Positions 1 through 64,000 of a DNA stretch of 64,000 nt are shown here, piece by piece. A model generated the notes under the pieces. That model was not told the origin of the DNA. It worked only from the letters and a program-made list of their open reading frames with translations, and did not search any database. Origin of the DNA: Nitrospira sp. (GTDB taxonomy: Bacteria; Nitrospirota; Nitrospiria; Nitrospirales; Nitrospiraceae); NCBI GenBank assembly GCA_015709715.1, contig CP054184.1, positions 1 to 64,000 on the forward strand, written 5' to 3'. The stretch's first letter is position 1, and every line of letters begins with the position of its first letter. The position numbers were made by a program, and so were the translations under genes.

Positions 1-1
1 G

Positions 2-280
2 GAAGGATGTCGTAAGGCGGCGACGCAGCAGTATCAGCTCATTATCACGGACCTCGAGATGCCGCGTTTGAATGGATACGAAGTGATTCAAGCGCTCCGA
101 GCAAGGCCCCAGATGCAAACGACACCCATCCTGGTCATGACGACCCGGGCCGGCGACAAACATCGGCACATGGCCATGGCAGCCGGTGCGTCCGGGTACA
201 TTGCCAAACCGGTTGAAGAACGTGCATTGATCCAAGAAATCCAACGATGGACGGGAAGAGCGATGAACGTCGGAAAATAG
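2..280 (+). CDS. Receiver (CheY-like) domain, C-terminal end of a truncated gene
   Basis: The frame is open from the left edge of the window, so this is the 3' end of a longer gene and the start is not visible. The protein end is a response-regulator receiver domain: the phosphoacceptor Asp lies in ITDLEMP, the conserved Thr in VMTT and the conserved Lys in IAKP. It ends soon after the receiver fold with no output domain, as in hybrid CheA kinases or single-domain CheY proteins. The phrase DLEMPRLNGYE and the following CheW-like genes suggest the C-terminal receiver of a hybrid CheA/ChpA-type kinase. That assignment is inferred because the kinase domains lie outside the window. Confidence 0.8.
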   Translation, partial: EGCRKAATQQYQLIITDLEMPRLNGYEVIQALRARPQMQTTPILVMTTRAGDKHRHMAMAAGASGYIAKPVEERALIQEIQRWTGRAMNVGK

Positions 281-327
281 GAAATCTTTGTCGGCACCTT
301 GCTTCGCTGGCAGAATGACGAACACCG

Positions 328-873
328 ATGACGCTCCGCGGACAGACTGCAGACGATCAGGTGATGGTGCGGGTGATCAGGTGCATGGTCACGGTGATTT
401 CCAATCATCACGTTGCGTTTCTTGCCGATTGGGTTCGTAGTGTGTCTTCTCCCATCACGGCCGAGGTAAGCGGCACTCTTGACCTGTCTCAGCGAATGGG
501 ACTGGGCGTGATTCAGACTACAGTCGATACGCGAATGATTCTATATGGCCGGGGGGAGCGATCGCGCACATTTCTGGTGGACAAGGTTATTGGTCTCATC
601 GAACTGGAGGTCGACGGAGTTCATCCGCTTCCGCGGCACTTTCGAGGGCGTGAGCGAGAATGGTTTTGCGGTCTCGTGAAGGAATCCAAGCAGGTTGCAT
701 GTGTGGTGAATCCCTATTGGATGCTGGACCTTCCTGCGCAGAGTCTGGATCTTGGAGAATTTATGGTCCGGCGTGAGTGTCGCAGGAAAGCGGCAGATGG
801 GCTTCTCCAACCGCGCGTAGAAGTCGATTCGAACACGACGATGGTTTCCGCTCTCGGCGTCCCGGGGAGGTGA
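328..873 (+). CDS. CheW-like coupling protein
   Basis: This 181-residue protein looks like a CheW-type SH3-like scaffold that would link chemoreceptors to the CheA kinase. The segment FLVDKVIGLIELEVDGVHPLP and a later GLVKESKQVACVVNP strand resemble the two halves of a CheW fold. It follows the receiver-domain gene and precedes a second CheW-like gene on the same strand, so it is probably in one chemosensory operon. The start is uncertain: ATG at 328 gives the full frame, while ATG at 364 begins just before the first predicted strand. Family assignment rests on pattern and context, because the sequence is divergent. Confidence 0.65.
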   Translation: MTLRGQTADDQVMVRVIRCMVTVISNHHVAFLADWVRSVSSPITAEVSGTLDLSQRMGLGVIQTTVDTRMILYGRGERSRTFLVDKVIGLIELEVDGVHPLPRHFRGREREWFCGLVKESKQVACVVNPYWMLDLPAQSLDLGEFMVRRECRRKAADGLLQPRVEVDSNTTMVSALGVPGR

Positions 874-881
874 GGTGCAGC

Positions 882-1340
882 ATGCTACGAAGCCAGCAAG
901 GTGCCGACATCGAACGGGGTGGCCGGAAGCGTGTCGAGGTTCGGAAGCAACAATTCATGGTTTTTTCCGTGGGTAATGAACGGTTGGCCGCAAGGATTGA
1001 TGAGGTCTGGGGCATCGAACCGTGGACCGGAGCCACGACTATCCCCAGTACAACCCCCTTCGTGACGTCTGTCATTCATCGCAATGACGAGATGTTGCCC
1101 GTCTATCAGCTTGCGGAAAAATTTGGGCATTCCGGCTTCCAGGAGGGCTCTCTCTGTTTGATCATAAAACATGCCGATGGTCCGTTGGCCATCTGTATCG
1201 ACGGACGAATTCCCTCACTGCATACCGTGGATGGAGCGCGCGTGCGCATTCACAGCGGTCCCGACCCTGATGTTCTTGGGACGTGTACGATTGGAGAGGA
1301 AGAGATCCCCATTATTAATCTCAAGACCCTAGGCGGCTGA
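882..1340 (+). CDS. CheW-like coupling protein (second copy)
   Basis: A 152-residue CheW-like adaptor. The fold begins at QQFMVFSVGNERLAARIDEVWGIE and continues with an LPVYQLAEKFG stretch typical of CheW (the family's 'lPviDL' strand), ending in EIPIINLKTL. I chose ATG 882 because it lies just after the stop of the preceding gene and follows a purine-rich GGGAGGTGAGG. A longer frame back to 777 would overlap the upstream gene by almost 100 bases. Two adjacent divergent CheW proteins suggest that different receptors or kinases are served by the same cluster. The role is inferred from family and context. Confidence 0.75.
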   Translation: MLRSQQGADIERGGRKRVEVRKQQFMVFSVGNERLAARIDEVWGIEPWTGATTIPSTTPFVTSVIHRNDEMLPVYQLAEKFGHSGFQEGSLCLIIKHADGPLAICIDGRIPSLHTVDGARVRIHSGPDPDVLGTCTIGEEEIPIINLKTLGG

Positions 1341-1393
1341 TCGACTCACCACAGATCCGGTCCGCCGAAGCAACATTTGGTTAGAGGAATGAG

Positions 1394-2809
1394 ATGCCCA
1401 AAATTCTGATTGCTGATGACAGTATCGCCGTTCGGAAAGTAGCGGAGCGTTTATTGACCGAGGCCGGAATGGGTGTGACGCTGGCGGCCAACGGCTCGGA
1501 GGCCCTCGCGCTGGTCAGCAAGGACCGCCCTGATGTCATTGTTTCGGACGTCATCATGCCCGACAAGAGCGGATATGAAGTCTGTTCGTTCATTCGCGGA
1601 CAGGCCAATTTAGCTGATATTCCCGTGCTGCTTATCAGCGGGATCGTCAATGAGGAGGTTTCTAAACAGGCCGAGTTCTGTAAAGCTGACGGCGTCTTGA
1701 AGAAACCCTTTCAAGGATCTTCGCTGAAGGATCGGGTATTGGAATTGTTGACCAAGTGTCAGTCGAAAATCGCCGAAAATACAGGCCCGACATCGGCCGC
1801 TACGGCCGAGAAGGCATTGCCGATTGAACGGTATTCGACCACATCCTTACCCCTGGGCACTGACATGCCATCAATTCCCCATCCGGTGACAGACGCTTCT
1901 CTGAATGTACCCATCGGCTTGGATCCTGTCGCCTCCTCCGTGGACTCTACGCGCTCGACCAACACGATGTTCCCTTCGGGGGAACTCTTGGCTCAGCGCG
2001 AGGCACGTATTGCAGAACTTGAACAGGAGCTTGAGGCGCAGTCTCGACAGAATCAAGAACGAACGCAAGACATGCAAAGGACCATCGACGAGCATCGTAG
2101 CCAGATAGAGGAGTTGAGATCTCGTGCCGAGATGCTTGAGCAGACGTTGGCCGATGAACAGGGGCATCGTGCGGCGCTCTCGGAGCAATTGGCCGACTTC
2201 TCGCGACAGGTTCGGAGGCTGGATGAGTTGGAGGGAGCGCTGTCCGAAGAGCGCCAACGGAATGAAACTCTTGTCCAGCAGGTGACAGAGAGTGAACGTA
2301 AGGTCCTGCGTATTCCGGAGTTGGAGGCGGCGCTGGCGGCGGAGCAAGATGCGGCATGCCAGCTGGTTCAGCAGATCACGCAGCTGGAAGAGGCAGAGAA
2401 ACGGGCCGTCACTCTCAGTGGAGAACTCGATCAGGAACGAGAAACGGTTGAGGTCTTGCGGCACCGATGTGCCGAATTGGAGGCGTGTGCCGCGCAGGTT
2501 CCATTGATGGAAGAAGCCTTAGGGCGAGAACGTGCCCGTGCGGTCGAGCTCGATGATCTGCTTTCGACGGAGAGGGAGGCCGCGATTGTGCTTCAGGAGC
2601 GTGTGGCACAACTGGAGCAAGCGACCCGACAAAATGCCGAGCTTGAGAAGGGATTGGTTGAGGAGCGAGAACGATCAACGGATCTTGCGCAGCGCCTTGC
2701 CGAAGCCGAGCAGCGGGCCGAACTGTCCGGCCAGCGTTTTGAAGATCTGGTAAGAAAGCTGGGAGAAATTGCGGGTCTTGCGTCTCAACTCAATCAGGGC
2801 AACCGCTAG
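1394..2809 (+). CDS. Response regulator with long coiled-coil tail
   Basis: This 471-residue protein starts with a complete receiver domain (about residues 1-120): acidic pair in LIADDS, phosphoacceptor Asp52 in VIVSDVIMP and the conserved Lys in KKPF. The linker (about 125-200) is rich in Ser, Thr and Pro. The remaining 270 residues are almost entirely heptad-rich, with Glu, Gln, Arg and Leu repeated (for example RIAELEQELEAQ and later near-repeats), and predict a long parallel coiled coil. There is no DNA-binding or enzymatic output domain, so phosphorylation probably controls oligomerisation or binding to a partner in the chemosensory array. The ATG follows TTAGAGGAATGAG, a plausible ribosome site. 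Confidence 0.8.
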   Translation: MPKILIADDSIAVRKVAERLLTEAGMGVTLAANGSEALALVSKDRPDVIVSDVIMPDKSGYEVCSFIRGQANLADIPVLLISGIVNEEVSKQAEFCKADGVLKKPFQGSSLKDRVLELLTKCQSKIAENTGPTSAATAEKALPIERYSTTSLPLGTDMPSIPHPVTDASLNVPIGLDPVASSVDSTRSTNTMFPSGELLAQREARIAELEQELEAQSRQNQERTQDMQRTIDEHRSQIEELRSRAEMLEQTLADEQGHRAALSEQLADFSRQVRRLDELEGALSEERQRNETLVQQVTESERKVLRIPELEAALAAEQDAACQLVQQITQLEEAEKRAVTLSGELDQERETVEVLRHRCAELEACAAQVPLMEEALGRERARAVELDDLLSTEREAAIVLQERVAQLEQATRQNAELEKGLVEERERSTDLAQRLAEAEQRAELSGQRFEDLVRKLGEIAGLASQLNQGNR

Positions 2810-2812
2810 TGG

Positions 2813-3775
2813 TTGCACTCAAATGGTGGCGACGTGTCCAGTGAATTAGATCAGACGGATGATGAGTTCCAAAAAGAATTGGTCGCCCTCTTTGGCCAGG
2901 AAGCTCAAGAGTGGCTGCGGGAAATTCATGCAGCTCTAACTGAGCTTGAGGCGCAACCTGACTTGGATCGGCATGTCCAGCTCGTGGAGTCCGTTGTCAG
3001 AGGAATCACCACTCTTGGAGGTTCCGCTGCCACCGTCAATCTAATGGATGTTGAGCGAGCAGCATTCGCGCTGCTGCCTTTTATCGATACGTTGAAGGAT
3101 CGAACCACGGCTTCCCAAGAAGATTACGACGCCGTTCGGAAACAATTTGAAATCGTGACCGCTTCAGTGGCAACCGCCACCGGCCTGATGGCGGTCGCTG
3201 AACTGCGCCCGAAGGCCGTCGTTCAAGAACAGCCGGAGTCGGACCTCTTATCACTGCTGAACGCGTTACGAGCGTTTCAGGAACAGGAAGGCCCGAGCGG
3301 GCGGTCTGCTCGTGGTCTGGTCGGCCAGGTCATGCAGCGTCTCGAACAGGGAGCCAGACAGGGCATGACCACGATTTCAGGGTGTGAGTTCAAGAAAATC
3401 CTGAGCGACTTTCGGGATATCGATGAACAGTTGCTCGTGCTGATCCGAGCCCAATTGCCCAACGTCGCCCAGATGCTACATCATCTCGACAGCTACGGGA
3501 ATTCAGATGCTGATCCAGTCTTGAATGCCTGTGTCCAAGAAATTGAACGCCTGCAGAGTAGTGCGAGGCAGGCAAACGCTGCTTCCTTGCTTACCTTTCT
3601 CACCGGTCTTCATAGCTTTCTCTCCCTTATCATTCAACACCGGCTTGTGTTGGCTCCCCGACGTGTAGCGGCGGTGGAGGCCCGCATCCGAAGCGTGCTG
3701 ACAGCCTTCGAGGGATGGTGTGTGGCCGGGCAGGGGGAGTGTGATGCCATGAGCCGACTCCTACCGGCAGCATAG
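2813..3775 (+). CDS. Degenerate HPt-like protein of the chemosensory cluster
   Basis: This 320-residue protein begins 3 bases after the previous stop, at TTG 2813 or possibly GTG 2834. Residues about 20-120 resemble a CheA-type HPt helical bundle (FGQEAQEWLREIHAALTELE, then TTLGGSAATV). The phosphoacceptor His of the usual HTLKGSA motif is replaced by Thr, so it probably cannot accept phosphate. The C-terminal half (about 175-320) matches the C-terminal half of the next gene, with a shared pattern around the LTFLTGLHSFLSLI helix. It probably acts as a scaffold or sequestering partner. The function is unproven and I know no named family for the C-terminal part. Confidence 0.65.
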   Translation: MHSNGGDVSSELDQTDDEFQKELVALFGQEAQEWLREIHAALTELEAQPDLDRHVQLVESVVRGITTLGGSAATVNLMDVERAAFALLPFIDTLKDRTTASQEDYDAVRKQFEIVTASVATATGLMAVAELRPKAVVQEQPESDLLSLLNALRAFQEQEGPSGRSARGLVGQVMQRLEQGARQGMTTISGCEFKKILSDFRDIDEQLLVLIRAQLPNVAQMLHHLDSYGNSDADPVLNACVQEIERLQSSARQANAASLLTFLTGLHSFLSLIIQHRLVLAPRRVAAVEARIRSVLTAFEGWCVAGQGECDAMSRLLPAA

Positions 3776-3821
3776 CCCCTTTGGTCTCCGCCGTTCGCCT
3801 ATATCGACCTGAACAAAGAGG

Positions 3822-5921
3822 ATGGGTGTGGAGAGCGAGCTGAGCTGGTATCAGCAAGCGGAGGATGTCTTGGCAGGAGCGGCGGTTGCAGTTCAACGCC
3901 GCGAATGCGTCGACCTGGAGGTCGTTTCCCGCCTAGCGCGTTATCTCGTCGATGCCATCCAAGGTAACGACCGGTTGGTGGTCGTGGCGCTCTCGAGCCC
4001 TCCAGGATCTCCCCAAATCACCAATCTCATCAACGTCGGCATCCTGGGCACCAAGATCGGCCTGGGGTTGGGATTCTATGGGACTGAACTGCACCACCTT
4101 GCATTGGCGGCGCTGCTGCACGACATCGGGGTGTTTGCCCTCTCTCCTGAACTCATGAGCAAAGGCGGTCGATTTACGGGGGCAGAGCGAGCTGTTCTTG
4201 AGGAACATCCTCGTCTAGGGGCTGAGATCATCGAGCGCCTAGGGGGGCAGTATTCGTGGTTGGCGCGGGTGGTCCTTCAGGCCCACGAACGTGGAAATGG
4301 GCAAGGATATCCCAATCGAATCAAAGGGAGAGAGATTCATGAACTCGCCCAGCTTATCGGGCTTGTCGATATTTTTGATGCGCTGATCAGTCCGCGTTCC
4401 TACCGCCGTCGACTCACGCCCCATGAGGCCGTGCGAGAGCTTCTCAACAGTGAGCGTACAGCCTTTCCCCGGGAGATGATGAAAGCGCTGGTCGAACAAT
4501 TGTCCGTTTTCCCCTTGGGCACTAGAGTCCGTCTGAGCAGCGGGGAGGAGGGCGTCGTCGTCCGTGTGTCACCTCGCTACCCAGCCCGACCGGTCGTCCG
4601 TGTGCTTGAAGGGGAAGCAGATGCAGAAGCACACGTTTCGCACGACCTGAACCTCAGTCTCCTGCCGCAAGTCTCAGTGGTTCAGACCGTCGATCCGCCG
4701 GCGCTGGCACGCATCTCACTTCCTATGCGTGAGTCTGCGTCCGGTCAGCCGCCTTCCGCGCGTACGATTCAGCCGGCCGACCGATTCGCCGCCCTGTTGG
4801 ACAACCTCGATGCGATCGCGAATGTCATTCGCGCTGCCGTGGAGCGCTCCGTGCCATCTACCGCGCTACCTTCCTCATTTTCTCGGCCGCGCGCTTTTGG
4901 AAACGCGACGGCGGAGATTCGCCGCGAAGTGTTGGGACTGTTCCTGCTGGAGGCGCGTGAATGGCTCGCTCAAATTCACACCGCACTCGATCGCTTGGAA
5001 CGACCGGGGACGGTGGGGGATCGAGCTAAGGTCGGGGCCATCCTGTGGCATTGCCTCACTAATCTTGCGAAATCCGCTGGGGCAGTCGGACTGTGCGGGA
5101 TCGAGGATAAAGCCGGCGCTCTTCTTGCGCTGCTCGGGCCGGCGGAAAAACAAGAAATGGCAGCGGCTGCGCGCCAGGTGGGTTCCTTGCGGGAAGGGCT
5201 ACAGGAAATCTTTCAGATCCTGCAGCAGGTTCCGGGAGAGCAGTCAGGACATGAGTCGATACCTGCCGTGGAACAATCTGATCGAGCAGCCGGCAATCGG
5301 ATGAGTGATCGCGAGACCTCGCCGGTGATATCTCGGGGCGGACCGCCGTCCTTTCAGGCGCAGGGCACCTCCCAGCATACTTCTCTCATCGAAGCGATGT
5401 GGCAATTGCATGCCGCTCGTGCGAGGTCTGCGGAACCCAAACGAGACGTTTTGGGAATGGTGATTCGAGAGGCAGAGCAAGAGGGCGAGCGTACCGGTCG
5501 CCCCATCGATGCGGCGGTCATCACGGATGTCTTAGCGAAGCTGGACGAGTGGGATCGTCAGTTCCTGGTACAGGTGCACAGGCATGTGCCGGCATTGATC
5601 GAGAGTCTGGGAGCGGTGATGCGCGATGTCTCCCAGGCCGCCGTTCCGATGCAGTCCTTTGCGCCGTCCTTGGCCCACATCGATCTACTCTGCGAGGAGG
5701 CAGCGCGGGTGTCGGCCTCGAACCTCGCTGTGTTCTTAAACGGCCTTCGGACCTTCTTTCGTATTACCGCCGAACACAAACCTGCCACGGTGCGTCAGCG
5801 TCTGGCCGCTGTAGCAGAGCGATTACACTCCTTGATTCCGCTCGCGCAACAATGGGTCGACATCGGAAAAGTGGAACGAGAAGCCATCAGCGCGATCCTG
5901 CCCAAGTCCGATGGATCCTAA
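3822..5921 (+). CDS. HD-GYP domain protein fused to degenerate HPt module
   Basis: A 699-residue protein. Residues about 30-230 form an HD-GYP phosphodiesterase domain: His100-Asp101 in HDIG, HERGNGQGYPNRIKG at 155-169 and VDIFDALISPRSYRRRLTP after it. This family hydrolyses cyclic di-GMP or related cyclic dinucleotides. Residues about 365-470 (LGLFLLEAREWLAQIHTALDRLE) repeat the HPt-like bundle of the preceding gene, again without the phosphoacceptor His. The last 150 residues match the C-terminal half of that same neighbour. The protein thus links cyclic dinucleotide turnover to the chemosensory cluster, for instance to set motility or surface behaviour; that link is an inference from the fusion. 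Confidence 0.8.
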   Translation: MGVESELSWYQQAEDVLAGAAVAVQRRECVDLEVVSRLARYLVDAIQGNDRLVVVALSSPPGSPQITNLINVGILGTKIGLGLGFYGTELHHLALAALLHDIGVFALSPELMSKGGRFTGAERAVLEEHPRLGAEIIERLGGQYSWLARVVLQAHERGNGQGYPNRIKGREIHELAQLIGLVDIFDALISPRSYRRRLTPHEAVRELLNSERTAFPREMMKALVEQLSVFPLGTRVRLSSGEEGVVVRVSPRYPARPVVRVLEGEADAEAHVSHDLNLSLLPQVSVVQTVDPPALARISLPMRESASGQPPSARTIQPADRFAALLDNLDAIANVIRAAVERSVPSTALPSSFSRPRAFGNATAEIRREVLGLFLLEAREWLAQIHTALDRLERPGTVGDRAKVGAILWHCLTNLAKSAGAVGLCGIEDKAGALLALLGPAEKQEMAAAARQVGSLREGLQEIFQILQQVPGEQSGHESIPAVEQSDRAAGNRMSDRETSPVISRGGPPSFQAQGTSQHTSLIEAMWQLHAARARSAEPKRDVLGMVIREAEQEGERTGRPIDAAVITDVLAKLDEWDRQFLVQVHRHVPALIESLGAVMRDVSQAAVPMQSFAPSLAHIDLLCEEAARVSASNLAVFLNGLRTFFRITAEHKPATVRQRLAAVAERLHSLIPLAQQWVDIGKVEREAISAILPKSDGS

Positions 5922-6125
5922 CGCCTATTCCTTGAGCAGTCTGTAAGAAGCCTCGCACAGTCCGCCGGTTGATGTTCTATCCACATGGTTGCGCACAACC
6001 CCTCCACAGTTCTTGTGGACAGACTGCGGTCGCTTCTCCTTGCCGCAGAATGAATCGATAGAAGCCTGACGCGATGACGATTTTTCGCTTGCGGTTCATC
6101 GCGCGATTGTACGACCATCACGCCC

Positions 6126-6650
6126 ATGCCAAAACTTGTCGCTGTCAAACCCATCGAAGGCTACGACGCCAAAGCTACGGCCTATATCAAGGCCTACATG
6201 TTATTCCCTTCGGGCATTTTAGGGTTGCTGTCCATGGTCGGGGGCGTGGGCGCACTGGGTTACCAACTGATCGGGACGGATACCTATACCTGGCAGACAT
6301 TTCTTCAGAGTTCGGGGTTGCTGTTGCTGGGAGGGATTCTCGGGTGGGTGCAGACCCTCTATCACCAGAAGATCCTTCGAGAACGGCCAGAGGTGTTCGC
6401 TGCGCGTATGCAGCAACCGACGGCGAAGCGCGGTGGCCGCGCGAAGCGGGAGCCTGCTGCCTCTCAACCTTCGTCGACCACCTCGCCATGGGTTCCCGTC
6501 GCCTACTTGGCCGGTGTCGCCGTGCTCTTATCGACGGCCACCTTCAGCGTGGTGTATGGAGCCGTCTTTGTCGTTGCGGCCTATCTGCTACCGTGGGCGG
6601 GCTTCTTCTGGGCGAAACTGTTTTTCTGGAGGAAGGTTCTACAACCGTAA
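6126..6650 (+). CDS. Small integral membrane protein of unknown function
   Basis: A 174-residue protein with four likely membrane segments in two pairs: about residues 26-48 and 58-78, then 125-145 and 146-165. A hydrophilic, Arg/Lys-rich central loop (about 85-120, with TAKRGGRAKREP) separates them and should face the cytoplasm. I do not recognise a family. The ATG at 6126 sits in CCCATGCC without a clear ribosome site. It is convergent with lpxD, 17 bases away, and I see no hairpin terminator between them. Confidence 0.65.
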   Translation: MPKLVAVKPIEGYDAKATAYIKAYMLFPSGILGLLSMVGGVGALGYQLIGTDTYTWQTFLQSSGLLLLGGILGWVQTLYHQKILRERPEVFAARMQQPTAKRGGRAKREPAASQPSSTTSPWVPVAYLAGVAVLLSTATFSVVYGAVFVVAAYLLPWAGFFWAKLFFWRKVLQP

Positions 6651-6667
6651 CACGCGGGGGAAGGGTC

Positions 6668-7750
6668 CTACTTGGATTTCGGGCGACGGGATTGTTTGCT
6701 CGATGCTCGGGACTGCTCCAGTTTCTGAAGGCGCTCTTCGAGTTCGCGCAGGCGCTGACGGAGTTCAGGCAATTGGGGAATCACCGCCTGGGCTTTCAAG
6801 AACGTCGCGTGCGGCATCACCGGGGCGCCGGAGACGATCTGGTTCGGTTCCAAACTTCTGGTCACACCTGATTGTGCCGCAATCATCACCTGATCGCCGA
6901 TCTGGAGATGATCGGCCAAGCCGGCCTGTCCCCCCACCATCACGTGTCGTCCCAAGGTCGTGCTGCCTGCGATGCCGACCTGGGCGACTAGGATATTGTC
7001 CTCTCCGACCACGACGTTGTGCGCGATCTGGACCAAATTATCGATCTTGGTCCCTCGCTTGATCACGGTATTCCCGAACGTTGCGCGATCAACGGTGACA
7101 TTGGCGCCTAGTTCCACGTCGTCCTCGACGATCACCCCTCCCAACTGCGGAATCTTTTGATGGCGCCCTTGATGTTGGACATAACCAAACCCGTCGCTTC
7201 CGATAACCGTTCCGCTGTGGATGATCACGTGTGTGCCGATGCGGCAGCCCTCACGAATGACGACATTCGGGTAGACCAGGACATCATCTCCGATGATGCA
7301 ATCATCTCCGATGAAGACGCCGGGGAAGAGTGTGACGCGCGAACCAATCGAGACTCGATCACCGATCGTCACGCCGGCCCAGATCGACACATCCGCTCCA
7401 ATGACGACGTCCTTGCCTCGGTGGATTTCCGGGGCGATGCCTCGCACCCGCGGAGGAGGCACAAAAAACCGTTGCGCGGCACACGCAAAGGCATAGGCCG
7501 GGTTGTCGACGATCAATTGTGGGGACGAAAAGTCGGGCAGGCGTCGAGCGACCAGCAGGGCCCCGATAGGGGCCGTGTGAATCGGTTTCAACCCGCGTCC
7601 CGCAGCCAGGAACGTGAGATCGCCGGGCCCCGCGAGATCCAGACTGGCGATGCCTGTCACGGTGGCGTCTGCTGGACCAACCAGTTCGCCTCCCACCAGC
7701 GCTTGCAACTCACGGAGCGATACGGGAGCCGATTTTGGGCTTGCGGTCAT
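6668..7750 (-). CDS. lpxD: UDP-3-O-acylglucosamine N-acyltransferase
   Basis: LpxD transfers a 3-hydroxyacyl chain from acyl carrier protein to UDP-3-O-acylglucosamine, the third step of lipid A synthesis. The 360-residue sequence has the N-terminal uridine-binding domain (about 10-100, with [17 protein letters not shown]) and a long left-handed beta-helix of hexapeptide repeats (about 110-320). The catalytic His is probably in [15 protein letters not shown]-terminal coiled coil ([19 protein letters not shown]) is typical, but it is followed by a basic tail [10 protein letters not shown] that is less usual. It is the last gene of a minus-strand block behind an acyl carrier protein, only 3 bases away, which is the donor used by this enzyme family. 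Confidence 0.93.
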
Positions 7751-7753
7751 GGA

Positions 7754-8059
7754 TCAGGCCTTCTTGCTTTTGGAGGTGCGCGGGCTCTTGGCCTTCTTCG
7801 TCTCAGCCTCCGACGGTGCCACCCGGCCCTCGACGTATCGAATCACATGGCCCACGGTGGTGAGGCCGACGAGATCCTGATCGGGAATTTGCAGGTTGAA
7901 CACTTCTTCGATCCGGTACAACATTTCAATGACGGCCATGGAATCCAAGCCGAGGTCATCGCGCAAATGATGGGTGGTATGGATTGATGCGGCATCCCGC
8001 TTGAGGTAGTCCGCCAATGCCTGAATGATTTTCTCTCCGACGTCCGCTGTCTTGGCCAT
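7754..8059 (-). CDS. Acyl carrier protein with basic C-terminal tail
   Basis: A 101-residue acyl carrier protein. Ser41 in DLGLDSMAVIEM is the site for the 4'-phosphopantetheine arm, followed by helix 2 and the conserved FNLQIPDQDLVGLTTVGHVI region. The core ends near residue 80; the last 20 residues (EAETKKAKSPRTSKSKKA) are rich in Lys and Ser, which is odd for a normally acidic protein. It lies between fabF and lpxD on the same strand, so it probably carries the hydroxyacyl chains used for lipid A or another envelope lipid, rather than being the main housekeeping ACP. ATG 8059 is chosen; a GTG codon immediately precedes it. Confidence 0.88.
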   Translation of the reverse strand: MAKTADVGEKIIQALADYLKRDAASIHTTHHLRDDLGLDSMAVIEMLYRIEEVFNLQIPDQDLVGLTTVGHVIRYVEGRVAPSEAETKKAKSPRTSKSKKA

Positions 8060-8122
8060 CACCGGTATCCTTCGTGCTTCGCCTTCAAATGTCCCGCGGC
8101 ACGGGCGCCGAGGGAACGGTGG

Positions 8123-9379
8123 TCAGCTTGAGATTCGCCTTAAGACGACGGCGGCATTATTACTGCCGAACCCGAATGCATTGACCAAGGCGACCTTGAC
8201 CTTCCTGGTCTGCGCTTCACGCGAAAGGCCTTGGAGCGCGCAAGCCGGATCAGGATCGTCCAGGTTGAGTGTGGGGTGGACCTGTCCGCTGGCTAGGCTC
8301 AGGGCCGACACGATACCGGCGAGCGACCCCGCGGCGCCCAGCGTGTGCCCGACAAGCGACTTGGTGGCGTTGACGGCCAGTTTGTCCGCTCGTGACCGAA
8401 ACAGACGTCGAATGGCCTTGACCTCGACGGCATCCCCCACGATCGTCGAGGTGGCGTGTGCATTGATGTAATCGACCTGCCCGGGCGTGACGCCGGCATC
8501 TTTCAAAGCCAGGTGCATGGTCGTCGCTACTTCGATCCCGTCCTCTCGCGGGATCACCATGTGGTACGCTTCGCTGGTGGCCGCATATCCCGCGACTTCG
8601 GCATACATCCGCGCCTTGCGCTTTTTAGCGTGAGCGAATGATTCCAGAATCAACGCGCCGGCCCCCTCGCCCATGACGAATCCATCCCGCCCTCGGTCGA
8701 AGGGGCGGGAAGCGCGTTCCGGCGTCTCGTTATACTTCGTGGAGAGGGCACGAAGCGAGCAAAAACCGGCAAAGACCAGCGGCGTGATGCTTGCGTCGGC
8801 TCCGACGACAATCACCGCATCGGCCGTGCCGGCACGGATACAATTCATGGCCTGACCCAAGGCATGGGCGCTGGACGAACAGGCCGTGGAAATGGTGAGA
8901 TTCGGTCCCTTGGCGCCATAAGCCATCGCCACGATCCCGGAGGCGGAGTTGAGCGTAATGACGGGGATAAAATTCGGGTGGACGCGGTGTGGTCGTCGTT
9001 GTTCGTACAGTTGGGTGATCTCGCGCTCTCCCATGACCATGCCGCCCATTCCGGCTCCGACGATGACGCCCACGCGGTGCGGGGTTTCCTGCTCCATGTG
9101 AAAATCCGCGTCAGCCAGGGCTTCCTTGGCCGCTACCAACGCGAACTGTGCGTAGCGGTCCACACGATCGCCTTGGCCGGCGGGGAGGTAGTGGCCCGGG
9201 ACAAAGTCGGGAATGCTGCCGGCCACGCGCGAACGGTAGCCCTCCAGCGGAAAGGGATCGAAGGACGGAATGGCGGAAATGCCTGAGCGGCCTTCCAGCG
9301 CCGCCTTCCAGAATTTCGGCACTCCGATCCCGATCGGAGAAACGACCCCCAGTCCTGTAATGACCACTCGTGCCGGCAT
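8123..9379 (-). CDS. fabF: 3-oxoacyl-[acyl-carrier-protein] synthase II
   Basis: A 418-residue condensing enzyme of the KAS II type, which elongates acyl-ACP with malonyl-ACP. The catalytic triad is visible: Cys167 in TACSSSAHALG, His in NAHATSTIVGD and His in KSLVGHTLGAAG. The length is normal for FabF. It is followed by the acyl carrier protein gene and lpxD, and preceded by lptG and lptF on the same strand. This suggests a dedicated elongation step supplying acyl chains to lipid A or a related lipid, which is an inference from neighbours. No residue of the active site is missing. Confidence 0.93.
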   Translation of the reverse strand: MPARVVITGLGVVSPIGIGVPKFWKAALEGRSGISAIPSFDPFPLEGYRSRVAGSIPDFVPGHYLPAGQGDRVDRYAQFALVAAKEALADADFHMEQETPHRVGVIVGAGMGGMVMGEREITQLYEQRRPHRVHPNFIPVITLNSASGIVAMAYGAKGPNLTISTACSSSAHALGQAMNCIRAGTADAVIVVGADASITPLVFAGFCSLRALSTKYNETPERASRPFDRGRDGFVMGEGAGALILESFAHAKKRKARMYAEVAGYAATSEAYHMVIPREDGIEVATTMHLALKDAGVTPGQVDYINAHATSTIVGDAVEVKAIRRLFRSRADKLAVNATKSLVGHTLGAAGSLAGIVSALSLASGQVHPTLNLDDPDPACALQGLSREAQTRKVKVALVNAFGFGSNNAAVVLRRISS

Positions 9380-9465
9380 AAAAACCGTCTGCTCCCTTCT
9401 TCGACGAATGCGATGCGGCCTGTCTACTTACCGGAAGGTGGCGCCACAGTCAATGAGGCGCGCCG

Positions 9466-10557
9466 TCAGTAGCGGACTTTCAATAGGAGATAACACCCGA
9501 ATGTCAGAAACACCATATTGGCCATCCAACCGGCTACCATCGGGGTCAGGGCGCCTCCGCGCCCCAGCGCGATGGCGACCGAATGGGTCGACCAGTAAAA
9601 GAAACCCACCGCCATGGCTTGGCCGATTCCCATGGCCATCCCGCTGCCGCGGACGCCGGTGCGCCGCAAGCTCAAGGCAATGCCGACGATGACCATGATG
9701 AGGGTCACGCATGGAAACGCCATGCGGCCGTAGTAGTCCGTCAATAACCGCGGCAAGAGGGTGCCGTTGCGTTCCAGTCGATCCACATAGGCTCGGATGT
9801 CCTTGAGCGTCATGGTTTCCGAGTCGATCTCCGCCCAGGTGGTGAAGTCGTCCGGGATCTGCGCAAGCGGCAGCGGCTCGCGGTCGAAGCTGCTCAGGAG
9901 CACGACGCCGTCGTCCCGAAAGACCCGCCAGGTTCCCTGCCGCAATTCCCACCCGTGCTCCGAATAGACCGCGCGCTGAGCGTCCGCGATTTGCTCCAAT
10001 TGAAAGGTCGGGCTGAGGCGATAGAGCCGAACGTCCCGCAGCACGGTGCCGCCGGGCTCGATACTTTCGATGTGCATTAAGGTTTGGCCGCCCACGCTGA
10101 TCCAGGGTCGAACGGCTTTCAGAGACGTCGGAGCGGGGCGTTTCTCGATGCGCTGCGACTTGATTTCGTCGGCCAGCGCCAATGCGACCGGAATGACCGT
10201 CGAACTGAACCAGAAGAGAATGACGGCCAGAACGGTTCCGAGGAACAGGAAGGGCGAGGTGATCCAATAGAGGCTGATACCGCAACTGCGCATCGCGGTG
10301 ATTTCGTGGCTTCGCGAGAGGAGGCCGATGGTCAGCAGGGTGGCCATCAGCACGGCGAGCGGGGCGATCTGGTAAGAAATCGCCGGCATCTTGAGCGCGA
10401 AGTAGGCCAGCACATCCACGGCATGGGCGTCGTAGCGAAGAAACCGTCGAACCTTCTCGAAAAAGTCGATGACGAGATAGATCGTCATCAGCCCCGAGAA
10501 GCACATTCCGAAGATCTTCAAGTATTCCCGCAGCAGATAGCGAAACAGAATCGTCAT
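9466..10557 (-). CDS. lptG: LPS export ABC transporter permease LptG-like
   Basis: A 363-residue YjgP/YjgQ-family permease. Three N-terminal membrane segments (about residues 12-32, 60-80 and 98-120), a large periplasmic beta-jellyroll region (about 125-265) and three C-terminal membrane segments (about 275-360) match LptF/LptG. These subunits form the inner-membrane channel that, with LptB ATPase, extracts LPS and passes it to LptC and LptA. It starts 4 bases after the stop of the first permease gene, so the two are a coupled pair. I call this one LptG by its position as second gene; the F/G labels could be swapped. Confidence 0.88.
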   Translation of the reverse strand: MTILFRYLLREYLKIFGMCFSGLMTIYLVIDFFEKVRRFLRYDAHAVDVLAYFALKMPAISYQIAPLAVLMATLLTIGLLSRSHEITAMRSCGISLYWITSPFLFLGTVLAVILFWFSSTVIPVALALADEIKSQRIEKRPAPTSLKAVRPWISVGGQTLMHIESIEPGGTVLRDVRLYRLSPTFQLEQIADAQRAVYSEHGWELRQGTWRVFRDDGVVLLSSFDREPLPLAQIPDDFTTWAEIDSETMTLKDIRAYVDRLERNGTLLPRLLTDYYGRMAFPCVTLIMVIVGIALSLRRTGVRGSGMAMGIGQAMAVGFFYWSTHSVAIALGRGGALTPMVAGWMANMVFLTFGCYLLLKVRY

Positions 10558-10561
10558 ACGG

Positions 10562-11647
10562 TTACTGTCGGCTCATACGATAAAACCACCAGACGGTCAC
10601 CAGCGCGAAGATGACGTTGGGCAACCACGCCCCCGCGAAGGGCGAGATGAGCAGCGTCGTCACGAGGAACTCGCAGGCGATGTTGAGAATGTAGTAGACG
10701 ATCACCACGATCACTCCGACGGCAAAGCCGCCGATGCTGCCCGACCGTTTCGAGACGATGCCCACCGGCACGCCCAAAATGCAGAACACCAGGGAGGCAG
10801 CGGGAAACGCCAGGTCTTTATAATGTTCCATGAGACGCCGGAGCGCATTGGCGTCCTTCCAGCCGGAACTCTCCAGCCTGGCGCGAATCACTTCCACCGG
10901 CGCGCGTTCCTCTGCGCCGTAGAGGCTTGCGCTGACGCTCAATTTCAGATCGTAGGTCGTAAACGAGATCTTGCGGTATTCCTCGGCGCTTTGCGGACGA
11001 CTGTGGATGACGCCGTTCATGAGCCGCAGTGCAACCTGGCTGCTGGCTGGGTCGGTCATGACGAGATACTGCTGGGCGACGATGATGCGCGGATCGGCCG
11101 GATTACGCTCGTCCGCCACGAAAATGCCCCGGGCCGCTTGCCCTTGTTGCGCATCGGGTACGTAAATCACCATTTTCGGGATGGCTTCATTGAAGACGCC
11201 GCGATCGAGTTCCAGCACCAGTTCGTCCCGCAGCAGATTGAGCGCGACCTTCTTGAGGTTCACGTTGCTCCAGGGCTGTCCCCACTGAGCCAGCACCAAC
11301 GTGAGACCGCAAACCAGCGCGGCAAAGAGAAAAACCGAGTGGGAGAGCCGCAGGAGGCTTAAGCCTGCCGCGCGCATGGCCACGAGTTCTTTGTCGAGCG
11401 ACAGACGGCCGAAGGCCGTGATGGAGGCGATGATCCCGGCGATCGGCAGGGTGAGCACAAGGAACGACGGCAGTAAATGGGCGAAGACCTTGAGGACCGA
11501 TAACAAACCGATGCCCTTCGTGACCAGCAACTCCACCAGACGCAGCAGTTCCTTCGTGAGCATGACGAAACACAACGCGCCCAGGCTGATGCTGAACGGA
11601 GTGATGAGCTCGCGGAAAATGTAGCGGTCGAGGATGGTGTGCAGCAC
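10562..11647 (-). CDS. lptF: LPS export ABC transporter permease LptF-like
   Basis: A 361-residue member of the LptF/LptG family, starting at GTG 11647. It begins with the typical LDRYIFRELITPFSISLGALC segment, has three membrane helices at each end and a periplasmic domain between (about 125-260, including RIIVAQQYLVM). The helix with FGRLSLDKELVAMRAAGLS is a well-conserved cytoplasmic coupling region that contacts the ATPase in this family. It is the first gene of the five-gene minus-strand block lptF-lptG-fabF-acp-lpxD. The 300 bases upstream to cspA hold the likely divergent promoters. Confidence 0.88.
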   Translation of the reverse strand: MLHTILDRYIFRELITPFSISLGALCFVMLTKELLRLVELLVTKGIGLLSVLKVFAHLLPSFLVLTLPIAGIIASITAFGRLSLDKELVAMRAAGLSLLRLSHSVFLFAALVCGLTLVLAQWGQPWSNVNLKKVALNLLRDELVLELDRGVFNEAIPKMVIYVPDAQQGQAARGIFVADERNPADPRIIVAQQYLVMTDPASSQVALRLMNGVIHSRPQSAEEYRKISFTTYDLKLSVSASLYGAEERAPVEVIRARLESSGWKDANALRRLMEHYKDLAFPAASLVFCILGVPVGIVSKRSGSIGGFAVGVIVVIVYYILNIACEFLVTTLLISPFAGAWLPNVIFALVTVWWFYRMSRQ

Positions 11648-11749
11648 GAAGGTGGCGAAATCCTACATGGAGCCTACGGTAGCCGCACTATAAAAGACTG
11701 CGAGGGGCTTGTAAACAGAGTGGGGGCGCACGCTCGCCCAACTAACTGC

Positions 11750-11778
11750 TTGACAAGATGTTCACCTCATGGTACATG
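11750..11778 (+). promoter_or_regulatory. Candidate sigma-70 promoter upstream of the cold-shock gene
   Basis: TTGACA at 11750-11755 is a perfect -35 box, followed after 17 bases by TACATG at 11773-11778 as a weak -10. If used, it gives an untranslated leader of roughly 165 bases before the cspA-like start, similar in scale to the long regulated leaders of cold-shock genes. A second weak -10-like TATTAT lies at 11917-11922. The rest of the 303-base gap between lptF and this gene shows no coding potential that I can support. Confidence 0.4.
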
Positions 11779-11950
11779 GCTGCGCACTTTTCAGCAGGTC
11801 AAGATGGGGCAGTCAAAAATTCTTCCGAACGTCCCTGAGAGCCGCCGCGCTCCCCGTTGTGATTTCTCCTTTTATCGTCATCGTTCCATGCGATTCAGCT
11901 GCTGAGCTGATGGGTCTATTATCTTTGTGCGTTGAGGAAAGGAGGATTGT

Positions 11951-12169
11951 GTGAAGACCAAAGGGACAGTGAAGTGGTTCAATGATCGCAAGGGGTTTGG
12001 GTTTATCCGGCTGGACGGCGGCGAAGACGTCTTCGTACATTATTCCGCGCTGCAGGGCGATGGCTTCAAGACGCTGAAGGAGGGCGAAAACGTCGAGTTT
12101 GACATCGTCCAGGGCGCCAAGGGACCGCAAGCGGCCAATGTGTTGAGAGATCTCGCAGCGACTTCCTAA
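11951..12169 (+). CDS. Cold-shock domain protein
   Basis: A 72-residue single cold-shock domain. It has the RNA-binding motifs RNP1 (KGFGFI) and RNP2 (VFVHYSAL) in a five-strand OB fold, and starts with the family signature [14 protein letters not shown]. Such proteins bind single-stranded RNA or DNA and act as RNA chaperones. The GTG start is supported by GAGGAAAGGAGG a few bases upstream. The gene stands alone, with a long leader upstream and a strong hairpin just after the stop, so it is likely a single-gene transcript. Members of this family are often abundant and not always cold-inducible. Confidence 0.95.
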
Positions 12170-12183
12170 GCAATGAGTCGGAC

Positions 12184-12226
12184 ATCGCCTGCGGCCTCTT
12201 TGGCAATCGGGGAGGCCGCAGGCGAT
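12184..12226 (+). terminator. Perfect 15-bp hairpin after the cold-shock gene
   Basis: The arms ATCGCCTGCGGCCTC (12184-12198) and GAGGCCGCAGGCGAT (12212-12226) pair perfectly around a 13-base loop, 14 bases after the stop codon. No run of T follows on either strand, so it is not a canonical intrinsic terminator. It may stabilise the 3' end of the cold-shock mRNA or work with Rho. Confidence 0.6.
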
Positions 12227-12340
12227 CTCGGTTCCCACCCAGTGTTTCTGTGCTCGAACTCCTGCCGTTTTTTCAATTATTTTGACAAAGCCTGGAGCGA
12301 CTGTTAGCGTGGGCTCTCAACGCCAGAGTAGGGAGCTTCC

Positions 12341-14158
12341 TTGGCCGTCGATCGCCGTACCGTCCTCCAAAACGCCCAGCTGTACGCTTCCAAGGGGCAG
12401 TTCGATGCCGCCATCGCTGAATGGCGCAAGTTGACCACGGATTCTCCCGCCGACGGCACCATCTTCAATTCCATCGGTGATCTGCAACTCAAACGCCACG
12501 CCACGGGAGAGGCGATTGCGGCTTTCCTCAAGGCGGCGGCCGCGTTTCGAGCTGAAGGGTCCGTCCTCAAGGCGATCGCGGCCTACAAGAAAATCCTGAA
12601 GGTCGATGCCTCCCGCTACGACGTGTATCGCCATCTCGGCGATCTGAACGCCGAGCGAGGGCTGTTGAGCAGCGCCGTCCAGGATTACATGACCCTGGGC
12701 AATCATTTCATCAAGGAAGGGCGCAATGCCGACGCCCTCGACATCTATCGCAAGATCATCGTGCACGACCCCTCCAACCTGGATGCTCAGCAGCGCGTGG
12801 CGGATTTGTGTGTGCAGGAAAATTTACAAGATGAAGCCATCCGCATTTATCTCCAGCTCGGCAGAGAATGGTCGGCGACCCAGCGGTACGAGGAGGCCAG
12901 GCGAGCCTACCTGGCCGTGCTCCAGCTGGATCCTTCCAATGCCGAAGCCCGAGAAATCATCGAAATGTCAGACAAGAGCGGACCCTCGCCGACGGTGGAA
13001 CGCCCGGCCAAAGTCGCGGCGGCATCAGTTAAGAGCGGAGAGGGCTGCGATCTGCTCTCGGAAGCCATCCGCCGGATTGATGAAGGCCAATACGCCGGCG
13101 CCGAAGCCATGTTGACACAATTGTTGAGCCGAGAGCCGGGCAACCCACAAATCTGTCAACTCCTCGCGCGACTCCACCTGCTCCAAGGCAACCTGCAAGT
13201 GGCGTTGGGCGAGTATCGGTTCCTGGCGGGAGCGGCTTTGCGCGCACAGGATTATACGATGGCTGAGAGCTTGATCACGGAGTACCTCAAAGTGGAATCG
13301 AACTCCGTGCCGATGCTGGAACTGTTTGGCGAGCTGTGCGAAGAACAGGGGGATCGAACGGCGGCGGTCCAGCACTACGGCAGGGCGGTGGAGATTTTGC
13401 TCGAACATCCGGAGCCCGGGATGCCCACACTCCCGGCTGAGCTGTTTGAGAAGGTTCAAGCCTTGGCGCCGGGAAGTCCCATTGCGAGGAAGTTGGCGCC
13501 CTCGTTCGAGTCTCAGGCCGAACCGACTGCAGTGGTGGAGGGGGCGGAAGCCCTGCAATCGGTGGCGAAGCAGGACACAGTCGTCGAGACGGAGCGCATG
13601 GCGCTCCAGCCCGCTGAGTCGCTGTCGGTGGAGATTCCCGAGGTCCATGTCGAACCACCGTTGGTGCCGCAAGCTCATGTTGAGGTGGCCGCGCCTGCCG
13701 AAGCCGCGCCGGTCGAGCCGCCCAAGGAACAGATCGATGCAGAGGTCCGGTATGCCTTAGGAATGGCCTACAAAGACATGGGGCTCTTGGAGGAAGCATC
13801 GGAAGAGTTTGCACTCTCCATGAAGGATTCGGGGTTCTTCGTCGATTCCTGTCTGATGATCGGACTGTGCCTGAAGGAACAGCGGCACACGGATCAGGCG
13901 ATTCATCTGCTGGAGCGACTCATTACCGACTCGCGTTGCCGCGGCGGCAATGCGCAATTGGTGCGGTATGAACTCGGCGTGCTGTACGAAGAAACCGGAT
14001 CGACTCAACGGGCCGCCGAGATGTTTCACACCATCCCTACGTTCCATGACGTACCGCGACGCCTGGAACAGCTCCGTCGTAGTGGAATCGGGCCAAACGG
14101 TCATTCTACCCCTGCTGCCGCTCCCTCCGAGCCCCTCTTCCGACTCGCCAGCCAATAA
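12341..14158 (+). CDS. TPR-repeat protein
   Basis: A 605-residue protein built mainly of tetratricopeptide repeats. Repeats are visible through about residues 5-215 (for example FDAAIAEWRKL, AIAAYKKILKVDASRYDVYRHLGDLN, ALDIYRKIIVHDPSNLDAQQRVADL), again at about 235-355, and near the C terminus (about 465-590, ALGMAYKDMGLLEEASEEFALS). A low-complexity linker rich in Ala, Pro, Val and Glu lies at about 390-460. There is no signal peptide or membrane segment, so it is probably a cytoplasmic scaffold. TTG 12341 is taken as start because it follows GTAGGGAGC and the repeat begins directly after it. Its partner is not evident from context. Confidence 0.75.
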   Translation: MAVDRRTVLQNAQLYASKGQFDAAIAEWRKLTTDSPADGTIFNSIGDLQLKRHATGEAIAAFLKAAAAFRAEGSVLKAIAAYKKILKVDASRYDVYRHLGDLNAERGLLSSAVQDYMTLGNHFIKEGRNADALDIYRKIIVHDPSNLDAQQRVADLCVQENLQDEAIRIYLQLGREWSATQRYEEARRAYLAVLQLDPSNAEAREIIEMSDKSGPSPTVERPAKVAAASVKSGEGCDLLSEAIRRIDEGQYAGAEAMLTQLLSREPGNPQICQLLARLHLLQGNLQVALGEYRFLAGAALRAQDYTMAESLITEYLKVESNSVPMLELFGELCEEQGDRTAAVQHYGRAVEILLEHPEPGMPTLPAELFEKVQALAPGSPIARKLAPSFESQAEPTAVVEGAEALQSVAKQDTVVETERMALQPAESLSVEIPEVHVEPPLVPQAHVEVAAPAEAAPVEPPKEQIDAEVRYALGMAYKDMGLLEEASEEFALSMKDSGFFVDSCLMIGLCLKEQRHTDQAIHLLERLITDSRCRGGNAQLVRYELGVLYEETGSTQRAAEMFHTIPTFHDVPRRLEQLRRSGIGPNGHSTPAAAPSEPLFRLASQ

Positions 14159-14190
14159 CATCCGCTGCAGCACTCTTCACGTCATCGACC

Positions 14191-15162
14191 CTAGGCGTTC
14201 GCGAACGTCACCTGATTCGGCGCCGGCGCTCCTGCCAGTACGGCCGCGATATTCTCCAAGCAGATCATGCCCATCCGCACACGTGTCGCCAGCGTGGCCG
14301 ATCCCAGATGAGGGAGCAACACCACCTGTTTGAGTTCGCGCAGAATCGGATGAAACGCCGGCTCCTGCTCGAAGACATCCAGCCCCGCCCCCGCGAGCCG
14401 ACGTTGCAAGAGCGCCGACACCAAGGCCGCTTCGTCTACGACCGGTCCGCGCGCCGTATTGATGAGGTAGGCCGTCGGCTTCATCAGGGCCAATTCCTCG
14501 CGCCCGATCAGGTGATGGGTCTCAGAAGTGAGCGGTACGTGCAGGCTGATAAAATCTGCATCGCGCAGCAGGGAGAGAAGGTCTCGCCGTTCCCAGCCGA
14601 GCGGGAAGACCCCCTGAGGAAAGGGGGTGCGAGAACAGTAGAAGACAGCCATATTGAAACCGGACGCACGACGCGCCACAGCCTGGCCGATACGTCCCAT
14701 CCCAACGATGCCCAACGTTTTCCCCCACACATCCGTTCCCAACATTTGTGTGGGCGCCCATCCGGGCCAGGTGCCCGACCGCACGTAGCCGTCGCCCTCC
14801 GCGACCCTCCGCGCAACCGCCAACATCAAGGCCCAGGCGAGATCGGCGGTCGATTCGGTCAAGACATCGGGCGTATTCGTGACCACGATGCCCTGTCGTG
14901 ACGCGGCAGCGAGGTCGATATTGTTGTAGCCTACGGCATAATTGGCCAGCACCTTCAGGTGGGCGATGTCCGCCAGCATGGCGGCATCAATACGATCGGT
15001 GAGGGTGCAAATCGCCGCGTCGGCGGCCCGGAGGCCGGCTTGCACCGTTTCCCAGGAGGGGGCGACATCCCGTGGTTCATTGACCAGGGTGAACCGTTCT
15101 TGCGCCGTCGTCATGACCGGCGCGGGAAGCAGACGGGAGATATAGAGGAGGGGACGTGACAT
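14191..15162 (-). CDS. D-2-hydroxyacid dehydrogenase (glyoxylate reductase-like)
   Basis: A 323-residue NAD(P)-dependent dehydrogenase of the D-isomer family, which interconverts 2-oxoacids such as glyoxylate or hydroxypyruvate with their 2-hydroxyacids. The Rossmann motif is GIVGMGRIGQAVARRA; the catalytic Arg (NTARGPVVDEAAL), Glu (DVFEQEP) and His (LLPHLGSAT) are all present. ATG 15162 (MSRPLLYISR) is preferred over an in-frame ATG 39 codons upstream because the family begins here and GGCCTC/GAGG-like purines precede it. It is divergent from the FAD/Fe-S oxidoreductase gene, whose family oxidises related hydroxyacids, so the two may handle the same metabolite. Confidence 0.88.
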   Translation of the reverse strand: MSRPLLYISRLLPAPVMTTAQERFTLVNEPRDVAPSWETVQAGLRAADAAICTLTDRIDAAMLADIAHLKVLANYAVGYNNIDLAAASRQGIVVTNTPDVLTESTADLAWALMLAVARRVAEGDGYVRSGTWPGWAPTQMLGTDVWGKTLGIVGMGRIGQAVARRASGFNMAVFYCSRTPFPQGVFPLGWERRDLLSLLRDADFISLHVPLTSETHHLIGREELALMKPTAYLINTARGPVVDEAALVSALLQRRLAGAGLDVFEQEPAFHPILRELKQVVLLPHLGSATLATRVRMGMICLENIAAVLAGAPAPNQVTFANA

Positions 15163-15282
15163 GGAGGCCTCGCCGGATGGGGCGTATGATAACGAATCCT
15201 GCCGACGGCAACAACTCATGGCCCGGGCGAGGCTGGCGGACGTTTTCCGCATCCTGCTAGAATGGGCCGGCGCGATCACGAC

Positions 15283-18126
15283 ATGACCCTCATTCTTCCT
15301 GACACACCCTCAGCCCTCGTCACTGACCTTCGGCAGCTGCTCGGCCGCGAGAAGGTGCAGCATGACGTCCCCACGCTGACCGCATATGCCGTCGATGCGA
15401 GCATCTATCGAATGACGCCGCAGGCCGTCGTCCTCGTGGAGACCGAGGAAGATATCGAGGCAGTAGTCCGCTTCGCGGGATCGCGCGGCATTCCTCTCAC
15501 CCCGCGAGCGGCTGGCACCAACCTGACGGGCTCGGCGATCGGGTCTGGCATCATTCTCGACGTGTCCCGCATGAACCGCATCCTCGAACTCAACGAAGAG
15601 GAACGCTGGGCGCGGGTCCAGCCGGGAATCGTTTTGGCGGAACTCAACAAGCAGCTGGGCCGCAAGCAGCTCCTGTTCGGTCCCGATCCCTCCAGCGGCG
15701 ACATGTGCAAGCTCGGCGGCATGGTGGCCAACAATTCCGCCGGCCCCCACACGCTCATCTATGGCGCGGTCAAGGACAACGTCCGGGCCATGCGGGTCTG
15801 TCTGCCGTCCGGGGGGTGGCTCACGGCGGCTTCGTTGCGGCTGGATGATCCGATCTTGGCCGACACCCTGACCACCCATCCCGCCCTTAGAGTCATTCTG
15901 GAGTTGGTGCAGTCGAAGCGAGCCGTAATCGAGGCCAAACGACCGACCGTGAGCAAGAATAGCTGCGGCTACAATCTGTTCGGCCTCGTCGACGGCTTGG
16001 CCCAACGCCGCTTCGACTTGCCGAAACTCTTCGTCGGCAGCGAGGGGACGTTAGGCGTGGTGAGCGAAGCAACGCTACGACTCGTGCCCAAGCCGCAAGG
16101 GACCTTGACCGCGCTGATTCATTTTCGTCGGCTGGAAGAGGTCGGGGAGGCCATCCCGCATCTGTTGGACCTGAAACCGAGCGCGCTCGAAGTGATGGAC
16201 GGGAACACGCTGAACCTGATCGGGCGCGCGGCCCACGGCATTCCCGCGGCCGCCGCGGCCACCTTGCTGGCCGAACTCGACAGTGAACAGGGGAGTGACG
16301 ATCTCCGCGAGCGGGCCGACCGCATGGCGGGGATCTGCCGCCGCTACCAACTCTGCGGCGACCTCGCCTTCGCCTACGACAAGGAGCAACGCGATCAGCT
16401 CTGGAAAGCCCGAAAGGCCCTCTATCCCACGCTCTATCGGTTCGACCCGCGCAAGAAGCCGATCAACTTCGTCGACGACGTGGTGGTGCGAGCGGAACGC
16501 ATCAGCGAGCTGGTCCGGTACCTGGAAACGTTCTTCGCCGGCCAACAGGTGCCGGTGGCGATCTTCGGCCACATCGGCAACGGCAATGCCCACATCGTGC
16601 CCCTGCTGAATGTGAACGACCGCCAGGATTTCGACAAGATGGTGGCCGCTTACCATGAGATTCACCAGACGGTCCTCTCGCGCTTCGAGGGGTCCATCTG
16701 CGGCGAACATGGCGACGGACGCGTCCGGGCCGAGTATGTGCGCAAGATGTTCGGCGAGGACCTCTATGGCCTCTTCGTCCAGGTCAAACGGACCATCGAT
16801 CCCGGCAACGTGATGAACCCCGGCATCAAGGTCAGCGATACCCCCTTCACCGAACACATCGACTACACACGCCTCTCGAAATCCTGCGCCACCTGCGCCA
16901 AGTGCAATTCCGTCTGCCCGGTGTACGACGTGTTCCAATCGGAAGACATGAGTTCCCGCGGCTGGTACGAAATCGTCACCGCCAAGGACTACAGCTACCT
17001 GCAGTCGCAACGCGTCGTCGAGGCCTGTTTGAACTGCAAATCCTGCCGCACGATCTGTCCGGCCGGTGTCGATGTCTCCGAGCTGATTCTCCAGCGGCGG
17101 GCCGAGCAACCCAATTGGGGGTCGCGTTGGTTGTTCGCGCTCCAGGCGCATGTGCCGATCTTTGAAGCGATGCTGAAAGTCTTGGCGCGCACGCAGCCGC
17201 TGTGGGATCGACCCTGGCCGCGGAGACTGCTGGCCCGCCTGGCCGCTCCGTTCTTGCGCCGCATCGCCCCAACCGCGAAACTGCCTGCGGACATGCAATT
17301 GCCCAAGCTGGCGACCGAGCACCTGCGGGATCGATACCGAAACCTCGCGCATAACATGAACCGCAGGACGGCGCCGCGTGTCGCCTACTTTCACGGCTGC
17401 GCGGCGAACTATTTTGACGATGGAGTGGGGGATGCCGTGATTGCCGTCCTCCGCCGCCATGGCGTGGAGCCGGACCTCCCGCCGCAACGCTGCAGCGGCA
17501 CGCCGATCGAAACCTACGGGCATGTGGACCTGGTGCAAGAGCACGCGCGGTTCAACCTGCAGTCGCTGGCCGAGTACGATCAGGTGGTGACCGGCTGCGC
17601 CTCCTGCACCCTCATGCTCAAGGAATACAAGAAGTTTTTCGCAGAGGAGCCGGAGCGCCAGGCGGCGGAAGCGCTCGCCAAGAAAGTCCGGCATATCACC
17701 GAGTTCGTCGCGCAGTCCCCTCGGCAACCGGCCATGGCCGCGGCGGGTGACGTGGGGCGCCGCATCACATACCATTCTTCGTGCCACCTGCGAGCAGCCG
17801 GCGTGATGCGCGAGCCCCGCATGTTGCTGAAGCAGGTGCCGGGGACAGACTATGTCGAAATGACCGATGCCGACCGTTGTGCCGGCGGCGCAGGTACCTA
17901 CATCGTGAAGGACTACGATACGTCACAGAAAATTTTTGAGCGGAAACGACGGAACATCGAACAGAGCGGCGCCGATACGGTCGCCACCAGTTGTCCGGCC
18001 TGCATGATCCAACTCAACAACGGACTCCGCGGACGCGCAGCGGTCAAGCATGTCGCGCAGGTGCTCGAGGCCGCCTATGAAGCCGCTACGCGCGAACAGG
18101 GCGCCGACGGGGGCGCGCGTCCATGA
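15283..18126 (+). CDS. FAD-linked oxidase fused to Fe-S (GlcD/GlcF-like) oxidoreductase
   Basis: A 947-residue fusion. Residues about 1-460 are a FAD-binding/FAD-oxidase C unit like GlcD or D-lactate dehydrogenase (LTPRAAGTNLTGSAIG, GSEGTLGVVSEATL, and HGDGR near the end). Residues about 530-600 hold two 4Fe-4S clusters (CATCAKCNSVCP and CLNCKSCRTICP). The last 300 residues are two Cys-rich CCG-type domains (SGCASC/SCHLRA, and CAGGAGTY with ATSCPACMIQL). Such enzymes oxidise glycolate, D-lactate or similar hydroxyacids and pass electrons to quinone or cytochrome. ATG 15283 is chosen over ATG 15262. The stop overlaps the next start by ATGA, tying it to a diheme cytochrome. Confidence 0.9.
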   Translation: MTLILPDTPSALVTDLRQLLGREKVQHDVPTLTAYAVDASIYRMTPQAVVLVETEEDIEAVVRFAGSRGIPLTPRAAGTNLTGSAIGSGIILDVSRMNRILELNEEERWARVQPGIVLAELNKQLGRKQLLFGPDPSSGDMCKLGGMVANNSAGPHTLIYGAVKDNVRAMRVCLPSGGWLTAASLRLDDPILADTLTTHPALRVILELVQSKRAVIEAKRPTVSKNSCGYNLFGLVDGLAQRRFDLPKLFVGSEGTLGVVSEATLRLVPKPQGTLTALIHFRRLEEVGEAIPHLLDLKPSALEVMDGNTLNLIGRAAHGIPAAAAATLLAELDSEQGSDDLRERADRMAGICRRYQLCGDLAFAYDKEQRDQLWKARKALYPTLYRFDPRKKPINFVDDVVVRAERISELVRYLETFFAGQQVPVAIFGHIGNGNAHIVPLLNVNDRQDFDKMVAAYHEIHQTVLSRFEGSICGEHGDGRVRAEYVRKMFGEDLYGLFVQVKRTIDPGNVMNPGIKVSDTPFTEHIDYTRLSKSCATCAKCNSVCPVYDVFQSEDMSSRGWYEIVTAKDYSYLQSQRVVEACLNCKSCRTICPAGVDVSELILQRRAEQPNWGSRWLFALQAHVPIFEAMLKVLARTQPLWDRPWPRRLLARLAAPFLRRIAPTAKLPADMQLPKLATEHLRDRYRNLAHNMNRRTAPRVAYFHGCAANYFDDGVGDAVIAVLRRHGVEPDLPPQRCSGTPIETYGHVDLVQEHARFNLQSLAEYDQVVTGCASCTLMLKEYKKFFAEEPERQAAEALAKKVRHITEFVAQSPRQPAMAAAGDVGRRITYHSSCHLRAAGVMREPRMLLKQVPGTDYVEMTDADRCAGGAGTYIVKDYDTSQKIFERKRRNIEQSGADTVATSCPACMIQLNNGLRGRAAVKHVAQVLEAAYEAATREQGADGGARP

Positions 18127-18365
18127 CGTTTCGCAAGGCGGATCTCATCTTCGTGGTGCTGGCGTTGCTCGTGGTGGGAGGCGTGGCGCTGTTGCCGTCG
18201 CCGCGTGATCGGAATCCCAGGGTGCCGGGCAATGAGGCGCATCGACACGTCATGGCCGAGAAGGACTGCCTGGCCTGTCACAGCGCGTCGGGCAGCCGTC
18301 CGTTGCCAGCGCAGCATCCCAAACGCCAGGACTGTCTGCATTGCCATGCACGGGCCGAAGGGTAG
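18123..18365 (+). CDS. Small membrane-anchored diheme c-type cytochrome
   Basis: An 80-residue protein with an N-terminal membrane anchor (about residues 8-25) and two c-type heme motifs, CLACH at 49-53 and CLHCH at 71-75. It should be exported and carry two covalent hemes on the periplasmic side. Its start overlaps the stop of the FAD/Fe-S oxidoreductase by four bases, so translation is coupled and it is a likely electron acceptor or membrane tether for that enzyme. The protein is very short for a diheme cytochrome, and its axial ligands are not clear beyond His40, His41 and His65. Confidence 0.85.
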   Translation: MTFRKADLIFVVLALLVVGGVALLPSPRDRNPRVPGNEAHRHVMAEKDCLACHSASGSRPLPAQHPKRQDCLHCHARAEG

Positions 18366-18422
18366 GCGAACGAGATTGTTCAAGCGATAGATGATGTCAG
18401 GAGAAAGGAAGGAACGCACGTC

Positions 18423-18701
18423 ATGCTCAAGGTGCTGATACTGGGACCGACGTTACAACAACGGGTGCCGGAGGCGGAGTTCGAGTTGGACCTGTCGGAC
18501 GCCACGGCCATCAAACAACTGATCGCCGCGCATCCCGACCGATTGTCCGCGCTGGCACCCTTCGTCGAGCGGGGAGAAATCCTGTTCACCATCAATCGGA
18601 AGGTGAGTTCGCTCGACTCGGTCGTGAAGGACGGCGACCTCTTGAAGATCGCCCATCAGTCGCGCGCCTCCTACGACGGCACCACCGACATCCCGACCTG
18701 A
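18423..18701 (+). CDS. Small MoaD/ThiS-like beta-grasp protein
   Basis: A 92-residue protein whose pattern fits a ubiquitin-like beta-grasp fold of the MoaD/ThiS group: LDLSDATAIKQLIAAHP, then EILFTINRKVSSLDSVVKDGDLLKIAH. Sulfur-carrier members end in Gly-Gly, which this protein lacks (it ends in TDIPT), so it is unlikely to form a thiocarboxylate. A purine-rich AGGAGAAAGGAAGGAA lies upstream of the ATG. It sits between the cytochrome gene and the WYL regulator, 33 bases from the latter. The function is unknown. Confidence 0.6.
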   Translation: MLKVLILGPTLQQRVPEAEFELDLSDATAIKQLIAAHPDRLSALAPFVERGEILFTINRKVSSLDSVVKDGDLLKIAHQSRASYDGTTDIPT

Positions 18702-18734
18702 CGGAAGGTCGCACCTCACCGCTGAGGAAGCCCC

Positions 18735-19781
18735 ATGCCGCGCAACGATCAGGCTGTGCGTCTGTTGGTGATCTTGAAGCAGCTCGAAGGCGCCCGCCAT
18801 GGGCTGACGCTCGAACAACTCGCCGACTCGCTCGCCCCCGGCTCCACCCGCCACCCCCGCACCATCCGCCGCGACCTGGCCGCCTTGGAAGAAGCGGGCT
18901 ATCCGCTGGTGACCGAGAGGATCAACGGGCAGACCTGCTGGCGGCTCATGGAGGGATTTCGGAACGTCCCCGGCCTGCGCTTTTCGCCCACCGAACTCAT
19001 GGCCCTGACCTTCAGCCGACGGCTCATCAGCCCGCTCGAAGGCACCGAGCTGCACACGTCGCTCCAGTCGGCATTAGGCAAGGCCGCCGCCGCGCTGCCC
19101 CCGCAGGGCGTGGCCTTGGTCCAACAACTCGACGGCACCTTCACCGTCGGGCTTGGCCCGCACAAACGGTACCGCCAACATCGCGAAGCCATCGATCGGC
19201 TCACCAGGGCCATTGCCGACGCCACCACCGTGCAGCTGCGGTACGATTCCGCCTCACGCGGCCGCGTGACCCGGCGTGAAGTCGATCCCTATCGGCTGTG
19301 GTACGCCTCGGGCGGCCTCTATCTCATCGGGTACTGCCACCTGCGCCGCGAGCCGCGTATGTTTGCCGTGGAGCGCATCAAGTCCATCACGCTCACCGAC
19401 CATCCCTACCAAATGCCGCTGCACTTCGACCTCGATGCCTTCGTGCAGGATGCGCTCACCGTCATGCGCGGGCCCCGCATCCACGTCGAGGTGGACTTCG
19501 ACAGGGCCACCGCCGCCTGGGCGAAGGATCGCGTCTGGCACAACACGCAAAGCCTCACACGCCTGAGGGGCGGCGGCCTCCGCATGACCCTCTCCGTGGC
19601 CGACAGCCGAGAACTGGTCGGCTGGATCCTGAGCTTCGGCGGCGGCGTGACGGTACGTCAACCGGACTCGCTCCGGCAGGCTGTGGTCGACGAAGCCGCG
19701 CGCATCCGCCACGTCTATACGCAGCCTATCGGAGGTTCGCGCGCAGCCCGCCAGGCTGAAAGTGATTCGGAAGCAACATGA
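18735..19781 (+). CDS. WYL-domain transcriptional regulator
   Basis: A 348-residue regulator. The N-terminal part (about 8-75) is a DeoR-like winged helix: LTLEQLADSLAPG followed by the recognition segment RHPRTIRRDLAALEEAGYPL. The WYL domain follows at about 150-230 (DPYRLWYASGGLYLIGYCHL, then RMFAVERIKSI), and a C-terminal extension covers about 245-330. WYL regulators bind ligands or nucleic acid and often control defence or stress genes; the target here is unknown. The 3' end overlaps the convergent beta-propeller gene by 56 bases. Arg/Lys density and codon use match the chromosomal neighbours. Confidence 0.88.
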   Translation: MPRNDQAVRLLVILKQLEGARHGLTLEQLADSLAPGSTRHPRTIRRDLAALEEAGYPLVTERINGQTCWRLMEGFRNVPGLRFSPTELMALTFSRRLISPLEGTELHTSLQSALGKAAAALPPQGVALVQQLDGTFTVGLGPHKRYRQHREAIDRLTRAIADATTVQLRYDSASRGRVTRREVDPYRLWYASGGLYLIGYCHLRREPRMFAVERIKSITLTDHPYQMPLHFDLDAFVQDALTVMRGPRIHVEVDFDRATAAWAKDRVWHNTQSLTRLRGGGLRMTLSVADSRELVGWILSFGGGVTVRQPDSLRQAVVDEAARIRHVYTQPIGGSRAARQAESDSEAT

Positions 19782-20904
19782 TGCAGTTGGGGTTGAACCC
19801 CTGCGACTTCAGCGTGTCGATGCTGCCGATCACCTTGTCCCGCGCCAGATCGATCACGGTGATCGATCCATCGCTCATGCCTTCCAGGTTCAAGAGGCTG
19901 TTTTGCACGAACAGGTACCGCTCGTCCGGCGAGAGCACGCTGTGGTGCGCACCGGGGGCGGCGGGAATGGCCTTCAGGAATTTGGGCTGCCGCGGGTCAC
20001 GGTTGTCGTACACGTTCACGAACCCCGGCTTGGCCGTGGTGACGTAGAGGCGGTCGGCCTTGGCGTTGTAGAGCATTTCGAGCGGCACCCCCTGTTGCCT
20101 CGCCCCGAAGTCGTCCACTTGCGCGAAGGCAAAGGTCTTCGTCGTCGGGTCCCACGTCCCGGCCCAGAGCGTGCCTTCCAACATGTTGGTGATGTGCACG
20201 ACCGGCGGGTCCGATGTGGGCGAAAACATCACCTCCACCGGCGCCGCCTTGGCAGGCGAGGGCTTCGACGACACCTTGTGCGTCGAGAGCAGGGCGCCGC
20301 TCCCGGCCTCCAACACCGTCACCGACTCGCCCGCTTGGGCCATGTCATCCGGCTTGACCGTGCTGGTGATGAGCACCCGATCGATCCCATTATGAATCGC
20401 AATGCCGTGCGGATACCGAATGGAGACCGGCGCGGCCTCGGCGGTGCGGAGCGTCTTGATCGGCGCGTCTGTCATTGCGTCACCCATGATGACCGTGCTG
20501 GAGCCCATGCAGGTGAGATACCAGGTGCGATTGTCCTCCGACACCACCACATCCTCCAGGACCTGGCAGTCCGGCACGGCGATCGGGCGGAGCCGGTAGG
20601 GGAAGTGGGTCAGGTCCATGACGTGCAACACGCTCTTGCCCAAGGCGGTGACGTAGGCTTTCGTGCGGTCGCGGTTGAAGAAAATGTGGTGCGCCACCAA
20701 ATCGGGCGGCAACGGCACCTCCATGAGAATGTTCCCGAAGTCGGCCGATTCGGGATCGATGTCCATGATCGCGATGCCTTCACGCCGTACCGGCTGGTTG
20801 GGCTTGCTCTCGTAATTCAAGAGCGCCAGCAGTTCCGACGAGGCCGACGAGGCGGTGGAGAGCAGCAGCACGAGGGACCAGGCGAGGATACGAAGCGGGT
20901 TCAT
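19726..20904 (-). CDS. Secreted YVTN-type beta-propeller protein
   Basis: A 392-residue protein with a signal peptide (MNPLRILAWSLVLLLSTASSASS). The rest shows repeated beta-propeller blades, each with an HxxF or YVT pattern followed by D and V: AYVTALGKSVLHVMDL, WYLTCMGSSTVIMGD, LYVTTAKPGFVNVYDNRDP and YLFVQNSLLNLEGMSDGSITVIDL. It resembles YncE or lactonase-like surface and periplasmic propellers, and I see no catalytic residues. The ATG follows AAAGGAGG on the minus strand, a strong ribosome site. Its 3' end overlaps the convergent WYL regulator gene. Confidence 0.78.
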   Translation of the reverse strand: MNPLRILAWSLVLLLSTASSASSELLALLNYESKPNQPVRREGIAIMDIDPESADFGNILMEVPLPPDLVAHHIFFNRDRTKAYVTALGKSVLHVMDLTHFPYRLRPIAVPDCQVLEDVVVSEDNRTWYLTCMGSSTVIMGDAMTDAPIKTLRTAEAAPVSIRYPHGIAIHNGIDRVLITSTVKPDDMAQAGESVTVLEAGSGALLSTHKVSSKPSPAKAAPVEVMFSPTSDPPVVHITNMLEGTLWAGTWDPTTKTFAFAQVDDFGARQQGVPLEMLYNAKADRLYVTTAKPGFVNVYDNRDPRQPKFLKAIPAAPGAHHSVLSPDERYLFVQNSLLNLEGMSDGSITVIDLARDKVIGSIDTLKSQGFNPNCIMLLPNHFQPGGLRANLR

Positions 20905-21120
20905 GGCAGCCTCCTTTCTGGGAAACGACCATCCAGCTGAGTAGGATCCTCAAACCCTACTCCTCTCGAAAAATTTTCTCTACCCTCTAGATTAGCGTTC
21001 CCCACCAAGTAAAAAATATGGCGACAGTGACCTCGGATGTCACGCGGCCATGGTAGCCTCACCCACGCCATGGAGCCCGCCGAACTCAAACTCGGCGAGC
21101 AGGCCGTACAGGAGGATGCC

Positions 21121-21576
21121 ATGCCGATCACGCAACGTCTGTTCAGGTGCTGGCTGCTTAGCCTCTGCTGGTGGTGGGCGCCGCTCACCATCCCGGCGCA
21201 GGCCGAAGACCTCGGCAACCTCAGCGCCAATCCCTATGCCTTCGAGTCCACCGCCAACCCCTACGGCGCCGGCAGCCCCTTCGCGCCGAACGGGGTGAAC
21301 AATCCCTTCAGCCCCTATGGCAGCCCCTTCAGCAACCAGTCGGCCACCAATCCCTTCGCCACCGACGCTCCGCGCCTCTATGACCAGCAGGGGAACTATC
21401 GCGGCAAACTGAGCGCTAACCCCTACGACCCCGATTCCACCAGCAACCCCTTCGGCCGCTACGGCTCGCCCTTTTCGCCCGATTCGCTCAACAACCCCTA
21501 CGGCGCCGGCAGCCCGTACCGGTTCGACTCGCCGACCAACCCCTATGGGCAAGGCTGGAGGATTGAGGGACGGTGA
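21121..21576 (+). CDS. Secreted Asn-Pro-Tyr/Phe repeat protein
   Basis: A 151-residue protein with an N-terminal signal peptide (about residues 1-27, ending ...PAQA). The mature part is low complexity, made of repeated NPY or NPF units spaced 8-14 residues apart, with Gly-Ser-Pro between them (ANPYAFES, NNPFSPYGSPF, SNPFGRYGSPF, NNPYGAGSPY, TNPYGQG). I count about ten units. It is probably extracytoplasmic and intrinsically disordered; the repeated Pro-aromatic motif suggests binding or surface display, but no function is known to me. ATG 21121 is chosen over 21037 because it starts the signal peptide and follows AGGAGGATGCC. Confidence 0.75.
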   Translation: MPITQRLFRCWLLSLCWWWAPLTIPAQAEDLGNLSANPYAFESTANPYGAGSPFAPNGVNNPFSPYGSPFSNQSATNPFATDAPRLYDQQGNYRGKLSANPYDPDSTSNPFGRYGSPFSPDSLNNPYGAGSPYRFDSPTNPYGQGWRIEGR

Positions 21577-21689
21577 CGTCCGGAATGTTCCTTGATACAG
21601 TGCCGACCCGTCGGTGCTCGATAACGAGAAGTAGAGTGATGGATCAAGAACTGCAGTCTGTGACGAGGTGCGATGATCGAAATCGTACC

Positions 21690-22169
21690 ATGGGCGCGGG
21701 GAAGACTACCTTCGCGCGAGAGTTCTTACCTCGTGAAGCAGGTGTCATTCATTTCGTGAATGCCGATCTGATTGCCAGCGGGCTCTCGCCTCTTCGCCCC
21801 GAATTGGCCGCCCGTCAAGCTGGACGGCTTTTGCTAGCCGAATTGGACCGTCTCGCAGCGGTTCGAACAGACTTTGCCTTTGAGACGACCTTCAGCGGGC
21901 GGACATATCTTCATCTGCTTCGTCAATGGAAGGCTGCGGGATACCGAATCGAGATGGTGTTTCTGTCGCTCCCTTCGGTCCAGCTCGCATTCCAACGTAT
22001 TGCCGCCCGCGTTCGGCAAGGTGGCCACAATGTACTTCGCGCTGATGTTGTGCGCCGATTTGAACGCAGTCAGCAGAACTTTCGCGTGCTCTATCGTCCA
22101 TTGGCCCATACGTGGGTGGTTTATGACAATTCAGGAGAGGTTCCGCAATTGCTCGAGGAGGGGCCATGA
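21690..22169 (+). CDS. Zeta-toxin-like ATPase, N terminus probably damaged
   Basis: The sequence matches zeta-toxin-family P-loop proteins: GAGKTTFAREFLPRE (Walker A end), FVNADLIASGLSPLRPE, AFETTFSGRTYL, and an Arg-rich lid IAARVRQGGHNV. Family members phosphorylate UDP-N-acetylglucosamine or a nucleotide and poison cells. The usual start MIxIxxGPNGAGKT is broken: a separate frame at 21673 encodes MIEIV, while the P-loop continues in this frame from ATG 21690, so the first Gly and Pro-Asn of the motif are lost. The enzyme may be inactive. Start at 21690 is the most conservative choice; a longer in-frame reading to 21573 adds unconserved residues. It overlaps the next gene by ATGA. Confidence 0.6.
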   Translation: MGAGKTTFAREFLPREAGVIHFVNADLIASGLSPLRPELAARQAGRLLLAELDRLAAVRTDFAFETTFSGRTYLHLLRQWKAAGYRIEMVFLSLPSVQLAFQRIAARVRQGGHNVLRADVVRRFERSQQNFRVLYRPLAHTWVVYDNSGEVPQLLEEGP

Positions 22170-22324
22170 AGTCAGCGAATGATCGGGTGCGACATGAGGC
22201 GTTTGTGCGAGGTGTAGGACGGGCATTGCGGCGCGCGGCGAAGGTCGCACGGAACACGGCGCGGGCGCACCACACCCTGCTATACGTGTGGCAAAACGGC
22301 AAGGTCGTGGCCAAGAAGCCCTGA
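22166..22324 (+). CDS. Small basic protein coupled to the zeta-like gene
   Basis: A 52-residue Arg/Lys-rich protein (RALRRAAKVARNTARAH, then LLYVWQNGKVVAKKP). Its ATG overlaps the TGA of the zeta-like gene by four bases, so the two are translationally coupled, with the toxin-like gene first. I infer an antitoxin or partner role from this arrangement; I know no characterised homologue. The gene ends 86 bases before IS copy A, so the insertion did not damage it. Confidence 0.65.
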   Translation: MKSANDRVRHEAFVRGVGRALRRAAKVARNTARAHHTLLYVWQNGKVVAKKP

Positions 22325-22410
22325 ACCGTACGCCAGGCGGTGACGGAAGATGGGCAAGACGGCGATGGCGGTCTTGCGATGGTTAGGAAGAGGGTAGTTT
22401 TCTCTCATAG

Positions 22411-23587
22411 GGAACGTCTGATTAATTCGCGTTTCCACGAAGCAATCTGTTTCTCGGTGGATCAAGACGGGCCATCAGCTGGGAACCCGCTGGTCCGAGA
22501 GCGCCTTTCTCGGATTCCTCCGCCGTCAGGCGGCCCGCGCCCCGTTCGCACCCCCGTCCGCTAGGCTGCCGCCAGCAAGTGCCGGCGTGCTACATACAGA
22601 TTCGCCAAGCCGCAACTGATAGACAACCAGTGCGCATTCTTCGCGAGCCCCCGGTACCGCACTTTGGCCCACCCGAAGATCCGCTTGATCACCAAGAACA
22701 CATGCTCGACTTTGGCACGAACCTTCGACTTCGTCCGATTGCGGGCCCGCTCCGTCTCGCTCAAGGGCCGATGGCGATGGGCTTTCGTCTGGACGAAGCT
22801 CTTGGCATGGGGAGCATGGTGCTGAATCATGTCGCGTTGCCCGCTATAGGCGGCATCGCCCCATACTCGTGTCTCCTGTCCATGCAGCAACTCCGGCAAC
22901 ACCTGGCTGTCATGGACATTCGCCGCCGTGGCCGCCACTGAGTGAACCAGCTTCGTCCGGCTGTCCACTCCAATATGCGCCTTCATGCCGAAATACCACT
23001 GGTTCCCCTTCTTGGTCTGATGCATCTCCGGATCTCGCTCTTTCTGGCGATTCTTCGTCGAACTGGGCGCATTGATGATCGTGGCATCCACGATCGTGCC
23101 CCGGCTGACCTTCAGCCCGTGGGCAGCCAGATACGCGCCGATCCGCGCAAAGAGCTGTGCGCCCAAGTGGTGGGCTTCCAGCAGATGCCGAAACTTACAG
23201 ATGGTGGTTTCATCCGGTACGGGCTCGCGGCCCAGATCAATCCCCACGAACTGCCGCATGGCGTGTGAGTCGTACAGCGCTTCCTCCACCGCCGGGTCCG
23301 ACAGGTTAAACCACTGTTGCAGACAATGGAGGCGCAACATGCGTTCGACACCCACGGGCGGACGCCCTGGGCCCTCGGCCTTGGGGTAGACCGGCTCGAT
23401 CGCCGCTACCAATTCCGCCCATGGAACAACCTGGTTCATCTCGTTGAGAAACTGCTCCCGGCGGGTGGGCTTGCGATACTGTTCAAACGAGACTTCGGCA
23501 AACGTCTGTTGCTGCATGGGGCACGCCTCCAGTTCAGTGCTGCGCTACCCTTAGCACATCATGCAAAGAGAATAAATCAGACCTTCC
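22411..23587 (-). mobile_element. IS5-like insertion sequence, copy A
   Basis: A 1,177-bp element with imperfect 18-bp terminal inverted repeats: GGAACGTCTGATTAATTC at 22411 and the complement of GGAAGGTCTGATTTATTC at 23570-23587, 16 of 18 matching. The 4-bp target duplication ATAG lies at 22407-22410 and 23588-23591. One transposase gene fills it on the minus strand. It lands 39 bases before the cas3 start, between the toxin-like pair and the cas operon, and so may separate cas3 from its original promoter. Copy B (35872-37048) is the same length and identical as far as I compared. Confidence 0.95.
22561..23517 (-). CDS. IS5-family transposase (copy A)
   Basis: A 318-residue DDE transposase. 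An N-terminal helix-turn-helix region (about 30-110, GVERMLRLHCLQQWFNLSDPAVEEALYDS) is followed by the catalytic core: Asp in GTIVDATIINAPSSTKN, Asp in RVWGDAAYSGQ, and Glu in VEHVFLVIKRIFGWAKVRYRG (the Y-R-E signature region). It is intact, with no stop or frameshift, and the protein is identical to that of copy B. GGAGGCGTGCCCC precedes the ATG. Transcription runs away from the cas operon. Confidence 0.95.
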   Translation of the reverse strand: MQQQTFAEVSFEQYRKPTRREQFLNEMNQVVPWAELVAAIEPVYPKAEGPGRPPVGVERMLRLHCLQQWFNLSDPAVEEALYDSHAMRQFVGIDLGREPVPDETTICKFRHLLEAHHLGAQLFARIGAYLAAHGLKVSRGTIVDATIINAPSSTKNRQKERDPEMHQTKKGNQWYFGMKAHIGVDSRTKLVHSVAATAANVHDSQVLPELLHGQETRVWGDAAYSGQRDMIQHHAPHAKSFVQTKAHRHRPLSETERARNRTKSKVRAKVEHVFLVIKRIFGWAKVRYRGLAKNAHWLSISCGLANLYVARRHLLAAA

Positions 23588-23629
23588 ATAGCTTTAGCCC
23601 CAATGACGGCGGCATAGAGGAACGACAGC

Positions 23630-26437
23630 ATGAATACCGCACAGCCTGACTTCGATCGGCTATTTGAGGATCTCACGGGTAACAAGCCGTTTCCATGGCA
23701 AAGAATGCTCTATGGCGAGTTGGTGCAGAAACAATTCCGCACTAAGTGTGATGTCCCTACGGGCCTAGGCAAGACATCAGTCGTCGCCCTCTGGATTCTG
23801 GCCTTAGCCCACCACGCACGGAACGGATCAGTTGATCGATTCCCGCGCCGACTGGTCTATGTGGTGAATCGAAGAACCGTTGTGGATCAGGCAACCCGCG
23901 AAGTAGAGCATTTGCGAGACGCGCTCGCTGGCAAGCCTGAACTCAAACAACTGGCAGACGCACTACGAACCCTTTCGATTCAGCCAGAAGGACAACCTCT
24001 TGTGGTCAGCACGCTGCGTGGTCAGTTTGCGGACAACGCTGAATGGCGCAATGATCCCGCAAGGCCTGCCGTCATCGTTGGCACGGTGGATATGGTGGGG
24101 AGCCGGCTGCTCTTTAGCGGTTATGGCTGCGGTTTCAAGAGCAAACCGCTGCATGCCGGCTTTCTTGGACAAGATGTGCTCTTTATTCATGATGAGGCCC
24201 ATCTTGAACCGCCCTTTCAGAAGCTCATCATGGGGATTCGTGCGGAGCAAGAGCGCTGCCGTGAATTCGGCGTCTTTCACGTCATGGAATTGACCGCAAC
24301 GTCGAGGGAAAACCAGACAGGCGAGACTCCAATCTTCACGGAAGAAGACCTGAGGGATCCGAGAGTTATCAAGCGGTGTAAGGCCAGCAAGAGTCTTAGA
24401 TTCCAGTCTGTTGAAGACAAGAAAAAGCTGCCTGATAAAGCAGCCGAACTTGCACTGAAGCATGAAAAGAGCAGTCAGGCCATATTGGTCTTTCTCCGCG
24501 AACTCGCTGACGTCGAGAAAGTGAGACGTAAGCTGGAGAGCGCCAAGCAAGAAGTCCAGGTACTTACGGGAACCTTGCGGGGACTAGAGAGGGACAAGTT
24601 AGCGAAGGAAGACCAAATCTTTGCTCGTTTCATGCCGAAACCAGAAGTGAAGCCTAAGTCAGGCACCGTATACCTTGTATGTACCTCAGCCGGAGAAGTC
24701 GGAGTGGATATCTCGGCTGACCATATGGTCTGCGATCTCACGCCATTCGACAGCATGGCACAGCGCCTCGGTCGCGTGAATCGCTTCGGCCATGGAGCTG
24801 CCTGTATTGATGTTGTGCATGTGGTCTCCAAGAAGGAGAAGAAAGTTTCGGAAGCTGGCAATCCTGAATCAGATAATGATGCAACCGATCAAGGAGCAAG
24901 GCACGCGGAAGAATCTACCAACGAGAAGATTGCGGAAGACGATGGATCAAAGGAGAAGAACGAGGAACGGTCGCCGCTGCAACTGGCGATCGAGCGGACT
25001 CAGTTATTGCTGGCCAAACTTCCACGGCCGGCAGACGACTCCTTCGATGCAAGCCCAGCAGCACTGCGTGGCTTGCCGGAGGCCGAGCGGTTGGCCGCGT
25101 TTACCCCGCCGCCAATGATCTGTCCTGCGACCGACATTCTGTTCGACGCGTGGGCGCTGACATCGGTGCGTGAGAAGCTGCCTGGCAGACCACCAGTCGC
25201 GGATTGGTTGCACGGAGTGGCGGAGTGGGAGCCGCCTGAGACCTCTGTGGCCTGGCGCGAGGAAGTCGAAGTTATTAAGGACGATCTTCTGGTCAAATAC
25301 AAACCCGATGATCTCCTCGAAGACTATCCGCTCAAACCACATGAGTTACTGCGGGATCGTTCAATTCGAGTCCTCAAGGAGTTGGAGAAAATCGCTGCAC
25401 GCGAACCGGATCCACCATGTTGGCTGCTTAGCGCTGATGGAGAAGTCCGCGTTCTCAGATTGGACAAACTCATCCAGGAGGCCAAGCAGAAGAAAGCAGA
25501 AGTCTATCTGAAAGACTGTATATTGATTCTCCCTCCCAAAGCAGGAGGGTTGAAGAATGGCTTGTTGGACGGGGACGAGCCATTTGATGAAGACCACAGT
25601 GGCCTCTACGAAGTGTCGGAGCACTGGTTCGACGATGATGGGCAGTTGAGGCGAGGTCGGATCTGGGATAATGCTGAGCCTCCAGCAGCAGGCATGCGGC
25701 TCGTAAGAACGATTGATACCTGTGCAGGCAAGGAAGATGAAATGGCAGAAGACGATGAACGGTACAGTCGCCGTTACTGGCACTGGTATGTCCGGCCACG
25801 ATCGGCAGACGATGATGGCTCACGCACGGCGCGTGTGCCGCAGAACTTGCGGGAGCATCTTCATATAGTTGAAGACATGGCGGGTCAGATTGCTTCCAAG
25901 CTCGGTTTTGAGGACTCAAAAGACCCAGAGAGTCAGGTTGCGGCCAAGGCCATTATCTTGGCAGCCAGGTGGCATGATCTTGGGAAGAACCGCGCGATCT
26001 GGCAACGGTCCATCGGCAATCACAACTATCCACACCAAGTGTTGGCGAAATCAGGCGGCCGGATGAAGCCGATCGATATCACCTCATATCGTCACGAGTT
26101 TGGCTCCTTGCTTGAAATGAAGCAGCTTGCCGAGTTTCAACAGCTCGACCAGGAGACGCAGGATCTGGTCTTGCACTTGGTCGCTGCGCACCACGGGCGG
26201 GCTCGTCCTCACTTCCCGGCTGACGAAGCGTTTGATCCCGACCGTTCCGAAGAAGATGCCTCGGAGCTTATTCAAGAAGTACCTCGTCGCTTTTCCCGCC
26301 TGCAACGGAAGTACGGTCGCTGGGGGCTGGCATATCTCGAATCGCTAGTGAGGGCTGCGGATGCGTTGGGGTCACAAGCACTTGCTTCAAATGGCGTGGT
26401 GCAGCCGGCAAGTGTCGTAAGGAAGGTTTCCCGATGA
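23630..26437 (+). CDS. cas3: Type I-G Cas3 helicase-nuclease (helicase then HD)
   Basis: A 935-residue Cas3 that unwinds and degrades target DNA after Cascade recruitment. The SF2 helicase is N-terminal: Walker A PTGLGKTS (43-50), DEAH box 188-191 and motif III LTATS (221-225); motif VI is in FDSMAQRLGRVNRFG. A charged insert lies at about 400-450. The HD nuclease is at the C terminus: His782-Asp783 in ARWHDLGK, HE at about 821, HHG at 854-856 and Asp in VRAADAL. This reversed order (helicase before HD) is a hallmark of subtype I-G. The ATG follows GAGGAAC; the stop overlaps csb3 by ATGA. Confidence 0.95.
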   Translation: MNTAQPDFDRLFEDLTGNKPFPWQRMLYGELVQKQFRTKCDVPTGLGKTSVVALWILALAHHARNGSVDRFPRRLVYVVNRRTVVDQATREVEHLRDALAGKPELKQLADALRTLSIQPEGQPLVVSTLRGQFADNAEWRNDPARPAVIVGTVDMVGSRLLFSGYGCGFKSKPLHAGFLGQDVLFIHDEAHLEPPFQKLIMGIRAEQERCREFGVFHVMELTATSRENQTGETPIFTEEDLRDPRVIKRCKASKSLRFQSVEDKKKLPDKAAELALKHEKSSQAILVFLRELADVEKVRRKLESAKQEVQVLTGTLRGLERDKLAKEDQIFARFMPKPEVKPKSGTVYLVCTSAGEVGVDISADHMVCDLTPFDSMAQRLGRVNRFGHGAACIDVVHVVSKKEKKVSEAGNPESDNDATDQGARHAEESTNEKIAEDDGSKEKNEERSPLQLAIERTQLLLAKLPRPADDSFDASPAALRGLPEAERLAAFTPPPMICPATDILFDAWALTSVREKLPGRPPVADWLHGVAEWEPPETSVAWREEVEVIKDDLLVKYKPDDLLEDYPLKPHELLRDRSIRVLKELEKIAAREPDPPCWLLSADGEVRVLRLDKLIQEAKQKKAEVYLKDCILILPPKAGGLKNGLLDGDEPFDEDHSGLYEVSEHWFDDDGQLRRGRIWDNAEPPAAGMRLVRTIDTCAGKEDEMAEDDERYSRRYWHWYVRPRSADDDGSRTARVPQNLREHLHIVEDMAGQIASKLGFEDSKDPESQVAAKAIILAARWHDLGKNRAIWQRSIGNHNYPHQVLAKSGGRMKPIDITSYRHEFGSLLEMKQLAEFQQLDQETQDLVLHLVAAHHGRARPHFPADEAFDPDRSEEDASELIQEVPRRFSRLQRKYGRWGLAYLESLVRAADALGSQALASNGVVQPASVVRKVSR

Positions 26438-27243
26438 ACACAAATCACCATCCCGCCATCCGTGTTCATGTGGACCCGACAAACCCTGGTCAGTTTTTCG
26501 CGTGCTGCGGACTGCTTGAACTGGCACATCGTCTGTGGGACGGCGCGGAAGGGTGGTTTAAACAGGGAATGTTTTATCTTCGCCCGTTTGAGAGAGGAGA
26601 AGATAGGACATTGAGTTCGTTGCTGCACGAGATTTCAAAGACGCCTCTGAAGCAGATCGACCCAGAGGACGACTTCTCATCTCCAATGGAGTTGCCCTCT
26701 CCGTTCGCGCTACGGATTGATTGGTGGAAGGACGAAAGAACGGGTGGGGATCAGCTCAAGGTGTGGGCAGGAAGCATGCGAAGCGTGCGGATCACGCGAG
26801 CGATGCAAGCTACACTGAGTCAGACTGAGTTACACAACGAAGGCTTATTTGAATACGGTGCTGTCGTGTATGACCCACAAGAACCAGACAAAAAGGTTGA
26901 ACCTTTCTACTTCGATACCCGTCGTGGATCGAATGCCCTAGCGATTGACATTGGGTTCATGCCTGACAGCCTCAGCATGACGACCGTTGCCTATCCGACA
27001 GTGGAATTTCTCTGCCTCGTGGGGCTTCAGCGCTTTCGGCCAAAGCCAACAGCCACAAGAAGAGTCTTTGATTACTTCGCTTGGTTGGTACCCCTGGGAA
27101 TTGAAGTGGCACCTCTGGCAGCAAGCGGTGTGCTATCCCTTGTTGATGGCCAGGGCTATCGGTTTCAGATTGCTTTCCGCACAGACCAAAAGAAGCACAA
27201 GGCATTTACCCCAGCCTTTCCTATCGAAAGGAGCGAATCATGA
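26434..27243 (+). CDS. csb3: Type I-G effector subunit Csb3 (Cas8-like)
   Basis: A 269-residue protein of the GSU0052/Csb3 family, thought to act as the small Cas8-like large subunit of the I-G Cascade. Its start, IRVHVDPTNPGQFFACCGLLELAHRLW, is the family signature. The middle region (DWWKDERTGGDQLKVWAGSM) and the C-terminal FDYFAWLVPLGIEV segment also fit. It has no enzymatic motif. Both ends overlap neighbours by ATGA (cas3 upstream, csb1 downstream), so the four effector genes form one tightly coupled operon. By analogy, it should help recognise the PAM. Confidence 0.88.
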   Translation: MNTNHHPAIRVHVDPTNPGQFFACCGLLELAHRLWDGAEGWFKQGMFYLRPFERGEDRTLSSLLHEISKTPLKQIDPEDDFSSPMELPSPFALRIDWWKDERTGGDQLKVWAGSMRSVRITRAMQATLSQTELHNEGLFEYGAVVYDPQEPDKKVEPFYFDTRRGSNALAIDIGFMPDSLSMTTVAYPTVEFLCLVGLQRFRPKPTATRRVFDYFAWLVPLGIEVAPLAASGVLSLVDGQGYRFQIAFRTDQKKHKAFTPAFPIERSES

Positions 27244-28349
27244 GCGATGTGTTAGCAAAGTATGACACATGGTTAGAAGACACTGGGCCAGCTGCACTCG
27301 TTATCCGCGAATACCTGACGCCAGTTGAAGGGTATGATGGCGTCGTCTTCCCTTCGACCTTTGCGGCAGGTGACGGTTTCCCAGGCGGATATAACATTGA
27401 TACGTTTTCTGATGGCACAAATGTCTGCCTGATAGACAGCGTTGGTTCGCAGGCCAATCGGATCGAGCCGTTATTTGCCAATGATGGCTATGCGCGTTTG
27501 GTCCCGCAGATCGTGATCAAGGCTGGCGAGAAACGCGTGAATCTCCTTGAAGCTGGACACCGCGCAGGTGATGCGATCATTCGCTGCTCGGCTTTAAAGC
27601 AGGAGTTGCAAGCTGCCTTCAAGAAGGTGATGAACGGTAACGCCGAGCTATTGGCCAATGTCGCACCAACTTCAATGGTGTTCGGTGTGTGGGATTCCCG
27701 AGACACACAGGCGAAGCTGCCTCGGCTTCTCTCGTCAGCAGTTCGCGCATTTAATGTCCGGAAGCTAACCCGATCAGCTCAATACGTTCCGGCAGTCGAA
27801 TATGTGAACGAGGACCTGCTGGAGCTACCTTCTGATCAAAAGACAAAAGATGCCTATGCCGTAAGAGGGTTTATCCATGTTCCGGCCGCAGGAACACATG
27901 GCGGTGTGATCGCGACGGGTGGTATCCGGCGCGATGCGACTCTGCACCTTGCCGCCTTGCGTTTATTGACTGTGGATCAGGATGAAAAGAAGACCCGCGC
28001 CTTGCGTCGGTACGTGTTGGGGCTTGCTCTAACAGCGTTCACCTATTCTCCGATTGGATATCTCCGGCAGGGTTGCAATCTTGTACTCGACCCGGACAAG
28101 AAACGGGAGTTCAAGGCAGTCTATTACGACGGCAGACGTGAAGATGTGGACGTGAAGCATAAAGAGGCTTTTGATTATGCCAAGGATGTGGCAAGAGCGT
28201 TTGGCATAGACCCTGAGCGCGAAGTAGATTTCGCCAAACCTCCCGACCGCGAGGTTGAGTTTGATAAGGAACTGGCTAAGAAAGATGTGGCTGGCGATGC
28301 GGGCGGTAAGGGAGGGGAGAAAGCAAAAGGGAAGAAAGCGAAACAATGA
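27240..28349 (+). CDS. csb1: Type I-G Cas7 backbone subunit Csb1
   Basis: A 369-residue protein of the GSU0053/Csb1 (Cas7) family, the repeating crRNA-binding backbone of the I-G Cascade. Family features are YLTPVEGYDGVVFPSTFA near the start, SVGSQANRIEPLF, VFGVWDSRDTQAKLPRLLSSAVRAF and GGIRRDATLHLAALRLL. The C terminus is a Lys/Gly-rich tail (KGGEKAKGKKAKQ), presumably flexible. ATGA overlaps join it to csb3 and csb2. It should be the most abundant subunit of the complex. Confidence 0.93.
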   Translation: MSDVLAKYDTWLEDTGPAALVIREYLTPVEGYDGVVFPSTFAAGDGFPGGYNIDTFSDGTNVCLIDSVGSQANRIEPLFANDGYARLVPQIVIKAGEKRVNLLEAGHRAGDAIIRCSALKQELQAAFKKVMNGNAELLANVAPTSMVFGVWDSRDTQAKLPRLLSSAVRAFNVRKLTRSAQYVPAVEYVNEDLLELPSDQKTKDAYAVRGFIHVPAAGTHGGVIATGGIRRDATLHLAALRLLTVDQDEKKTRALRRYVLGLALTAFTYSPIGYLRQGCNLVLDPDKKREFKAVYYDGRREDVDVKHKEAFDYAKDVARAFGIDPEREVDFAKPPDREVEFDKELAKKDVAGDAGGKGGEKAKGKKAKQ

Positions 28350-29986
28350 GGCACTCCATGTCCTCATACTTCTGTATTTTTATTCGGCTACTTGACAGCA
28401 GGTTTCACGGGCGAAAAGAGCGACGTCTCCCAGAATGGCCACCGTCGCCGCTTCGCGTTTATCAGTCACTCGTTGCTGCGGCTTCCAGAATGGGAGAAAA
28501 CGGGTTAGCAGCTGGCGACATCCGATCGGCTTTAACCTGGCTGGAGCGAAAAGTGACTCCATCCTTGATTATTACGCCACAGGCGTATTCTTCCAGCCCC
28601 AATGGAAAGCGTCACGGATATGTGCTCTCAGTGCCCAATAACGCGATGGATATCGTCGCGAAAGCGTGGGCTCGAGGAAATTTAGCTGGAACAGGAGACT
28701 CCGATCCGTCAACACATCGCACCATGAAAACCGTACATCCGACCCATCTGCTGGACGGTGACGCAATCCACTACCTATGGTCGCTTCATGATCCTGAATC
28801 CAACGAGGACAGAGGGTGCCCAGACGTTCTGGCCAAAATTGCCAACAATCTCACGGCTCTCGGCTGGGGTATCGATATAGCGATTGGGCATGCGGCGCTG
28901 CTGTCTGATGAGCAAGTGAAAGCGTTAAGTGGAGAACGGTGGGTACCCGGAAGAGAAGGAGTCGAAGATGGACTTCGCGTGCCGACGTCCGGGACACTCA
29001 ACGCACTCATCGATCGACACGAGCGCTTTCTTAAACGGGTACGGCCGGACGGAACGTTCGATCCTACACCGCCCTTGCCGGAATCTGCCTACAAGAAAAT
29101 CGAGTATCGAAGAGCCACTGATCCACCGAGGAGGCTCGTCACCGCGTTTTCACTCCTCAAGCCCGATTCCAGCGGCTTCAGGCCCTTTGATACGGTACGT
29201 AGCAACCTTACGCTTGCCGGGATGATGCGGCATGCCGTGACATGCGCAACTCGTCGAGCCGGCTGGTCCGAGTCGAAGATAGCTGCTTTCGTCCTGGGAC
29301 ATGGGGAACCGATACGCGGAAATCACATTCCAGTAGGGCCTCGGAGATTTGCTTACTTGCCACTTCCCAGTATTGAGGGACGTGGTGAAGGGAAAGCCCG
29401 TGTCGTTGGGAGCGTGCGCCGACTCATGCTGACTGCGTTTTCCGATGACTGCGAGAAGGAAATTGCATGGGCACAGCGGGCGTTGTCGGGACGTGACCTT
29501 ATTGACGAGGACAGTGGGCAGTCTGCAGCATTACTCTCGCTCCTGCCCGGCAATGAAAAGGTGGTCCGCTGTTATGTCGAGCCTGCTGACACATGGTCCA
29601 CTGTGACGCCGGTAGTCCTCCCTGGTTATGACGACCCGGCGCACTATCGGAGGCGATTAAAGAAGGGGGTCTCGGCTGAAGAGCAGAAGCGGCTGCTGGA
29701 TCGTCTGAACGATAGGGTCGACGGCCTGCTCCGCAATGCAATCGTCCAGGCTGGGTTTTCCAAGGAATTGGCTGAGGATGCCGAACTTGAATGGCGCAAG
29801 GTTGGGTTCTGGGCTGGAACCGATCTAGCCGATCGTTATAGTGCGCCCGATCATCTCAAGGGTTTTCCCAGAATGCACGTGAGAATTCGCTGGAAGGACT
29901 CACAAGGTAGGCCTATTGCTATTCCAGGCCCAGTCTGTCTCGGTGGCGGGCGTTTCTACGGGTTAGGCTTGTTCGCTGCCGAGTAG
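28346..29986 (+). CDS. csb2: Type I-G Csb2 (Cas5-Cas6-like) subunit
   Basis: A 546-residue protein of the GSU0054/Csb2 family, which combines a Cas5-like handle-binding part with a Cas6-like processing domain. The N-terminal signature RFHGRKERRLPEWPPSPLRVYQSLVAAA is typical. The C-terminal end has a Gly-rich loop, GPVCLGGGRFYGLGLF, as in RAMP/Cas6 folds. In I-G this subunit is expected to cut the repeat at the base of its hairpin. ATG 28346 overlaps the csb1 stop (ATGA); a second ATG four codons later is possible. It is followed by a 106-base gap and then by hicBA on the opposite strand. Confidence 0.92.
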   Translation: MRHSMSSYFCIFIRLLDSRFHGRKERRLPEWPPSPLRVYQSLVAAASRMGENGLAAGDIRSALTWLERKVTPSLIITPQAYSSSPNGKRHGYVLSVPNNAMDIVAKAWARGNLAGTGDSDPSTHRTMKTVHPTHLLDGDAIHYLWSLHDPESNEDRGCPDVLAKIANNLTALGWGIDIAIGHAALLSDEQVKALSGERWVPGREGVEDGLRVPTSGTLNALIDRHERFLKRVRPDGTFDPTPPLPESAYKKIEYRRATDPPRRLVTAFSLLKPDSSGFRPFDTVRSNLTLAGMMRHAVTCATRRAGWSESKIAAFVLGHGEPIRGNHIPVGPRRFAYLPLPSIEGRGEGKARVVGSVRRLMLTAFSDDCEKEIAWAQRALSGRDLIDEDSGQSAALLSLLPGNEKVVRCYVEPADTWSTVTPVVLPGYDDPAHYRRRLKKGVSAEEQKRLLDRLNDRVDGLLRNAIVQAGFSKELAEDAELEWRKVGFWAGTDLADRYSAPDHLKGFPRMHVRIRWKDSQGRPIAIPGPVCLGGGRFYGLGLFAAE

Positions 29987-30092
29987 ATATCGTATAGGCT
30001 CTTGGTCATTCTTCCCACTTCGGCCTCGGTCAGTTCGAGGCGGTGGATTGTCCGTGAGGCGTGAGAAGCAGGGGCGCAGGGGGTTGCCTTCT

Positions 30093-30304
30093 TCAGAGAA
30101 GGTCCTTGAATTGTTCGAGGGAGATCTCGGCGGCTTCCAGAATTTGCTTCAACGTACTGGGCTTGATGCTGTGATGGCGGGGATAACCACGAGATGCTTA
30201 TCGTCGGTCATCGAGATGTGGTTGCCTTCGCGGAGGACATAGAATCCTGCGCGCTTGAGGGCTCTCACGACGCGTTCATGAGAGACCTGTGGGAGCTTCG
30301 TCAT
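30093..30304 (-). pseudogene. hicA: Frameshifted hicA toxin
   Basis: The minus strand encodes a HicA-like mRNA-interferase: LPQVSHERVVRALKRAGF, then REGNHISMTDD with the catalytic His in the GNH motif, then KHLVVIP. There the frame breaks: the next frame gives RHHSIKPSTLKQILEAAEISLEQFKDLL, the normal C terminus. One base is missing in the run of C near 30178-30184, leaving a 51-residue product that stops early. The start overlaps the hicB stop by ATGA, so hicB is first. The frameshift could be real decay of the toxin or a homopolymer sequencing error. If real, the antitoxin survives alone. Confidence 0.8.
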
Positions 30305-30504
30305 ACGCTGACTTTAACGGTTCTCAACTTCTTTAGGCGTTTGAGGTCTTCGATGCTTTCGAGGTAGGTCCTGATGGCGTCCTTGATGTTCCCCAAGGCT
30401 TCCTCTTCGGTTTCGCCTTGAGAGACGCATCCCTTCAGGGTCGGACAGAAGACGACATACCCTCCGGCCTCGGGGTCTGGCTCGATGACGATCGGATATT
30501 CCAT
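30301..30504 (-). CDS. hicB: HicB-family antitoxin
   Basis: A 67-residue HicB-like protein: MEYPIVIEPDPEAGGYVVFCP, then LKGCVSQGETEEEALGNIKDAIRTYLES, the RNase H-like fold of this family. Full-length HicB proteins often have a C-terminal DNA-binding domain; this one stops after a short Lys-rich tail, so it is the short single-domain form. It normally binds and blocks the HicA mRNA interferase. The ATG follows GGATCTGGAGG, and a perfect TATAAT lies 31 bases upstream. It is transcribed against the flanking cas genes. Confidence 0.88.
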   Translation of the reverse strand: MEYPIVIEPDPEAGGYVVFCPTLKGCVSQGETEEEALGNIKDAIRTYLESIEDLKRLKKLRTVKVSV

Positions 30505-30522
30505 ATAGGCCTCCAGATCCTA

Positions 30523-30570
30523 ACGTTGGCTGTCATTATAACAAAACGCCTGATTGATTCAGACGTTGGC
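30523..30570 (-). promoter_or_regulatory. Candidate hicBA promoter with paired operator repeats
   Basis: Reading the minus strand, TATAAT (complement of 30535-30540) is a perfect -10; the -35 is weak. Two direct copies of ACGTTGGC (30523-30530 and 30563-30570, forward) lie exactly 40 bases apart and flank the -10, as would suit a repressor dimer binding on one face of the helix. The repeats also lie upstream of cas4-cas1 on the other strand. Confidence 0.5.
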
Positions 30571-30619
30571 CGTTCTTTGACAACTGAATATTTCCAGCCC
30601 TCTTGCCGATAGGAAGGAT

Positions 30620-32320
30620 ATGGAACCTGAATCACAGGGACCATCCACGGGGAGCAACTTGCCGTTGCTCCCCGCGCGGATGGTGAACGAGTTTGCCTAT
30701 TGCCCGCGTCTGGCCTTCTTCGAGTGGGTGGATGGGGAGTTCGCGGACAACGCGGAGACGACGGAAGGTCGGTTCCACCATCGGCGCGTCGACCAAGCCC
30801 CGGTTCGCAAAGCGCGTCAGGTGGAAGATGAGCCATCCGGTGACACGACCATTCATCAGCGTTCGGTCTGGTTGTCGTCTGAGCGGCTCGGCGTCACGGC
30901 CAAGATCGATCTGGTCGAAGGGGAGGGGACGGCGGTCGTCCCCGTGGATTACAAGCGTGGCAAGCGCCCACATACGGCGCAAGGCGCGTGGGAGCCGGAG
31001 CGGGTGCAACTCTGTGTGCAAGGGTTGTTGCTGCGGGAACAAGGCTTCACCTGTGAGTGCGGAGTGCTCTACTTCATTGGTTCGCGTGAACGGGTGGAGG
31101 TGTCATTCGATGATGAATTGATCGCGCGTACGGCGGAACTTCTCCAAGGCATGCGGGCAATGACCCAGGCGACCGTGGCCCCGCCGCCGTTAGTGGACAG
31201 TCCGAAGTGCCCACGTTGTTCACTGGTGGGGATCTGTTTGCCGGATGAAGTGGGGTGGCTGCGAGCGGCACAGGAGGGCGAGCAAGCGGCGCTTCGTAAG
31301 CTCATTCCCACCAACGATGACGCCTTGCCGCTCCATGTGCAGACGCCGGGTGCGAAGGTGGGGAAGGACGGGGAGTGCCTGAAGGTGAAAGACCACGAGG
31401 AGGTGATCGGCGAAGCGCGGCTGGTCGAAACCTCGCAAGTCGTGCTGTATGGCGCGGTACAGGTCAGCACGCAGGTCGTGCAGGAACTCTGCAAGCGGAA
31501 CATTCCTTTGGTCTATTGCTCCAGCGGCGGCTGGTTTTACGGCATGACGACGGGCCTGCTGCACAAACATGTGGAGTTGCGGCGTCGGCAGTATGCGGTG
31601 GCGGCGGATCGGGAACGTTGCCTTGGGCTGGCACGGCGTTTTGTGCAAGCCAAGATCGCCAATTGCCGAACCCTGTTGAGGCGCAATCACCGGGCGGCGC
31701 CGGACATGGTGCTGCAGGAGCTGAAAAACGATCAGGTCCACGCCGGTACGGTAGAGTCATTGGAATCGTTGCTGGGTGTGGAAGGCACCGCCGCCCGACG
31801 GTATTTCTCGGAATTCGCCGGCATGTTGAAAGAAGCTGAGCCAGGGGCCCGATTTGATTTCGACGGGCGTAATCGTCGCCCGCCGCGCGACCCCGTCAAC
31901 GCGATGCTGTCCTTGCTCTACTCCATGCTCGCGCGTGAATGGACCGTGACGTTGCAGAGCGTGGGGCTTGATCCCTATTTGGGGTTTTATCATCAGCCGC
32001 GTTATGGGCGACCGGCCCTGGCTCTCGACATGATGGAAGAGTTCCGTCCCCTCATCGCCGATTCTGCCGTGCTCACGGCCATCAACAACGGTGAGATTCG
32101 ACAGAGCGATTGGTTTGAGCGCATGGGGTCGGTGACGTTGACGCCGGAAGGCCGCCGCCGGTTGATCGAAACCTATGAGCGGCGCATGGGCCAAGAAATT
32201 ACGCATCCGGTGTTCGGGTACCAAATTAGTTACCGTCGAGTGCTGGAAGTGCAGGCTCGGCTGCTGGGACGGTATCTGTTGGGAGAGATACCCGAACTCC
32301 CGGCGTTTACGACACGGTGA
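30620..32320 (+). CDS. cas4-cas1: Cas4-Cas1 fusion, adaptation integrase
   Basis: A 566-residue fusion typical of subtype I-G. The Cas4 part (about 1-215) is a RecB-like exonuclease with Fe-S cysteines Cys28, Cys197, Cys200 and Cys206 and nuclease residues in the region KIDLVEG and VDYKRGK. Cas1 (about 235-566) has catalytic Glu388 in GVEGTAARRYF, His458 in GFYHQPRYG and acidic residues in ALDMMEEFRP. Cas1 integrates new spacers; Cas4 trims prespacers and selects those with a PAM. A TTGACA at 30577-30582 could be a -35 box, so it may be transcribed apart from cas3-csb2. The start of cas2 follows by 5 bases. Confidence 0.95.
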   Translation: MEPESQGPSTGSNLPLLPARMVNEFAYCPRLAFFEWVDGEFADNAETTEGRFHHRRVDQAPVRKARQVEDEPSGDTTIHQRSVWLSSERLGVTAKIDLVEGEGTAVVPVDYKRGKRPHTAQGAWEPERVQLCVQGLLLREQGFTCECGVLYFIGSRERVEVSFDDELIARTAELLQGMRAMTQATVAPPPLVDSPKCPRCSLVGICLPDEVGWLRAAQEGEQAALRKLIPTNDDALPLHVQTPGAKVGKDGECLKVKDHEEVIGEARLVETSQVVLYGAVQVSTQVVQELCKRNIPLVYCSSGGWFYGMTTGLLHKHVELRRRQYAVAADRERCLGLARRFVQAKIANCRTLLRRNHRAAPDMVLQELKNDQVHAGTVESLESLLGVEGTAARRYFSEFAGMLKEAEPGARFDFDGRNRRPPRDPVNAMLSLLYSMLAREWTVTLQSVGLDPYLGFYHQPRYGRPALALDMMEEFRPLIADSAVLTAINNGEIRQSDWFERMGSVTLTPEGRRRLIETYERRMGQEITHPVFGYQISYRRVLEVQARLLGRYLLGEIPELPAFTTR

Positions 32321-32324
32321 AGGA

Positions 32325-32615
32325 ATGCGTCGCCACTATCTGGTCACCTACGACATCTGTGATGCCAAACGGCTGCGGCGGGTGTTCAAGACCATGAAGG
32401 GGTTCGGTGCCCATCTCCAGTTCTCCGTGTTTCAATGCGATCTGCCCGACATCGATCTGGTGCGGATGAAGGCGGCCTTGACGGAGATTATCGATCAGCG
32501 CGAAGATCAGGTCCTCATCATCGATCTTGGTCCGACGGAGAGCCATCCGGTCAAACGGATCGAGTCGATGGGAATCAAGGCCGAGTGGGAAGAACGTCGG
32601 GCTCGTGTCGTGTAG
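32325..32615 (+). CDS. cas2: Cas2 adaptation protein
   Basis: A 96-residue Cas2. The first strand MRRHYLVTYDICDAKRLRRVFKTMKGFG has the family Asp in YDICD; a second strand is LQFSVFQCDL and the last is VLIIDLGPTE. Cas2 dimers bridge two Cas1 dimers in the spacer-integration complex. ATG 32325 begins 5 bases after the cas4-cas1 stop, with AAGGA between, so it is translationally coupled. A longer frame starting at 32175 lies inside cas1 and is not used. The CRISPR leader follows immediately downstream. Confidence 0.95.
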   Translation: MRRHYLVTYDICDAKRLRRVFKTMKGFGAHLQFSVFQCDLPDIDLVRMKAALTEIIDQREDQVLIIDLGPTESHPVKRIESMGIKAEWEERRARVV

Positions 32616-32826
32616 GGGTGCCGCCCAGCAATGCGAGCGCTCCAATGATGAGCACAGACCTGGCAGCGCTCGCGACGGACAATGAACGAAAATCGGCGCA
32701 AATGCAGAACAACGGTCACACGAAGGAGGTGTATGGTCAGAAAATTTCACCTGGGATTTGCGAGGAGACGAGGCGCTCGCAACCTGCGCCAAAACACTAG
32801 GGCCGACGGCCACTTGGCCGGGAGCT
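32616..32826 (+). promoter_or_regulatory. CRISPR leader region
   Basis: The 211 bases between cas2 and the first repeat hold no coding frame I can support. The leader position is set by three facts: it adjoins the adaptation genes, repeats next to it are all perfect, and the repeat at the far end is truncated. A purine-rich stretch (AGAAAATTTCACC) precedes a GC-rich stem-prone segment, GGCCGACGGCCACTTGGCC, just before repeat 1. It should carry the promoter for the pre-crRNA and the integration signal. I could not assign a -10/-35 pair with confidence. Confidence 0.75.
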
Positions 32827-35800
32827 GATTCCACGGCTCAAATGCCGTGGCCCCATTGAAGGCTGCTACCACTCCATCTAGCTCCGTGGCTAACCGTTGA
32901 TTCCACGGCTCAAATGCCGTGGCCCCATTGAAGGTTGAAAAAAACCGATTGCGGTACTGCTGCAACGTGGATTCCACGGCTCAAATGCCGTGGCCCCATT
33001 GAAGGTCCATAATTTCCCGTTGCCTAATCGCCTGCTCTTTGATTCCACGGCTCAAATGCCGTGGCCCCATTGAAGGCTGACAGACTGGCATCAGCGAACA
33101 ACGCCCCATCAGATTCCACGGCTCAAATGCCGTGGCCCCATTGAAGGGAGCGGATCGACTGGCCGGTTACACCCTGGCCGAAGATTCCACGGCTCAAATG
33201 CCGTGGCCCCATTGAAGGTGCGGGCAGCCAGTGTTCGGTGGTGAGGAGCGTGAACTGATTCCACGGCTCAAATGCCGTGGCCCCATTGAAGGCGGCTTTG
33301 TTGCACAACTCAGGATCATCGTTAAAAAATGATTCCACGGCTCAAATGCCGTGGCCCCATTGAAGGTTCGTGTTTCGGCGATTAAACGCTGTTCTACCTG
33401 GGATTCCACGGCTCAAATGCCGTGGCCCCATTGAAGGGCCGTGAGTTTTTGCCCTGAAGTCGTATGCGCGAGAGATTCCACGGCTCAAATGCCGTGGCCC
33501 CATTGAAGGGTCGGAACCCGGCGCGATCGCTGCGCCGGGCAACGGATTCCACGGCTCAAATGCCGTGGCCCCATTGAAGGGATCCCGTGTCCGTGCTCCA
33601 ATCGGTTCCCGTCTTTCCGATTCCACGGCTCAAATGCCGTGGCCCCATTGAAGGAGGGCGAGAATGAGGAGGATCTCATACATAATAGTGTGGATTCCAC
33701 GGCTCAAATGCCGTGGCCCCATTGAAGGTGGACGTGGCTATTGCGGACGACAAGCGCGCCGCGTGTAGGATTCCACGGCTCAAATGCCGTGGCCCCATTG
33801 AAGGCATATGGTGAGTGTGCAGAAGATTGATGGGGAGTGGAGATTCCACGGCTCAAATGCCGTGGCCCCATTGAAGGCGGCGGGCAGCGTTATGTTACCG
33901 CCTACAGTCTGACCGATTCCACGGCTCAAATGCCGTGGCCCCATTGAAGGAATTGCTACCCATGGGGAATGAAAACCCACCAAGCACAGATTCCACGGCT
34001 CAAATGCCGTGGCCCCATTGAAGGCACGACTCCACGCGACACGGTGCAGCCGGATACCAGGGCGATTCCACGGCTCAAATGCCGTGGCCCCATTGAAGGT
34101 AATCATGAAGTGGGTCACGAGGATGCGAGTATTGCGGATTCCACGGCTCAAATGCCGTGGCCCCATTGAAGGCAATTAATCCCAGGTTCATAATGCTGTG
34201 TTTACCCTTGATTCCACGGCTCAAATGCCGTGGCCCCATTGAAGGGCATAGAATATCTGAGGTTGAACACTCCATTTATTCATGCTGATTCCACGGCTCA
34301 AATGCCGTGGCCCCATTGAAGGACCTTTCCCGCACACAACGACCGTCACGCTTGCGAGGATTCCACGGCTCAAATGCCGTGGCCCCATTGAAGGCCGGGC
34401 ACGTCGATGGCGTAGACCTGGATCTCCACGATTCCACGGCTCAAATGCCGTGGCCCCATTGAAGGTCGTAATCCGGTTGCATACCGTTCTGAAACTCGCC
34501 GATTCCACGGCTCAAATGCCGTGGCCCCATTGAAGGCTACGTAGACCGTCATTTGCCCGCGCTGTCCTAGTTTGATTCCACGGCTCAAATGCCGTGGCCC
34601 CATTGAAGGGGTTTACTCACGCATAACCCCGCGGCGGAAATTCCGATTCCACGGCTCAAATGCCGTGGCCCCATTGAAGGGCTGACGCCAGCCTGTCGGC
34701 AACCACACTGCATGATGATTCCACGGCTCAAATGCCGTGGCCCCATTGAAGGTTCCGCATGGCGTCTATCCCGCCCGCCCGCTCCATGGATTCCACGGCT
34801 CAAATGCCGTGGCCCCATTGAAGGAACCGCAGTCCAACCCGCGCGCCCTAGATCGTGCGTCGATTCCACGGCTCAAATGCCGTGGCCCCATTGAAGGTCG
34901 GCGACCATATAGATAAGCGTTTGTTCGATGTAGATTCCACGGCTCAAATGCCGTGGCCCCATTGAAGGCTTCCCCGCGGCGTGTATGCAAAAGCCGCCCA
35001 TCCCCGATTCCACGGCTCAAATGCCGTGGCCCCATTGAAGGACGTTAAGCGCCAGGACGCGAAACGCGTCCGCCCCGGATTCCACGGCTCAAATGCCGTG
35101 GCCCCATTGAAGGCCGCATGGCGAATCAGCGTCTGCAAGTCGATAACGGATTCCACGGCTCAAATGCCGTGGCCCCATTGAAGGTGGCGCGATATTGAGT
35201 CGTCTGCTATGTCTGCGGTAGATTCCACGGCTCAAATGCCGTGGCCCCATTGAAGGACGGAAGCTCTCGCAAAGCTCGTCCTGTGGGCCGTCGATTCCAC
35301 GGCTCAAATGCCGTGGCCCCATTGAAGGCCCTTGTACGGCTATCATTATGGGGGATTGGCCAGCGATTCCACGGCTCAAATGCCGTGGCCCCATTGAAGG
35401 CGGCTCTGAGGAAAAAGGGAATTTAGTGCATGATCCCCGATTCCACGGCTCAAATGCCGTGGCCCCATTGAAGGTATTTCATCGCTTTGGCCCAGTCGCA
35501 TTGATCGAGGATTCCACGGCTCAAATGCCGTGGCCCCATTGAAGGTGACAGTAGCTGTGGTCATTGGTGGATGTGTGTCTGCCGATTCCACGGCTCAAAT
35601 GCCGTGGCCCCATTGAAGGGTTGACTGCGCTCGCCCCGCCCGAGCCGCCTGTTTTGATTCCACGGCTCAAATGCCGTGGCCCCATTGAAGGTTAAGTTGA
35701 AGCAGGTAAGAGAAGCTAAAAAAGGTTTGATTCCACGGCTCAAATGCCGTGGCCCCATTGAAGGTCATGAAAGGGAAAACACATGCCGAGTCAAAGGGAG

Positions 35801-35871
35801 ATTCCACGGCTCAAATGCCGTGGCCCCATTGAAGGGCGTAATTTCGATTGAATCAAGTTTTAATGTTCTAG
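32827..35871 (+). CRISPR. CRISPR array, leader-proximal block, 42 repeats
   Basis: Forty-two copies of a 36-bp repeat (first at 32827, last at 35800-35835), with spacers of 35-41 bases. I saw no repeat variants. The repeat has a 7-bp stem CCACGGC/GCCGTGG around a 6-base loop and ends in ATTGAAGG, which should become the crRNA 5' handle. The 42nd spacer (35836-35870) is followed directly by IS copy B. I noticed no duplicate spacers, though I compared them only by eye. The block is oriented with the cas genes, and new spacers should enter at its left end. Confidence 0.98.
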
Positions 35872-37048
35872 GGAAGGTCTGATTTATTCTCTTTGCATGA
35901 TGTGCTAAGGGTAGCGCAGCACTGAACTGGAGGCGTGCCCCATGCAGCAACAGACGTTTGCCGAAGTCTCGTTTGAACAGTATCGCAAGCCCACCCGCCG
36001 GGAGCAGTTTCTCAACGAGATGAACCAGGTTGTTCCATGGGCGGAATTGGTAGCGGCGATCGAGCCGGTCTACCCCAAGGCCGAGGGCCCAGGGCGTCCG
36101 CCCGTGGGTGTCGAACGCATGTTGCGCCTCCATTGTCTGCAACAGTGGTTTAACCTGTCGGACCCGGCGGTGGAGGAAGCGCTGTACGACTCACACGCCA
36201 TGCGGCAGTTCGTGGGGATTGATCTGGGCCGCGAGCCCGTACCGGATGAAACCACCATCTGTAAGTTTCGGCATCTGCTGGAAGCCCACCACTTGGGCGC
36301 ACAGCTCTTTGCGCGGATCGGCGCGTATCTGGCTGCCCACGGGCTGAAGGTCAGCCGGGGCACGATCGTGGATGCCACGATCATCAATGCGCCCAGTTCG
36401 ACGAAGAATCGCCAGAAAGAGCGAGATCCGGAGATGCATCAGACCAAGAAGGGGAACCAGTGGTATTTCGGCATGAAGGCGCATATTGGAGTGGACAGCC
36501 GGACGAAGCTGGTTCACTCAGTGGCGGCCACGGCGGCGAATGTCCATGACAGCCAGGTGTTGCCGGAGTTGCTGCATGGACAGGAGACACGAGTATGGGG
36601 CGATGCCGCCTATAGCGGGCAACGCGACATGATTCAGCACCATGCTCCCCATGCCAAGAGCTTCGTCCAGACGAAAGCCCATCGCCATCGGCCCTTGAGC
36701 GAGACGGAGCGGGCCCGCAATCGGACGAAGTCGAAGGTTCGTGCCAAAGTCGAGCATGTGTTCTTGGTGATCAAGCGGATCTTCGGGTGGGCCAAAGTGC
36801 GGTACCGGGGGCTCGCGAAGAATGCGCACTGGTTGTCTATCAGTTGCGGCTTGGCGAATCTGTATGTAGCACGCCGGCACTTGCTGGCGGCAGCCTAGCG
36901 GACGGGGGTGCGAACGGGGCGCGGGCCGCCTGACGGCGGAGGAATCCGAGAAAGGCGCTCTCGGACCAGCGGGTTCCCAGCTGATGGCCCGTCTTGATCC
37001 ACCGAGAAACAGATTGCTTCGTGGAAACGCGAATTAATCAGACGTTCC
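35872..37048 (+). mobile_element. IS5-like insertion sequence, copy B, inside the CRISPR array
   Basis: Same 1,177-bp element as copy A, opposite orientation. Left end GGAAGGTCTGATTTATTC at 35872, right end complement of GGAACGTCTGATTAATTC ending at 37048. The target duplication CTAG lies at 35868-35871 and 37049-37052; its G is the first base of the next repeat. Removing the IS and one CTAG restores a 35-base spacer and an intact repeat, so the insertion hit the spacer-repeat junction exactly. The transposase reads in the same direction as the array. The array thus continues after the IS with 17 more full repeats. Confidence 0.96.
35942..36898 (+). CDS. IS5-family transposase (copy B)
   Basis: Identical in protein sequence to the copy A transposase (318 residues) and intact. 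Its DDE residues are in GTIVDATIINA, RVWGDAAYSGQ and VEHVFLVIKRIFGW. A good ribosome site (CTGGAGGCGTG) precedes ATG 35942. Because it is collinear with the CRISPR transcript, read-through from the leader could express it, and read-through from its own promoter could express the 17 distal spacers. Two identical intact copies in one window point to recent transposition. Confidence 0.95.
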   Translation: MQQQTFAEVSFEQYRKPTRREQFLNEMNQVVPWAELVAAIEPVYPKAEGPGRPPVGVERMLRLHCLQQWFNLSDPAVEEALYDSHAMRQFVGIDLGREPVPDETTICKFRHLLEAHHLGAQLFARIGAYLAAHGLKVSRGTIVDATIINAPSSTKNRQKERDPEMHQTKKGNQWYFGMKAHIGVDSRTKLVHSVAATAANVHDSQVLPELLHGQETRVWGDAAYSGQRDMIQHHAPHAKSFVQTKAHRHRPLSETERARNRTKSKVRAKVEHVFLVIKRIFGWAKVRYRGLAKNAHWLSISCGLANLYVARRHLLAAA

Positions 37049-37051
37049 CTA

Positions 37052-38293
37052 GATTCCACGGCTCAAATGCCGTGGCCCCATTGAAGGTACAGGTGGTGCG
37101 CGCAGCAGGCGCAGGAGGGGGGTGATTCCACGGCTCAAATGCCGTGGCCCCATTGAAGGTCTGACGCGCATGGGCATAGTTGGTGAGCTGAGGGGATTCC
37201 ACGGCTCAAATGCCGTGGCCCCATTGAAGGATACAGCAACGCCGCCGGAACGGTCATCGACGGCAGATTCCACGGCTCAAATGCCGTGGCCCCATTGAAG
37301 GCACAATATTACAGACTGCTGTTTCAATATCTGCCCGATTCCACGGCTCAAATGCCGTGGCCCCATTGAAGGTGAAAATAAAATGTCCGTTCAATCTTCC
37401 CGATGAAGATTCCACGGCTCAAATGCCGTGGCCCCATTGAAGGTAATGTCCTTCGGTTGGCCCGGTTGAAACACAATGGATTCCACGGCTCAAATGCCGT
37501 GGCCCCATTGAAGGCGCCGGATACCGTCGATAGAAAGCTTGACGAAATCGGATTCCACGGCTCAAATGCCGTGGCCCCATTGAAGGGGCCAGCGGTCATT
37601 GTCATGCGGCCCATTGACGCACTGCTGATTCCACGGCTCAAATGCCGTGGCCCCATTGAAGGGAAATTTCCAGACAGTGTTCGGATGGATGTTGAGGTGG
37701 ATTCCACGGCTCAAATGCCGTGGCCCCATTGAAGGAGTCCGCGGTTTGAAGAACGCCCACGCTAAAACGTATGATTCCACGGCTCAAATGCCGTGGCCCC
37801 ATTGAAGGGGGCGTTAACCGCTTCGCCATCGCCCCGGCCACCTTGCCGATTCCACGGCTCAAATGCCGTGGCCCCATTGAAGGTGTTTTTGGATGAAATT
37901 GACGCCTATCCGCAGGATGGATTCCACGGCTCAAATGCCGTGGCCCCATTGAAGGTCGGCAATCCGCCGAATCCAAAGCGGCTCCATTCCTGATTCCACG
38001 GCTCAAATGCCGTGGCCCCATTGAAGGCATCGCAATCGACCCGCTCGCGTGTCCTGCGCGGATTGATTCCACGGCTCAAATGCCGTGGCCCCATTGAAGG
38101 ACTTCTGCCTCAATCCGATTTTCCTGAATATCTACACCGATTCCACGGCTCAAATGCCGTGGCCCCATTGAAGGAAGCTGATCGTTCGTCAGCCGCAGCT
38201 GATGCGCCCGATTCCACGGCTCAAATGCCGTGGCCCCATTGAAGGGGCGGCTCCCCCGGTATTCGTGAAGCGGTCCGACACGATTCCACGGCT
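37052..38293 (+). CRISPR. CRISPR array, leader-distal block, 17 repeats plus truncated terminal repeat
   Basis: Seventeen full copies of the same 36-bp repeat, from 37052 to 38210-38245, then a last spacer (38246-38281) and a 12-base remnant of the repeat (GATTCCACGGCT, 38282-38293) after which the sequence diverges. Truncation at this end fixes the leader at the other end. Together with the proximal block the array has 59 full repeats, one truncated repeat and 59 spacers, counting the one next to the IS. These are the oldest spacers and now depend on transcription across the IS. Confidence 0.98.
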
Positions 38294-38461
38294 GGGAGTG
38301 AGAGTGGGGAGACAATCTCGGTAGCACCGATGTTTCTCGTTCCGCCCCATCGACCACAAGCGATCGACCCGGAGCTGACCTTCATTCCTCTCCGAAAATT
38401 TGTCTGTCGGCGGCCCTCCCAATACGAGTAAGATACGCGCTTGTTGCGAGGGGATCGAACT

Positions 38462-38982
38462 ATGCCAGACAGGCTTCCGCCGTTCTCGCCCGCGCAGGCG
38501 GCGCTCCTCCAGGCGTTCCTTTCATCACCGCTCCGTCCAGACGGAACCATGACCTATCCGCAGCTGGCGGGGTTCCTGTTCAGCATCGCAAATGGGCCGG
38601 AATTGATCCTTCCGTCTGAGCGGATGCCGATGGTCTTCAATGATTGGGAGGCGCGGTATGGAACCTTGGAGGAAGCCGAGTCGGTGACGCAGGCCCTGAT
38701 GGCCCTCTCCCACGACTGCGGTCGAATCCGAACGGAGGAGAGGCCGTCGCTGCCAAGGAGAGCAAGGGAACGTCGAGTGTGGAGCAATTGGCCGACACGG
38801 TCGTCACACTGTTTCCCAATGCGCTGGCTGAATACGCGCATCTGGGTCGATCAATCTATCAGGCACGGTGCGAAGCCGGCGAGTTTAGCGCGCCGCTGCC
38901 GACTCGCCGCCCCGTGGGCCGAAACGAGGCTTGCCCCTGCGGAAGCGGGAGGACGTTCAAGAAGTGTTGTGGCGCGTCCTGA
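38462..38982 (+). pseudogene. UPF0149/YecA-like protein with SEC-C zinc motif, frameshifted
   Basis: Frame 1 from ATG 38462 gives a YecA/UPF0149-like start (MTYPQLAGFLFSIANGPELILPSE, then [27 protein letters not shown]). The following frame continues with [30 protein letters not shown] and ends in the SEC-C zinc-binding motif, [14 protein letters not shown]. The two parts sit in different frames, so one base is missing between about 38,700 and 38,750. SEC-C motifs bind zinc and occur in SecA and many small proteins. The break may be real or an assembly error. It lies 168 bases after the array; that gap shows no other feature. Confidence 0.72.
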
Positions 38983-39006
38983 GACACAACTGGAGACCAT
39001 TTCCCT

Positions 39007-39192
39007 ATGTTGAACCGACAGGATCTCGAACAGAAGTTGCCCGCCATGACCCAGGCCCAACTGATCGACACGGTCCGGAGTTGTCTCGATATGATCGAGC
39101 GCTTGGAGAATGATCTGTCGGCGGGGTCGCGGAAATTGGAGGAGATGACCGCGTTGGTGCGCAAGCTTTCCGAGGCGAAATCCGTCGGCTGA
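39007..39192 (+). CDS. Small helical hypothetical protein
   Basis: A 61-residue protein, almost all predicted helix with heptads (LIDTVRSCLDMIERLENDLSAGSRKLEEMTALVRKLSEA), so probably a short coiled coil. GGAGACC lies about 12 bases upstream of the ATG. It starts 24 bases after the SEC-C gene on the same strand, so the two may be one transcript. I do not recognise a family; the short length leaves some doubt that it is real. Confidence 0.5.
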   Translation: MLNRQDLEQKLPAMTQAQLIDTVRSCLDMIERLENDLSAGSRKLEEMTALVRKLSEAKSVG

Positions 39193-39354
39193 CATGCGTG
39201 ACGCTTTGGTCGTATTGGTCGTAACACTGCCCCTTGTGCAGAGGGCGGTCGTCGAGGCGCGGGCTGGGCGGCCGAGCAAGGAATCGGTCCTCGCCCGGTG
39301 AGCAGCCCCATGAGGGGGTCTGCTCACCACAGCAGACTCACGAGGCAGGCGGCC

Positions 39355-39924
39355 TCAGTGCGCTACCCGTTCCACCTTCACCGGCACCGGTCGGCAGACG
39401 GTGTTGCAGACGGGCGAGCGGGCCTGGGCGTACCGGAGCAGATCATCCAACTCTTCGTCGGTGCAGTCAGCCTTGACCCGCATCTTGATGCGAATCTCTT
39501 GATAGCCCGGCGTGATCGCGTCGTTCAGTCCGATGAGCCCCTGCACGTCGATGTCCCCATCCAATTCGGTGGCGAGTTCGCGGATACGAATCCCGCGCGC
39601 AGCGGCATGTAGGACGAAGGTGGTTGTCACGCAGCCGGCCAATGCGTGCAGGAGAAACTCGACGGGATTGGCGCCTTCGTTGGCGCCCAACAGCACCGGC
39701 GGCTCGCCGTTGGTGAACTCGAACGGTTCCTGCCGCGAATCGTCTTCCCGGCCTGCTCCATAAAAGTCCTGGATGCGCGACCGGTTCATCCCGCCGTCGA
39801 TCCATTGATTGCGGGCGCGGAATTCAAAATGGGCCAGCGCGGGGTCGCGCTTGATCGCCTCGATCGTGTCGACCATCTGTTGCGTGTCGAGTCCATTGAG
39901 CATCGTGGTGGTGTGCGTCGTCAT
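39355..39924 (-). CDS. OsmC-family redox protein
   Basis: A 189-residue OsmC/YhfA-like protein. The first Cys is in the helix EFLLHALAGCVTTTFVLHAAARG, and the second in RSPVCNTVCRPVPV, the usual pair of redox cysteines. OsmC proteins reduce organic hydroperoxides with thiols. ATG 39924 is chosen because CAAGGAGGCAATC precedes it; a longer frame to 40083 adds no conserved residues. It is divergent from the next gene over 285 bases. The second Cys lies in a CNTVC context, and a nearby extra Cys leaves the exact pair open. Confidence 0.85.
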   Translation of the reverse strand: MTTHTTTMLNGLDTQQMVDTIEAIKRDPALAHFEFRARNQWIDGGMNRSRIQDFYGAGREDDSRQEPFEFTNGEPPVLLGANEGANPVEFLLHALAGCVTTTFVLHAAARGIRIRELATELDGDIDVQGLIGLNDAITPGYQEIRIKMRVKADCTDEELDDLLRYAQARSPVCNTVCRPVPVKVERVAH

Positions 39925-40151
39925 GATTGCCTCCTTGAATGATGCGGCCCGCCCCATGCGTGCCGTTCTGCCCCCGCATCTATCCCAAGATTCGTGCCAC
40001 GAGTCTTTCTGGAGAGAATGCGTAGATACACAGAGGGGTTTGATTGTGGCCCCGCGCGCGCTGCGGAGGGACGTTTCGTTCATTCGCGGAATTTCATGAG
40101 TGAATTCGCGAGAAGTCGTGAGGTTCTTGATCCATTTTTCGCAGGGTAGGA

Positions 40152-40160
40152 TGGTATGAT
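40152..40160 (+). promoter_or_regulatory. Candidate extended -10 promoter
   Basis: TGGTATGAT, an extended -10 (TGn then TATGAT), lies 50 bases before the start of the secreted protein gene. There is no well-spaced -35; TTGATC at 40127 is 22 bases upstream. The remainder of the 285-base divergent gap to the OsmC gene holds no other feature I can support. Confidence 0.35.
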
Positions 40161-40209
40161 GGCAGATGTTTGAGTAAGGACTTTCTTATCCATTATGGGG
40201 GAGGGCATT

Positions 40210-40620
40210 ATGGCTAGGCATCGGGCACGTGCATTCATGGCAATCTCCTTAGGCGTCGCGTTGTGGGCGGGCACCGGTTTGGCGGCGGAGCCGGCTGACG
40301 TGGAGAAATTCGTGAATGCGCGCATCGAGATCGGCGAGATGATGGCGAATTATTTCCAAGGTGGCCAGTCGTTCGGACAAGGTGAGCGTCCGTCGCCGGA
40401 GAAGATGAAGGAAATGGGCGCCGACATCAACGCCAAGCTCGGCAAGCTCCTCTCGAAGTACGACCTGACGGTCGAGGACTACCGCGCGCGCAGCAAGGAC
40501 ATTTTCGCGGACGATGCGGCGGTGAAGGGCTATCTGGAACAACATCCTGATCTGAAGAAGCGGTATGAGGCGTTGCCGTTCGACCGCATGGGGCGTGGTG
40601 GAAGCGGACGGGGCTACTGA
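40210..40620 (+). CDS. Secreted protein of unknown function
   Basis: A 136-residue protein with a signal peptide (about 1-25, ending TGLAA). The mature part is charged and helical: ADVEKFVNARIEIGEMMANYF, then SPEKMKEMGADINAKLGKLLSKYDLTVEDYRARSKDIF, and a Gly-rich C terminus. The layout of helix pairs with an E/N-rich face recalls small periplasmic helical proteins, but I cannot name a family. ATG 40210 is preferred over ATG 40195 because GGGGGAGGG lies immediately upstream. Confidence 0.7.
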   Translation: MARHRARAFMAISLGVALWAGTGLAAEPADVEKFVNARIEIGEMMANYFQGGQSFGQGERPSPEKMKEMGADINAKLGKLLSKYDLTVEDYRARSKDIFADDAAVKGYLEQHPDLKKRYEALPFDRMGRGGSGRGY

Positions 40621-40693
40621 GTCCAAGGAGCGGAGGGCGGCATACGGCGAGGCGGATATGACAATCGCCTGGAAGAAAGTCTGAGCCGTCACG

Positions 40694-41952
40694 ATGGCTG
40701 CGACGATCCGTGTCCTGATCGTGGGTGGCGGCCTCGCCGGGTTGGCCTGCGCCCGCCGCCTCCGGCGGTCAGGGGCGACTGTGACGGTGTTGGAGGCTTC
40801 TGACAATGTAGGGGGTCGCGTTCGCACGGACCAGGTTGAGGGGTACCGGCTGGATCGCGGCTTTCAGGTGTTGCTCACCGGATATCCGGAAGCCACGCAG
40901 GCACTCGACTATGCGGCCCTGCGCCTCCAGCCCTTTCACCCCGGCGCCATCGTGCGGCACGCCGGCGGCTTCCACCGCATCAGCGATCCCTTCCGCCGCC
41001 CGCAAGATCTGCTGCACACGCTTTCCAGCCCCGTCGGCTCTCTTCGGGACAAGCTGGCCGTCTTGCGCCTCAGACGCGACGCGCTGAACGGGGGCCTCTG
41101 CGCGCGCGCCGGCGGCGCGGCCACGCCGGTGCGGGACGTCCTGCGGACCTATGGCTTCTCTGTGGAAATGCAGCAGCGCTTCTTCCGCCCCTTTCTCGGC
41201 GGCGTGTTCATGGAAGACGCCCTTTCCGCGCCCTGTCACCTCTTCTCTTTCCTGTGGGCTTCGTTTTCACGGGGCGCCATTGCCTTGCCGACAGAAGGCA
41301 TGGGGGCGGTGGCCCATCAGGTCGCCGCCGGCCTGCCGCCGGAATCGATACGGCTGCACGCGCGCGTGCGTGAACTAGACGGCACCGGGGTGGTGCTGGA
41401 TTCGGGGGAACGGCTTGCGGGCGATGCCGTGGTGCTGGCGACGGAGTCTTCCGTTGCCGCCCGCTTGTGCGGGGAGGCTGCTTCCGGGGAGTCGGGCAGG
41501 AATGCGTTCAGTCTGTATTTCGAAGCTCCGCTGTCGCCGATGGCGGGATCCTGGTTGGTGGTCAACGGTGATGAGCAGGGACCGATCCGGACCCTCTGCG
41601 TTCTGAGCGAGGTGGCGCCGTCCTATGCGCCGCCGGGCGGTCGTTGGTGTCCGTGAGCCTGTCCCAACAGGCCGCGACCGCGGGGGATGAGACGTTGAAG
41701 GCGCTCTGGCGACAGTTGCGGGAGTGGTTCGGCGATGCGGTGGATGGCTGGCGTCACCTGCGCACGGACCGCATCGTGCGTGCGTTGCCTCCCATGGCGG
41801 TCCTCTCGGCTCACACGGAGCCTTCCGCGCTTCGGCTCAGGCCTGGGCTCTACCGCTGTGGAGATTATCTCGGTACCGGCACCCTGGATGCCGCGCTCCT
41901 CACCGGCCGCGTGGCCGCCGAGACGCTGTTGGCCGATCGCGACCTGTCCTGA
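40694..41952 (+). pseudogene. FAD-dependent amine oxidase-like protein, single frameshift
   Basis: The first frame encodes an N-terminal FAD-binding Rossmann motif (VLIVGGGLAGLACARRL, then LEASDNVGGRVRTD) and most of a flavin amine oxidase or protoporphyrinogen-oxidase-like protein. It stops at 41656 after YAPPGGRWCP. The next frame resumes with VSVSLSQQAATAGDETLKALWRQL and ends with CGDYLGTGTLDAALLTGRVAAETLL, the FAD-binding C-terminal motif. One G missing near 41638 (GGGC for GGGGC) restores APPGRSLVSVSL. So this is a single gene of about 420 codons, broken by real mutation or by homopolymer error. The substrate is unknown. Confidence 0.82.
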
Positions 41953-41964
41953 TGCGCAGGTGCG

Positions 41965-42456
41965 CTACCGCTTGCGTCTGAAGAGATCGGTGCTGAGCGA
42001 CTGGATGCGGTCGAGAAACAGCGTGCCCTGCAGATGGTCGACTTCATGCTGGAATGCCAAGGCTTCGAAGCCTGATGCCGTGATGGTCGTGGCGCGACCG
42101 TCCGGCGTGAGCCCTTCCACCACGACCTCCTGATACCGCAACACATTACCCGTATAGTCCGGCACGCTGAGGCAGCCTTCGCGCACGACCTTTTGCCCTT
42201 CCTGGACCAGGATTACGGGGTTCAGCAACACCACCAGTCCATGTCCCTGTTCGCCTTGCTTGCGTGATACATCCACGGCGATGATCCGGACGCGATGCCC
42301 GATCTGGGGGGCCGCCAGCGCCACGCCCGGTGAGGCCGCCAGGCTGTCGAGCAGATCCTGCACGACGATTTGCACCAGGGCGTCGTCGGGCGACACCGGA
42401 GCGTTTTGCGACTTCAGGCCGGGATGGGGGTAGAGCAGGATCGGTCGGATAGCCAC
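41965..42456 (-). CDS. def: Peptide deformylase
   Basis: A 163-residue metalloenzyme that removes the formyl group from N-terminal Met of new proteins. All three motifs are visible: GVALAAPQIG (motif I, with a Val-Ala variant), EGCLSVP (II, metal Cys) and QHEVDHLQG (III, metal His and catalytic Glu). Length is normal for class I/III enzymes. It starts 2 bases after the ACT-domain gene stop on the same strand, forming a pair. Here def is not next to fmt. Confidence 0.93.
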   Translation of the reverse strand: MAIRPILLYPHPGLKSQNAPVSPDDALVQIVVQDLLDSLAASPGVALAAPQIGHRVRIIAVDVSRKQGEQGHGLVVLLNPVILVQEGQKVVREGCLSVPDYTGNVLRYQEVVVEGLTPDGRATTITASGFEALAFQHEVDHLQGTLFLDRIQSLSTDLFRRKR

Positions 42457-42458
42457 GG

Positions 42459-43007
42459 TCAGAAGGTGACGCGTTCGAGGGGACGCAGGGTGAGATCGAC
42501 GCCGAGCCGGGGCTTGAGGTGCTCGAGCGCCTGACGGAGGGGCTCGGCCTGTTCCGTCCGGGTAAACTGGATCTCCAGTACCATCACGTAGACGGGCAGA
42601 TCGCTCGTGCCGATGACGCGGGTGTTCATGTCGCTGATATTGCCGCCCTGTTCCGCTACCGTCTGCGCCACCTGGGCTACGATGCCGGGGTGATCGGCAC
42701 CATACACGGACAGCATGAAGGTCGGCAGGTCCTGCGCCGGTTGGCGAACGGCGGTCTGGTCCGGCAAGGGGCGGCAGAGCAGGGTGAGGCCCAAGGGAGC
42801 GGCGAAGGGAGCCAGCCGGTTGCCGAGCTGTTCGGCGTCCAGGCCGTTCGGAAGCCGGACCACCAACATCATCGTGAAGGCGCCGCGGAGCCTGGTCATG
42901 CAGCTGTCTTCGATGTTGCAGCCGAGCCGGTAGAGCCCTTCGGCAATCGCGGCAACGATGCCGGTACGGTCATGCCCGAAGGCGGTGACGATGGCAAAGT
43001 GATCCAT
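42459..43007 (-). CDS. Two-ACT-domain regulatory protein (GcvR-like)
   Basis: A 182-residue protein of two ACT domains: residues about 4-80 (IVTAFGHDRTGIVAAIAEGLYRLGCNIEDS) and about 95-175 (LSVYGADHPGIVAQVAQTVAEQGGNISDMNTRV). Each has the (x)GxDxxGIV ligand-binding turn. GcvR-like proteins sense an amino acid, often glycine, and control a partner regulator; others act alone. No DNA-binding domain is present. It precedes def with a 2-base gap, and is separated from hrpB by 94 bases. Confidence 0.82.
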   Translation of the reverse strand: MDHFAIVTAFGHDRTGIVAAIAEGLYRLGCNIEDSCMTRLRGAFTMMLVVRLPNGLDAEQLGNRLAPFAAPLGLTLLCRPLPDQTAVRQPAQDLPTFMLSVYGADHPGIVAQVAQTVAEQGGNISDMNTRVIGTSDLPVYVMVLEIQFTRTEQAEPLRQALEHLKPRLGVDLTLRPLERVTF

Positions 43008-43101
43008 AGACTCCTGTCGCGGAGCGGACGGCGATGGTGCGGGCGTAGCATGCGCGAATCCCGGTGAATTAGCAAGGCATGCCTCGAGGCCTTCGGTACG
43101 T

Positions 43102-45624
43102 TCAGCTGCGCCCTTTGGTCCGATTGGTCGGTTGCGCTGCCGAAGGATCCTCCGGCCAGTGATGCCGTGGGTATCGCCCTCTGAGTTCCTTGCGCACCTC
43201 TTGGTAGGCTGTCCGCCAAAAGCTCGCCAGATCCTTCGTAACCTGTACGGGCCGCCCGGCCGGCGAGAGCAGATGGACCATCACCGGCACCTTCCCTCCG
43301 GCGACCCGCGGCGTGTCTTGGCAGCCGAACATTTCCTGCAACCGCACCGCCAACACCGGCAGGGCGCCCTGCTCGTAATCAAGCCGGATGCGCGATCCGC
43401 TGGGCGCGACCAGGTGCGTCGGCGCCAAGCGATCCAACTCTTGCCGTTGTTGCCAGGTCAGCAGCTGTTCCAACACGGGCGCCAGGTCGAGGCGACGGAC
43501 TTGCGCGAGGCTGGTGAGGCCGTCGAGAAACGGTCCCAGCCATTGGCCGAGGGTGCGCGTGAGGGCGCCGTCAGAGAGGTCGGGCCAGCTGGGGTCGAGG
43601 CCATGGAGAAAGGCCACGCGGGTGCGCCATGCCGACAGGTCCTTCGTCCAAGACAGGCAGGCGAGGCCGGACTGCGTGATGCCGGACAACAGGGCTGCCG
43701 TGACCTGGGCCGGATCAGGCTTGGGTAGGGCCCGGTCTTCCAGCACGAGCTGGCCGAGCCGTCGTTGGCGTCGCGCGCGGACGCTCTCGGTTCGTTCATC
43801 CCACTCCAGCAGGTCGACCTGACGCAGCTGCGCGCCGAGATGTTGCTCGATCTCGTCGAGGTGGAGCGGAGCGGCCAATTGAATGCGAGCCCAGTCGTCC
43901 GAGCCGTCGAGTTGGGCGACGGCAAGGTAGGCCTCCTGCGAGAGAGCTTGAATGCTCGGAAACGTCGCGCCGCGGCCGTTCGACAAGCGGTAACGGCCCT
44001 CGCTGCCCTCGATCCGTTGCGCGATGCGATCCGGAAAGGCCAAGGCCGTGAGGAGCCCGCAGTGGTCCGCCTCTGGGCCGGGGTCATCGTCGAGCTGCAG
44101 CTGCCGTCGCCATTGGTCGGCGGCACGTCGCGCCCGTTCTGCGCCCGCGCGGTTGACGGTGGTTCCGGCCAAGGATGCGCGGCGGCCTCGCAAGGCCTCC
44201 ATGCGCAGGCGAAGGTCTGCATTGCGCCCTTGGGGGCCACCCTGTAGCAGATCGCGTTCGCTCAAGATGGCGGCCAGGTCGCAGGCAATAGCTCCCAGGC
44301 CAAGCGTTGCGGCGGTCACCATCATATGGGCCAGGCGCGGGTGCACCGTGACGTGGGCCAGACGGCGTCCATGGGGGGTGAGGCGTCCGTCGCCGTCAAG
44401 CGCACCGAGCTGCGCGAGCAGGGCACGGGCTTGCGCCAGGGCGCTGGCGGGAGGCGGATCGAGCCAGGCCAGCTCGCCGGCCTCGATCGCACCCCATTCG
44501 GCGAGGTCGAGGGCTAGCGGGGTCAGGTCGGCTTCTAAAATTTCCGGAAGGCGGCGGGGCAACAGCGCCTGCTGTTCCGCCGCGGTCCAGAGACGGTAAC
44601 AACGTCCCGGTTCGAGTCGTCCGGCTCGTCCGCGACGCTGATCGGCGGCGTCTTGTGTGACGCGGATGGTGTCGAGGTGGGTGAGGCCGGAACGTGGATC
44701 GTACCGCGGGACGCGCATGAGCCCCGCGTCGATCACGACCCGTACCCCTTCGATGGTCAAGCTCGTCTCGGCGATGGAAGTGGCGAGCACGATTTTTCGT
44801 TGCCCCGGCGGCGCCGGCCTGATCGCCCGTTCTTGCTCTTCTTGCGGCAGGTCTCCATGGAGGGAGGCGATGAGGAGGTCGGCGGGAAGGGAGGCCTCGA
44901 ACAGCAGCCGCTCGACCCGGCGAATCTCCGCCATGCCCGGCAGGAAGACCAGGAGGCTGCCTTGGTCCTGTCGGAGCGCGTGCCTGATCTGTCGCACCAC
45001 CGCCTGTTCGATGCGGTCGTCGATCGGGCGGAGCAGGTAGTCGGTCGCGACCGGAAAGAGCCGGCCTTCACAGGAAACGGTGACGGCGTCCTGCAGCAGG
45101 CGCGTGACCGCCGCGCAATCCAGCGTGGCCGACATGATGAGCAGGCGCAGGTCCGGTCTGAAGAGCCGCTGGGCTTCTCGTGCGAAGGCCAGACCCAGGT
45201 CCGCTTGCAGGCTGCGCTCATGGAACTCGTCGAAGATTACGAGGCCGTATCCGTCGAGTGAGGGATCGTGTTGTAACAGCCTGGTGAGAATCCCTTCGGT
45301 CACGACCTCGATGCGTGTTGCGGCGCTCACCTTGGCGTCGTGCCGGATGCGATAGCCGACGGTGCGACCGACCGGTTCGCCGAGACTCGCGGCCATGTAG
45401 GCAGCGGCGGCGCGAGCGGCCAGCCGGCGGGGTTCCAGCATGATGATCTTGCGGCCAGCGAGCCACGATTCCTCCGACAGGGCGAGCGGGACCCTGGTGG
45501 TTTTTCCGGCTCCCGGTTGCGCCGTGAGCAAGGCGGAGCGGCCTGAAGCCAATGCCTCTCGTAACGCCGGCAGGGCCTCTTCTATTGGTAGCCGGTCCAT
45601 GGTAGGGTGCGCGCTGGTTTTCAT
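43102..45624 (-). CDS. hrpB: ATP-dependent helicase HrpB
   Basis: An 840-residue DEAH-box helicase, matching the usual HrpB length. Walker A is TAQPGAGKTTRVPLAL, DEAH is in VIFDEFHERSLQADLGLA (DEFH variant typical of HrpB), SAT is LLIMSATLD, and motif VI is DQRRGRAGRLEPGRCYRLW. The C terminus has the HrpB-specific domain ending with the RYPRHHWPEDPSAAQP motif. ATG 45624 (MKTSAHPTMDRLPIEE) is one choice; ATG 45600 is also possible. A longer frame from 45741 would overlap the divergent gene. The substrate in cells is not well known; it acts on RNA in related cases. Confidence 0.92.
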   Translation of the reverse strand: MKTSAHPTMDRLPIEEALPALREALASGRSALLTAQPGAGKTTRVPLALSEESWLAGRKIIMLEPRRLAARAAAAYMAASLGEPVGRTVGYRIRHDAKVSAATRIEVVTEGILTRLLQHDPSLDGYGLVIFDEFHERSLQADLGLAFAREAQRLFRPDLRLLIMSATLDCAAVTRLLQDAVTVSCEGRLFPVATDYLLRPIDDRIEQAVVRQIRHALRQDQGSLLVFLPGMAEIRRVERLLFEASLPADLLIASLHGDLPQEEQERAIRPAPPGQRKIVLATSIAETSLTIEGVRVVIDAGLMRVPRYDPRSGLTHLDTIRVTQDAADQRRGRAGRLEPGRCYRLWTAAEQQALLPRRLPEILEADLTPLALDLAEWGAIEAGELAWLDPPPASALAQARALLAQLGALDGDGRLTPHGRRLAHVTVHPRLAHMMVTAATLGLGAIACDLAAILSERDLLQGGPQGRNADLRLRMEALRGRRASLAGTTVNRAGAERARRAADQWRRQLQLDDDPGPEADHCGLLTALAFPDRIAQRIEGSEGRYRLSNGRGATFPSIQALSQEAYLAVAQLDGSDDWARIQLAAPLHLDEIEQHLGAQLRQVDLLEWDERTESVRARRQRRLGQLVLEDRALPKPDPAQVTAALLSGITQSGLACLSWTKDLSAWRTRVAFLHGLDPSWPDLSDGALTRTLGQWLGPFLDGLTSLAQVRRLDLAPVLEQLLTWQQRQELDRLAPTHLVAPSGSRIRLDYEQGALPVLAVRLQEMFGCQDTPRVAGGKVPVMVHLLSPAGRPVQVTKDLASFWRTAYQEVRKELRGRYPRHHWPEDPSAAQPTNRTKGRS

Positions 45625-45713
45625 TCGGAGCGACTGTAACAGAATCGAGCCCTGTCCGCCGAGTCTTCGGCAAGTGACGGGCGCTCGTGAGAGAGGGAGG
45701 CGATCGACAGGCA

Positions 45714-45914
45714 ATGGCGTCCTTGACATGGACGAGTGCAAAACCCAAGCGTGCCGGGTGGTACTGGTGGCGCGGGCTCGATCAGGACACGGAACTGCTC
45801 ATCCTGTTCGTGGACGAAGTCGGGTATTTCCAGTGGCCGGACGGCGCGTCTCAGGAAGTAGGGCTGACGAAGGGGCAGTGGGCCGGTCCGCTCCAGCCGC
45901 CGGAGGAGGCGTGA
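45714..45914 (+). CDS. Small hypothetical protein
   Basis: A 66-residue protein with a Trp-rich start (LTWTSAKPKRAGWYWWRGLDQDTELLILFVDEVGYFQW), so probably a small beta-sheet domain. No family is clear to me. The start at 45714 is chosen over 45687 because it lies after GGCGATCGACAGGC. The TGA at 45912 overlaps a possible GTG start of the next gene, so the two are likely translationally coupled. Confidence 0.6.
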   Translation: MASLTWTSAKPKRAGWYWWRGLDQDTELLILFVDEVGYFQWPDGASQEVGLTKGQWAGPLQPPEEA

Positions 45915-45922
45915 CGGCGAGC

Positions 45923-46492
45923 ATGATCCCGCTGCCTCAGTCGTGCGAGCGAGCGCTGCTGGAACGGTTTCTACGCGCCGAGGCGATGGCCCTGGCGGCC
46001 GTCCGTTCCGCCCAGGCTTACAACCTGCCGCGACATGTGCAGACTTTTCTCCAACGCCACGAACTCGACGAGCAGGATCACTTGCGCCAGTTCGAGAGCT
46101 TGCTCGGCACCACGTCGCTTCGTTCGGACAGCCTGCCGGGCGTGCCGTCGCAGTGGGAAGCGTTGGCCGTGTATCTCTTTGGCTATGAAGCCCTGGGGTT
46201 GGAATTCGCCAGGCTCCTGGCGCAACTCAGGCCTGACCTCGCCGAGATCCTGGAGGACGAACTGGTCCACGTCGGGTTCTTCGAGAGAGAGCTTACGGAG
46301 CTGATGACGGGAGAAGCGGCAGGGGCTCAGCAGGCGCGAACGGCCGCCCGCACCTGGTGGAAGAAGATTCCCCGCACGTTGGATCGGTATCTGCAAGACG
46401 AAGCGCTGACCCCGCACCGTGAAGCCCTGCGCCGGCACATCCTCTCGGCCATCGAGGCGCGATTCGCCTCGCTCGGCCTCATGCCGACTTAA
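45923..46492 (+). CDS. Ferritin-like diiron protein
   Basis: A 189-residue helical protein with two ExxH motifs, EQDH in HELDEQDHLRQFESLLG and ELVH in ILEDELVHVGFFERELTEL, plus Glu residues in the first and third helices. This is the four-helix ferritin-like diiron layout seen in rubrerythrin- and COQ7/MiaE-like proteins. It would bind two irons for an oxidase or hydroxylase role. ATG 45923 or GTG 45911 could start it; the GGAGGAGG site fits either. Its 3' end overlaps the convergent accA stop by three bases. A frame extending back to 45440 runs through hrpB and is not used. Confidence 0.7.
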   Translation: MIPLPQSCERALLERFLRAEAMALAAVRSAQAYNLPRHVQTFLQRHELDEQDHLRQFESLLGTTSLRSDSLPGVPSQWEALAVYLFGYEALGLEFARLLAQLRPDLAEILEDELVHVGFFERELTELMTGEAAGAQQARTAARTWWKKIPRTLDRYLQDEALTPHREALRRHILSAIEARFASLGLMPT

Positions 46493-47457
46493 GACACGGT
46501 GGCGACGAGGCCGCCGACCACGCCCATCTTGCGGAACTTCTGATCGCGCTGGGTGAGCAACTCGTCGATCGACAGGTCGCACAGAGCATAGAGGTGGTTG
46601 GCCAGCGCCTTCGCCACCCGGTCGGAGATGCTCCTGACATCACGATGGGCGCCGCCGAGCGGCTCTGGAATCACCTCGTCCACGATGCCGAGTCCCACCA
46701 AATCTTGCGCCGTCATTTTCAACGAGGCGGCGGCATCCGGCACCTTGGCCGGGTCGTCGTACAAAATGGCGGCACAGCCTTCCGGGGAGATCACGGAATA
46801 GACGGAATGTTCCAACATGAGGATGCGGTCGCTCACCCCGAGGGCCAAGGCCCCGCCGCTGCCCCCTTCGCCGATGACCACGGAAATGATCGGTACGGTG
46901 AGCCGCGACATGACGAACAGGTTGCGAGCGATGGCTTCGGCCTGTCCGCGTTCTTCGGCCCCGATGCCCGGATAGGCGCCGGGCGTGTCGATGAAGGTGA
47001 TAATCGGACGGCCGAACTTTTCGGCTAAGCGCATCAGCCGTAAGGCCTTGCGGTAGCCCTCCGGGTTGGGCATGCCGAAGTTGCGCTGCATGCGCTCCTT
47101 GAGCGTCTTGCCCTTCTGGTGGCCGATGATCATGACCGACCGGTCGTTGAAATGGGCGAAGCCTCCCACGATGGCGCGGTCGTCGCCGAAGCTCCGGTCG
47201 CCGTGCAGTTCGAGGAAATCGCGGCAGAGTTCGTTGATGTAGTCGAGGGTGGTCGGTCGCTGGGGATGCCGGGCCAGCTGGGTGCGTTGCCAGGGGGTCA
47301 GGGTGTTGTAGAGTTCATGCTCGACTTGCGCGAGCTTCGTGCGGAGTTTACGGACCTCGTCCTGGGTCCCGGCTTTCGGCGATTCGGCGGATGCGAGCTT
47401 CTCGATTTTCTCTTCGAGTTCGCGGATCGGTTTTTCAAAGTCGAGGTAGTCTCTCAT
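46489..47457 (-). CDS. accA: Acetyl-CoA carboxylase carboxyltransferase subunit alpha
   Basis: A 322-residue AccA, which with AccD transfers carboxyl from biotin to acetyl-CoA to make malonyl-CoA. Family features: start with LDFEKPIRELEEKIEKL coiled coil, LARHPQRPTTLDYI, SFGDDRAIVGG, GGRxxGHQKG-like IIGHQKGKTLKERMQRNFGMPNPEGYRKALRLM, TPGAYPGIGAEERGQAEAIARNL and GEGGSGGALALGVSDR. The length is normal. It lies just after dnaE on the same strand, an order also common elsewhere. The reaction feeds fatty acid synthesis. Confidence 0.97.
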   Translation of the reverse strand: MRDYLDFEKPIRELEEKIEKLASAESPKAGTQDEVRKLRTKLAQVEHELYNTLTPWQRTQLARHPQRPTTLDYINELCRDFLELHGDRSFGDDRAIVGGFAHFNDRSVMIIGHQKGKTLKERMQRNFGMPNPEGYRKALRLMRLAEKFGRPIITFIDTPGAYPGIGAEERGQAEAIARNLFVMSRLTVPIISVVIGEGGSGGALALGVSDRILMLEHSVYSVISPEGCAAILYDDPAKVPDAAASLKMTAQDLVGLGIVDEVIPEPLGGAHRDVRSISDRVAKALANHLYALCDLSIDELLTQRDQKFRKMGVVGGLVATVS

Positions 47458-47503
47458 ACGATGGAATCCCTCAGTAAGGGGGTCGCCTAGGGCCGCAATC
47501 GGC

Positions 47504-50500
47504 CTACGTTACCAAAGTGATGGTTCCCTTGCCTAGCACTTCCTCGATATCGGCTACGAAATGCTCGCTGGGTGTGATCTTGATGTTCGGGAGTGGAGAG
47601 GTTTGGGCCTCCAAGGTTCCCCCCAGGGCCATGATCAAGGAGACGCTCGAGGACCCGGGATATTTCTGAAACACCTGTCGTAACATCGGCAGCCTGGTGG
47701 AGGCGGTCGGACCGTCGTGCAAGCGAATCATCACCCGCGAGATGGCCGTGTTTTGGAGTTCCGCCAGCGGTTCGATTTTGGTTCCGCGCAACTTGGTGCC
47801 CTTGTCTCCGCGGTCCACCGTGCCGGTCAGCCGTACGACCTGTTCGGGAACGATCAGGTCTGCATGGTCGCGGTAGAGGTCGGGAAAGGCTATCACTTCT
47901 ACCATGCCGTGTAAATCCTCCAGGGTCAGGTAGGCCATCCGGTCGCCCTTCTTGGTGAGCATCGACTTGACGGCGGTGATGATGCCGCAGAGTTTCACTT
48001 CCCTTCCGTCCTGCGCGTCGGAGAGCTGCATGGTGTTCGTGTTGGCAAAGAGCCGGATCGCCGCTTCGTATCGCGCGAGGGGATGGGCGCTGATGTAAAA
48101 GCCCGTCAGCTCGCGTTCATGTTTCAGTAACTCGCCCTGGCTCCACTCAGGCACATCCGGCAGCGTCGGTTCGTCGAGCGTCTGCGGCAGCCCACCGAGT
48201 TCGTCGCCGAAGATGCTGGTCTGGCCCATGGCCCGTTCCTTCTGAATGCCGGCTCCTTCTTCCATGGCCTGGTCGAGCATGGCCAGGTACTGTGAACGCC
48301 GGCCGCCCATGCTGTCGAAGGCGCCGGTCTTGATCAGTCCCTCCACCATGCGCTTGTTCAATTTGTGCAGGTCCACTCGGCGGAAGAAGTCGAAGAACGA
48401 CCGGAAGGGGCCGCTCTGGTTCCGTTCTTCGATGACGGCCTCCACGGCGCCTTCGCCGACGTTCTTGATCGCCGCGAGTCCGAACCGGATGCCCCTGTCG
48501 ACGACGGCGAAATGTTTGTGGCTTTGGTTGATGTCGGGCGGGAGTACCGGAATTCCCAGGCCGCGGCATTCAGTGAAGTACCCCACGATCTTGTCGGCGT
48601 TACCCATGTCGCTGGTCATGAGCGCCGCCATGAACTCGGTGGGGTGATGGGCCTTGAGGTAGGCCGTGTGGTAGCAGACCACCGCATAGGCCGCCGCATG
48701 GGACTTGTTGAACCCGTAGCCCGCGAATTTCTGGATCAACTCGTAGAGTTTGTCTGCCTTCTTTTCCGGGATCTTTTTCTGCTTGGCGCCCTCGATGAAC
48801 TGTACCCGGAGTTTTTCCATCTCCTCCGGTTTTTTCTTGCCCATCGCGCGACGCAGGATGTCGGCTTGTCCCAGCGAAAAGCCCGCCACGCGGTTGGCGA
48901 TGGCCATGACCTGTTCCTGGTAGACGATAACGCCGTACGTATCCTTCAGGATCGGTTCGAGTTCCGGCATCTCATAGACGATCGGCACCTTGCCCTGTTT
49001 GCGTTTGATGAAATCCGGGATCAGGTCCATGGGGCCAGGACGATAGAGCGCGATGATGGCGATGATGTCTTCGAAACGATCAGGCTTCAGGCCCGTGAGC
49101 AGATCGCGCATGCCCGAGCTTTCCAGCTGGAACACGCCGGTGGTCTTTCCCGAGGAGAGCAGCGCGAAGGTCTCCGGATCGTCGAATGGAAGCTGCTCGA
49201 CGCGCAGGGGCGGCTGGCCGGGACGCCCTTGGTTCACCAAGGTCTCGGCTCGATGGATCATCGTGAGTGTTTTCAGGCCGAGAAAGTCGAACTTCACCAG
49301 CCCGATTTTCTCCACGTCGCCCATCGAATATTGCGTGACGATTTCGTCCTTGGGTCCCTTGTAAAGCGGCACGTGTTCGGTGAGCGGCTGGTCGGAGATG
49401 ACGACGCCCGCCGCGTGGGTCGAGGCATGGCGCGCGAGCCCTTCGAGCGACTGCGCGACGGACATCAGTTCCTTCACCCGTGCATCCTTGTCGACGAGTT
49501 CCTTGAGGCGCGGTTCCTGTTCCAGGGCCTTGTCGAGGGTGATCTTCAGGTCGTCGGGCACCAGCTTTGCGATGCGGTCCACTTCGGCGTAGGGCATTTC
49601 CAGCACGCGACCGACGTCGCGGATTGCGGCCTTGGCCTTCATGGTGCCGAACGTGATGATCTGCGCGACATGGTCGTTGCCGTATTTGTCGATCACGTAG
49701 TTGATGACCTCGTCGCGACGGTCCATGCAGAAGTCCATGTCGATGTCGGGGAGGGAGACCCGTTCGGGGTTCAGAAAGCGCTCGAACAGCAGCGAGTAGA
49801 CGAGCGGATCGAGGTCCGTGATGCGGAGCGCATAGGCGACGAGACTGCCGGCGGCGGAGCCGCGCCCTGGTCCCACCGGAATGCCGCGCGAGCGGGCGAA
49901 CTTGATGATGTCCCAGACGATGAGGAAGTAGCCCGCGAAGCCCATCGAACAGATGACGGCCAGCTCTTCCTTCAAGCGGACCTGGTAGGCCAACTCCGGC
50001 AAGCCGCTGGGCCGTTCTGTCAGGCGAGCGGCCAGTCCTTCCTTGGCGAGTTGCTCCACATAGGTTTCGCGCGTGAACCCCTCCGGCACTTTAAACTGCG
50101 GCAGATAGGTCTTGTTGAGCGCCAGGTCCAATGTGCAGGATTCCGCGATCTTGACGGTGTTAGAGACGGCGGTCGGCATCTCCTTGAACTCGACGAGGGC
50201 CTGCTCGGTGGATTTGACGTAGAGCTCGTCGGTGTCGAACTTCATCCGGTTGGGATCGTTGATCGTCTTGCCCGTCTGGAGGCAGAGCATGAGGTCATGC
50301 GGGCGCGAGTCTTCCTTCTTGAGATAGTGGCAGTCGTTGGTGCCGGCGAGCGGGATGTCGAGCTTCTTATGGATCTCAAGCAGGCCGTCGTTGGCGATGC
50401 GTTGATGCTCCAGCCCATTGGCCTGCAGTTCCAGATAATAGTTGTCCTTGCCGAAGATCTCGCGATATTCACCCGCCACCTTGGTGGCTCCGGCCAGGTC

Positions 50501-50956
50501 TTTCTGGCCGATCAGGTAGGCGACTTCACCGCTCAGGCATCCGGAAAGGGCGATCAGTCCTTCGTGGTGTTGCTGCAGTAACTCCTTATCCATCCGTGGC
50601 TTGTAATAGAATCCCTCAAGATATGCTTTGCTCACCAATTTGATGAGGTTCTGATATCCCTTGAGGTTTTGCGCGAGCAGAATCAGATGGTAGTAGTCGT
50701 TGTGGGCCAAGCCGCTGTCCTTGGCCAGCCTGCTGCCCGGCGCCATGTAGGCTTCGCAGCCGATGATGGGTTTGACGCCTGCGTCCTTCGCCTTCCGGTA
50801 GAACTCCACCGCCCCGAACATATTGCCGTGGTCGGTCATGGCGACGGCCGGTTGGCCGAACGCTTTCACCTGCTGCATCAGGGGCTCGATTTGGTTCGCG
50901 CCGTCGAGCAGGCTGTATTGGGTGTGGAGATGGAGATGGACGAATTGCGAGGCCAC
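47504..50956 (-). CDS. dnaE: DNA polymerase III subunit alpha
   Basis: A 1,150-residue replicative polymerase. The N-terminal PHP domain starts FVHLHLHTQYSLLDGANQIEPL and continues to about residue 280. The palm has the catalytic aspartates in LPDIDMDFCMDRRDEV and the second in the KFDFLGLKTL region. The clamp-binding and HhH regions lie around GYGFNKSHAAAYAVVCYHTAYLKAHHP. An OB fold lies near 980-1060 (GIITAVKSMLTKKGDRMAYLTLED). It is the DnaE1 type, full length. It is followed by accA. Confidence 0.97.
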   Translation of the reverse strand: MASQFVHLHLHTQYSLLDGANQIEPLMQQVKAFGQPAVAMTDHGNMFGAVEFYRKAKDAGVKPIIGCEAYMAPGSRLAKDSGLAHNDYYHLILLAQNLKGYQNLIKLVSKAYLEGFYYKPRMDKELLQQHHEGLIALSGCLSGEVAYLIGQKDLAGATKVAGEYREIFGKDNYYLELQANGLEHQRIANDGLLEIHKKLDIPLAGTNDCHYLKKEDSRPHDLMLCLQTGKTINDPNRMKFDTDELYVKSTEQALVEFKEMPTAVSNTVKIAESCTLDLALNKTYLPQFKVPEGFTRETYVEQLAKEGLAARLTERPSGLPELAYQVRLKEELAVICSMGFAGYFLIVWDIIKFARSRGIPVGPGRGSAAGSLVAYALRITDLDPLVYSLLFERFLNPERVSLPDIDMDFCMDRRDEVINYVIDKYGNDHVAQIITFGTMKAKAAIRDVGRVLEMPYAEVDRIAKLVPDDLKITLDKALEQEPRLKELVDKDARVKELMSVAQSLEGLARHASTHAAGVVISDQPLTEHVPLYKGPKDEIVTQYSMGDVEKIGLVKFDFLGLKTLTMIHRAETLVNQGRPGQPPLRVEQLPFDDPETFALLSSGKTTGVFQLESSGMRDLLTGLKPDRFEDIIAIIALYRPGPMDLIPDFIKRKQGKVPIVYEMPELEPILKDTYGVIVYQEQVMAIANRVAGFSLGQADILRRAMGKKKPEEMEKLRVQFIEGAKQKKIPEKKADKLYELIQKFAGYGFNKSHAAAYAVVCYHTAYLKAHHPTEFMAALMTSDMGNADKIVGYFTECRGLGIPVLPPDINQSHKHFAVVDRGIRFGLAAIKNVGEGAVEAVIEERNQSGPFRSFFDFFRRVDLHKLNKRMVEGLIKTGAFDSMGGRRSQYLAMLDQAMEEGAGIQKERAMGQTSIFGDELGGLPQTLDEPTLPDVPEWSQGELLKHERELTGFYISAHPLARYEAAIRLFANTNTMQLSDAQDGREVKLCGIITAVKSMLTKKGDRMAYLTLEDLHGMVEVIAFPDLYRDHADLIVPEQVVRLTGTVDRGDKGTKLRGTKIEPLAELQNTAISRVMIRLHDGPTASTRLPMLRQVFQKYPGSSSVSLIMALGGTLEAQTSPLPNIKITPSEHFVADIEEVLGKGTITLVT

Positions 50957-51085
50957 GAACGGATTGTAGTGAGCGGAAAAGTTGAAGTCAAACGGCGGAG
51001 GAGGCGGGCGGGCCGGTCACCTCATTCCCTCCATTGACAGTTGCGCTGCGCCGGACTAGCCTGGCGCAGATTTTCCTCCAGCAAC

Positions 51086-54000
51086 ATGGCTGAGCCAAAA
51101 GACGATAAACCGAAACTACCGCTGACCGGCATCGTGGCGTTGGTGCTGGCGCTGGTGAGCAGTCTTCTCATCTATCAGGTGCCGCTCAAGACCTCGCGGC
51201 CGATCGACAAGGAAGCGGAGAAGGCAGCCGCCGTCGCCCCAGACCGTGTGCAGGCACGTCTGTGGCAGGATCCGTTCGAAGCGGTGACGACCCATCGGCT
51301 CAAGGAAGGATCGCAGAAACGAGCTGGGCAGGATTCGACGCAGCACCATACTGCGGCTGACGTGATTGCGGCGATGGGGTTCGGCGGCGCGTCTTCACCG
51401 ATCCTCGTGCTGCCGGTGTTCATGGATGGGAGTCCCTACGCCAGCGGCGTCGAGTCGCGGCTGCGGGATCGTTACGCCGTCGTGTCGGCCTTGGGCGCTG
51501 CAGGGTATTTGCCGGAGTCGGGCGAATATATCCGCTTCTTCGAGTGGGACCAGCCGTCGGGCGAGTCGGTCGTGGTACCGATTGAACGGTTCCAGCGGAC
51601 TGCGGACGAGGGCCAAGGGCCGAGTGTGACAGAGGTGCTGGTGTTGTGGCTCAAGGAGCAAGATATCGGAGCGGATCCTCTCCTATCGTTGGGGCGCCTG
51701 TTGATGCACATGAATTGCGCCTTCAAGGAGCGAACCGCGATCTACAGGGTGCTGGGGCCGCGCTCGTCGGGTTCGCTCCGAGCGATGGTGGATGAACTCC
51801 GTCTCCGGGGTGCCGCGGTGGCCACGCCCAGTCTTCGCCGAGCGCCCTCTGCGGCGTCTGATGTCGATGGCGCCTGGTCGGTCCTCAAGGGAATCGTCTT
51901 GTATTCCTCCTGGGCCACGGCGGCGGATCCGTTCCTGCTCGCAGAGGTTCCGAAAGGAGCCGAAGCGAAGACGGTCGAGGGATGGTTCAGGGACGGCGGC
52001 ATCACACTCGTGCGCGCGATCGGAACCGATGCCGATTTGGCCGAGCAACTCATCGAGGAGCTACGTCGGCGGGAGGTCGATCTCACCGTCTCGCGGCAGG
52101 CACGCGCAGCAGAACAGGAGCAGCGGGGCCATGTTCCCCACGTGGCCCTCATCGCGGAATGGGACACCCTCTATGGGCGGGCGCTGCCTCAAACGTTCGT
52201 GGCCGTGGCGAACCAACTGGCGGAGCTGAACGAGAAGCAGGCAGCCTGCCATACGCTCGAATGGCATCTGGATGTGCTTCGTACCAAGAACTACCCGCAT
52301 TGGGTGCATCGCTATTCCTACCTCGCCGGCCTGGATGGTGAACTGCCGCCGAAGAACCAGGACAAAGACGGCGCGTCAGCCAAGCCGAAACTCGGGGAGG
52401 GTGGATTGCGGATCGAGCAGGGCCTGGCGGAGACGCCGGCAGGCCGAAGCCAGCTGGACTATCTGCGTCGGTTGGTGGAGACCTTGAAGCGTGAGCAGGC
52501 GACGGCCGATGGAGAATTCCACGCCATCGGGGTTTTGGGGAGCGATGTGTACGACAAGCTGATGATCCTCCAGGCGCTGCGCAGCAACTTTCCCCATGCG
52601 CTTTTCTTCACGACCGATCTGGACGCTCGGCTGACACACCCGAGTCAATGGCCCTGGGCGCGCAATCTGATCGTGGCGTCGCATTTCGGCCTGGCACTGC
52701 ATCCCAAATTGCAGACGCCCATTCCGCCTTTTCGCGACAGTTATCAAACCGCGTTGTTCTATTCGGCCCTGCGCGCGGTGGACCATCTTGTCGAGAAGGG
52801 GCAGGAATTTGCGACGCCGTTCGGGGTGACGGTACCGAGCGAGGTGCGGCCGCGGCTCTACGAAATCGGCAGGCATGGCGCGGTGGACGTGAGCCCTGAT
52901 CCCCCGTACGCCTCGCCTCCTTCGGAGAAGCACCTTCCGAGTCTCCATCTGCCGCGTCCGGATCTCGATCCCCAGAGCGGCAGGGTCCGTCTTGTGGCGG
53001 CGCCGACCGTGATGTTGGTTGGAGCAGCCATTGTTGTGATGTTGTGTTGTGCCCTCTTGATCAACAGCGAACTCTGGCATGCCTTCCGGAAGGCCGAGCT
53101 TCGACAAGTGGTGCCGGGCTTGGCGCTGGCAGTGATGCTGTTGGGCGGGCTGCTCTGCTGGGCGATGGGCGACGGAACCGGCGGCGAACCATTCTCGCTG
53201 ACGGAGGGGGTCAGTGTGTGGCCGACAACGGTGATCAGGCTGCTGGCCTTTGCCCTGTGCCTGGCCTTTCTGCACCATTCGTGGTGGCGTCTGCGAGAAA
53301 ACGGCCGCGAACTCATGCAACGTTTCTCTTTGCCCGACGCCGATACGGCTCAGGCTTTGGGGATCCATTCCGCCATCGGCCTCCACGATTGGTGCCCGCA
53401 TCCGAAGGGCGAGGTGGCGGTTGAGGAGTTGTGGAAGGAGTATCGATCACGCGGGACTGTGGGCGAGCGGTTGATGCGGGTGCTTCCGCAGACGGTGCTG
53501 TACGGTGTCTTGGGCTTGCTGCTGATGTTCCTGTCAGAGTTCCCCGTGTTGCCCTGCCGAGGAGCGGCCTGTTTTCAGGTCAACCAGGTCATTCTCCTGC
53601 TCAGCGTCGTGGCCATGACCCTATTGATGTTTTATGTGGTGGATGCGACGCGGCTCTGCCGCCGCCTGATCTCCATCATGGTCGGGACGACCATCCGGTG
53701 GCCCGAAGACCTCTTGGCGAAGGAAGCGGCCCAACTGGGGGTGGATAAGGCTGTCGTGCGCGAGTGGGTGGCCATCCAGTTCATCGCGAAACGAACGGCC
53801 GTCATCAGCGCCATGATCTATTACCCCTTCATCATTGTTTTCCTGATGGTAGTGGCGCGGCATGGCTATCTCGACCGCTGGGATTTTCCGATCGGCCTGC
53901 TGGTGATTTTCGGCCTCAACGCGGCCTATGCGTTCGGCAATGGGGTGTTTTTGCGGCGTACTGCCGAACAGGCGAAACGGGCGGCCGCGGCGCAGATGAG

Positions 54001-54205
54001 GACCAGACTCACCGGTGTGTCCGGCGTAGCAGCCTCCTCGAAAGAAAAACAATCGCTGATCGAACGGATGGCGGCATTGATCGAGGACACACAGGAAGGC
54101 GCCTTCCTTCCGTTTACCCGCCATCCCCTGTTCGGCGCCATCGCCTTGCCGACCGGCGGCACCGGCCTGGTGTTCTTACTGGAATATCTGGCGACGCTTT
54201 TTTAG
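51086..54205 (+). CDS. Large multi-pass membrane protein of unknown function
   Basis: A 1,039-residue protein. One N-terminal membrane segment (about 13-31) is followed by a 600-residue soluble region with alpha/beta character (VVVPIERFQR, IGVLGSDVYDKLMILQALRSNFPHALFFTTDLD). About eight further membrane segments follow after residue 645. A late soluble loop (about 885-910) is Arg-rich. I do not recognise a family. ATG 51086 (MAEPKDDK) is chosen over TTG/ATG 51041. It lies between dnaE, which is divergent, and the NnrS gene, which starts 29 bases after its stop and may be cotranscribed. Confidence 0.75.
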   Translation: MAEPKDDKPKLPLTGIVALVLALVSSLLIYQVPLKTSRPIDKEAEKAAAVAPDRVQARLWQDPFEAVTTHRLKEGSQKRAGQDSTQHHTAADVIAAMGFGGASSPILVLPVFMDGSPYASGVESRLRDRYAVVSALGAAGYLPESGEYIRFFEWDQPSGESVVVPIERFQRTADEGQGPSVTEVLVLWLKEQDIGADPLLSLGRLLMHMNCAFKERTAIYRVLGPRSSGSLRAMVDELRLRGAAVATPSLRRAPSAASDVDGAWSVLKGIVLYSSWATAADPFLLAEVPKGAEAKTVEGWFRDGGITLVRAIGTDADLAEQLIEELRRREVDLTVSRQARAAEQEQRGHVPHVALIAEWDTLYGRALPQTFVAVANQLAELNEKQAACHTLEWHLDVLRTKNYPHWVHRYSYLAGLDGELPPKNQDKDGASAKPKLGEGGLRIEQGLAETPAGRSQLDYLRRLVETLKREQATADGEFHAIGVLGSDVYDKLMILQALRSNFPHALFFTTDLDARLTHPSQWPWARNLIVASHFGLALHPKLQTPIPPFRDSYQTALFYSALRAVDHLVEKGQEFATPFGVTVPSEVRPRLYEIGRHGAVDVSPDPPYASPPSEKHLPSLHLPRPDLDPQSGRVRLVAAPTVMLVGAAIVVMLCCALLINSELWHAFRKAELRQVVPGLALAVMLLGGLLCWAMGDGTGGEPFSLTEGVSVWPTTVIRLLAFALCLAFLHHSWWRLRENGRELMQRFSLPDADTAQALGIHSAIGLHDWCPHPKGEVAVEELWKEYRSRGTVGERLMRVLPQTVLYGVLGLLLMFLSEFPVLPCRGAACFQVNQVILLLSVVAMTLLMFYVVDATRLCRRLISIMVGTTIRWPEDLLAKEAAQLGVDKAVVREWVAIQFIAKRTAVISAMIYYPFIIVFLMVVARHGYLDRWDFPIGLLVIFGLNAAYAFGNGVFLRRTAEQAKRAAAAQMRTRLTGVSGVAASSKEKQSLIERMAALIEDTQEGAFLPFTRHPLFGAIALPTGGTGLVFLLEYLATLF

Positions 54206-54234
54206 GAACGGACCGATAAGGGGGAGGAGCGAGC

Positions 54235-55422
54235 GTGAGGAGTGATGGGATCGAATGCCGGACAGCCCTGACGGGACTGCCGCTTTTTTCGTACGGATTT
54301 CGGCCGTTCTTTTTGGGGGCGGCGCTCTTTGCCGGTCTTGCGGTGCCGGCCTGGGTCCTGATGGTTTCCGGTCTGACCGGGGCGACCGGTTCGTTGCCCG
54401 CGCGCGATTGGCATGTCCATGAGATGGTGTTCGGCTTCTTGCCCGCCGTGATCGCCGGCTTTCTCCTCACGGCTGTCCCCAATTGGACCGACCGGCCCCC
54501 TCTCACCGGCGTTGGGTTGATGCTGTTGTCTCTCTGCTGGGTCGTCGGGCGTGTCGCGATGGCCGTGACCTGGCTGCCGCCGATGGTCTCCGCCTTGCTC
54601 GACGGACTCTTTCTCGTGGCGCTCGCCGGTTGGCTCTGGCGGCAGATCGTCGCGAGCGCGAGTTGGAACCATGCGCCGATAGGAGTCCTGTTGACCCTCT
54701 ACGCCTGCGGCAACCTGTTGTTCCACGCGCTGGTACTGAACGGGAGCGCGACGGATCTTGCCGCCCGAGTGGGGGTGGGATTGGACATCACGTTGCTGGT
54801 TTTTATCGGCGGACGCTTGACGCCGAATTTTTCCCGTGAATTCCTCATCGGGGAGGGGAGTGCGAAACGGCCCGCCGCTTTTACTCGATTCGATGCCGTG
54901 GCGATTGGGTCGGCTGCGGCCGCTGCCCTGGTTTGGGTGCTGGCCCCGCAGGCTCTCCTGACGGGGTGGGCGTTGCTCGCGGCGGGGCTTGTCAATCTGA
55001 TGCGCCTGTTACGGTGGTATGGGTGGCTCACCTGGCGGGAACCCTTGGTGCTGGTGCTGCATGTTGGGTATAGTTGGCTCGTACTGGCCCTACTGCTGGT
55101 CGGTGGCGCGACCTTGGGGGTCGGCTTGCAACCGGAGGATGCGATTCATGCGCTGACGACCGGCGCCGTCGGCGTGATGACGCTGGCGGTGATGACCCGC
55201 GCGAGTCTCGGGCATACGGGACGGCCCAGGCATGCGGGCCCCGTGACGGTCGGCATTTATCTGTTGGTCTTCGTGGGCGCGACGCTCCGTGTCTTCGGTC
55301 CTGCCACAGGCCTCCCGTCCGCGCTCGTGCTGGGATCTGCGGCTACCTTCTGGAGCGGCGGCTATGTCCTCTTCGCGTTGGCCTATGGTCCGTTTCTGCT
55401 GCGTCCAAGCCTGGACGAGTAA
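54235..55422 (+). CDS. NnrS-family heme-copper membrane protein
   Basis: A 395-residue membrane protein of the NnrS family, with about 12 membrane segments. The start GLPLFSYGFRPFFLGAALFAGLAVPAW and the HVHEMVFGFLPAVIAGFLLTAVPNWT segment are typical. NnrS proteins bind heme and copper and protect cells from nitric oxide stress; the mechanism is unclear. The GTG start lies 30 bases after the large membrane protein gene. In a nitrite-oxidising or denitrifying relative it would fit exposure to reactive nitrogen species; that is inferred. Confidence 0.85.
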   Translation: MRSDGIECRTALTGLPLFSYGFRPFFLGAALFAGLAVPAWVLMVSGLTGATGSLPARDWHVHEMVFGFLPAVIAGFLLTAVPNWTDRPPLTGVGLMLLSLCWVVGRVAMAVTWLPPMVSALLDGLFLVALAGWLWRQIVASASWNHAPIGVLLTLYACGNLLFHALVLNGSATDLAARVGVGLDITLLVFIGGRLTPNFSREFLIGEGSAKRPAAFTRFDAVAIGSAAAAALVWVLAPQALLTGWALLAAGLVNLMRLLRWYGWLTWREPLVLVLHVGYSWLVLALLLVGGATLGVGLQPEDAIHALTTGAVGVMTLAVMTRASLGHTGRPRHAGPVTVGIYLLVFVGATLRVFGPATGLPSALVLGSAATFWSGGYVLFALAYGPFLLRPSLDE

Positions 55423-55654
55423 CGGAGGCTTCTCACCCCCGTATCTCTTTCGATACCGTTCACGACCGTTTTAGATACAGTGCCTCCTTCCAGCGCCCTT
55501 CCGCAAAAATACGTCCATTCCTATGTGGTCAAAAAACCAGTGAGGGTTTTCCTCAGGTTCTTTCGGCACATGCCTTGCTGACTCCATGTCTCGCGGAGGC
55601 ATGTGACGTAGGAAACCACCATTCAACCGGTTGTCTAGCGGCGGGGGACCTTCC

Positions 55655-57367
55655 ATGGCTAAAAGAAAATCGAAAGCGGCGACAACAGGGCAAAAGAAAT
55701 CAAGCCGACCGATTGGGGCCCGCGGAAAGCCGTCGCAGGGCGAACTTCCCGGGTCGGCGATGCCGACCACATCTCCGGTGAACCCGAGCAGGCCTTCACC
55801 CGGGTCCGATCTCGAAGAGAAGCTCAAAAAAAATCTCGTAAAGACGGTCATCGCGCTTCCCCTCCTCGATAAGTTGAATCGAGAAACCGATCGGCGAAAG
55901 ACGGCACCCTCGACGCCGCCGGCCTGTTACTCGGTGATCATCGATCTTAACCTCGACTATCCGAAAGGCCGGGATGCGGCCCGGATCTGGGTGTTCGAGA
56001 AGATCGAGGCGCTGATCACTCAAGGCGGACGAAATCCGGCCGACCAACGACTCGATCGTAAAAAAAGCGACTTCAATGAGCAATATGTTTTTGCCGCCCT
56101 CGAAGGGCAGGTGATTCGTGAACTGGTCGAGCAGGACGCGAAGGTAAAACCCGACGTGCTGGGCGCAGACGGCAAGCCCAAGGCGGCTCGGGCCATCTAC
56201 CAGATCTGGGAAGATTTCACGCTCACGGCGTTCATTACCAGTTCCGTCAGTACGGTGAAGGCCGATGCCGCCCGAGTGGCCTTTTCCGCCTTGGGCGACA
56301 ATATCGTCTGGGCCGTGATCGATTCCGGGATCAAGGGCGACCATCAGCATTTTGGCACGCACCGGAATCTCGCAGGCCAAGTCGAGGAATGGCACTACGA
56401 TTTCACGGACGGGAGCGATCCGAAGAAGACGGCGTTGGTAGATGGAATGGGCCACGGCACCCATGTGGCCGGCATCATTGCGGGAGAAATCCCTCCCGAT
56501 CCCAAGCTCCCGCCGGGCGAATCCCACCCCGACATTCGGGCCTTTTTCCGAACGCTCAAGCCTGACGGGGACCAAACGGAACGGGAGGTCGTCTACGAGC
56601 AGATCAAGGCTGCCTCCATTTCCGGCATGGCGCCTCGCTGCAAGTTGGTCAGTCTCAAGGTCTTGAACGAATCCGGCCAAGGGAGTGTCAGCAACATCAT
56701 CGCGGCGATCGGACACGTTCAGCGCATCAACAGCTACGGGCGGTGGATCCGTATCCATGGGGTCAATTTGAGCGTCGGTTACCAGTTCGAGCCTGAGTGG
56801 TTCGCCTGCGGGCAAAGTCAGCTCTGCGTGGAGGTGGATCGCTTGGTGCGATCCGGGGTCGTGGTCGTGGTGGCGGCCGGCAATTCCGGTTATGGCACGC
56901 TGTCTACTGATTTCACCGGGCTGCGTTCGGCCGGCATCAGTTTGACCATCAACGACCCGGGCAATGCCGATCTCGCGATCACCGTCGGTTCGACTCACCG
57001 CAATATGCCGCACCAATACGGCGTATCGTATTTTTCGTCGAAGGGGCCCACGGGCGACGGCCGTCTGAAGCCGGACCTGGTTGCGCCGGGTGAAAAGATC
57101 CTGTCCTGCGCGGCGGGGAGGATGGAGATGGAGATTCAGGAGAAGATTGAGAAGGACGTGACGTACCTGGAACACTCCGGGACGAGCATGGCGGCGCCGC
57201 ATGTCTCCGGGGTCATTGCGGCGTTCCTGTCCATCCGTCGCGAGTTCATCGGACAGCCGGAACGGATCAAGCAGCTTTTTCTCTCGACCGCCACGGATCT
57301 TCGGCGTGAACGCTATTTCCAAGGGGCGGGGTTGGTGGACCTCATGCGCGCAATCCAATCCATTTAG
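55655..57367 (+). CDS. Subtilisin-like (S8) serine protease
   Basis: A 570-residue S8 protease. The triad is Asp223 in WAVIDSGIKGDH, His267 in GHGTHVAGIIAG, and Ser511 in SGTSMAAPHVSG; the oxyanion Asn is in AAGNSGYG. A Lys/Ser-rich tail (1-50) and a propeptide-like domain (about 60-200) precede the catalytic part. There is no signal peptide, so it acts inside the cell. It is the first of three tightly spaced genes (17 bases to the hydrolase); ATG 55655 is preferred over ATG 55631. The 230 bases upstream show no other feature. In defence modules S8 proteases can act as switches for partner proteins. Confidence 0.9.
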   Translation: MAKRKSKAATTGQKKSSRPIGARGKPSQGELPGSAMPTTSPVNPSRPSPGSDLEEKLKKNLVKTVIALPLLDKLNRETDRRKTAPSTPPACYSVIIDLNLDYPKGRDAARIWVFEKIEALITQGGRNPADQRLDRKKSDFNEQYVFAALEGQVIRELVEQDAKVKPDVLGADGKPKAARAIYQIWEDFTLTAFITSSVSTVKADAARVAFSALGDNIVWAVIDSGIKGDHQHFGTHRNLAGQVEEWHYDFTDGSDPKKTALVDGMGHGTHVAGIIAGEIPPDPKLPPGESHPDIRAFFRTLKPDGDQTEREVVYEQIKAASISGMAPRCKLVSLKVLNESGQGSVSNIIAAIGHVQRINSYGRWIRIHGVNLSVGYQFEPEWFACGQSQLCVEVDRLVRSGVVVVVAAGNSGYGTLSTDFTGLRSAGISLTINDPGNADLAITVGSTHRNMPHQYGVSYFSSKGPTGDGRLKPDLVAPGEKILSCAAGRMEMEIQEKIEKDVTYLEHSGTSMAAPHVSGVIAAFLSIRREFIGQPERIKQLFLSTATDLRRERYFQGAGLVDLMRAIQSI

Positions 57368-57384
57368 CGATCGAGGAGGTTGTG

Positions 57385-58701
57385 ATGGAACAGTTGTCGG
57401 GGTTTGCTTATTTTCCGGTGCAGTTCACGAAAGACGCCGTCGTGCATGACCAGACCGAAGTGACGCGGTTGAAAGAGTTCCTGCGTCAGGATCGGACGAC
57501 CGATCTGATCGTCATTTCCCATGGGTGGAACAACAACATGGATCAAGCGAAGGACCTCTATGCAAAGTTCTTCGCCAACTTCCGGTCGGCGCTGACCGTC
57601 GGATCGCCTGCGGGGCTCGCGAACCGTCGGTGGGCCATCCTCGGCGTGTTGTGGCCCTCCAAGAAGTTCGAAGAGAAGGAACTCATTCCGAGCGGCGCCG
57701 CCGGGGCCGGTTCGGTGGTCGGAATGGCCGCCATGAAAGCGAAATTGGCGGACCTCAAGGGCGTGTTCGACGCGCCGCAAGCGGATGTGACGATCGAGGA
57801 GCTGCAAAAACTCCTGCCGAAGTTGGAAGACAGCACGACGGCGCAGAGAGAATTCATCGAAAAGGTCCGTTCGCTGGTTCCGAAGCGCTCCCTCGATGCG
57901 GAAGACGGCTCGGGGCTTTTCTTTCAGGAGCCGCCCGCAGAGGTGTTGCAGAAGTTGAGCAGGCCGGTCTCCTTCACGGTGGCCCGTCCGCCGGTCAATG
58001 CGGGGGGCGCTGCGGCGATCGGCGCGGGTGGAGCGGCGGGACTGGGAGAATTTTTCAGGGGCATCTGGTCGGGTGTGCGGAACGTCCTCAACTACACAAC
58101 CTACTATCAGATGAAGGAGCGAGCCGGACTGGTCGGAGCGAACGGCGTCAACCCGATCCTCAGCGCCATCAAGGCTGAACAGTCCGAACTCAAGATGCAT
58201 CTGATCGGGCACAGTTTCGGCGGACGATTGGTAGCCGCGACCGTCGCCGGCGTCAGCGACGCCGCGCTCCTGCATGTGACGACTCTTTCGTTGCTCCAAG
58301 CGGCCTTTTCCCATTACGGCTTTGCGGAGAAATGGGACGGGACGAACCACGGATTCTTCTACCGCGTGGTGGGGGGGAGGGCCGTCGCCGGTCCCACGAT
58401 CATCACCTGTACGGAGAATGATAAGGCTGTGGGACTCGCCTATCCCATTGCGTCATTGTTGGCCGGGCAGGTGGCGTCCGGGGTCGGAGACAAGAACGAC
58501 AAGTACGGCGGGATCGGCCGCAACGGGGCGCAGAAAACACCACGGACCGTGGATCTCTCGCTGCTCGACGTGACGGGTTCCTATCAGCTGACCAACGAAG
58601 GGGTACACAACCTGTCGACCGACCGCCTGATTACCGATCACGGAGATGTGGCCAATCAGGCGGTCGTGCACGCCGTCGCCTCGGCCATCGCGGCGACGTG
58701 A
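57385..58701 (+). CDS. Intracellular serine alpha/beta hydrolase
   Basis: A 438-residue protein with the alpha/beta-hydrolase nucleophile elbow GHSFGG (275-280, Ser277) and an oxyanion-type HGWNN at 46-50. Candidate acidic and His partners lie near the C terminus, around DLSLLDVTGSYQL and ITDHGDV. A long helical/Gly-rich insertion (about 95-235, with GAGGAAGLGEFF) lies between strands and may act as lid or membrane contact. No signal peptide is present. The substrate is unknown; esterase or lipase activity is plausible. ATG 57385 is favoured because GAGGAGG is 7 bases away. It lies in one operon with the protease and SIR2 genes. Confidence 0.82.
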   Translation: MEQLSGFAYFPVQFTKDAVVHDQTEVTRLKEFLRQDRTTDLIVISHGWNNNMDQAKDLYAKFFANFRSALTVGSPAGLANRRWAILGVLWPSKKFEEKELIPSGAAGAGSVVGMAAMKAKLADLKGVFDAPQADVTIEELQKLLPKLEDSTTAQREFIEKVRSLVPKRSLDAEDGSGLFFQEPPAEVLQKLSRPVSFTVARPPVNAGGAAAIGAGGAAGLGEFFRGIWSGVRNVLNYTTYYQMKERAGLVGANGVNPILSAIKAEQSELKMHLIGHSFGGRLVAATVAGVSDAALLHVTTLSLLQAAFSHYGFAEKWDGTNHGFFYRVVGGRAVAGPTIITCTENDKAVGLAYPIASLLAGQVASGVGDKNDKYGGIGRNGAQKTPRTVDLSLLDVTGSYQLTNEGVHNLSTDRLITDHGDVANQAVVHAVASAIAAT

Positions 58702-58750
58702 CGGATATCGCGCGATGGCCGAACGAGCGCTTCATCCGGAGAGGCCTGCA

Positions 58751-60877
58751 ATGGTCGAGCGGGCTCGACATCTACGACTCGGAGAACCCGAGCCGCATCT
58801 GTTGGACCTGAATGCGGCGGTGATGGAGATCCGTCAGGCTTGCGAGGAACTGGGCATGGAGGCGCACCGATCGCCCTTCTTTTTTGTGGTCGGTGCCGGT
58901 ATTTCCTTTCCGCCGGTTCCCCTCGCGTCGAACATCATCGATGACTGCAGGAGTATCGCCGAGCGCTACCTGCGCCGGGGCTCTCCTGACAGCGAGCAGA
59001 CGCTGGACGCCTATTCCCATTGGTTCAGCCGCGCCTACCCGGGAGCGCGTCAACGTCAGCACTACCTGCGGAAGCTGATTGAGCGAAAGCCGTTGTCGCT
59101 TGCCAGCCTGCGCCTGGCCCATCTGCTGTCGTCCCGCAAACTGACCAATCTCGTGGTGACGACCAACTTCGATGATTTCATTGCAAGGGCCCTCCGGCTC
59201 TTCGGCGAAGAACCGTCGGTCTGTGATCACCCCCGAACCGTGGGCCGCATCGACCGCGAACGCGCGGATATCCAGATCGTGCACGTCCACGGCAGTTATC
59301 TGTTTTACGACTGCGCCAATCTGCGCGGTGAAGTGACCGACCGCGCCCGCGCCGACGAGGAGACGAGCGTGACCATGGTGGGGTTGCTTGACAACCTTTT
59401 ATGGACCCGCTCGCCCCTCGTGATCGGATATTCCGGTTGGGAGGGGGACGTGATCATGAGCGCGCTGAAGCGCCGGCTGCGCGGAGGCAACCCGCTGGCG
59501 CAAAGCCTGTACTGGTTTTGTTATCGGCGAGAGGATCTGGGACGTCTGCCGAGCTGGCTGCGCGACAGCGCGGATGTCCGTTTCGTCGTGCCGACGGAGC
59601 CTCCGCCCGAGACGTTGTCGCAGGGGGCTGTGACCGTGCGCGCCGGGAGTGAAGAGGGGATCGGCGCGTCGGATGGGAGGCATCGCGGGACGGTGCTGGC
59701 GGCGTTTGCCGTTTTCGACGAGTTGAACCGCGCGTTCGATATCGGTGCGCCGGCATTGTTTGAAAATCCGATTGAATACTTCGCCGACAGCCTCCAGGCG
59801 GCCCTGCCGGATCTGGAAGAGCCCGGAGGCGATCCCTATGGGTTCAAGCGATTGGTCGAGCGGCTCCATCAAGCCGCCCAGAGTTTCGGTCGGGTCGCCG
59901 GCGCTACGAGCGCGCTGACGGCGGACCTCGATCGGCTACGAGCGCTCATGCGGGAATCTCAATATGGCCAGGCCCTCACGCTGTTGGCCAAGCTCGTGCC
60001 GAGCCGGCTTATGAAGCTGGGTCCCGATGAGCGTCGTGAAGTCCTCCAGGCGGCGAATCTCGCAGGGTCCGCGCTCTTGGCGAAACCACAGAACGGAAAA
60101 TTCGATGAGGCCTTGGCGCATGTGTTGGTGTATGACCCACGGTTGGAGAAGACATTGGGGCCGCTCCCTGCAGGCATGGTCTGGGCAATCGGATCGCGCT
60201 CGGGGCAGGTGGGCTACGAGATGCTGGCAGGCGCCAAACCGCACGGCGCGTTCACGGTCCAGCTGATTGAGACCTTGCGCGATCCTGCCGCTGATGCCGA
60301 TGGTGACGGACGCATCTCGTTGCTGGAAGCCACGATGGCGGCCGGTCGCCGTGTGTTGCGGGAAGGGCATCCGCAGACCCCTGTCGTTGCGGGTGATGCC
60401 GCTACCGTCGCGCTGTTTGCTTCTCGAAAACAGAAACGGAAGATCAGCGGCGGGCCGCCCGGGACCCTCCATGCCCTGCTGGTGGGGGTGGGCCACTATC
60501 GTCTTCCCGGCGCGAAGCTGTCCGGTCCGGCAAACGACATTGAGGGATTCCGCGACCTGCTTCGCACCCGCGAACGACGGCTGTTCAGGCAGGTTGAAAT
60601 CCACACGCTGCTTGACCGGCAGGCTACCAGGGCAGGGTTTGATCGGGCCTTGGCTCGTCTGGCCGACGTCGCAAACCCTCAGGATCTGGCGTTGCTGTAT
60701 TTCAGCGGACACGGCTCCCGACGCGACCTCTCGAAGAAGGCCGATGGAGCGCAGGAATTGGTGATCGTCTTGTACGATTTCGATAACAAAGGGCGCGGCG
60801 AAATCAGCCATGCCGGGCTTGTGAAGGCTTTCGAGGCGGTGAAGGCCGAGCAGAAAGTCATAATCCTGGACTTCTAG
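58751..60877 (+). CDS. SIR2-like protein with truncated caspase-like domain
   Basis: A 708-residue protein. Residues about 30-320 are a SIR2-like NAD domain: GAGIS (48-52), TTNFDD (137-142), His180-Gly181 and GYSGWEGD (226-233). A helical stretch (about 395-480) follows. Residues about 480-560 look like the C-terminal part of a caspase fold, with an EF-hand-type loop DADGDGRISLLE (515-526). From 571 a caspase/metacaspase N-terminal half begins (ALLVGVGHY), with catalytic His654 in FSGHGS, but the protein ends IILDF*, where a Cys would be expected. ATG 58751 has GGAGAGG upstream; ATG 58715 is possible. SIR2 domains in immunity deplete NAD. Confidence 0.75.
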   Translation: MVERARHLRLGEPEPHLLDLNAAVMEIRQACEELGMEAHRSPFFFVVGAGISFPPVPLASNIIDDCRSIAERYLRRGSPDSEQTLDAYSHWFSRAYPGARQRQHYLRKLIERKPLSLASLRLAHLLSSRKLTNLVVTTNFDDFIARALRLFGEEPSVCDHPRTVGRIDRERADIQIVHVHGSYLFYDCANLRGEVTDRARADEETSVTMVGLLDNLLWTRSPLVIGYSGWEGDVIMSALKRRLRGGNPLAQSLYWFCYRREDLGRLPSWLRDSADVRFVVPTEPPPETLSQGAVTVRAGSEEGIGASDGRHRGTVLAAFAVFDELNRAFDIGAPALFENPIEYFADSLQAALPDLEEPGGDPYGFKRLVERLHQAAQSFGRVAGATSALTADLDRLRALMRESQYGQALTLLAKLVPSRLMKLGPDERREVLQAANLAGSALLAKPQNGKFDEALAHVLVYDPRLEKTLGPLPAGMVWAIGSRSGQVGYEMLAGAKPHGAFTVQLIETLRDPAADADGDGRISLLEATMAAGRRVLREGHPQTPVVAGDAATVALFASRKQKRKISGGPPGTLHALLVGVGHYRLPGAKLSGPANDIEGFRDLLRTRERRLFRQVEIHTLLDRQATRAGFDRALARLADVANPQDLALLYFSGHGSRRDLSKKADGAQELVIVLYDFDNKGRGEISHAGLVKAFEAVKAEQKVIILDF

Positions 60878-60892
60878 GGAGCCAGTGTCTCG

Positions 60893-62134
60893 CTATATTT
60901 CCTCCCCGTATTTCAAGAAGTGTTGTTCCTTGGCGCCGGCGATCCAGTTGTCGTGGCGAATGCGATCGGGGAAGGTGTTGAGCTGGGAGGCCATCTGTTC
61001 GACGTCTTGGTCGTTCCACTGAGCGATCTGCCGGAAGGTGAACATACCCATGCGGTTGAGGACGCGCTCCATGACCGGGCCGATGCCGTGGATCTGTTTC
61101 AAGTCGTCTTTTTGCTGCGGCTGGTTGTCGGGGTCGGAATTCAAGGCGAGTTGGGAAACCGGACCTGGATCGGGATTTTGGCGGGCTTGGGTGCTGAAGC
61201 GTTGTGCGACTCGATATTCAACCAGCCGCTTGCGCAAGGCCGCAATTTCCTCTTCCCGTTCGCTCACGTCCATGACGCGGCGTTCTTCGGCCTCACGTAG
61301 CGCGATCTCCTTCTTTTCGACCTCGCCGCGGAACCGTTCGAGTTCTTCGACGCTGCCACGGAGACGCTGAATCTCGCCGTCTCGTTCCTTGAGGATGGCT
61401 TCGAAACGACCGAGGTCTTGTTGGCTCTGCGTGCGCAACTGTGAGGACTGCGCCTGCATCTCGCTGAGGCGCGCCATGGAGTCGGCCAATTCCTGCTCCT
61501 TCTGTCGGAGCGCGCGAGTAGCCTGGGTTCGTTCCGTCTCCTGCTCGGCTTCCAGGCGGCGGCTGCGCTCGGCGAAGGGTTCCAGGGTTTCGATGCGGCT
61601 GCGCAACCGGCCGATCTCCGCATCTTTCGGTGCGAGTTGCTCGACCCAGGATTTCAGGGTGGCAATCTCTTGGTCGCGGCTGATGAGGAGATCTTCCGCA
61701 TTTTCCATCTGGGTCTTCATTTCGGCGAATCCTGCCGCCTTGGCGGCGAGCGCCGCTTCGGCCTCTTCCACTTCCCGTCGCAGGTGGTCACGTTCCCGCT
61801 CCACCGCATGCAGCTGGACGCCCTTGTCGGCCACTTCCGTCTGCAGGGCGGTGAGTTGTTCCGTCCTGGCTGCGAGGTCGGCCGTCAGGTCTTTGAGCGC
61901 CGCTTCCGACGCCATCATCTTGCCTTCCAGCATTTGCACGGCCGAGGTGCGGACCTTTAGTTCGTGATTGAGAGTGTCCAGTTCATGTTCACGACCGCGA
62001 AGGCGGGTGGCGATTTCGGAGAGCTGCTGACGTTTTTCCGAGGTGGCGAAGCTCCGGAGAAACCAGCCCATCAGTAATCCGATGATCGTCGCGATCAGGA
62101 GACAACCCACCATCTGTAGAATCAGTCCGGCCAT
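60893..62134 (-). CDS. Membrane-anchored coiled-coil protein with HhH tail
   Basis: A 413-residue protein with one N-terminal membrane helix (about 2-25), a long coiled coil (about 35-310, heptad-rich with many Glu, Arg and Leu), and a C-terminal helix-hairpin-helix-like domain (about 345-410, DLKQIHGIGPVMERVLNRMGMFTFRQIAQWN). That last motif resembles the Ser/Gly-rich 'GIGPxxxxxL' found after NADH dehydrogenase subunit E and in small DNA-binding proteins. It may tether something to the inner membrane. It ends 15 bases from the convergent SIR2 gene and is followed by the OmpA-like gene upstream. Confidence 0.75.
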   Translation of the reverse strand: MAGLILQMVGCLLIATIIGLLMGWFLRSFATSEKRQQLSEIATRLRGREHELDTLNHELKVRTSAVQMLEGKMMASEAALKDLTADLAARTEQLTALQTEVADKGVQLHAVERERDHLRREVEEAEAALAAKAAGFAEMKTQMENAEDLLISRDQEIATLKSWVEQLAPKDAEIGRLRSRIETLEPFAERSRRLEAEQETERTQATRALRQKEQELADSMARLSEMQAQSSQLRTQSQQDLGRFEAILKERDGEIQRLRGSVEELERFRGEVEKKEIALREAEERRVMDVSEREEEIAALRKRLVEYRVAQRFSTQARQNPDPGPVSQLALNSDPDNQPQQKDDLKQIHGIGPVMERVLNRMGMFTFRQIAQWNDQDVEQMASQLNTFPDRIRHDNWIAGAKEQHFLKYGEEI

Positions 62135-62138
62135 ACCT

Positions 62139-63032
62139 TCACCGTTCCTCTTTCACCCGCAATTCGATGCGCCGATTCTTTTTAGACGCCGCGCGCGTCC
62201 GCTCCTGGCTGAGTGGCCGCGTCGAGCCGTACCCGACGGCGGTGAGCGGGTTCGTCACGGCATGGTCGAGCAGGTACTGCCGGACGGTGTCGGCCCGTCG
62301 GCGGCTCAGCTGCAGGTTGTACTCCGGGTCGCCATAAGAATCCGTATGGCCCCCAATCTCCACGGTCGCCTCCGGCGTGCGCTTGAGGACCGCAACCAGC
62401 CTGTCGACCACGGCGCGTCCTCGCGGCGTCAAGACCGCGCTGTTGCTCTCAAACCCGATTTGCTCGCTCCGCAGAATGTCGTCCAACCCGGCCTGGGTTT
62501 GCTGGCGAGAAGGATGGGGCGCATGGGGCTGAGCCGGGGCGGCGACGGCGACCGACGATCCGGTTGCCACCGTGACCTGATCTTGTACGTTGACCGCCGA
62601 TCCGACCAGCGATGCGACCTCGCGCAGGAGTCTTGATTTCGCCTCGCCGCTGGACGCAGTGCCCTTGAGAAGTACCGCGTGGTCGGAGAGCGAGAGCGTG
62701 GCCTGTTGATGCTGCAGAGTGGTCAATGGCGCGATCAGAGCCGGAAGCGCCTGTTCCCACTCGGCTGCGCCGCCCTCGTGGGCCACATCGATTTCATGAC
62801 TCACGCGCAGCCCGGCCGTCTTGGCCGCCTCCTGCGCACGCGTGATGGCAGCCTGTTTCGCCTCCTCGCTGCCGACTGTTCCGGTGAGGGTGAGGCGTCC
62901 ATGTTCGATGCTGACGTGAAATGCAGGGCGAGGAGCATCGGAGGCGGCCACCGGCAGATGGCGTGGAATGCAGATGAGAGCCAACAGGGTCAGGGCGATC
63001 AGCCCGACGCCCAGAATCAATCCGCGCGACAT
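62139..63032 (-). CDS. OmpA-family protein with BON-like domains
   Basis: A 297-residue envelope protein. One N-terminal membrane helix (about 5-22) is followed by two BON-like modules (about 33-85 and about 100-160), each with a beta strand plus helix (for example [28 protein letters not shown]). The C-terminal OmpA-like peptidoglycan-binding domain (about 185-295) has the family [33 protein letters not shown] motif. ATG 63032 is favoured over 63059. It lies 4 bases before the coiled-coil gene on the minus strand, so the two probably form one operon. Confidence 0.88.
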
Positions 63033-63320
63033 GCGCTCACTCCACGTACCTTCGTGCACATCTTGAAGTCTGAATCGAGTGGTCCGCCGGGCGGCGACGG
63101 CTGCCGATACTTCGAGTATTACTTAATCCATTTGCCTGGGCGCGGCCTACTCCGCCTGCCTGGCTGTCGGGAGGGTACCACATCGGTTCAGTGCATGCTA
63201 GCCCGGATTCGCCGGAATGCGCTCGGCTTGCAGTGGCCTCGGGGCATCTGTTATTCTTCCGACGCTTTTCATCTGACAATTTTCCCACCCACATGGTACC
63301 GATCGTTGGAGGAGTTCATC

Positions 63321-64000
63321 ATGGCCAGCATTGCGCGGGCACTGATCAGTGTTTCTGACAAGACCGGAGCCGTGGACTTGGCCAAAGGTTTGGCCGCCCT
63401 CGGCGCCGAAATCCTTTCCACCGGTGGCACCGCCAAAGCCCTGCGGGAAGCGGGGGTGCCCGTCACCGACGTGGCCGCCTACACCGGATCTCCCGAGATT
63501 CTGGACGGGCGCGTGAAGACGCTGCACCCGAAAATTCATGGCGGGCTCCTGGGCCGTCGCCGCGTCGCCGACCACGTGGCGCAGATGCAGCAACATGGCA
63601 TCGGCAACATCGACGTGGTCGTCGTGAATCTCTACCCCTTCGAGGCGACCATCGCGAAGCCGAATTGCCCGTTCGAAGAGGCGATCGAAAATATCGACAT
63701 CGGCGGACCCTCCATGTTGCGGTCGGCGGCCAAGAATCATGAGGACGTACTGGTCCTGGTCGATCCCGGCGACTATGGTCGCGCGTTGGAGGCCCTGAAG
63801 GCCGGAAGCGTTACGCCCGAAATGCGGCGGGAACTGGCCATGAAGGTCTTCCAGCATACGGCCCGCTACGACAGCCTCATCGCGGCCTATTTGGAAAAGC
63901 AGGTGCAGGGAAACGAGGTGAAGTTCCCGGCGATCCTTTCGCTCCAGTTTGAGCGCGTGGAAACGTTGCGCTATGGCGAGAACCCGCATCAGCAGGGGGC
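63321..64000 (+). CDS. purH: AICAR formyltransferase/IMP cyclohydrolase, N-terminal part
   Basis: The gene runs off the right edge; 226 codons are visible. PurH catalyses the last two steps of IMP synthesis. The visible part is the IMP cyclohydrolase domain: [76 protein letters not shown], and the start of the AICAR transformylase region, [14 protein letters not shown] 63321 has GGAGG upstream. The 288 bases between the divergent OmpA gene and this start show no other coding feature. Confidence 0.95.

What the first reader, a model, noticed from the sequence alone, without database searches (positions are those of the whole stretch)
55655..60877. Three-gene module: intracellular S8 protease, serine hydrolase and SIR2-caspase-like protein
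Seen: three genes, 17 and 49 bases apart, in one direction, each with complete catalytic motifs except the caspase part. None has a signal peptide, so all act inside the cell. Known: SIR2-like NADases, caspase-like proteases and S8 proteases are each used as effectors or switches in bacterial immunity and programmed death. Inference: the set may form a proteolytic cascade with an NAD-depleting effector. I know no named system with this exact trio.
Basis: partly seen in the sequence, partly recalled or inferred. Interest (0 to 1): 0.75.

Follow-up and report, generated by a model that had tools for sequence, protein, structure and literature searches.

The report
Protease–hydrolase pair beside NADase–dead-caspase fusion
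A Nitrospira-type bacterium carries a protease and a hydrolase that travel together across bacteria, often near known virus-defence genes, and in two related species they are joined by a probable NAD-destroying enzyme fused to a rearranged caspase that has lost its cutting residue.

Summary
The trio is real at the stated coordinates and conserved in the same order and site in one other species of the genus (70-76% identity); 2 of 29 genus genomes have the SIR2 gene. The conserved unit is a two-gene pair: an S8 protease closely followed by an alpha/beta hydrolase, found also on Rhizobium and Rhodococcus plasmids. Relatives of the S8 sit beside genuine defence parts: Pycsar with TIR; an MBL pro-nuclease of the LmuA/Avs1a kind; TIR; SIR2. 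An NADase-type domain accompanies the S8 in five separate settings, which supports the 'NAD-depleting effector' half. The 'caspase cascade' half fails as written: the caspase part has no cysteine. Unexpectedly, it is permuted: the p10-like half precedes the p20-like half, and the protein stops at ...ILDF, where the catalytic Cys should follow. Both halves are under purifying selection (dN/dS about 0.10 and 0.17) and end at the same place in both species. A 2019 survey of 11,208 prokaryotic p20 sequences reported no p10-p20 order. Best reading: a protease-activated effector pair plus a DSR2/SPARSA-like NADase whose permuted dead caspase is a docking or regulatory domain. Activity and phage defence are untested.

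The parts
55655..57367 (+). S8 (subtilisin-type) protease, 570 aa, without signal peptide; N-terminal region about 195 aa plus catalytic domain
   Evidence: Pfam Peptidase_S8 8.6e-45; family signatures shared with S8-hydrolase and S8-MBL loci
56294..57331 (+). S8 catalytic domain with D223, H267, S511
57385..58701 (+). alpha/beta serine hydrolase, 438 aa; triad S277, D346, H419
   Evidence: weak Pfam DUF900; triad invariant in 9 sequences
57667..58089 (+). about 140-aa insertion between the HG motif and the nucleophile, with a Gly/Ala-rich loop; candidate protease-sensitive gate (inferred)
   Evidence: spacing 46 to 277 and composition; variable in relatives
58751..60877 (+). SIR2 / permuted caspase-like protein, 708 aa (alternative starts 58715, 58646)
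58799..59599 (+). SIR2-like NADase-type domain with intact N and H active-site motifs
   Evidence: Pfam SIR2_2 1.4e-10; PADLOC SIR2-pAgo hit; Foldseek best hits DSR2, SPARSA, KomC
59702..60139 (+). helical linker corresponding to the start of the TPR-like tail of stand-alone SIR2 relatives
   Evidence: alignment A7
60167..60424 (+). p10-like caspase half, placed before p20
   Evidence: Pfam C14 profile 153-224/233; hhalign E 3.7e-6 to canonical caspases downstream of Cys; none of 850 scored shuffles as high
60467..60874 (+). p20-like caspase half with SGHG His, ending ILDF-stop where the catalytic Cys segment should follow
   Evidence: Pfam C14 profile 3-87/233; NCBIfam EACC1-associated caspase 2.2e-15; custom HMM match ends at the Asp before Cys
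55541..55555 (+). terminator-like hairpin after NnrS, suggesting that the trio is a separate transcription unit (weak; number of such sites near chance)

Best explanation
The locus is a candidate anti-phage or programmed-death cassette built on a protease/pro-effector pair. Shown: the S8 protease and the alpha/beta hydrolase form a conserved two-gene unit; relatives of this S8 pair instead with an MBL protein of the pro-nuclease kind and lie beside Pycsar, TIR, SIR2 or patatin genes. Inferred: when triggered, the S8 is released from its N-terminal region and cleaves the hydrolase, probably in its Gly/Ala-rich insertion, switching on a toxic hydrolase. The third gene adds a DSR2/SPARSA-like SIR2 NADase whose TPR-type tail has been replaced by a circularly permuted caspase fold. 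That fold lacks the catalytic Cys, so it cannot cut as a caspase; it probably serves as a docking or sensing domain for the S8, the hydrolase or a cellular substrate, and gates NAD depletion.
For: Same trio, order and site in G006. S8-hydrolase pair in 7 genomes of the genus and on Rhizobium, Sinorhizobium and Rhodococcus plasmids. Window-type S8 with LmuA/Avs1a/RTasMBL-type MBL partner in five loci, one directly after PycC-E2-PycTIR. NADase-type domain with the S8 in five settings. SIR2 fold nearest to DSR2, SPARSA, KomC. Permuted, Cys-less caspase under purifying selection. Precedents: protease-activated pro-nucleases and caspase-nuclease systems (PMC12799240); in VMAP conflict systems caspase domains always have a neighbouring alpha/beta-hydrolase gene, and about 70% of effector-position caspases are inactive (PMC7159879).
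Against: No activity, NAD-loss or phage data. The window copy lies among housekeeping genes (dnaE, nnrS), not in a recognised defence island; rhizobial pairs also lie next to ordinary metabolic genes. Cleavage of the hydrolase is only inferred. AlphaFold2 failed on the permuted region (mean pLDDT 38 alone, mostly under 50 in full length), so its fold rests on sequence profiles. The SIR2 gene is optional.
Confidence: 0.5

Rival explanations
1. The S8-hydrolase pair is a real module, but the SIR2 gene is an independent stand-alone SIR2 defence gene that happened to insert next to it; the caspase piece is a passive fusion.
For: SIR2 is present in only 2 of 29 genus genomes; SIR2 relatives elsewhere are solitary SIR2 genes, often with a TPR-type tail, without S8 or hydrolase; S8 and hydrolase trees group G006 with SIR2-less G001.
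Against: Tight same-strand spacing in both species; NADase-type genes recur beside this S8 in four other settings; caspase halves under purifying selection.
Confidence: 0.25
2. The caspase part is a degenerate remnant of recombination (C-terminal piece of one caspase plus N-terminal piece of another) without function.
For: It lacks the Cys and the inter-domain linker; it ends abruptly; no frame downstream supplies the Cys motif.
Against: Low dN/dS in both halves; 63% identity over the region; the same end ILDF with different stop codons (TAG and TGA) in two species.
Confidence: 0.12
3. Housekeeping or stress proteolysis module (protein quality control, lipid turnover), not immunity.
For: Location between nnrS and a conserved coiled-coil gene; rhizobial copies beside transport and thiamine genes.
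Against: Patchy presence in the genus with empty sites; frequent plasmid location; relatives beside Pycsar, TIR, SIR2, patatin, FRG.
Confidence: 0.13

Closest known systems
Nuclease-protease pairs of AVAST, Lamassu, Hachiman, DRT, and canu (PMC12799240)
   Same: Adjacent protease and hydrolase-fold partner shared by unrelated defence loci; relatives of the window S8 pair with MBL proteins of the LmuA/Avs1a/RTasMBL kind
   Different: Protease is S8, not a fused trypsin-like one; the partner in the window is an alpha/beta hydrolase, not an MBL nuclease; no STAND, SMC or helicase sensor next to it
DSR2 / SPARSA / KomC SIR2 NADases
   Same: SIR2 fold and active-site motifs; nearest solved folds
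   Different: Permuted Cys-less caspase in place of the DSR2 sensor region or the pAgo partner; trigger unknown
Type III metacaspases of algae (PMC5756287, PMC6426788)
   Same: p10-like half N-terminal to p20-like half
   Different: Bacterial; fused to SIR2; no catalytic Cys; none reported in prokaryotes in the 2019 survey
EACC1/VMAP caspase plus alpha/beta-hydrolase conflict systems (PMC7159879)
   Same: p20 best NCBIfam hit is the EACC1-associated caspase (below its cut-off); caspase-type protein beside an alpha/beta-hydrolase gene; inactive caspases common in effector position
   Different: No MoxR, vWA or VMAP gene among the scanned neighbours; S8 protease present
IetAS
   Same: S8 protease distantly similar to IetS (PADLOC 2e-14)
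   Different: No IetA AAA ATPase among the scanned neighbours; far below the NCBIfam cut-off for the IteS model (34.8 against 900 bits)

Membership tests
Type III metacaspase | p10-like domain N-terminal to p20-like domain | tested here: met
   Pfam C14 profile order 153-224 then 3-87; custom HMM and hhalign
Type III metacaspase | catalytic His-Cys dyad | tested here: not met
   SGHG His present; no Cys after residue 257 of 708, protein stops before the Cys position
SIR2-type NADase defence effector (DSR2, SPARSA class) | SIR2 fold with active-site Asn and His | tested here: met
   Pfam SIR2_2; motifs conserved in relatives; Foldseek DSR2/SPARSA/KomC
SIR2-type NADase defence effector (DSR2, SPARSA class) | NAD depletion on phage trigger | not testable with these tools
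   needs biochemistry
Protease/pro-nuclease pair (PMC12799240) | MBL-fold nuclease partner | tested here: not met
   window partner is an alpha/beta hydrolase; MBL partner only in relatives L107, L108, L116-L118
Protease/pro-nuclease pair (PMC12799240) | proteolytic removal of gating insertions activates the partner | not testable with these tools
   a large Gly-rich insertion is present but cleavage is untested
canu | active caspase plus MBL nuclease | tested here: not met
   no Cys; no MBL protein in the trio
IetAS | adjacent AAA ATPase IetA | tested here: not met
   no ATPase among the Pfam-scanned neighbours
VMAP/MoxR-vWA ternary system | MoxR, vWA and VMAP components | tested here: not met
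   not among the Pfam-scanned neighbours

The most novel reading that the evidence does not exclude
A new immune variant in which an S8 protease activates an alpha/beta-hydrolase pro-effector, coupled to a SIR2 NADase that is regulated by a circularly permuted, catalytically dead caspase fold opened exactly at the active-site Cys; the first prokaryotic p10-p20 caspase and the first use of a dead caspase to gate NAD depletion.
Probability: 0.3. Interest if true: 0.85.

Novelty: new variant of a known kind. Interest (0 to 1): 0.66.

Why it matters
It would extend the principle of exchangeable protease/pro-effector pairs in bacterial immunity from trypsin- or caspase-MBL nuclease pairs to S8-alpha/beta hydrolase pairs, and link them to NAD-depleting TIR and SIR2 effectors. 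The permuted, cysteine-less caspase conserved in two species would show that caspase folds can be kept as non-cutting regulatory domains in bacteria, in an order so far described only from algae. Both claims can be tested with ordinary expression and cleavage assays.

Tried and rejected
Frameshift or readthrough supplying the missing Cys: no frame downstream encodes the motif in either species. Decayed pseudogene: rejected by dN/dS and by the shared end point. Obligate three-gene system: rejected by SIR2 absence in 5 of the 7 S8-hydrolase loci of the genus. Caspase as active protease in a cascade: rejected. Phage origin: no hydrolase relatives in phage records, and no confirmed relatives of the hydrolase or of the permuted domain in viral contigs. 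A second genome-wide collection scan and searches centred on other phyla were not available, so the picture of the pair outside this phylum comes from plasmids only. Rfam found no RNA element at 50-64 kb.

Full report
1. What is there. Three same-strand genes are present as reported: S8 protease 55655-57367, alpha/beta hydrolase 57385-58701 and SIR2/caspase-like gene 58751-60877. Gaps are 17 and 49 bases. The start at 58751 is preferred because GGAGAGG lies just upstream; 58715 and 58646 remain possible. Catalytic motifs of the S8 (D223, H267, S511), the hydrolase (S277, D346, H419) and the SIR2 domain (GAGIS, TTNFDD, HVHG, GYSGWE) are intact.

2. The caspase part is unusual. A p10-like half (profile positions 153-224 of 233 of Pfam Peptidase_C14; E 0.009 for the fragment alone) precedes a p20-like half (positions 3-87; E 5.5e-11). 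A model from 22 caspase-type sequences of the same order gives the same arrangement, and its p20 match ends at the Asp just before the catalytic Cys. Profile comparison places the p10 half after the Cys of canonical caspases (E 3.7e-6 for this one comparison) and the p20 half before it (8.3e-21). No residue-shuffled copy scored as high as the real p10 fragment (real 14.6 bits; best of 850 scored shuffles 9.5). The protein ends ...VIILDF-stop; canonical relatives read ...LDSCHSG. There is no Cys after residue 257. In effect the fold is opened at the active-site loop, and the Cys and linker are missing.

3. It is conserved, not decayed. A second species of the genus (G006) carries S8, hydrolase and SIR2 genes in the same order, between the same neighbours, at 74, 76 and 71% identity. 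Its protein is also permuted and also ends VVILDF, with a different stop codon. dN/dS is 0.08 (SIR2), 0.10 (p10), 0.17 (p20), 0.18 (S8), 0.11 (hydrolase); dS is near saturation, so these values are approximate. No downstream frame supplies a Cys motif.

4. The conserved unit is the S8-hydrolase pair. Among fetched loci of the genus the pair occupies the same site in seven genomes (G000, G001, G005, G006, G015, G021, G025); in many others nnrS and the coiled-coil gene flank a site without it. The SIR2 gene is in 2 of 29 genus genomes. S8 and hydrolase trees group G006 with SIR2-less G001, which fits loss in G001 or separate gain. On plasmids the pair recurs, closely spaced, in Rhizobium, Sinorhizobium and Rhodococcus. 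More distant relatives of the hydrolase sit beside C25 or CHAT (clan CD) proteins instead of S8.

5. Defence context of relatives. Window-type S8 genes, recognised by shared signatures, are followed by an MBL protein matching LmuA, Avs1a and RTasMBL models in Methylorubrum, Paroceanicella, S. meliloti, R. phaseoli and Miltoncostaea plasmids. In Methylorubrum this pair directly follows PycC, E2 and PycTIR. Domains of NADase type (TIR or SIR2) accompany the S8 in five settings: SIR2 here; TIR after the pair in R. jostii RHA1 (L106); PycTIR in Methylorubrum; a TIR tail fused to the S8 in R. leguminosarum (L109); SIR2-TPR in R. phaseoli (L118). Plasmid records are not a random sample and no enrichment test was possible, so this is recurrence, not a statistic.

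6. SIR2 part. Sequence relatives are solitary SIR2 genes, often with a TPR-type tail, in several phyla. The predicted SIR2 domain (pLDDT mostly 70-90) is closest to DSR2, SPARSA and KomC; DSR2 depletes NAD during phage infection (PMC10973363), and the other two are, from my own knowledge, NAD-depleting defence proteins as well. The permuted region was not resolved by AlphaFold2.

7. Mechanism. Precedent: trypsin-like proteases and caspases activate gated MBL pro-nucleases in several defence systems (PMC12799240), and that paper mentions further nuclease homologues beside proteases of other diverse families. In VMAP conflict systems a caspase domain always has a neighbouring alpha/beta-hydrolase gene, and about 70% of caspases in effector position are inactive (PMC7159879). 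The p20 half here matches the EACC1-associated caspase model, below that model's cut-off. I therefore propose, as inference, that the S8 activates the hydrolase through its Gly/Ala-rich insertion, and that the dead permuted caspase links the SIR2 NADase to the S8, the hydrolase or a cellular signal.

8. Novelty. A 2019 survey of 11,208 prokaryotic p20 sequences found no p10-before-p20 order (PMC6426788). I found no paper describing the S8-alpha/beta hydrolase pair or a SIR2-permuted caspase fusion, but the library holds only open papers and the literature search was limited. I rate it a new variant of known kinds: protease/effector pairs, SIR2 effectors and pseudo-caspases.

Noticed in passing
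23630-32320: CRISPR-Cas genes: Cas3-like helicase, GSU0053 (Csb1) and GSU0054 (Csb2) families, and a Cas4-Cas1 fusion, consistent with subtype I-G/I-U; about 23 kb from the trio.
   Followed up: no
51095-54202: Large membrane protein without a Pfam family above its cut-off, conserved between dnaE and nnrS in most of the genus but not found in the fetched G006 and G001 loci.
   Followed up: partly
L028 7525-9432; L089 8510-10417: In G006 and G001 a peptidase M64 protein with lectin-like repeats lies directly upstream of the S8 gene.
   Followed up: no
L107 1788-8463: Methylorubrum extorquens plasmid pCMU01: Pycsar PycC-E2-PycTIR followed by S8 and an Avs1a/LmuA-type MBL protein.
   Followed up: partly
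L106 7004-11263: R. jostii RHA1 pRHL1: S8, hydrolase and TIR protein in one direction, a parallel to S8-hydrolase-SIR2.
   Followed up: partly
L109 5851-7611: R. leguminosarum S8 protease with a C-terminal TIR domain in one polypeptide.
   Followed up: no
L118 1333-10235: R. phaseoli plasmid: MBL-like, FRG-pYEATS, S8, MBL, DUF3616 and SIR2-TPR genes in a row.
   Followed up: no
L057 7899-10680; L110 6380-9376: Hydrolase relatives directly followed by C25 cysteine peptidases, near CHAT proteins; in Sinorhizobium terangae also near nuclease/helicase and WYL genes.
   Followed up: partly
35942-36898: DDE transposase near the CRISPR genes.
   Followed up: no
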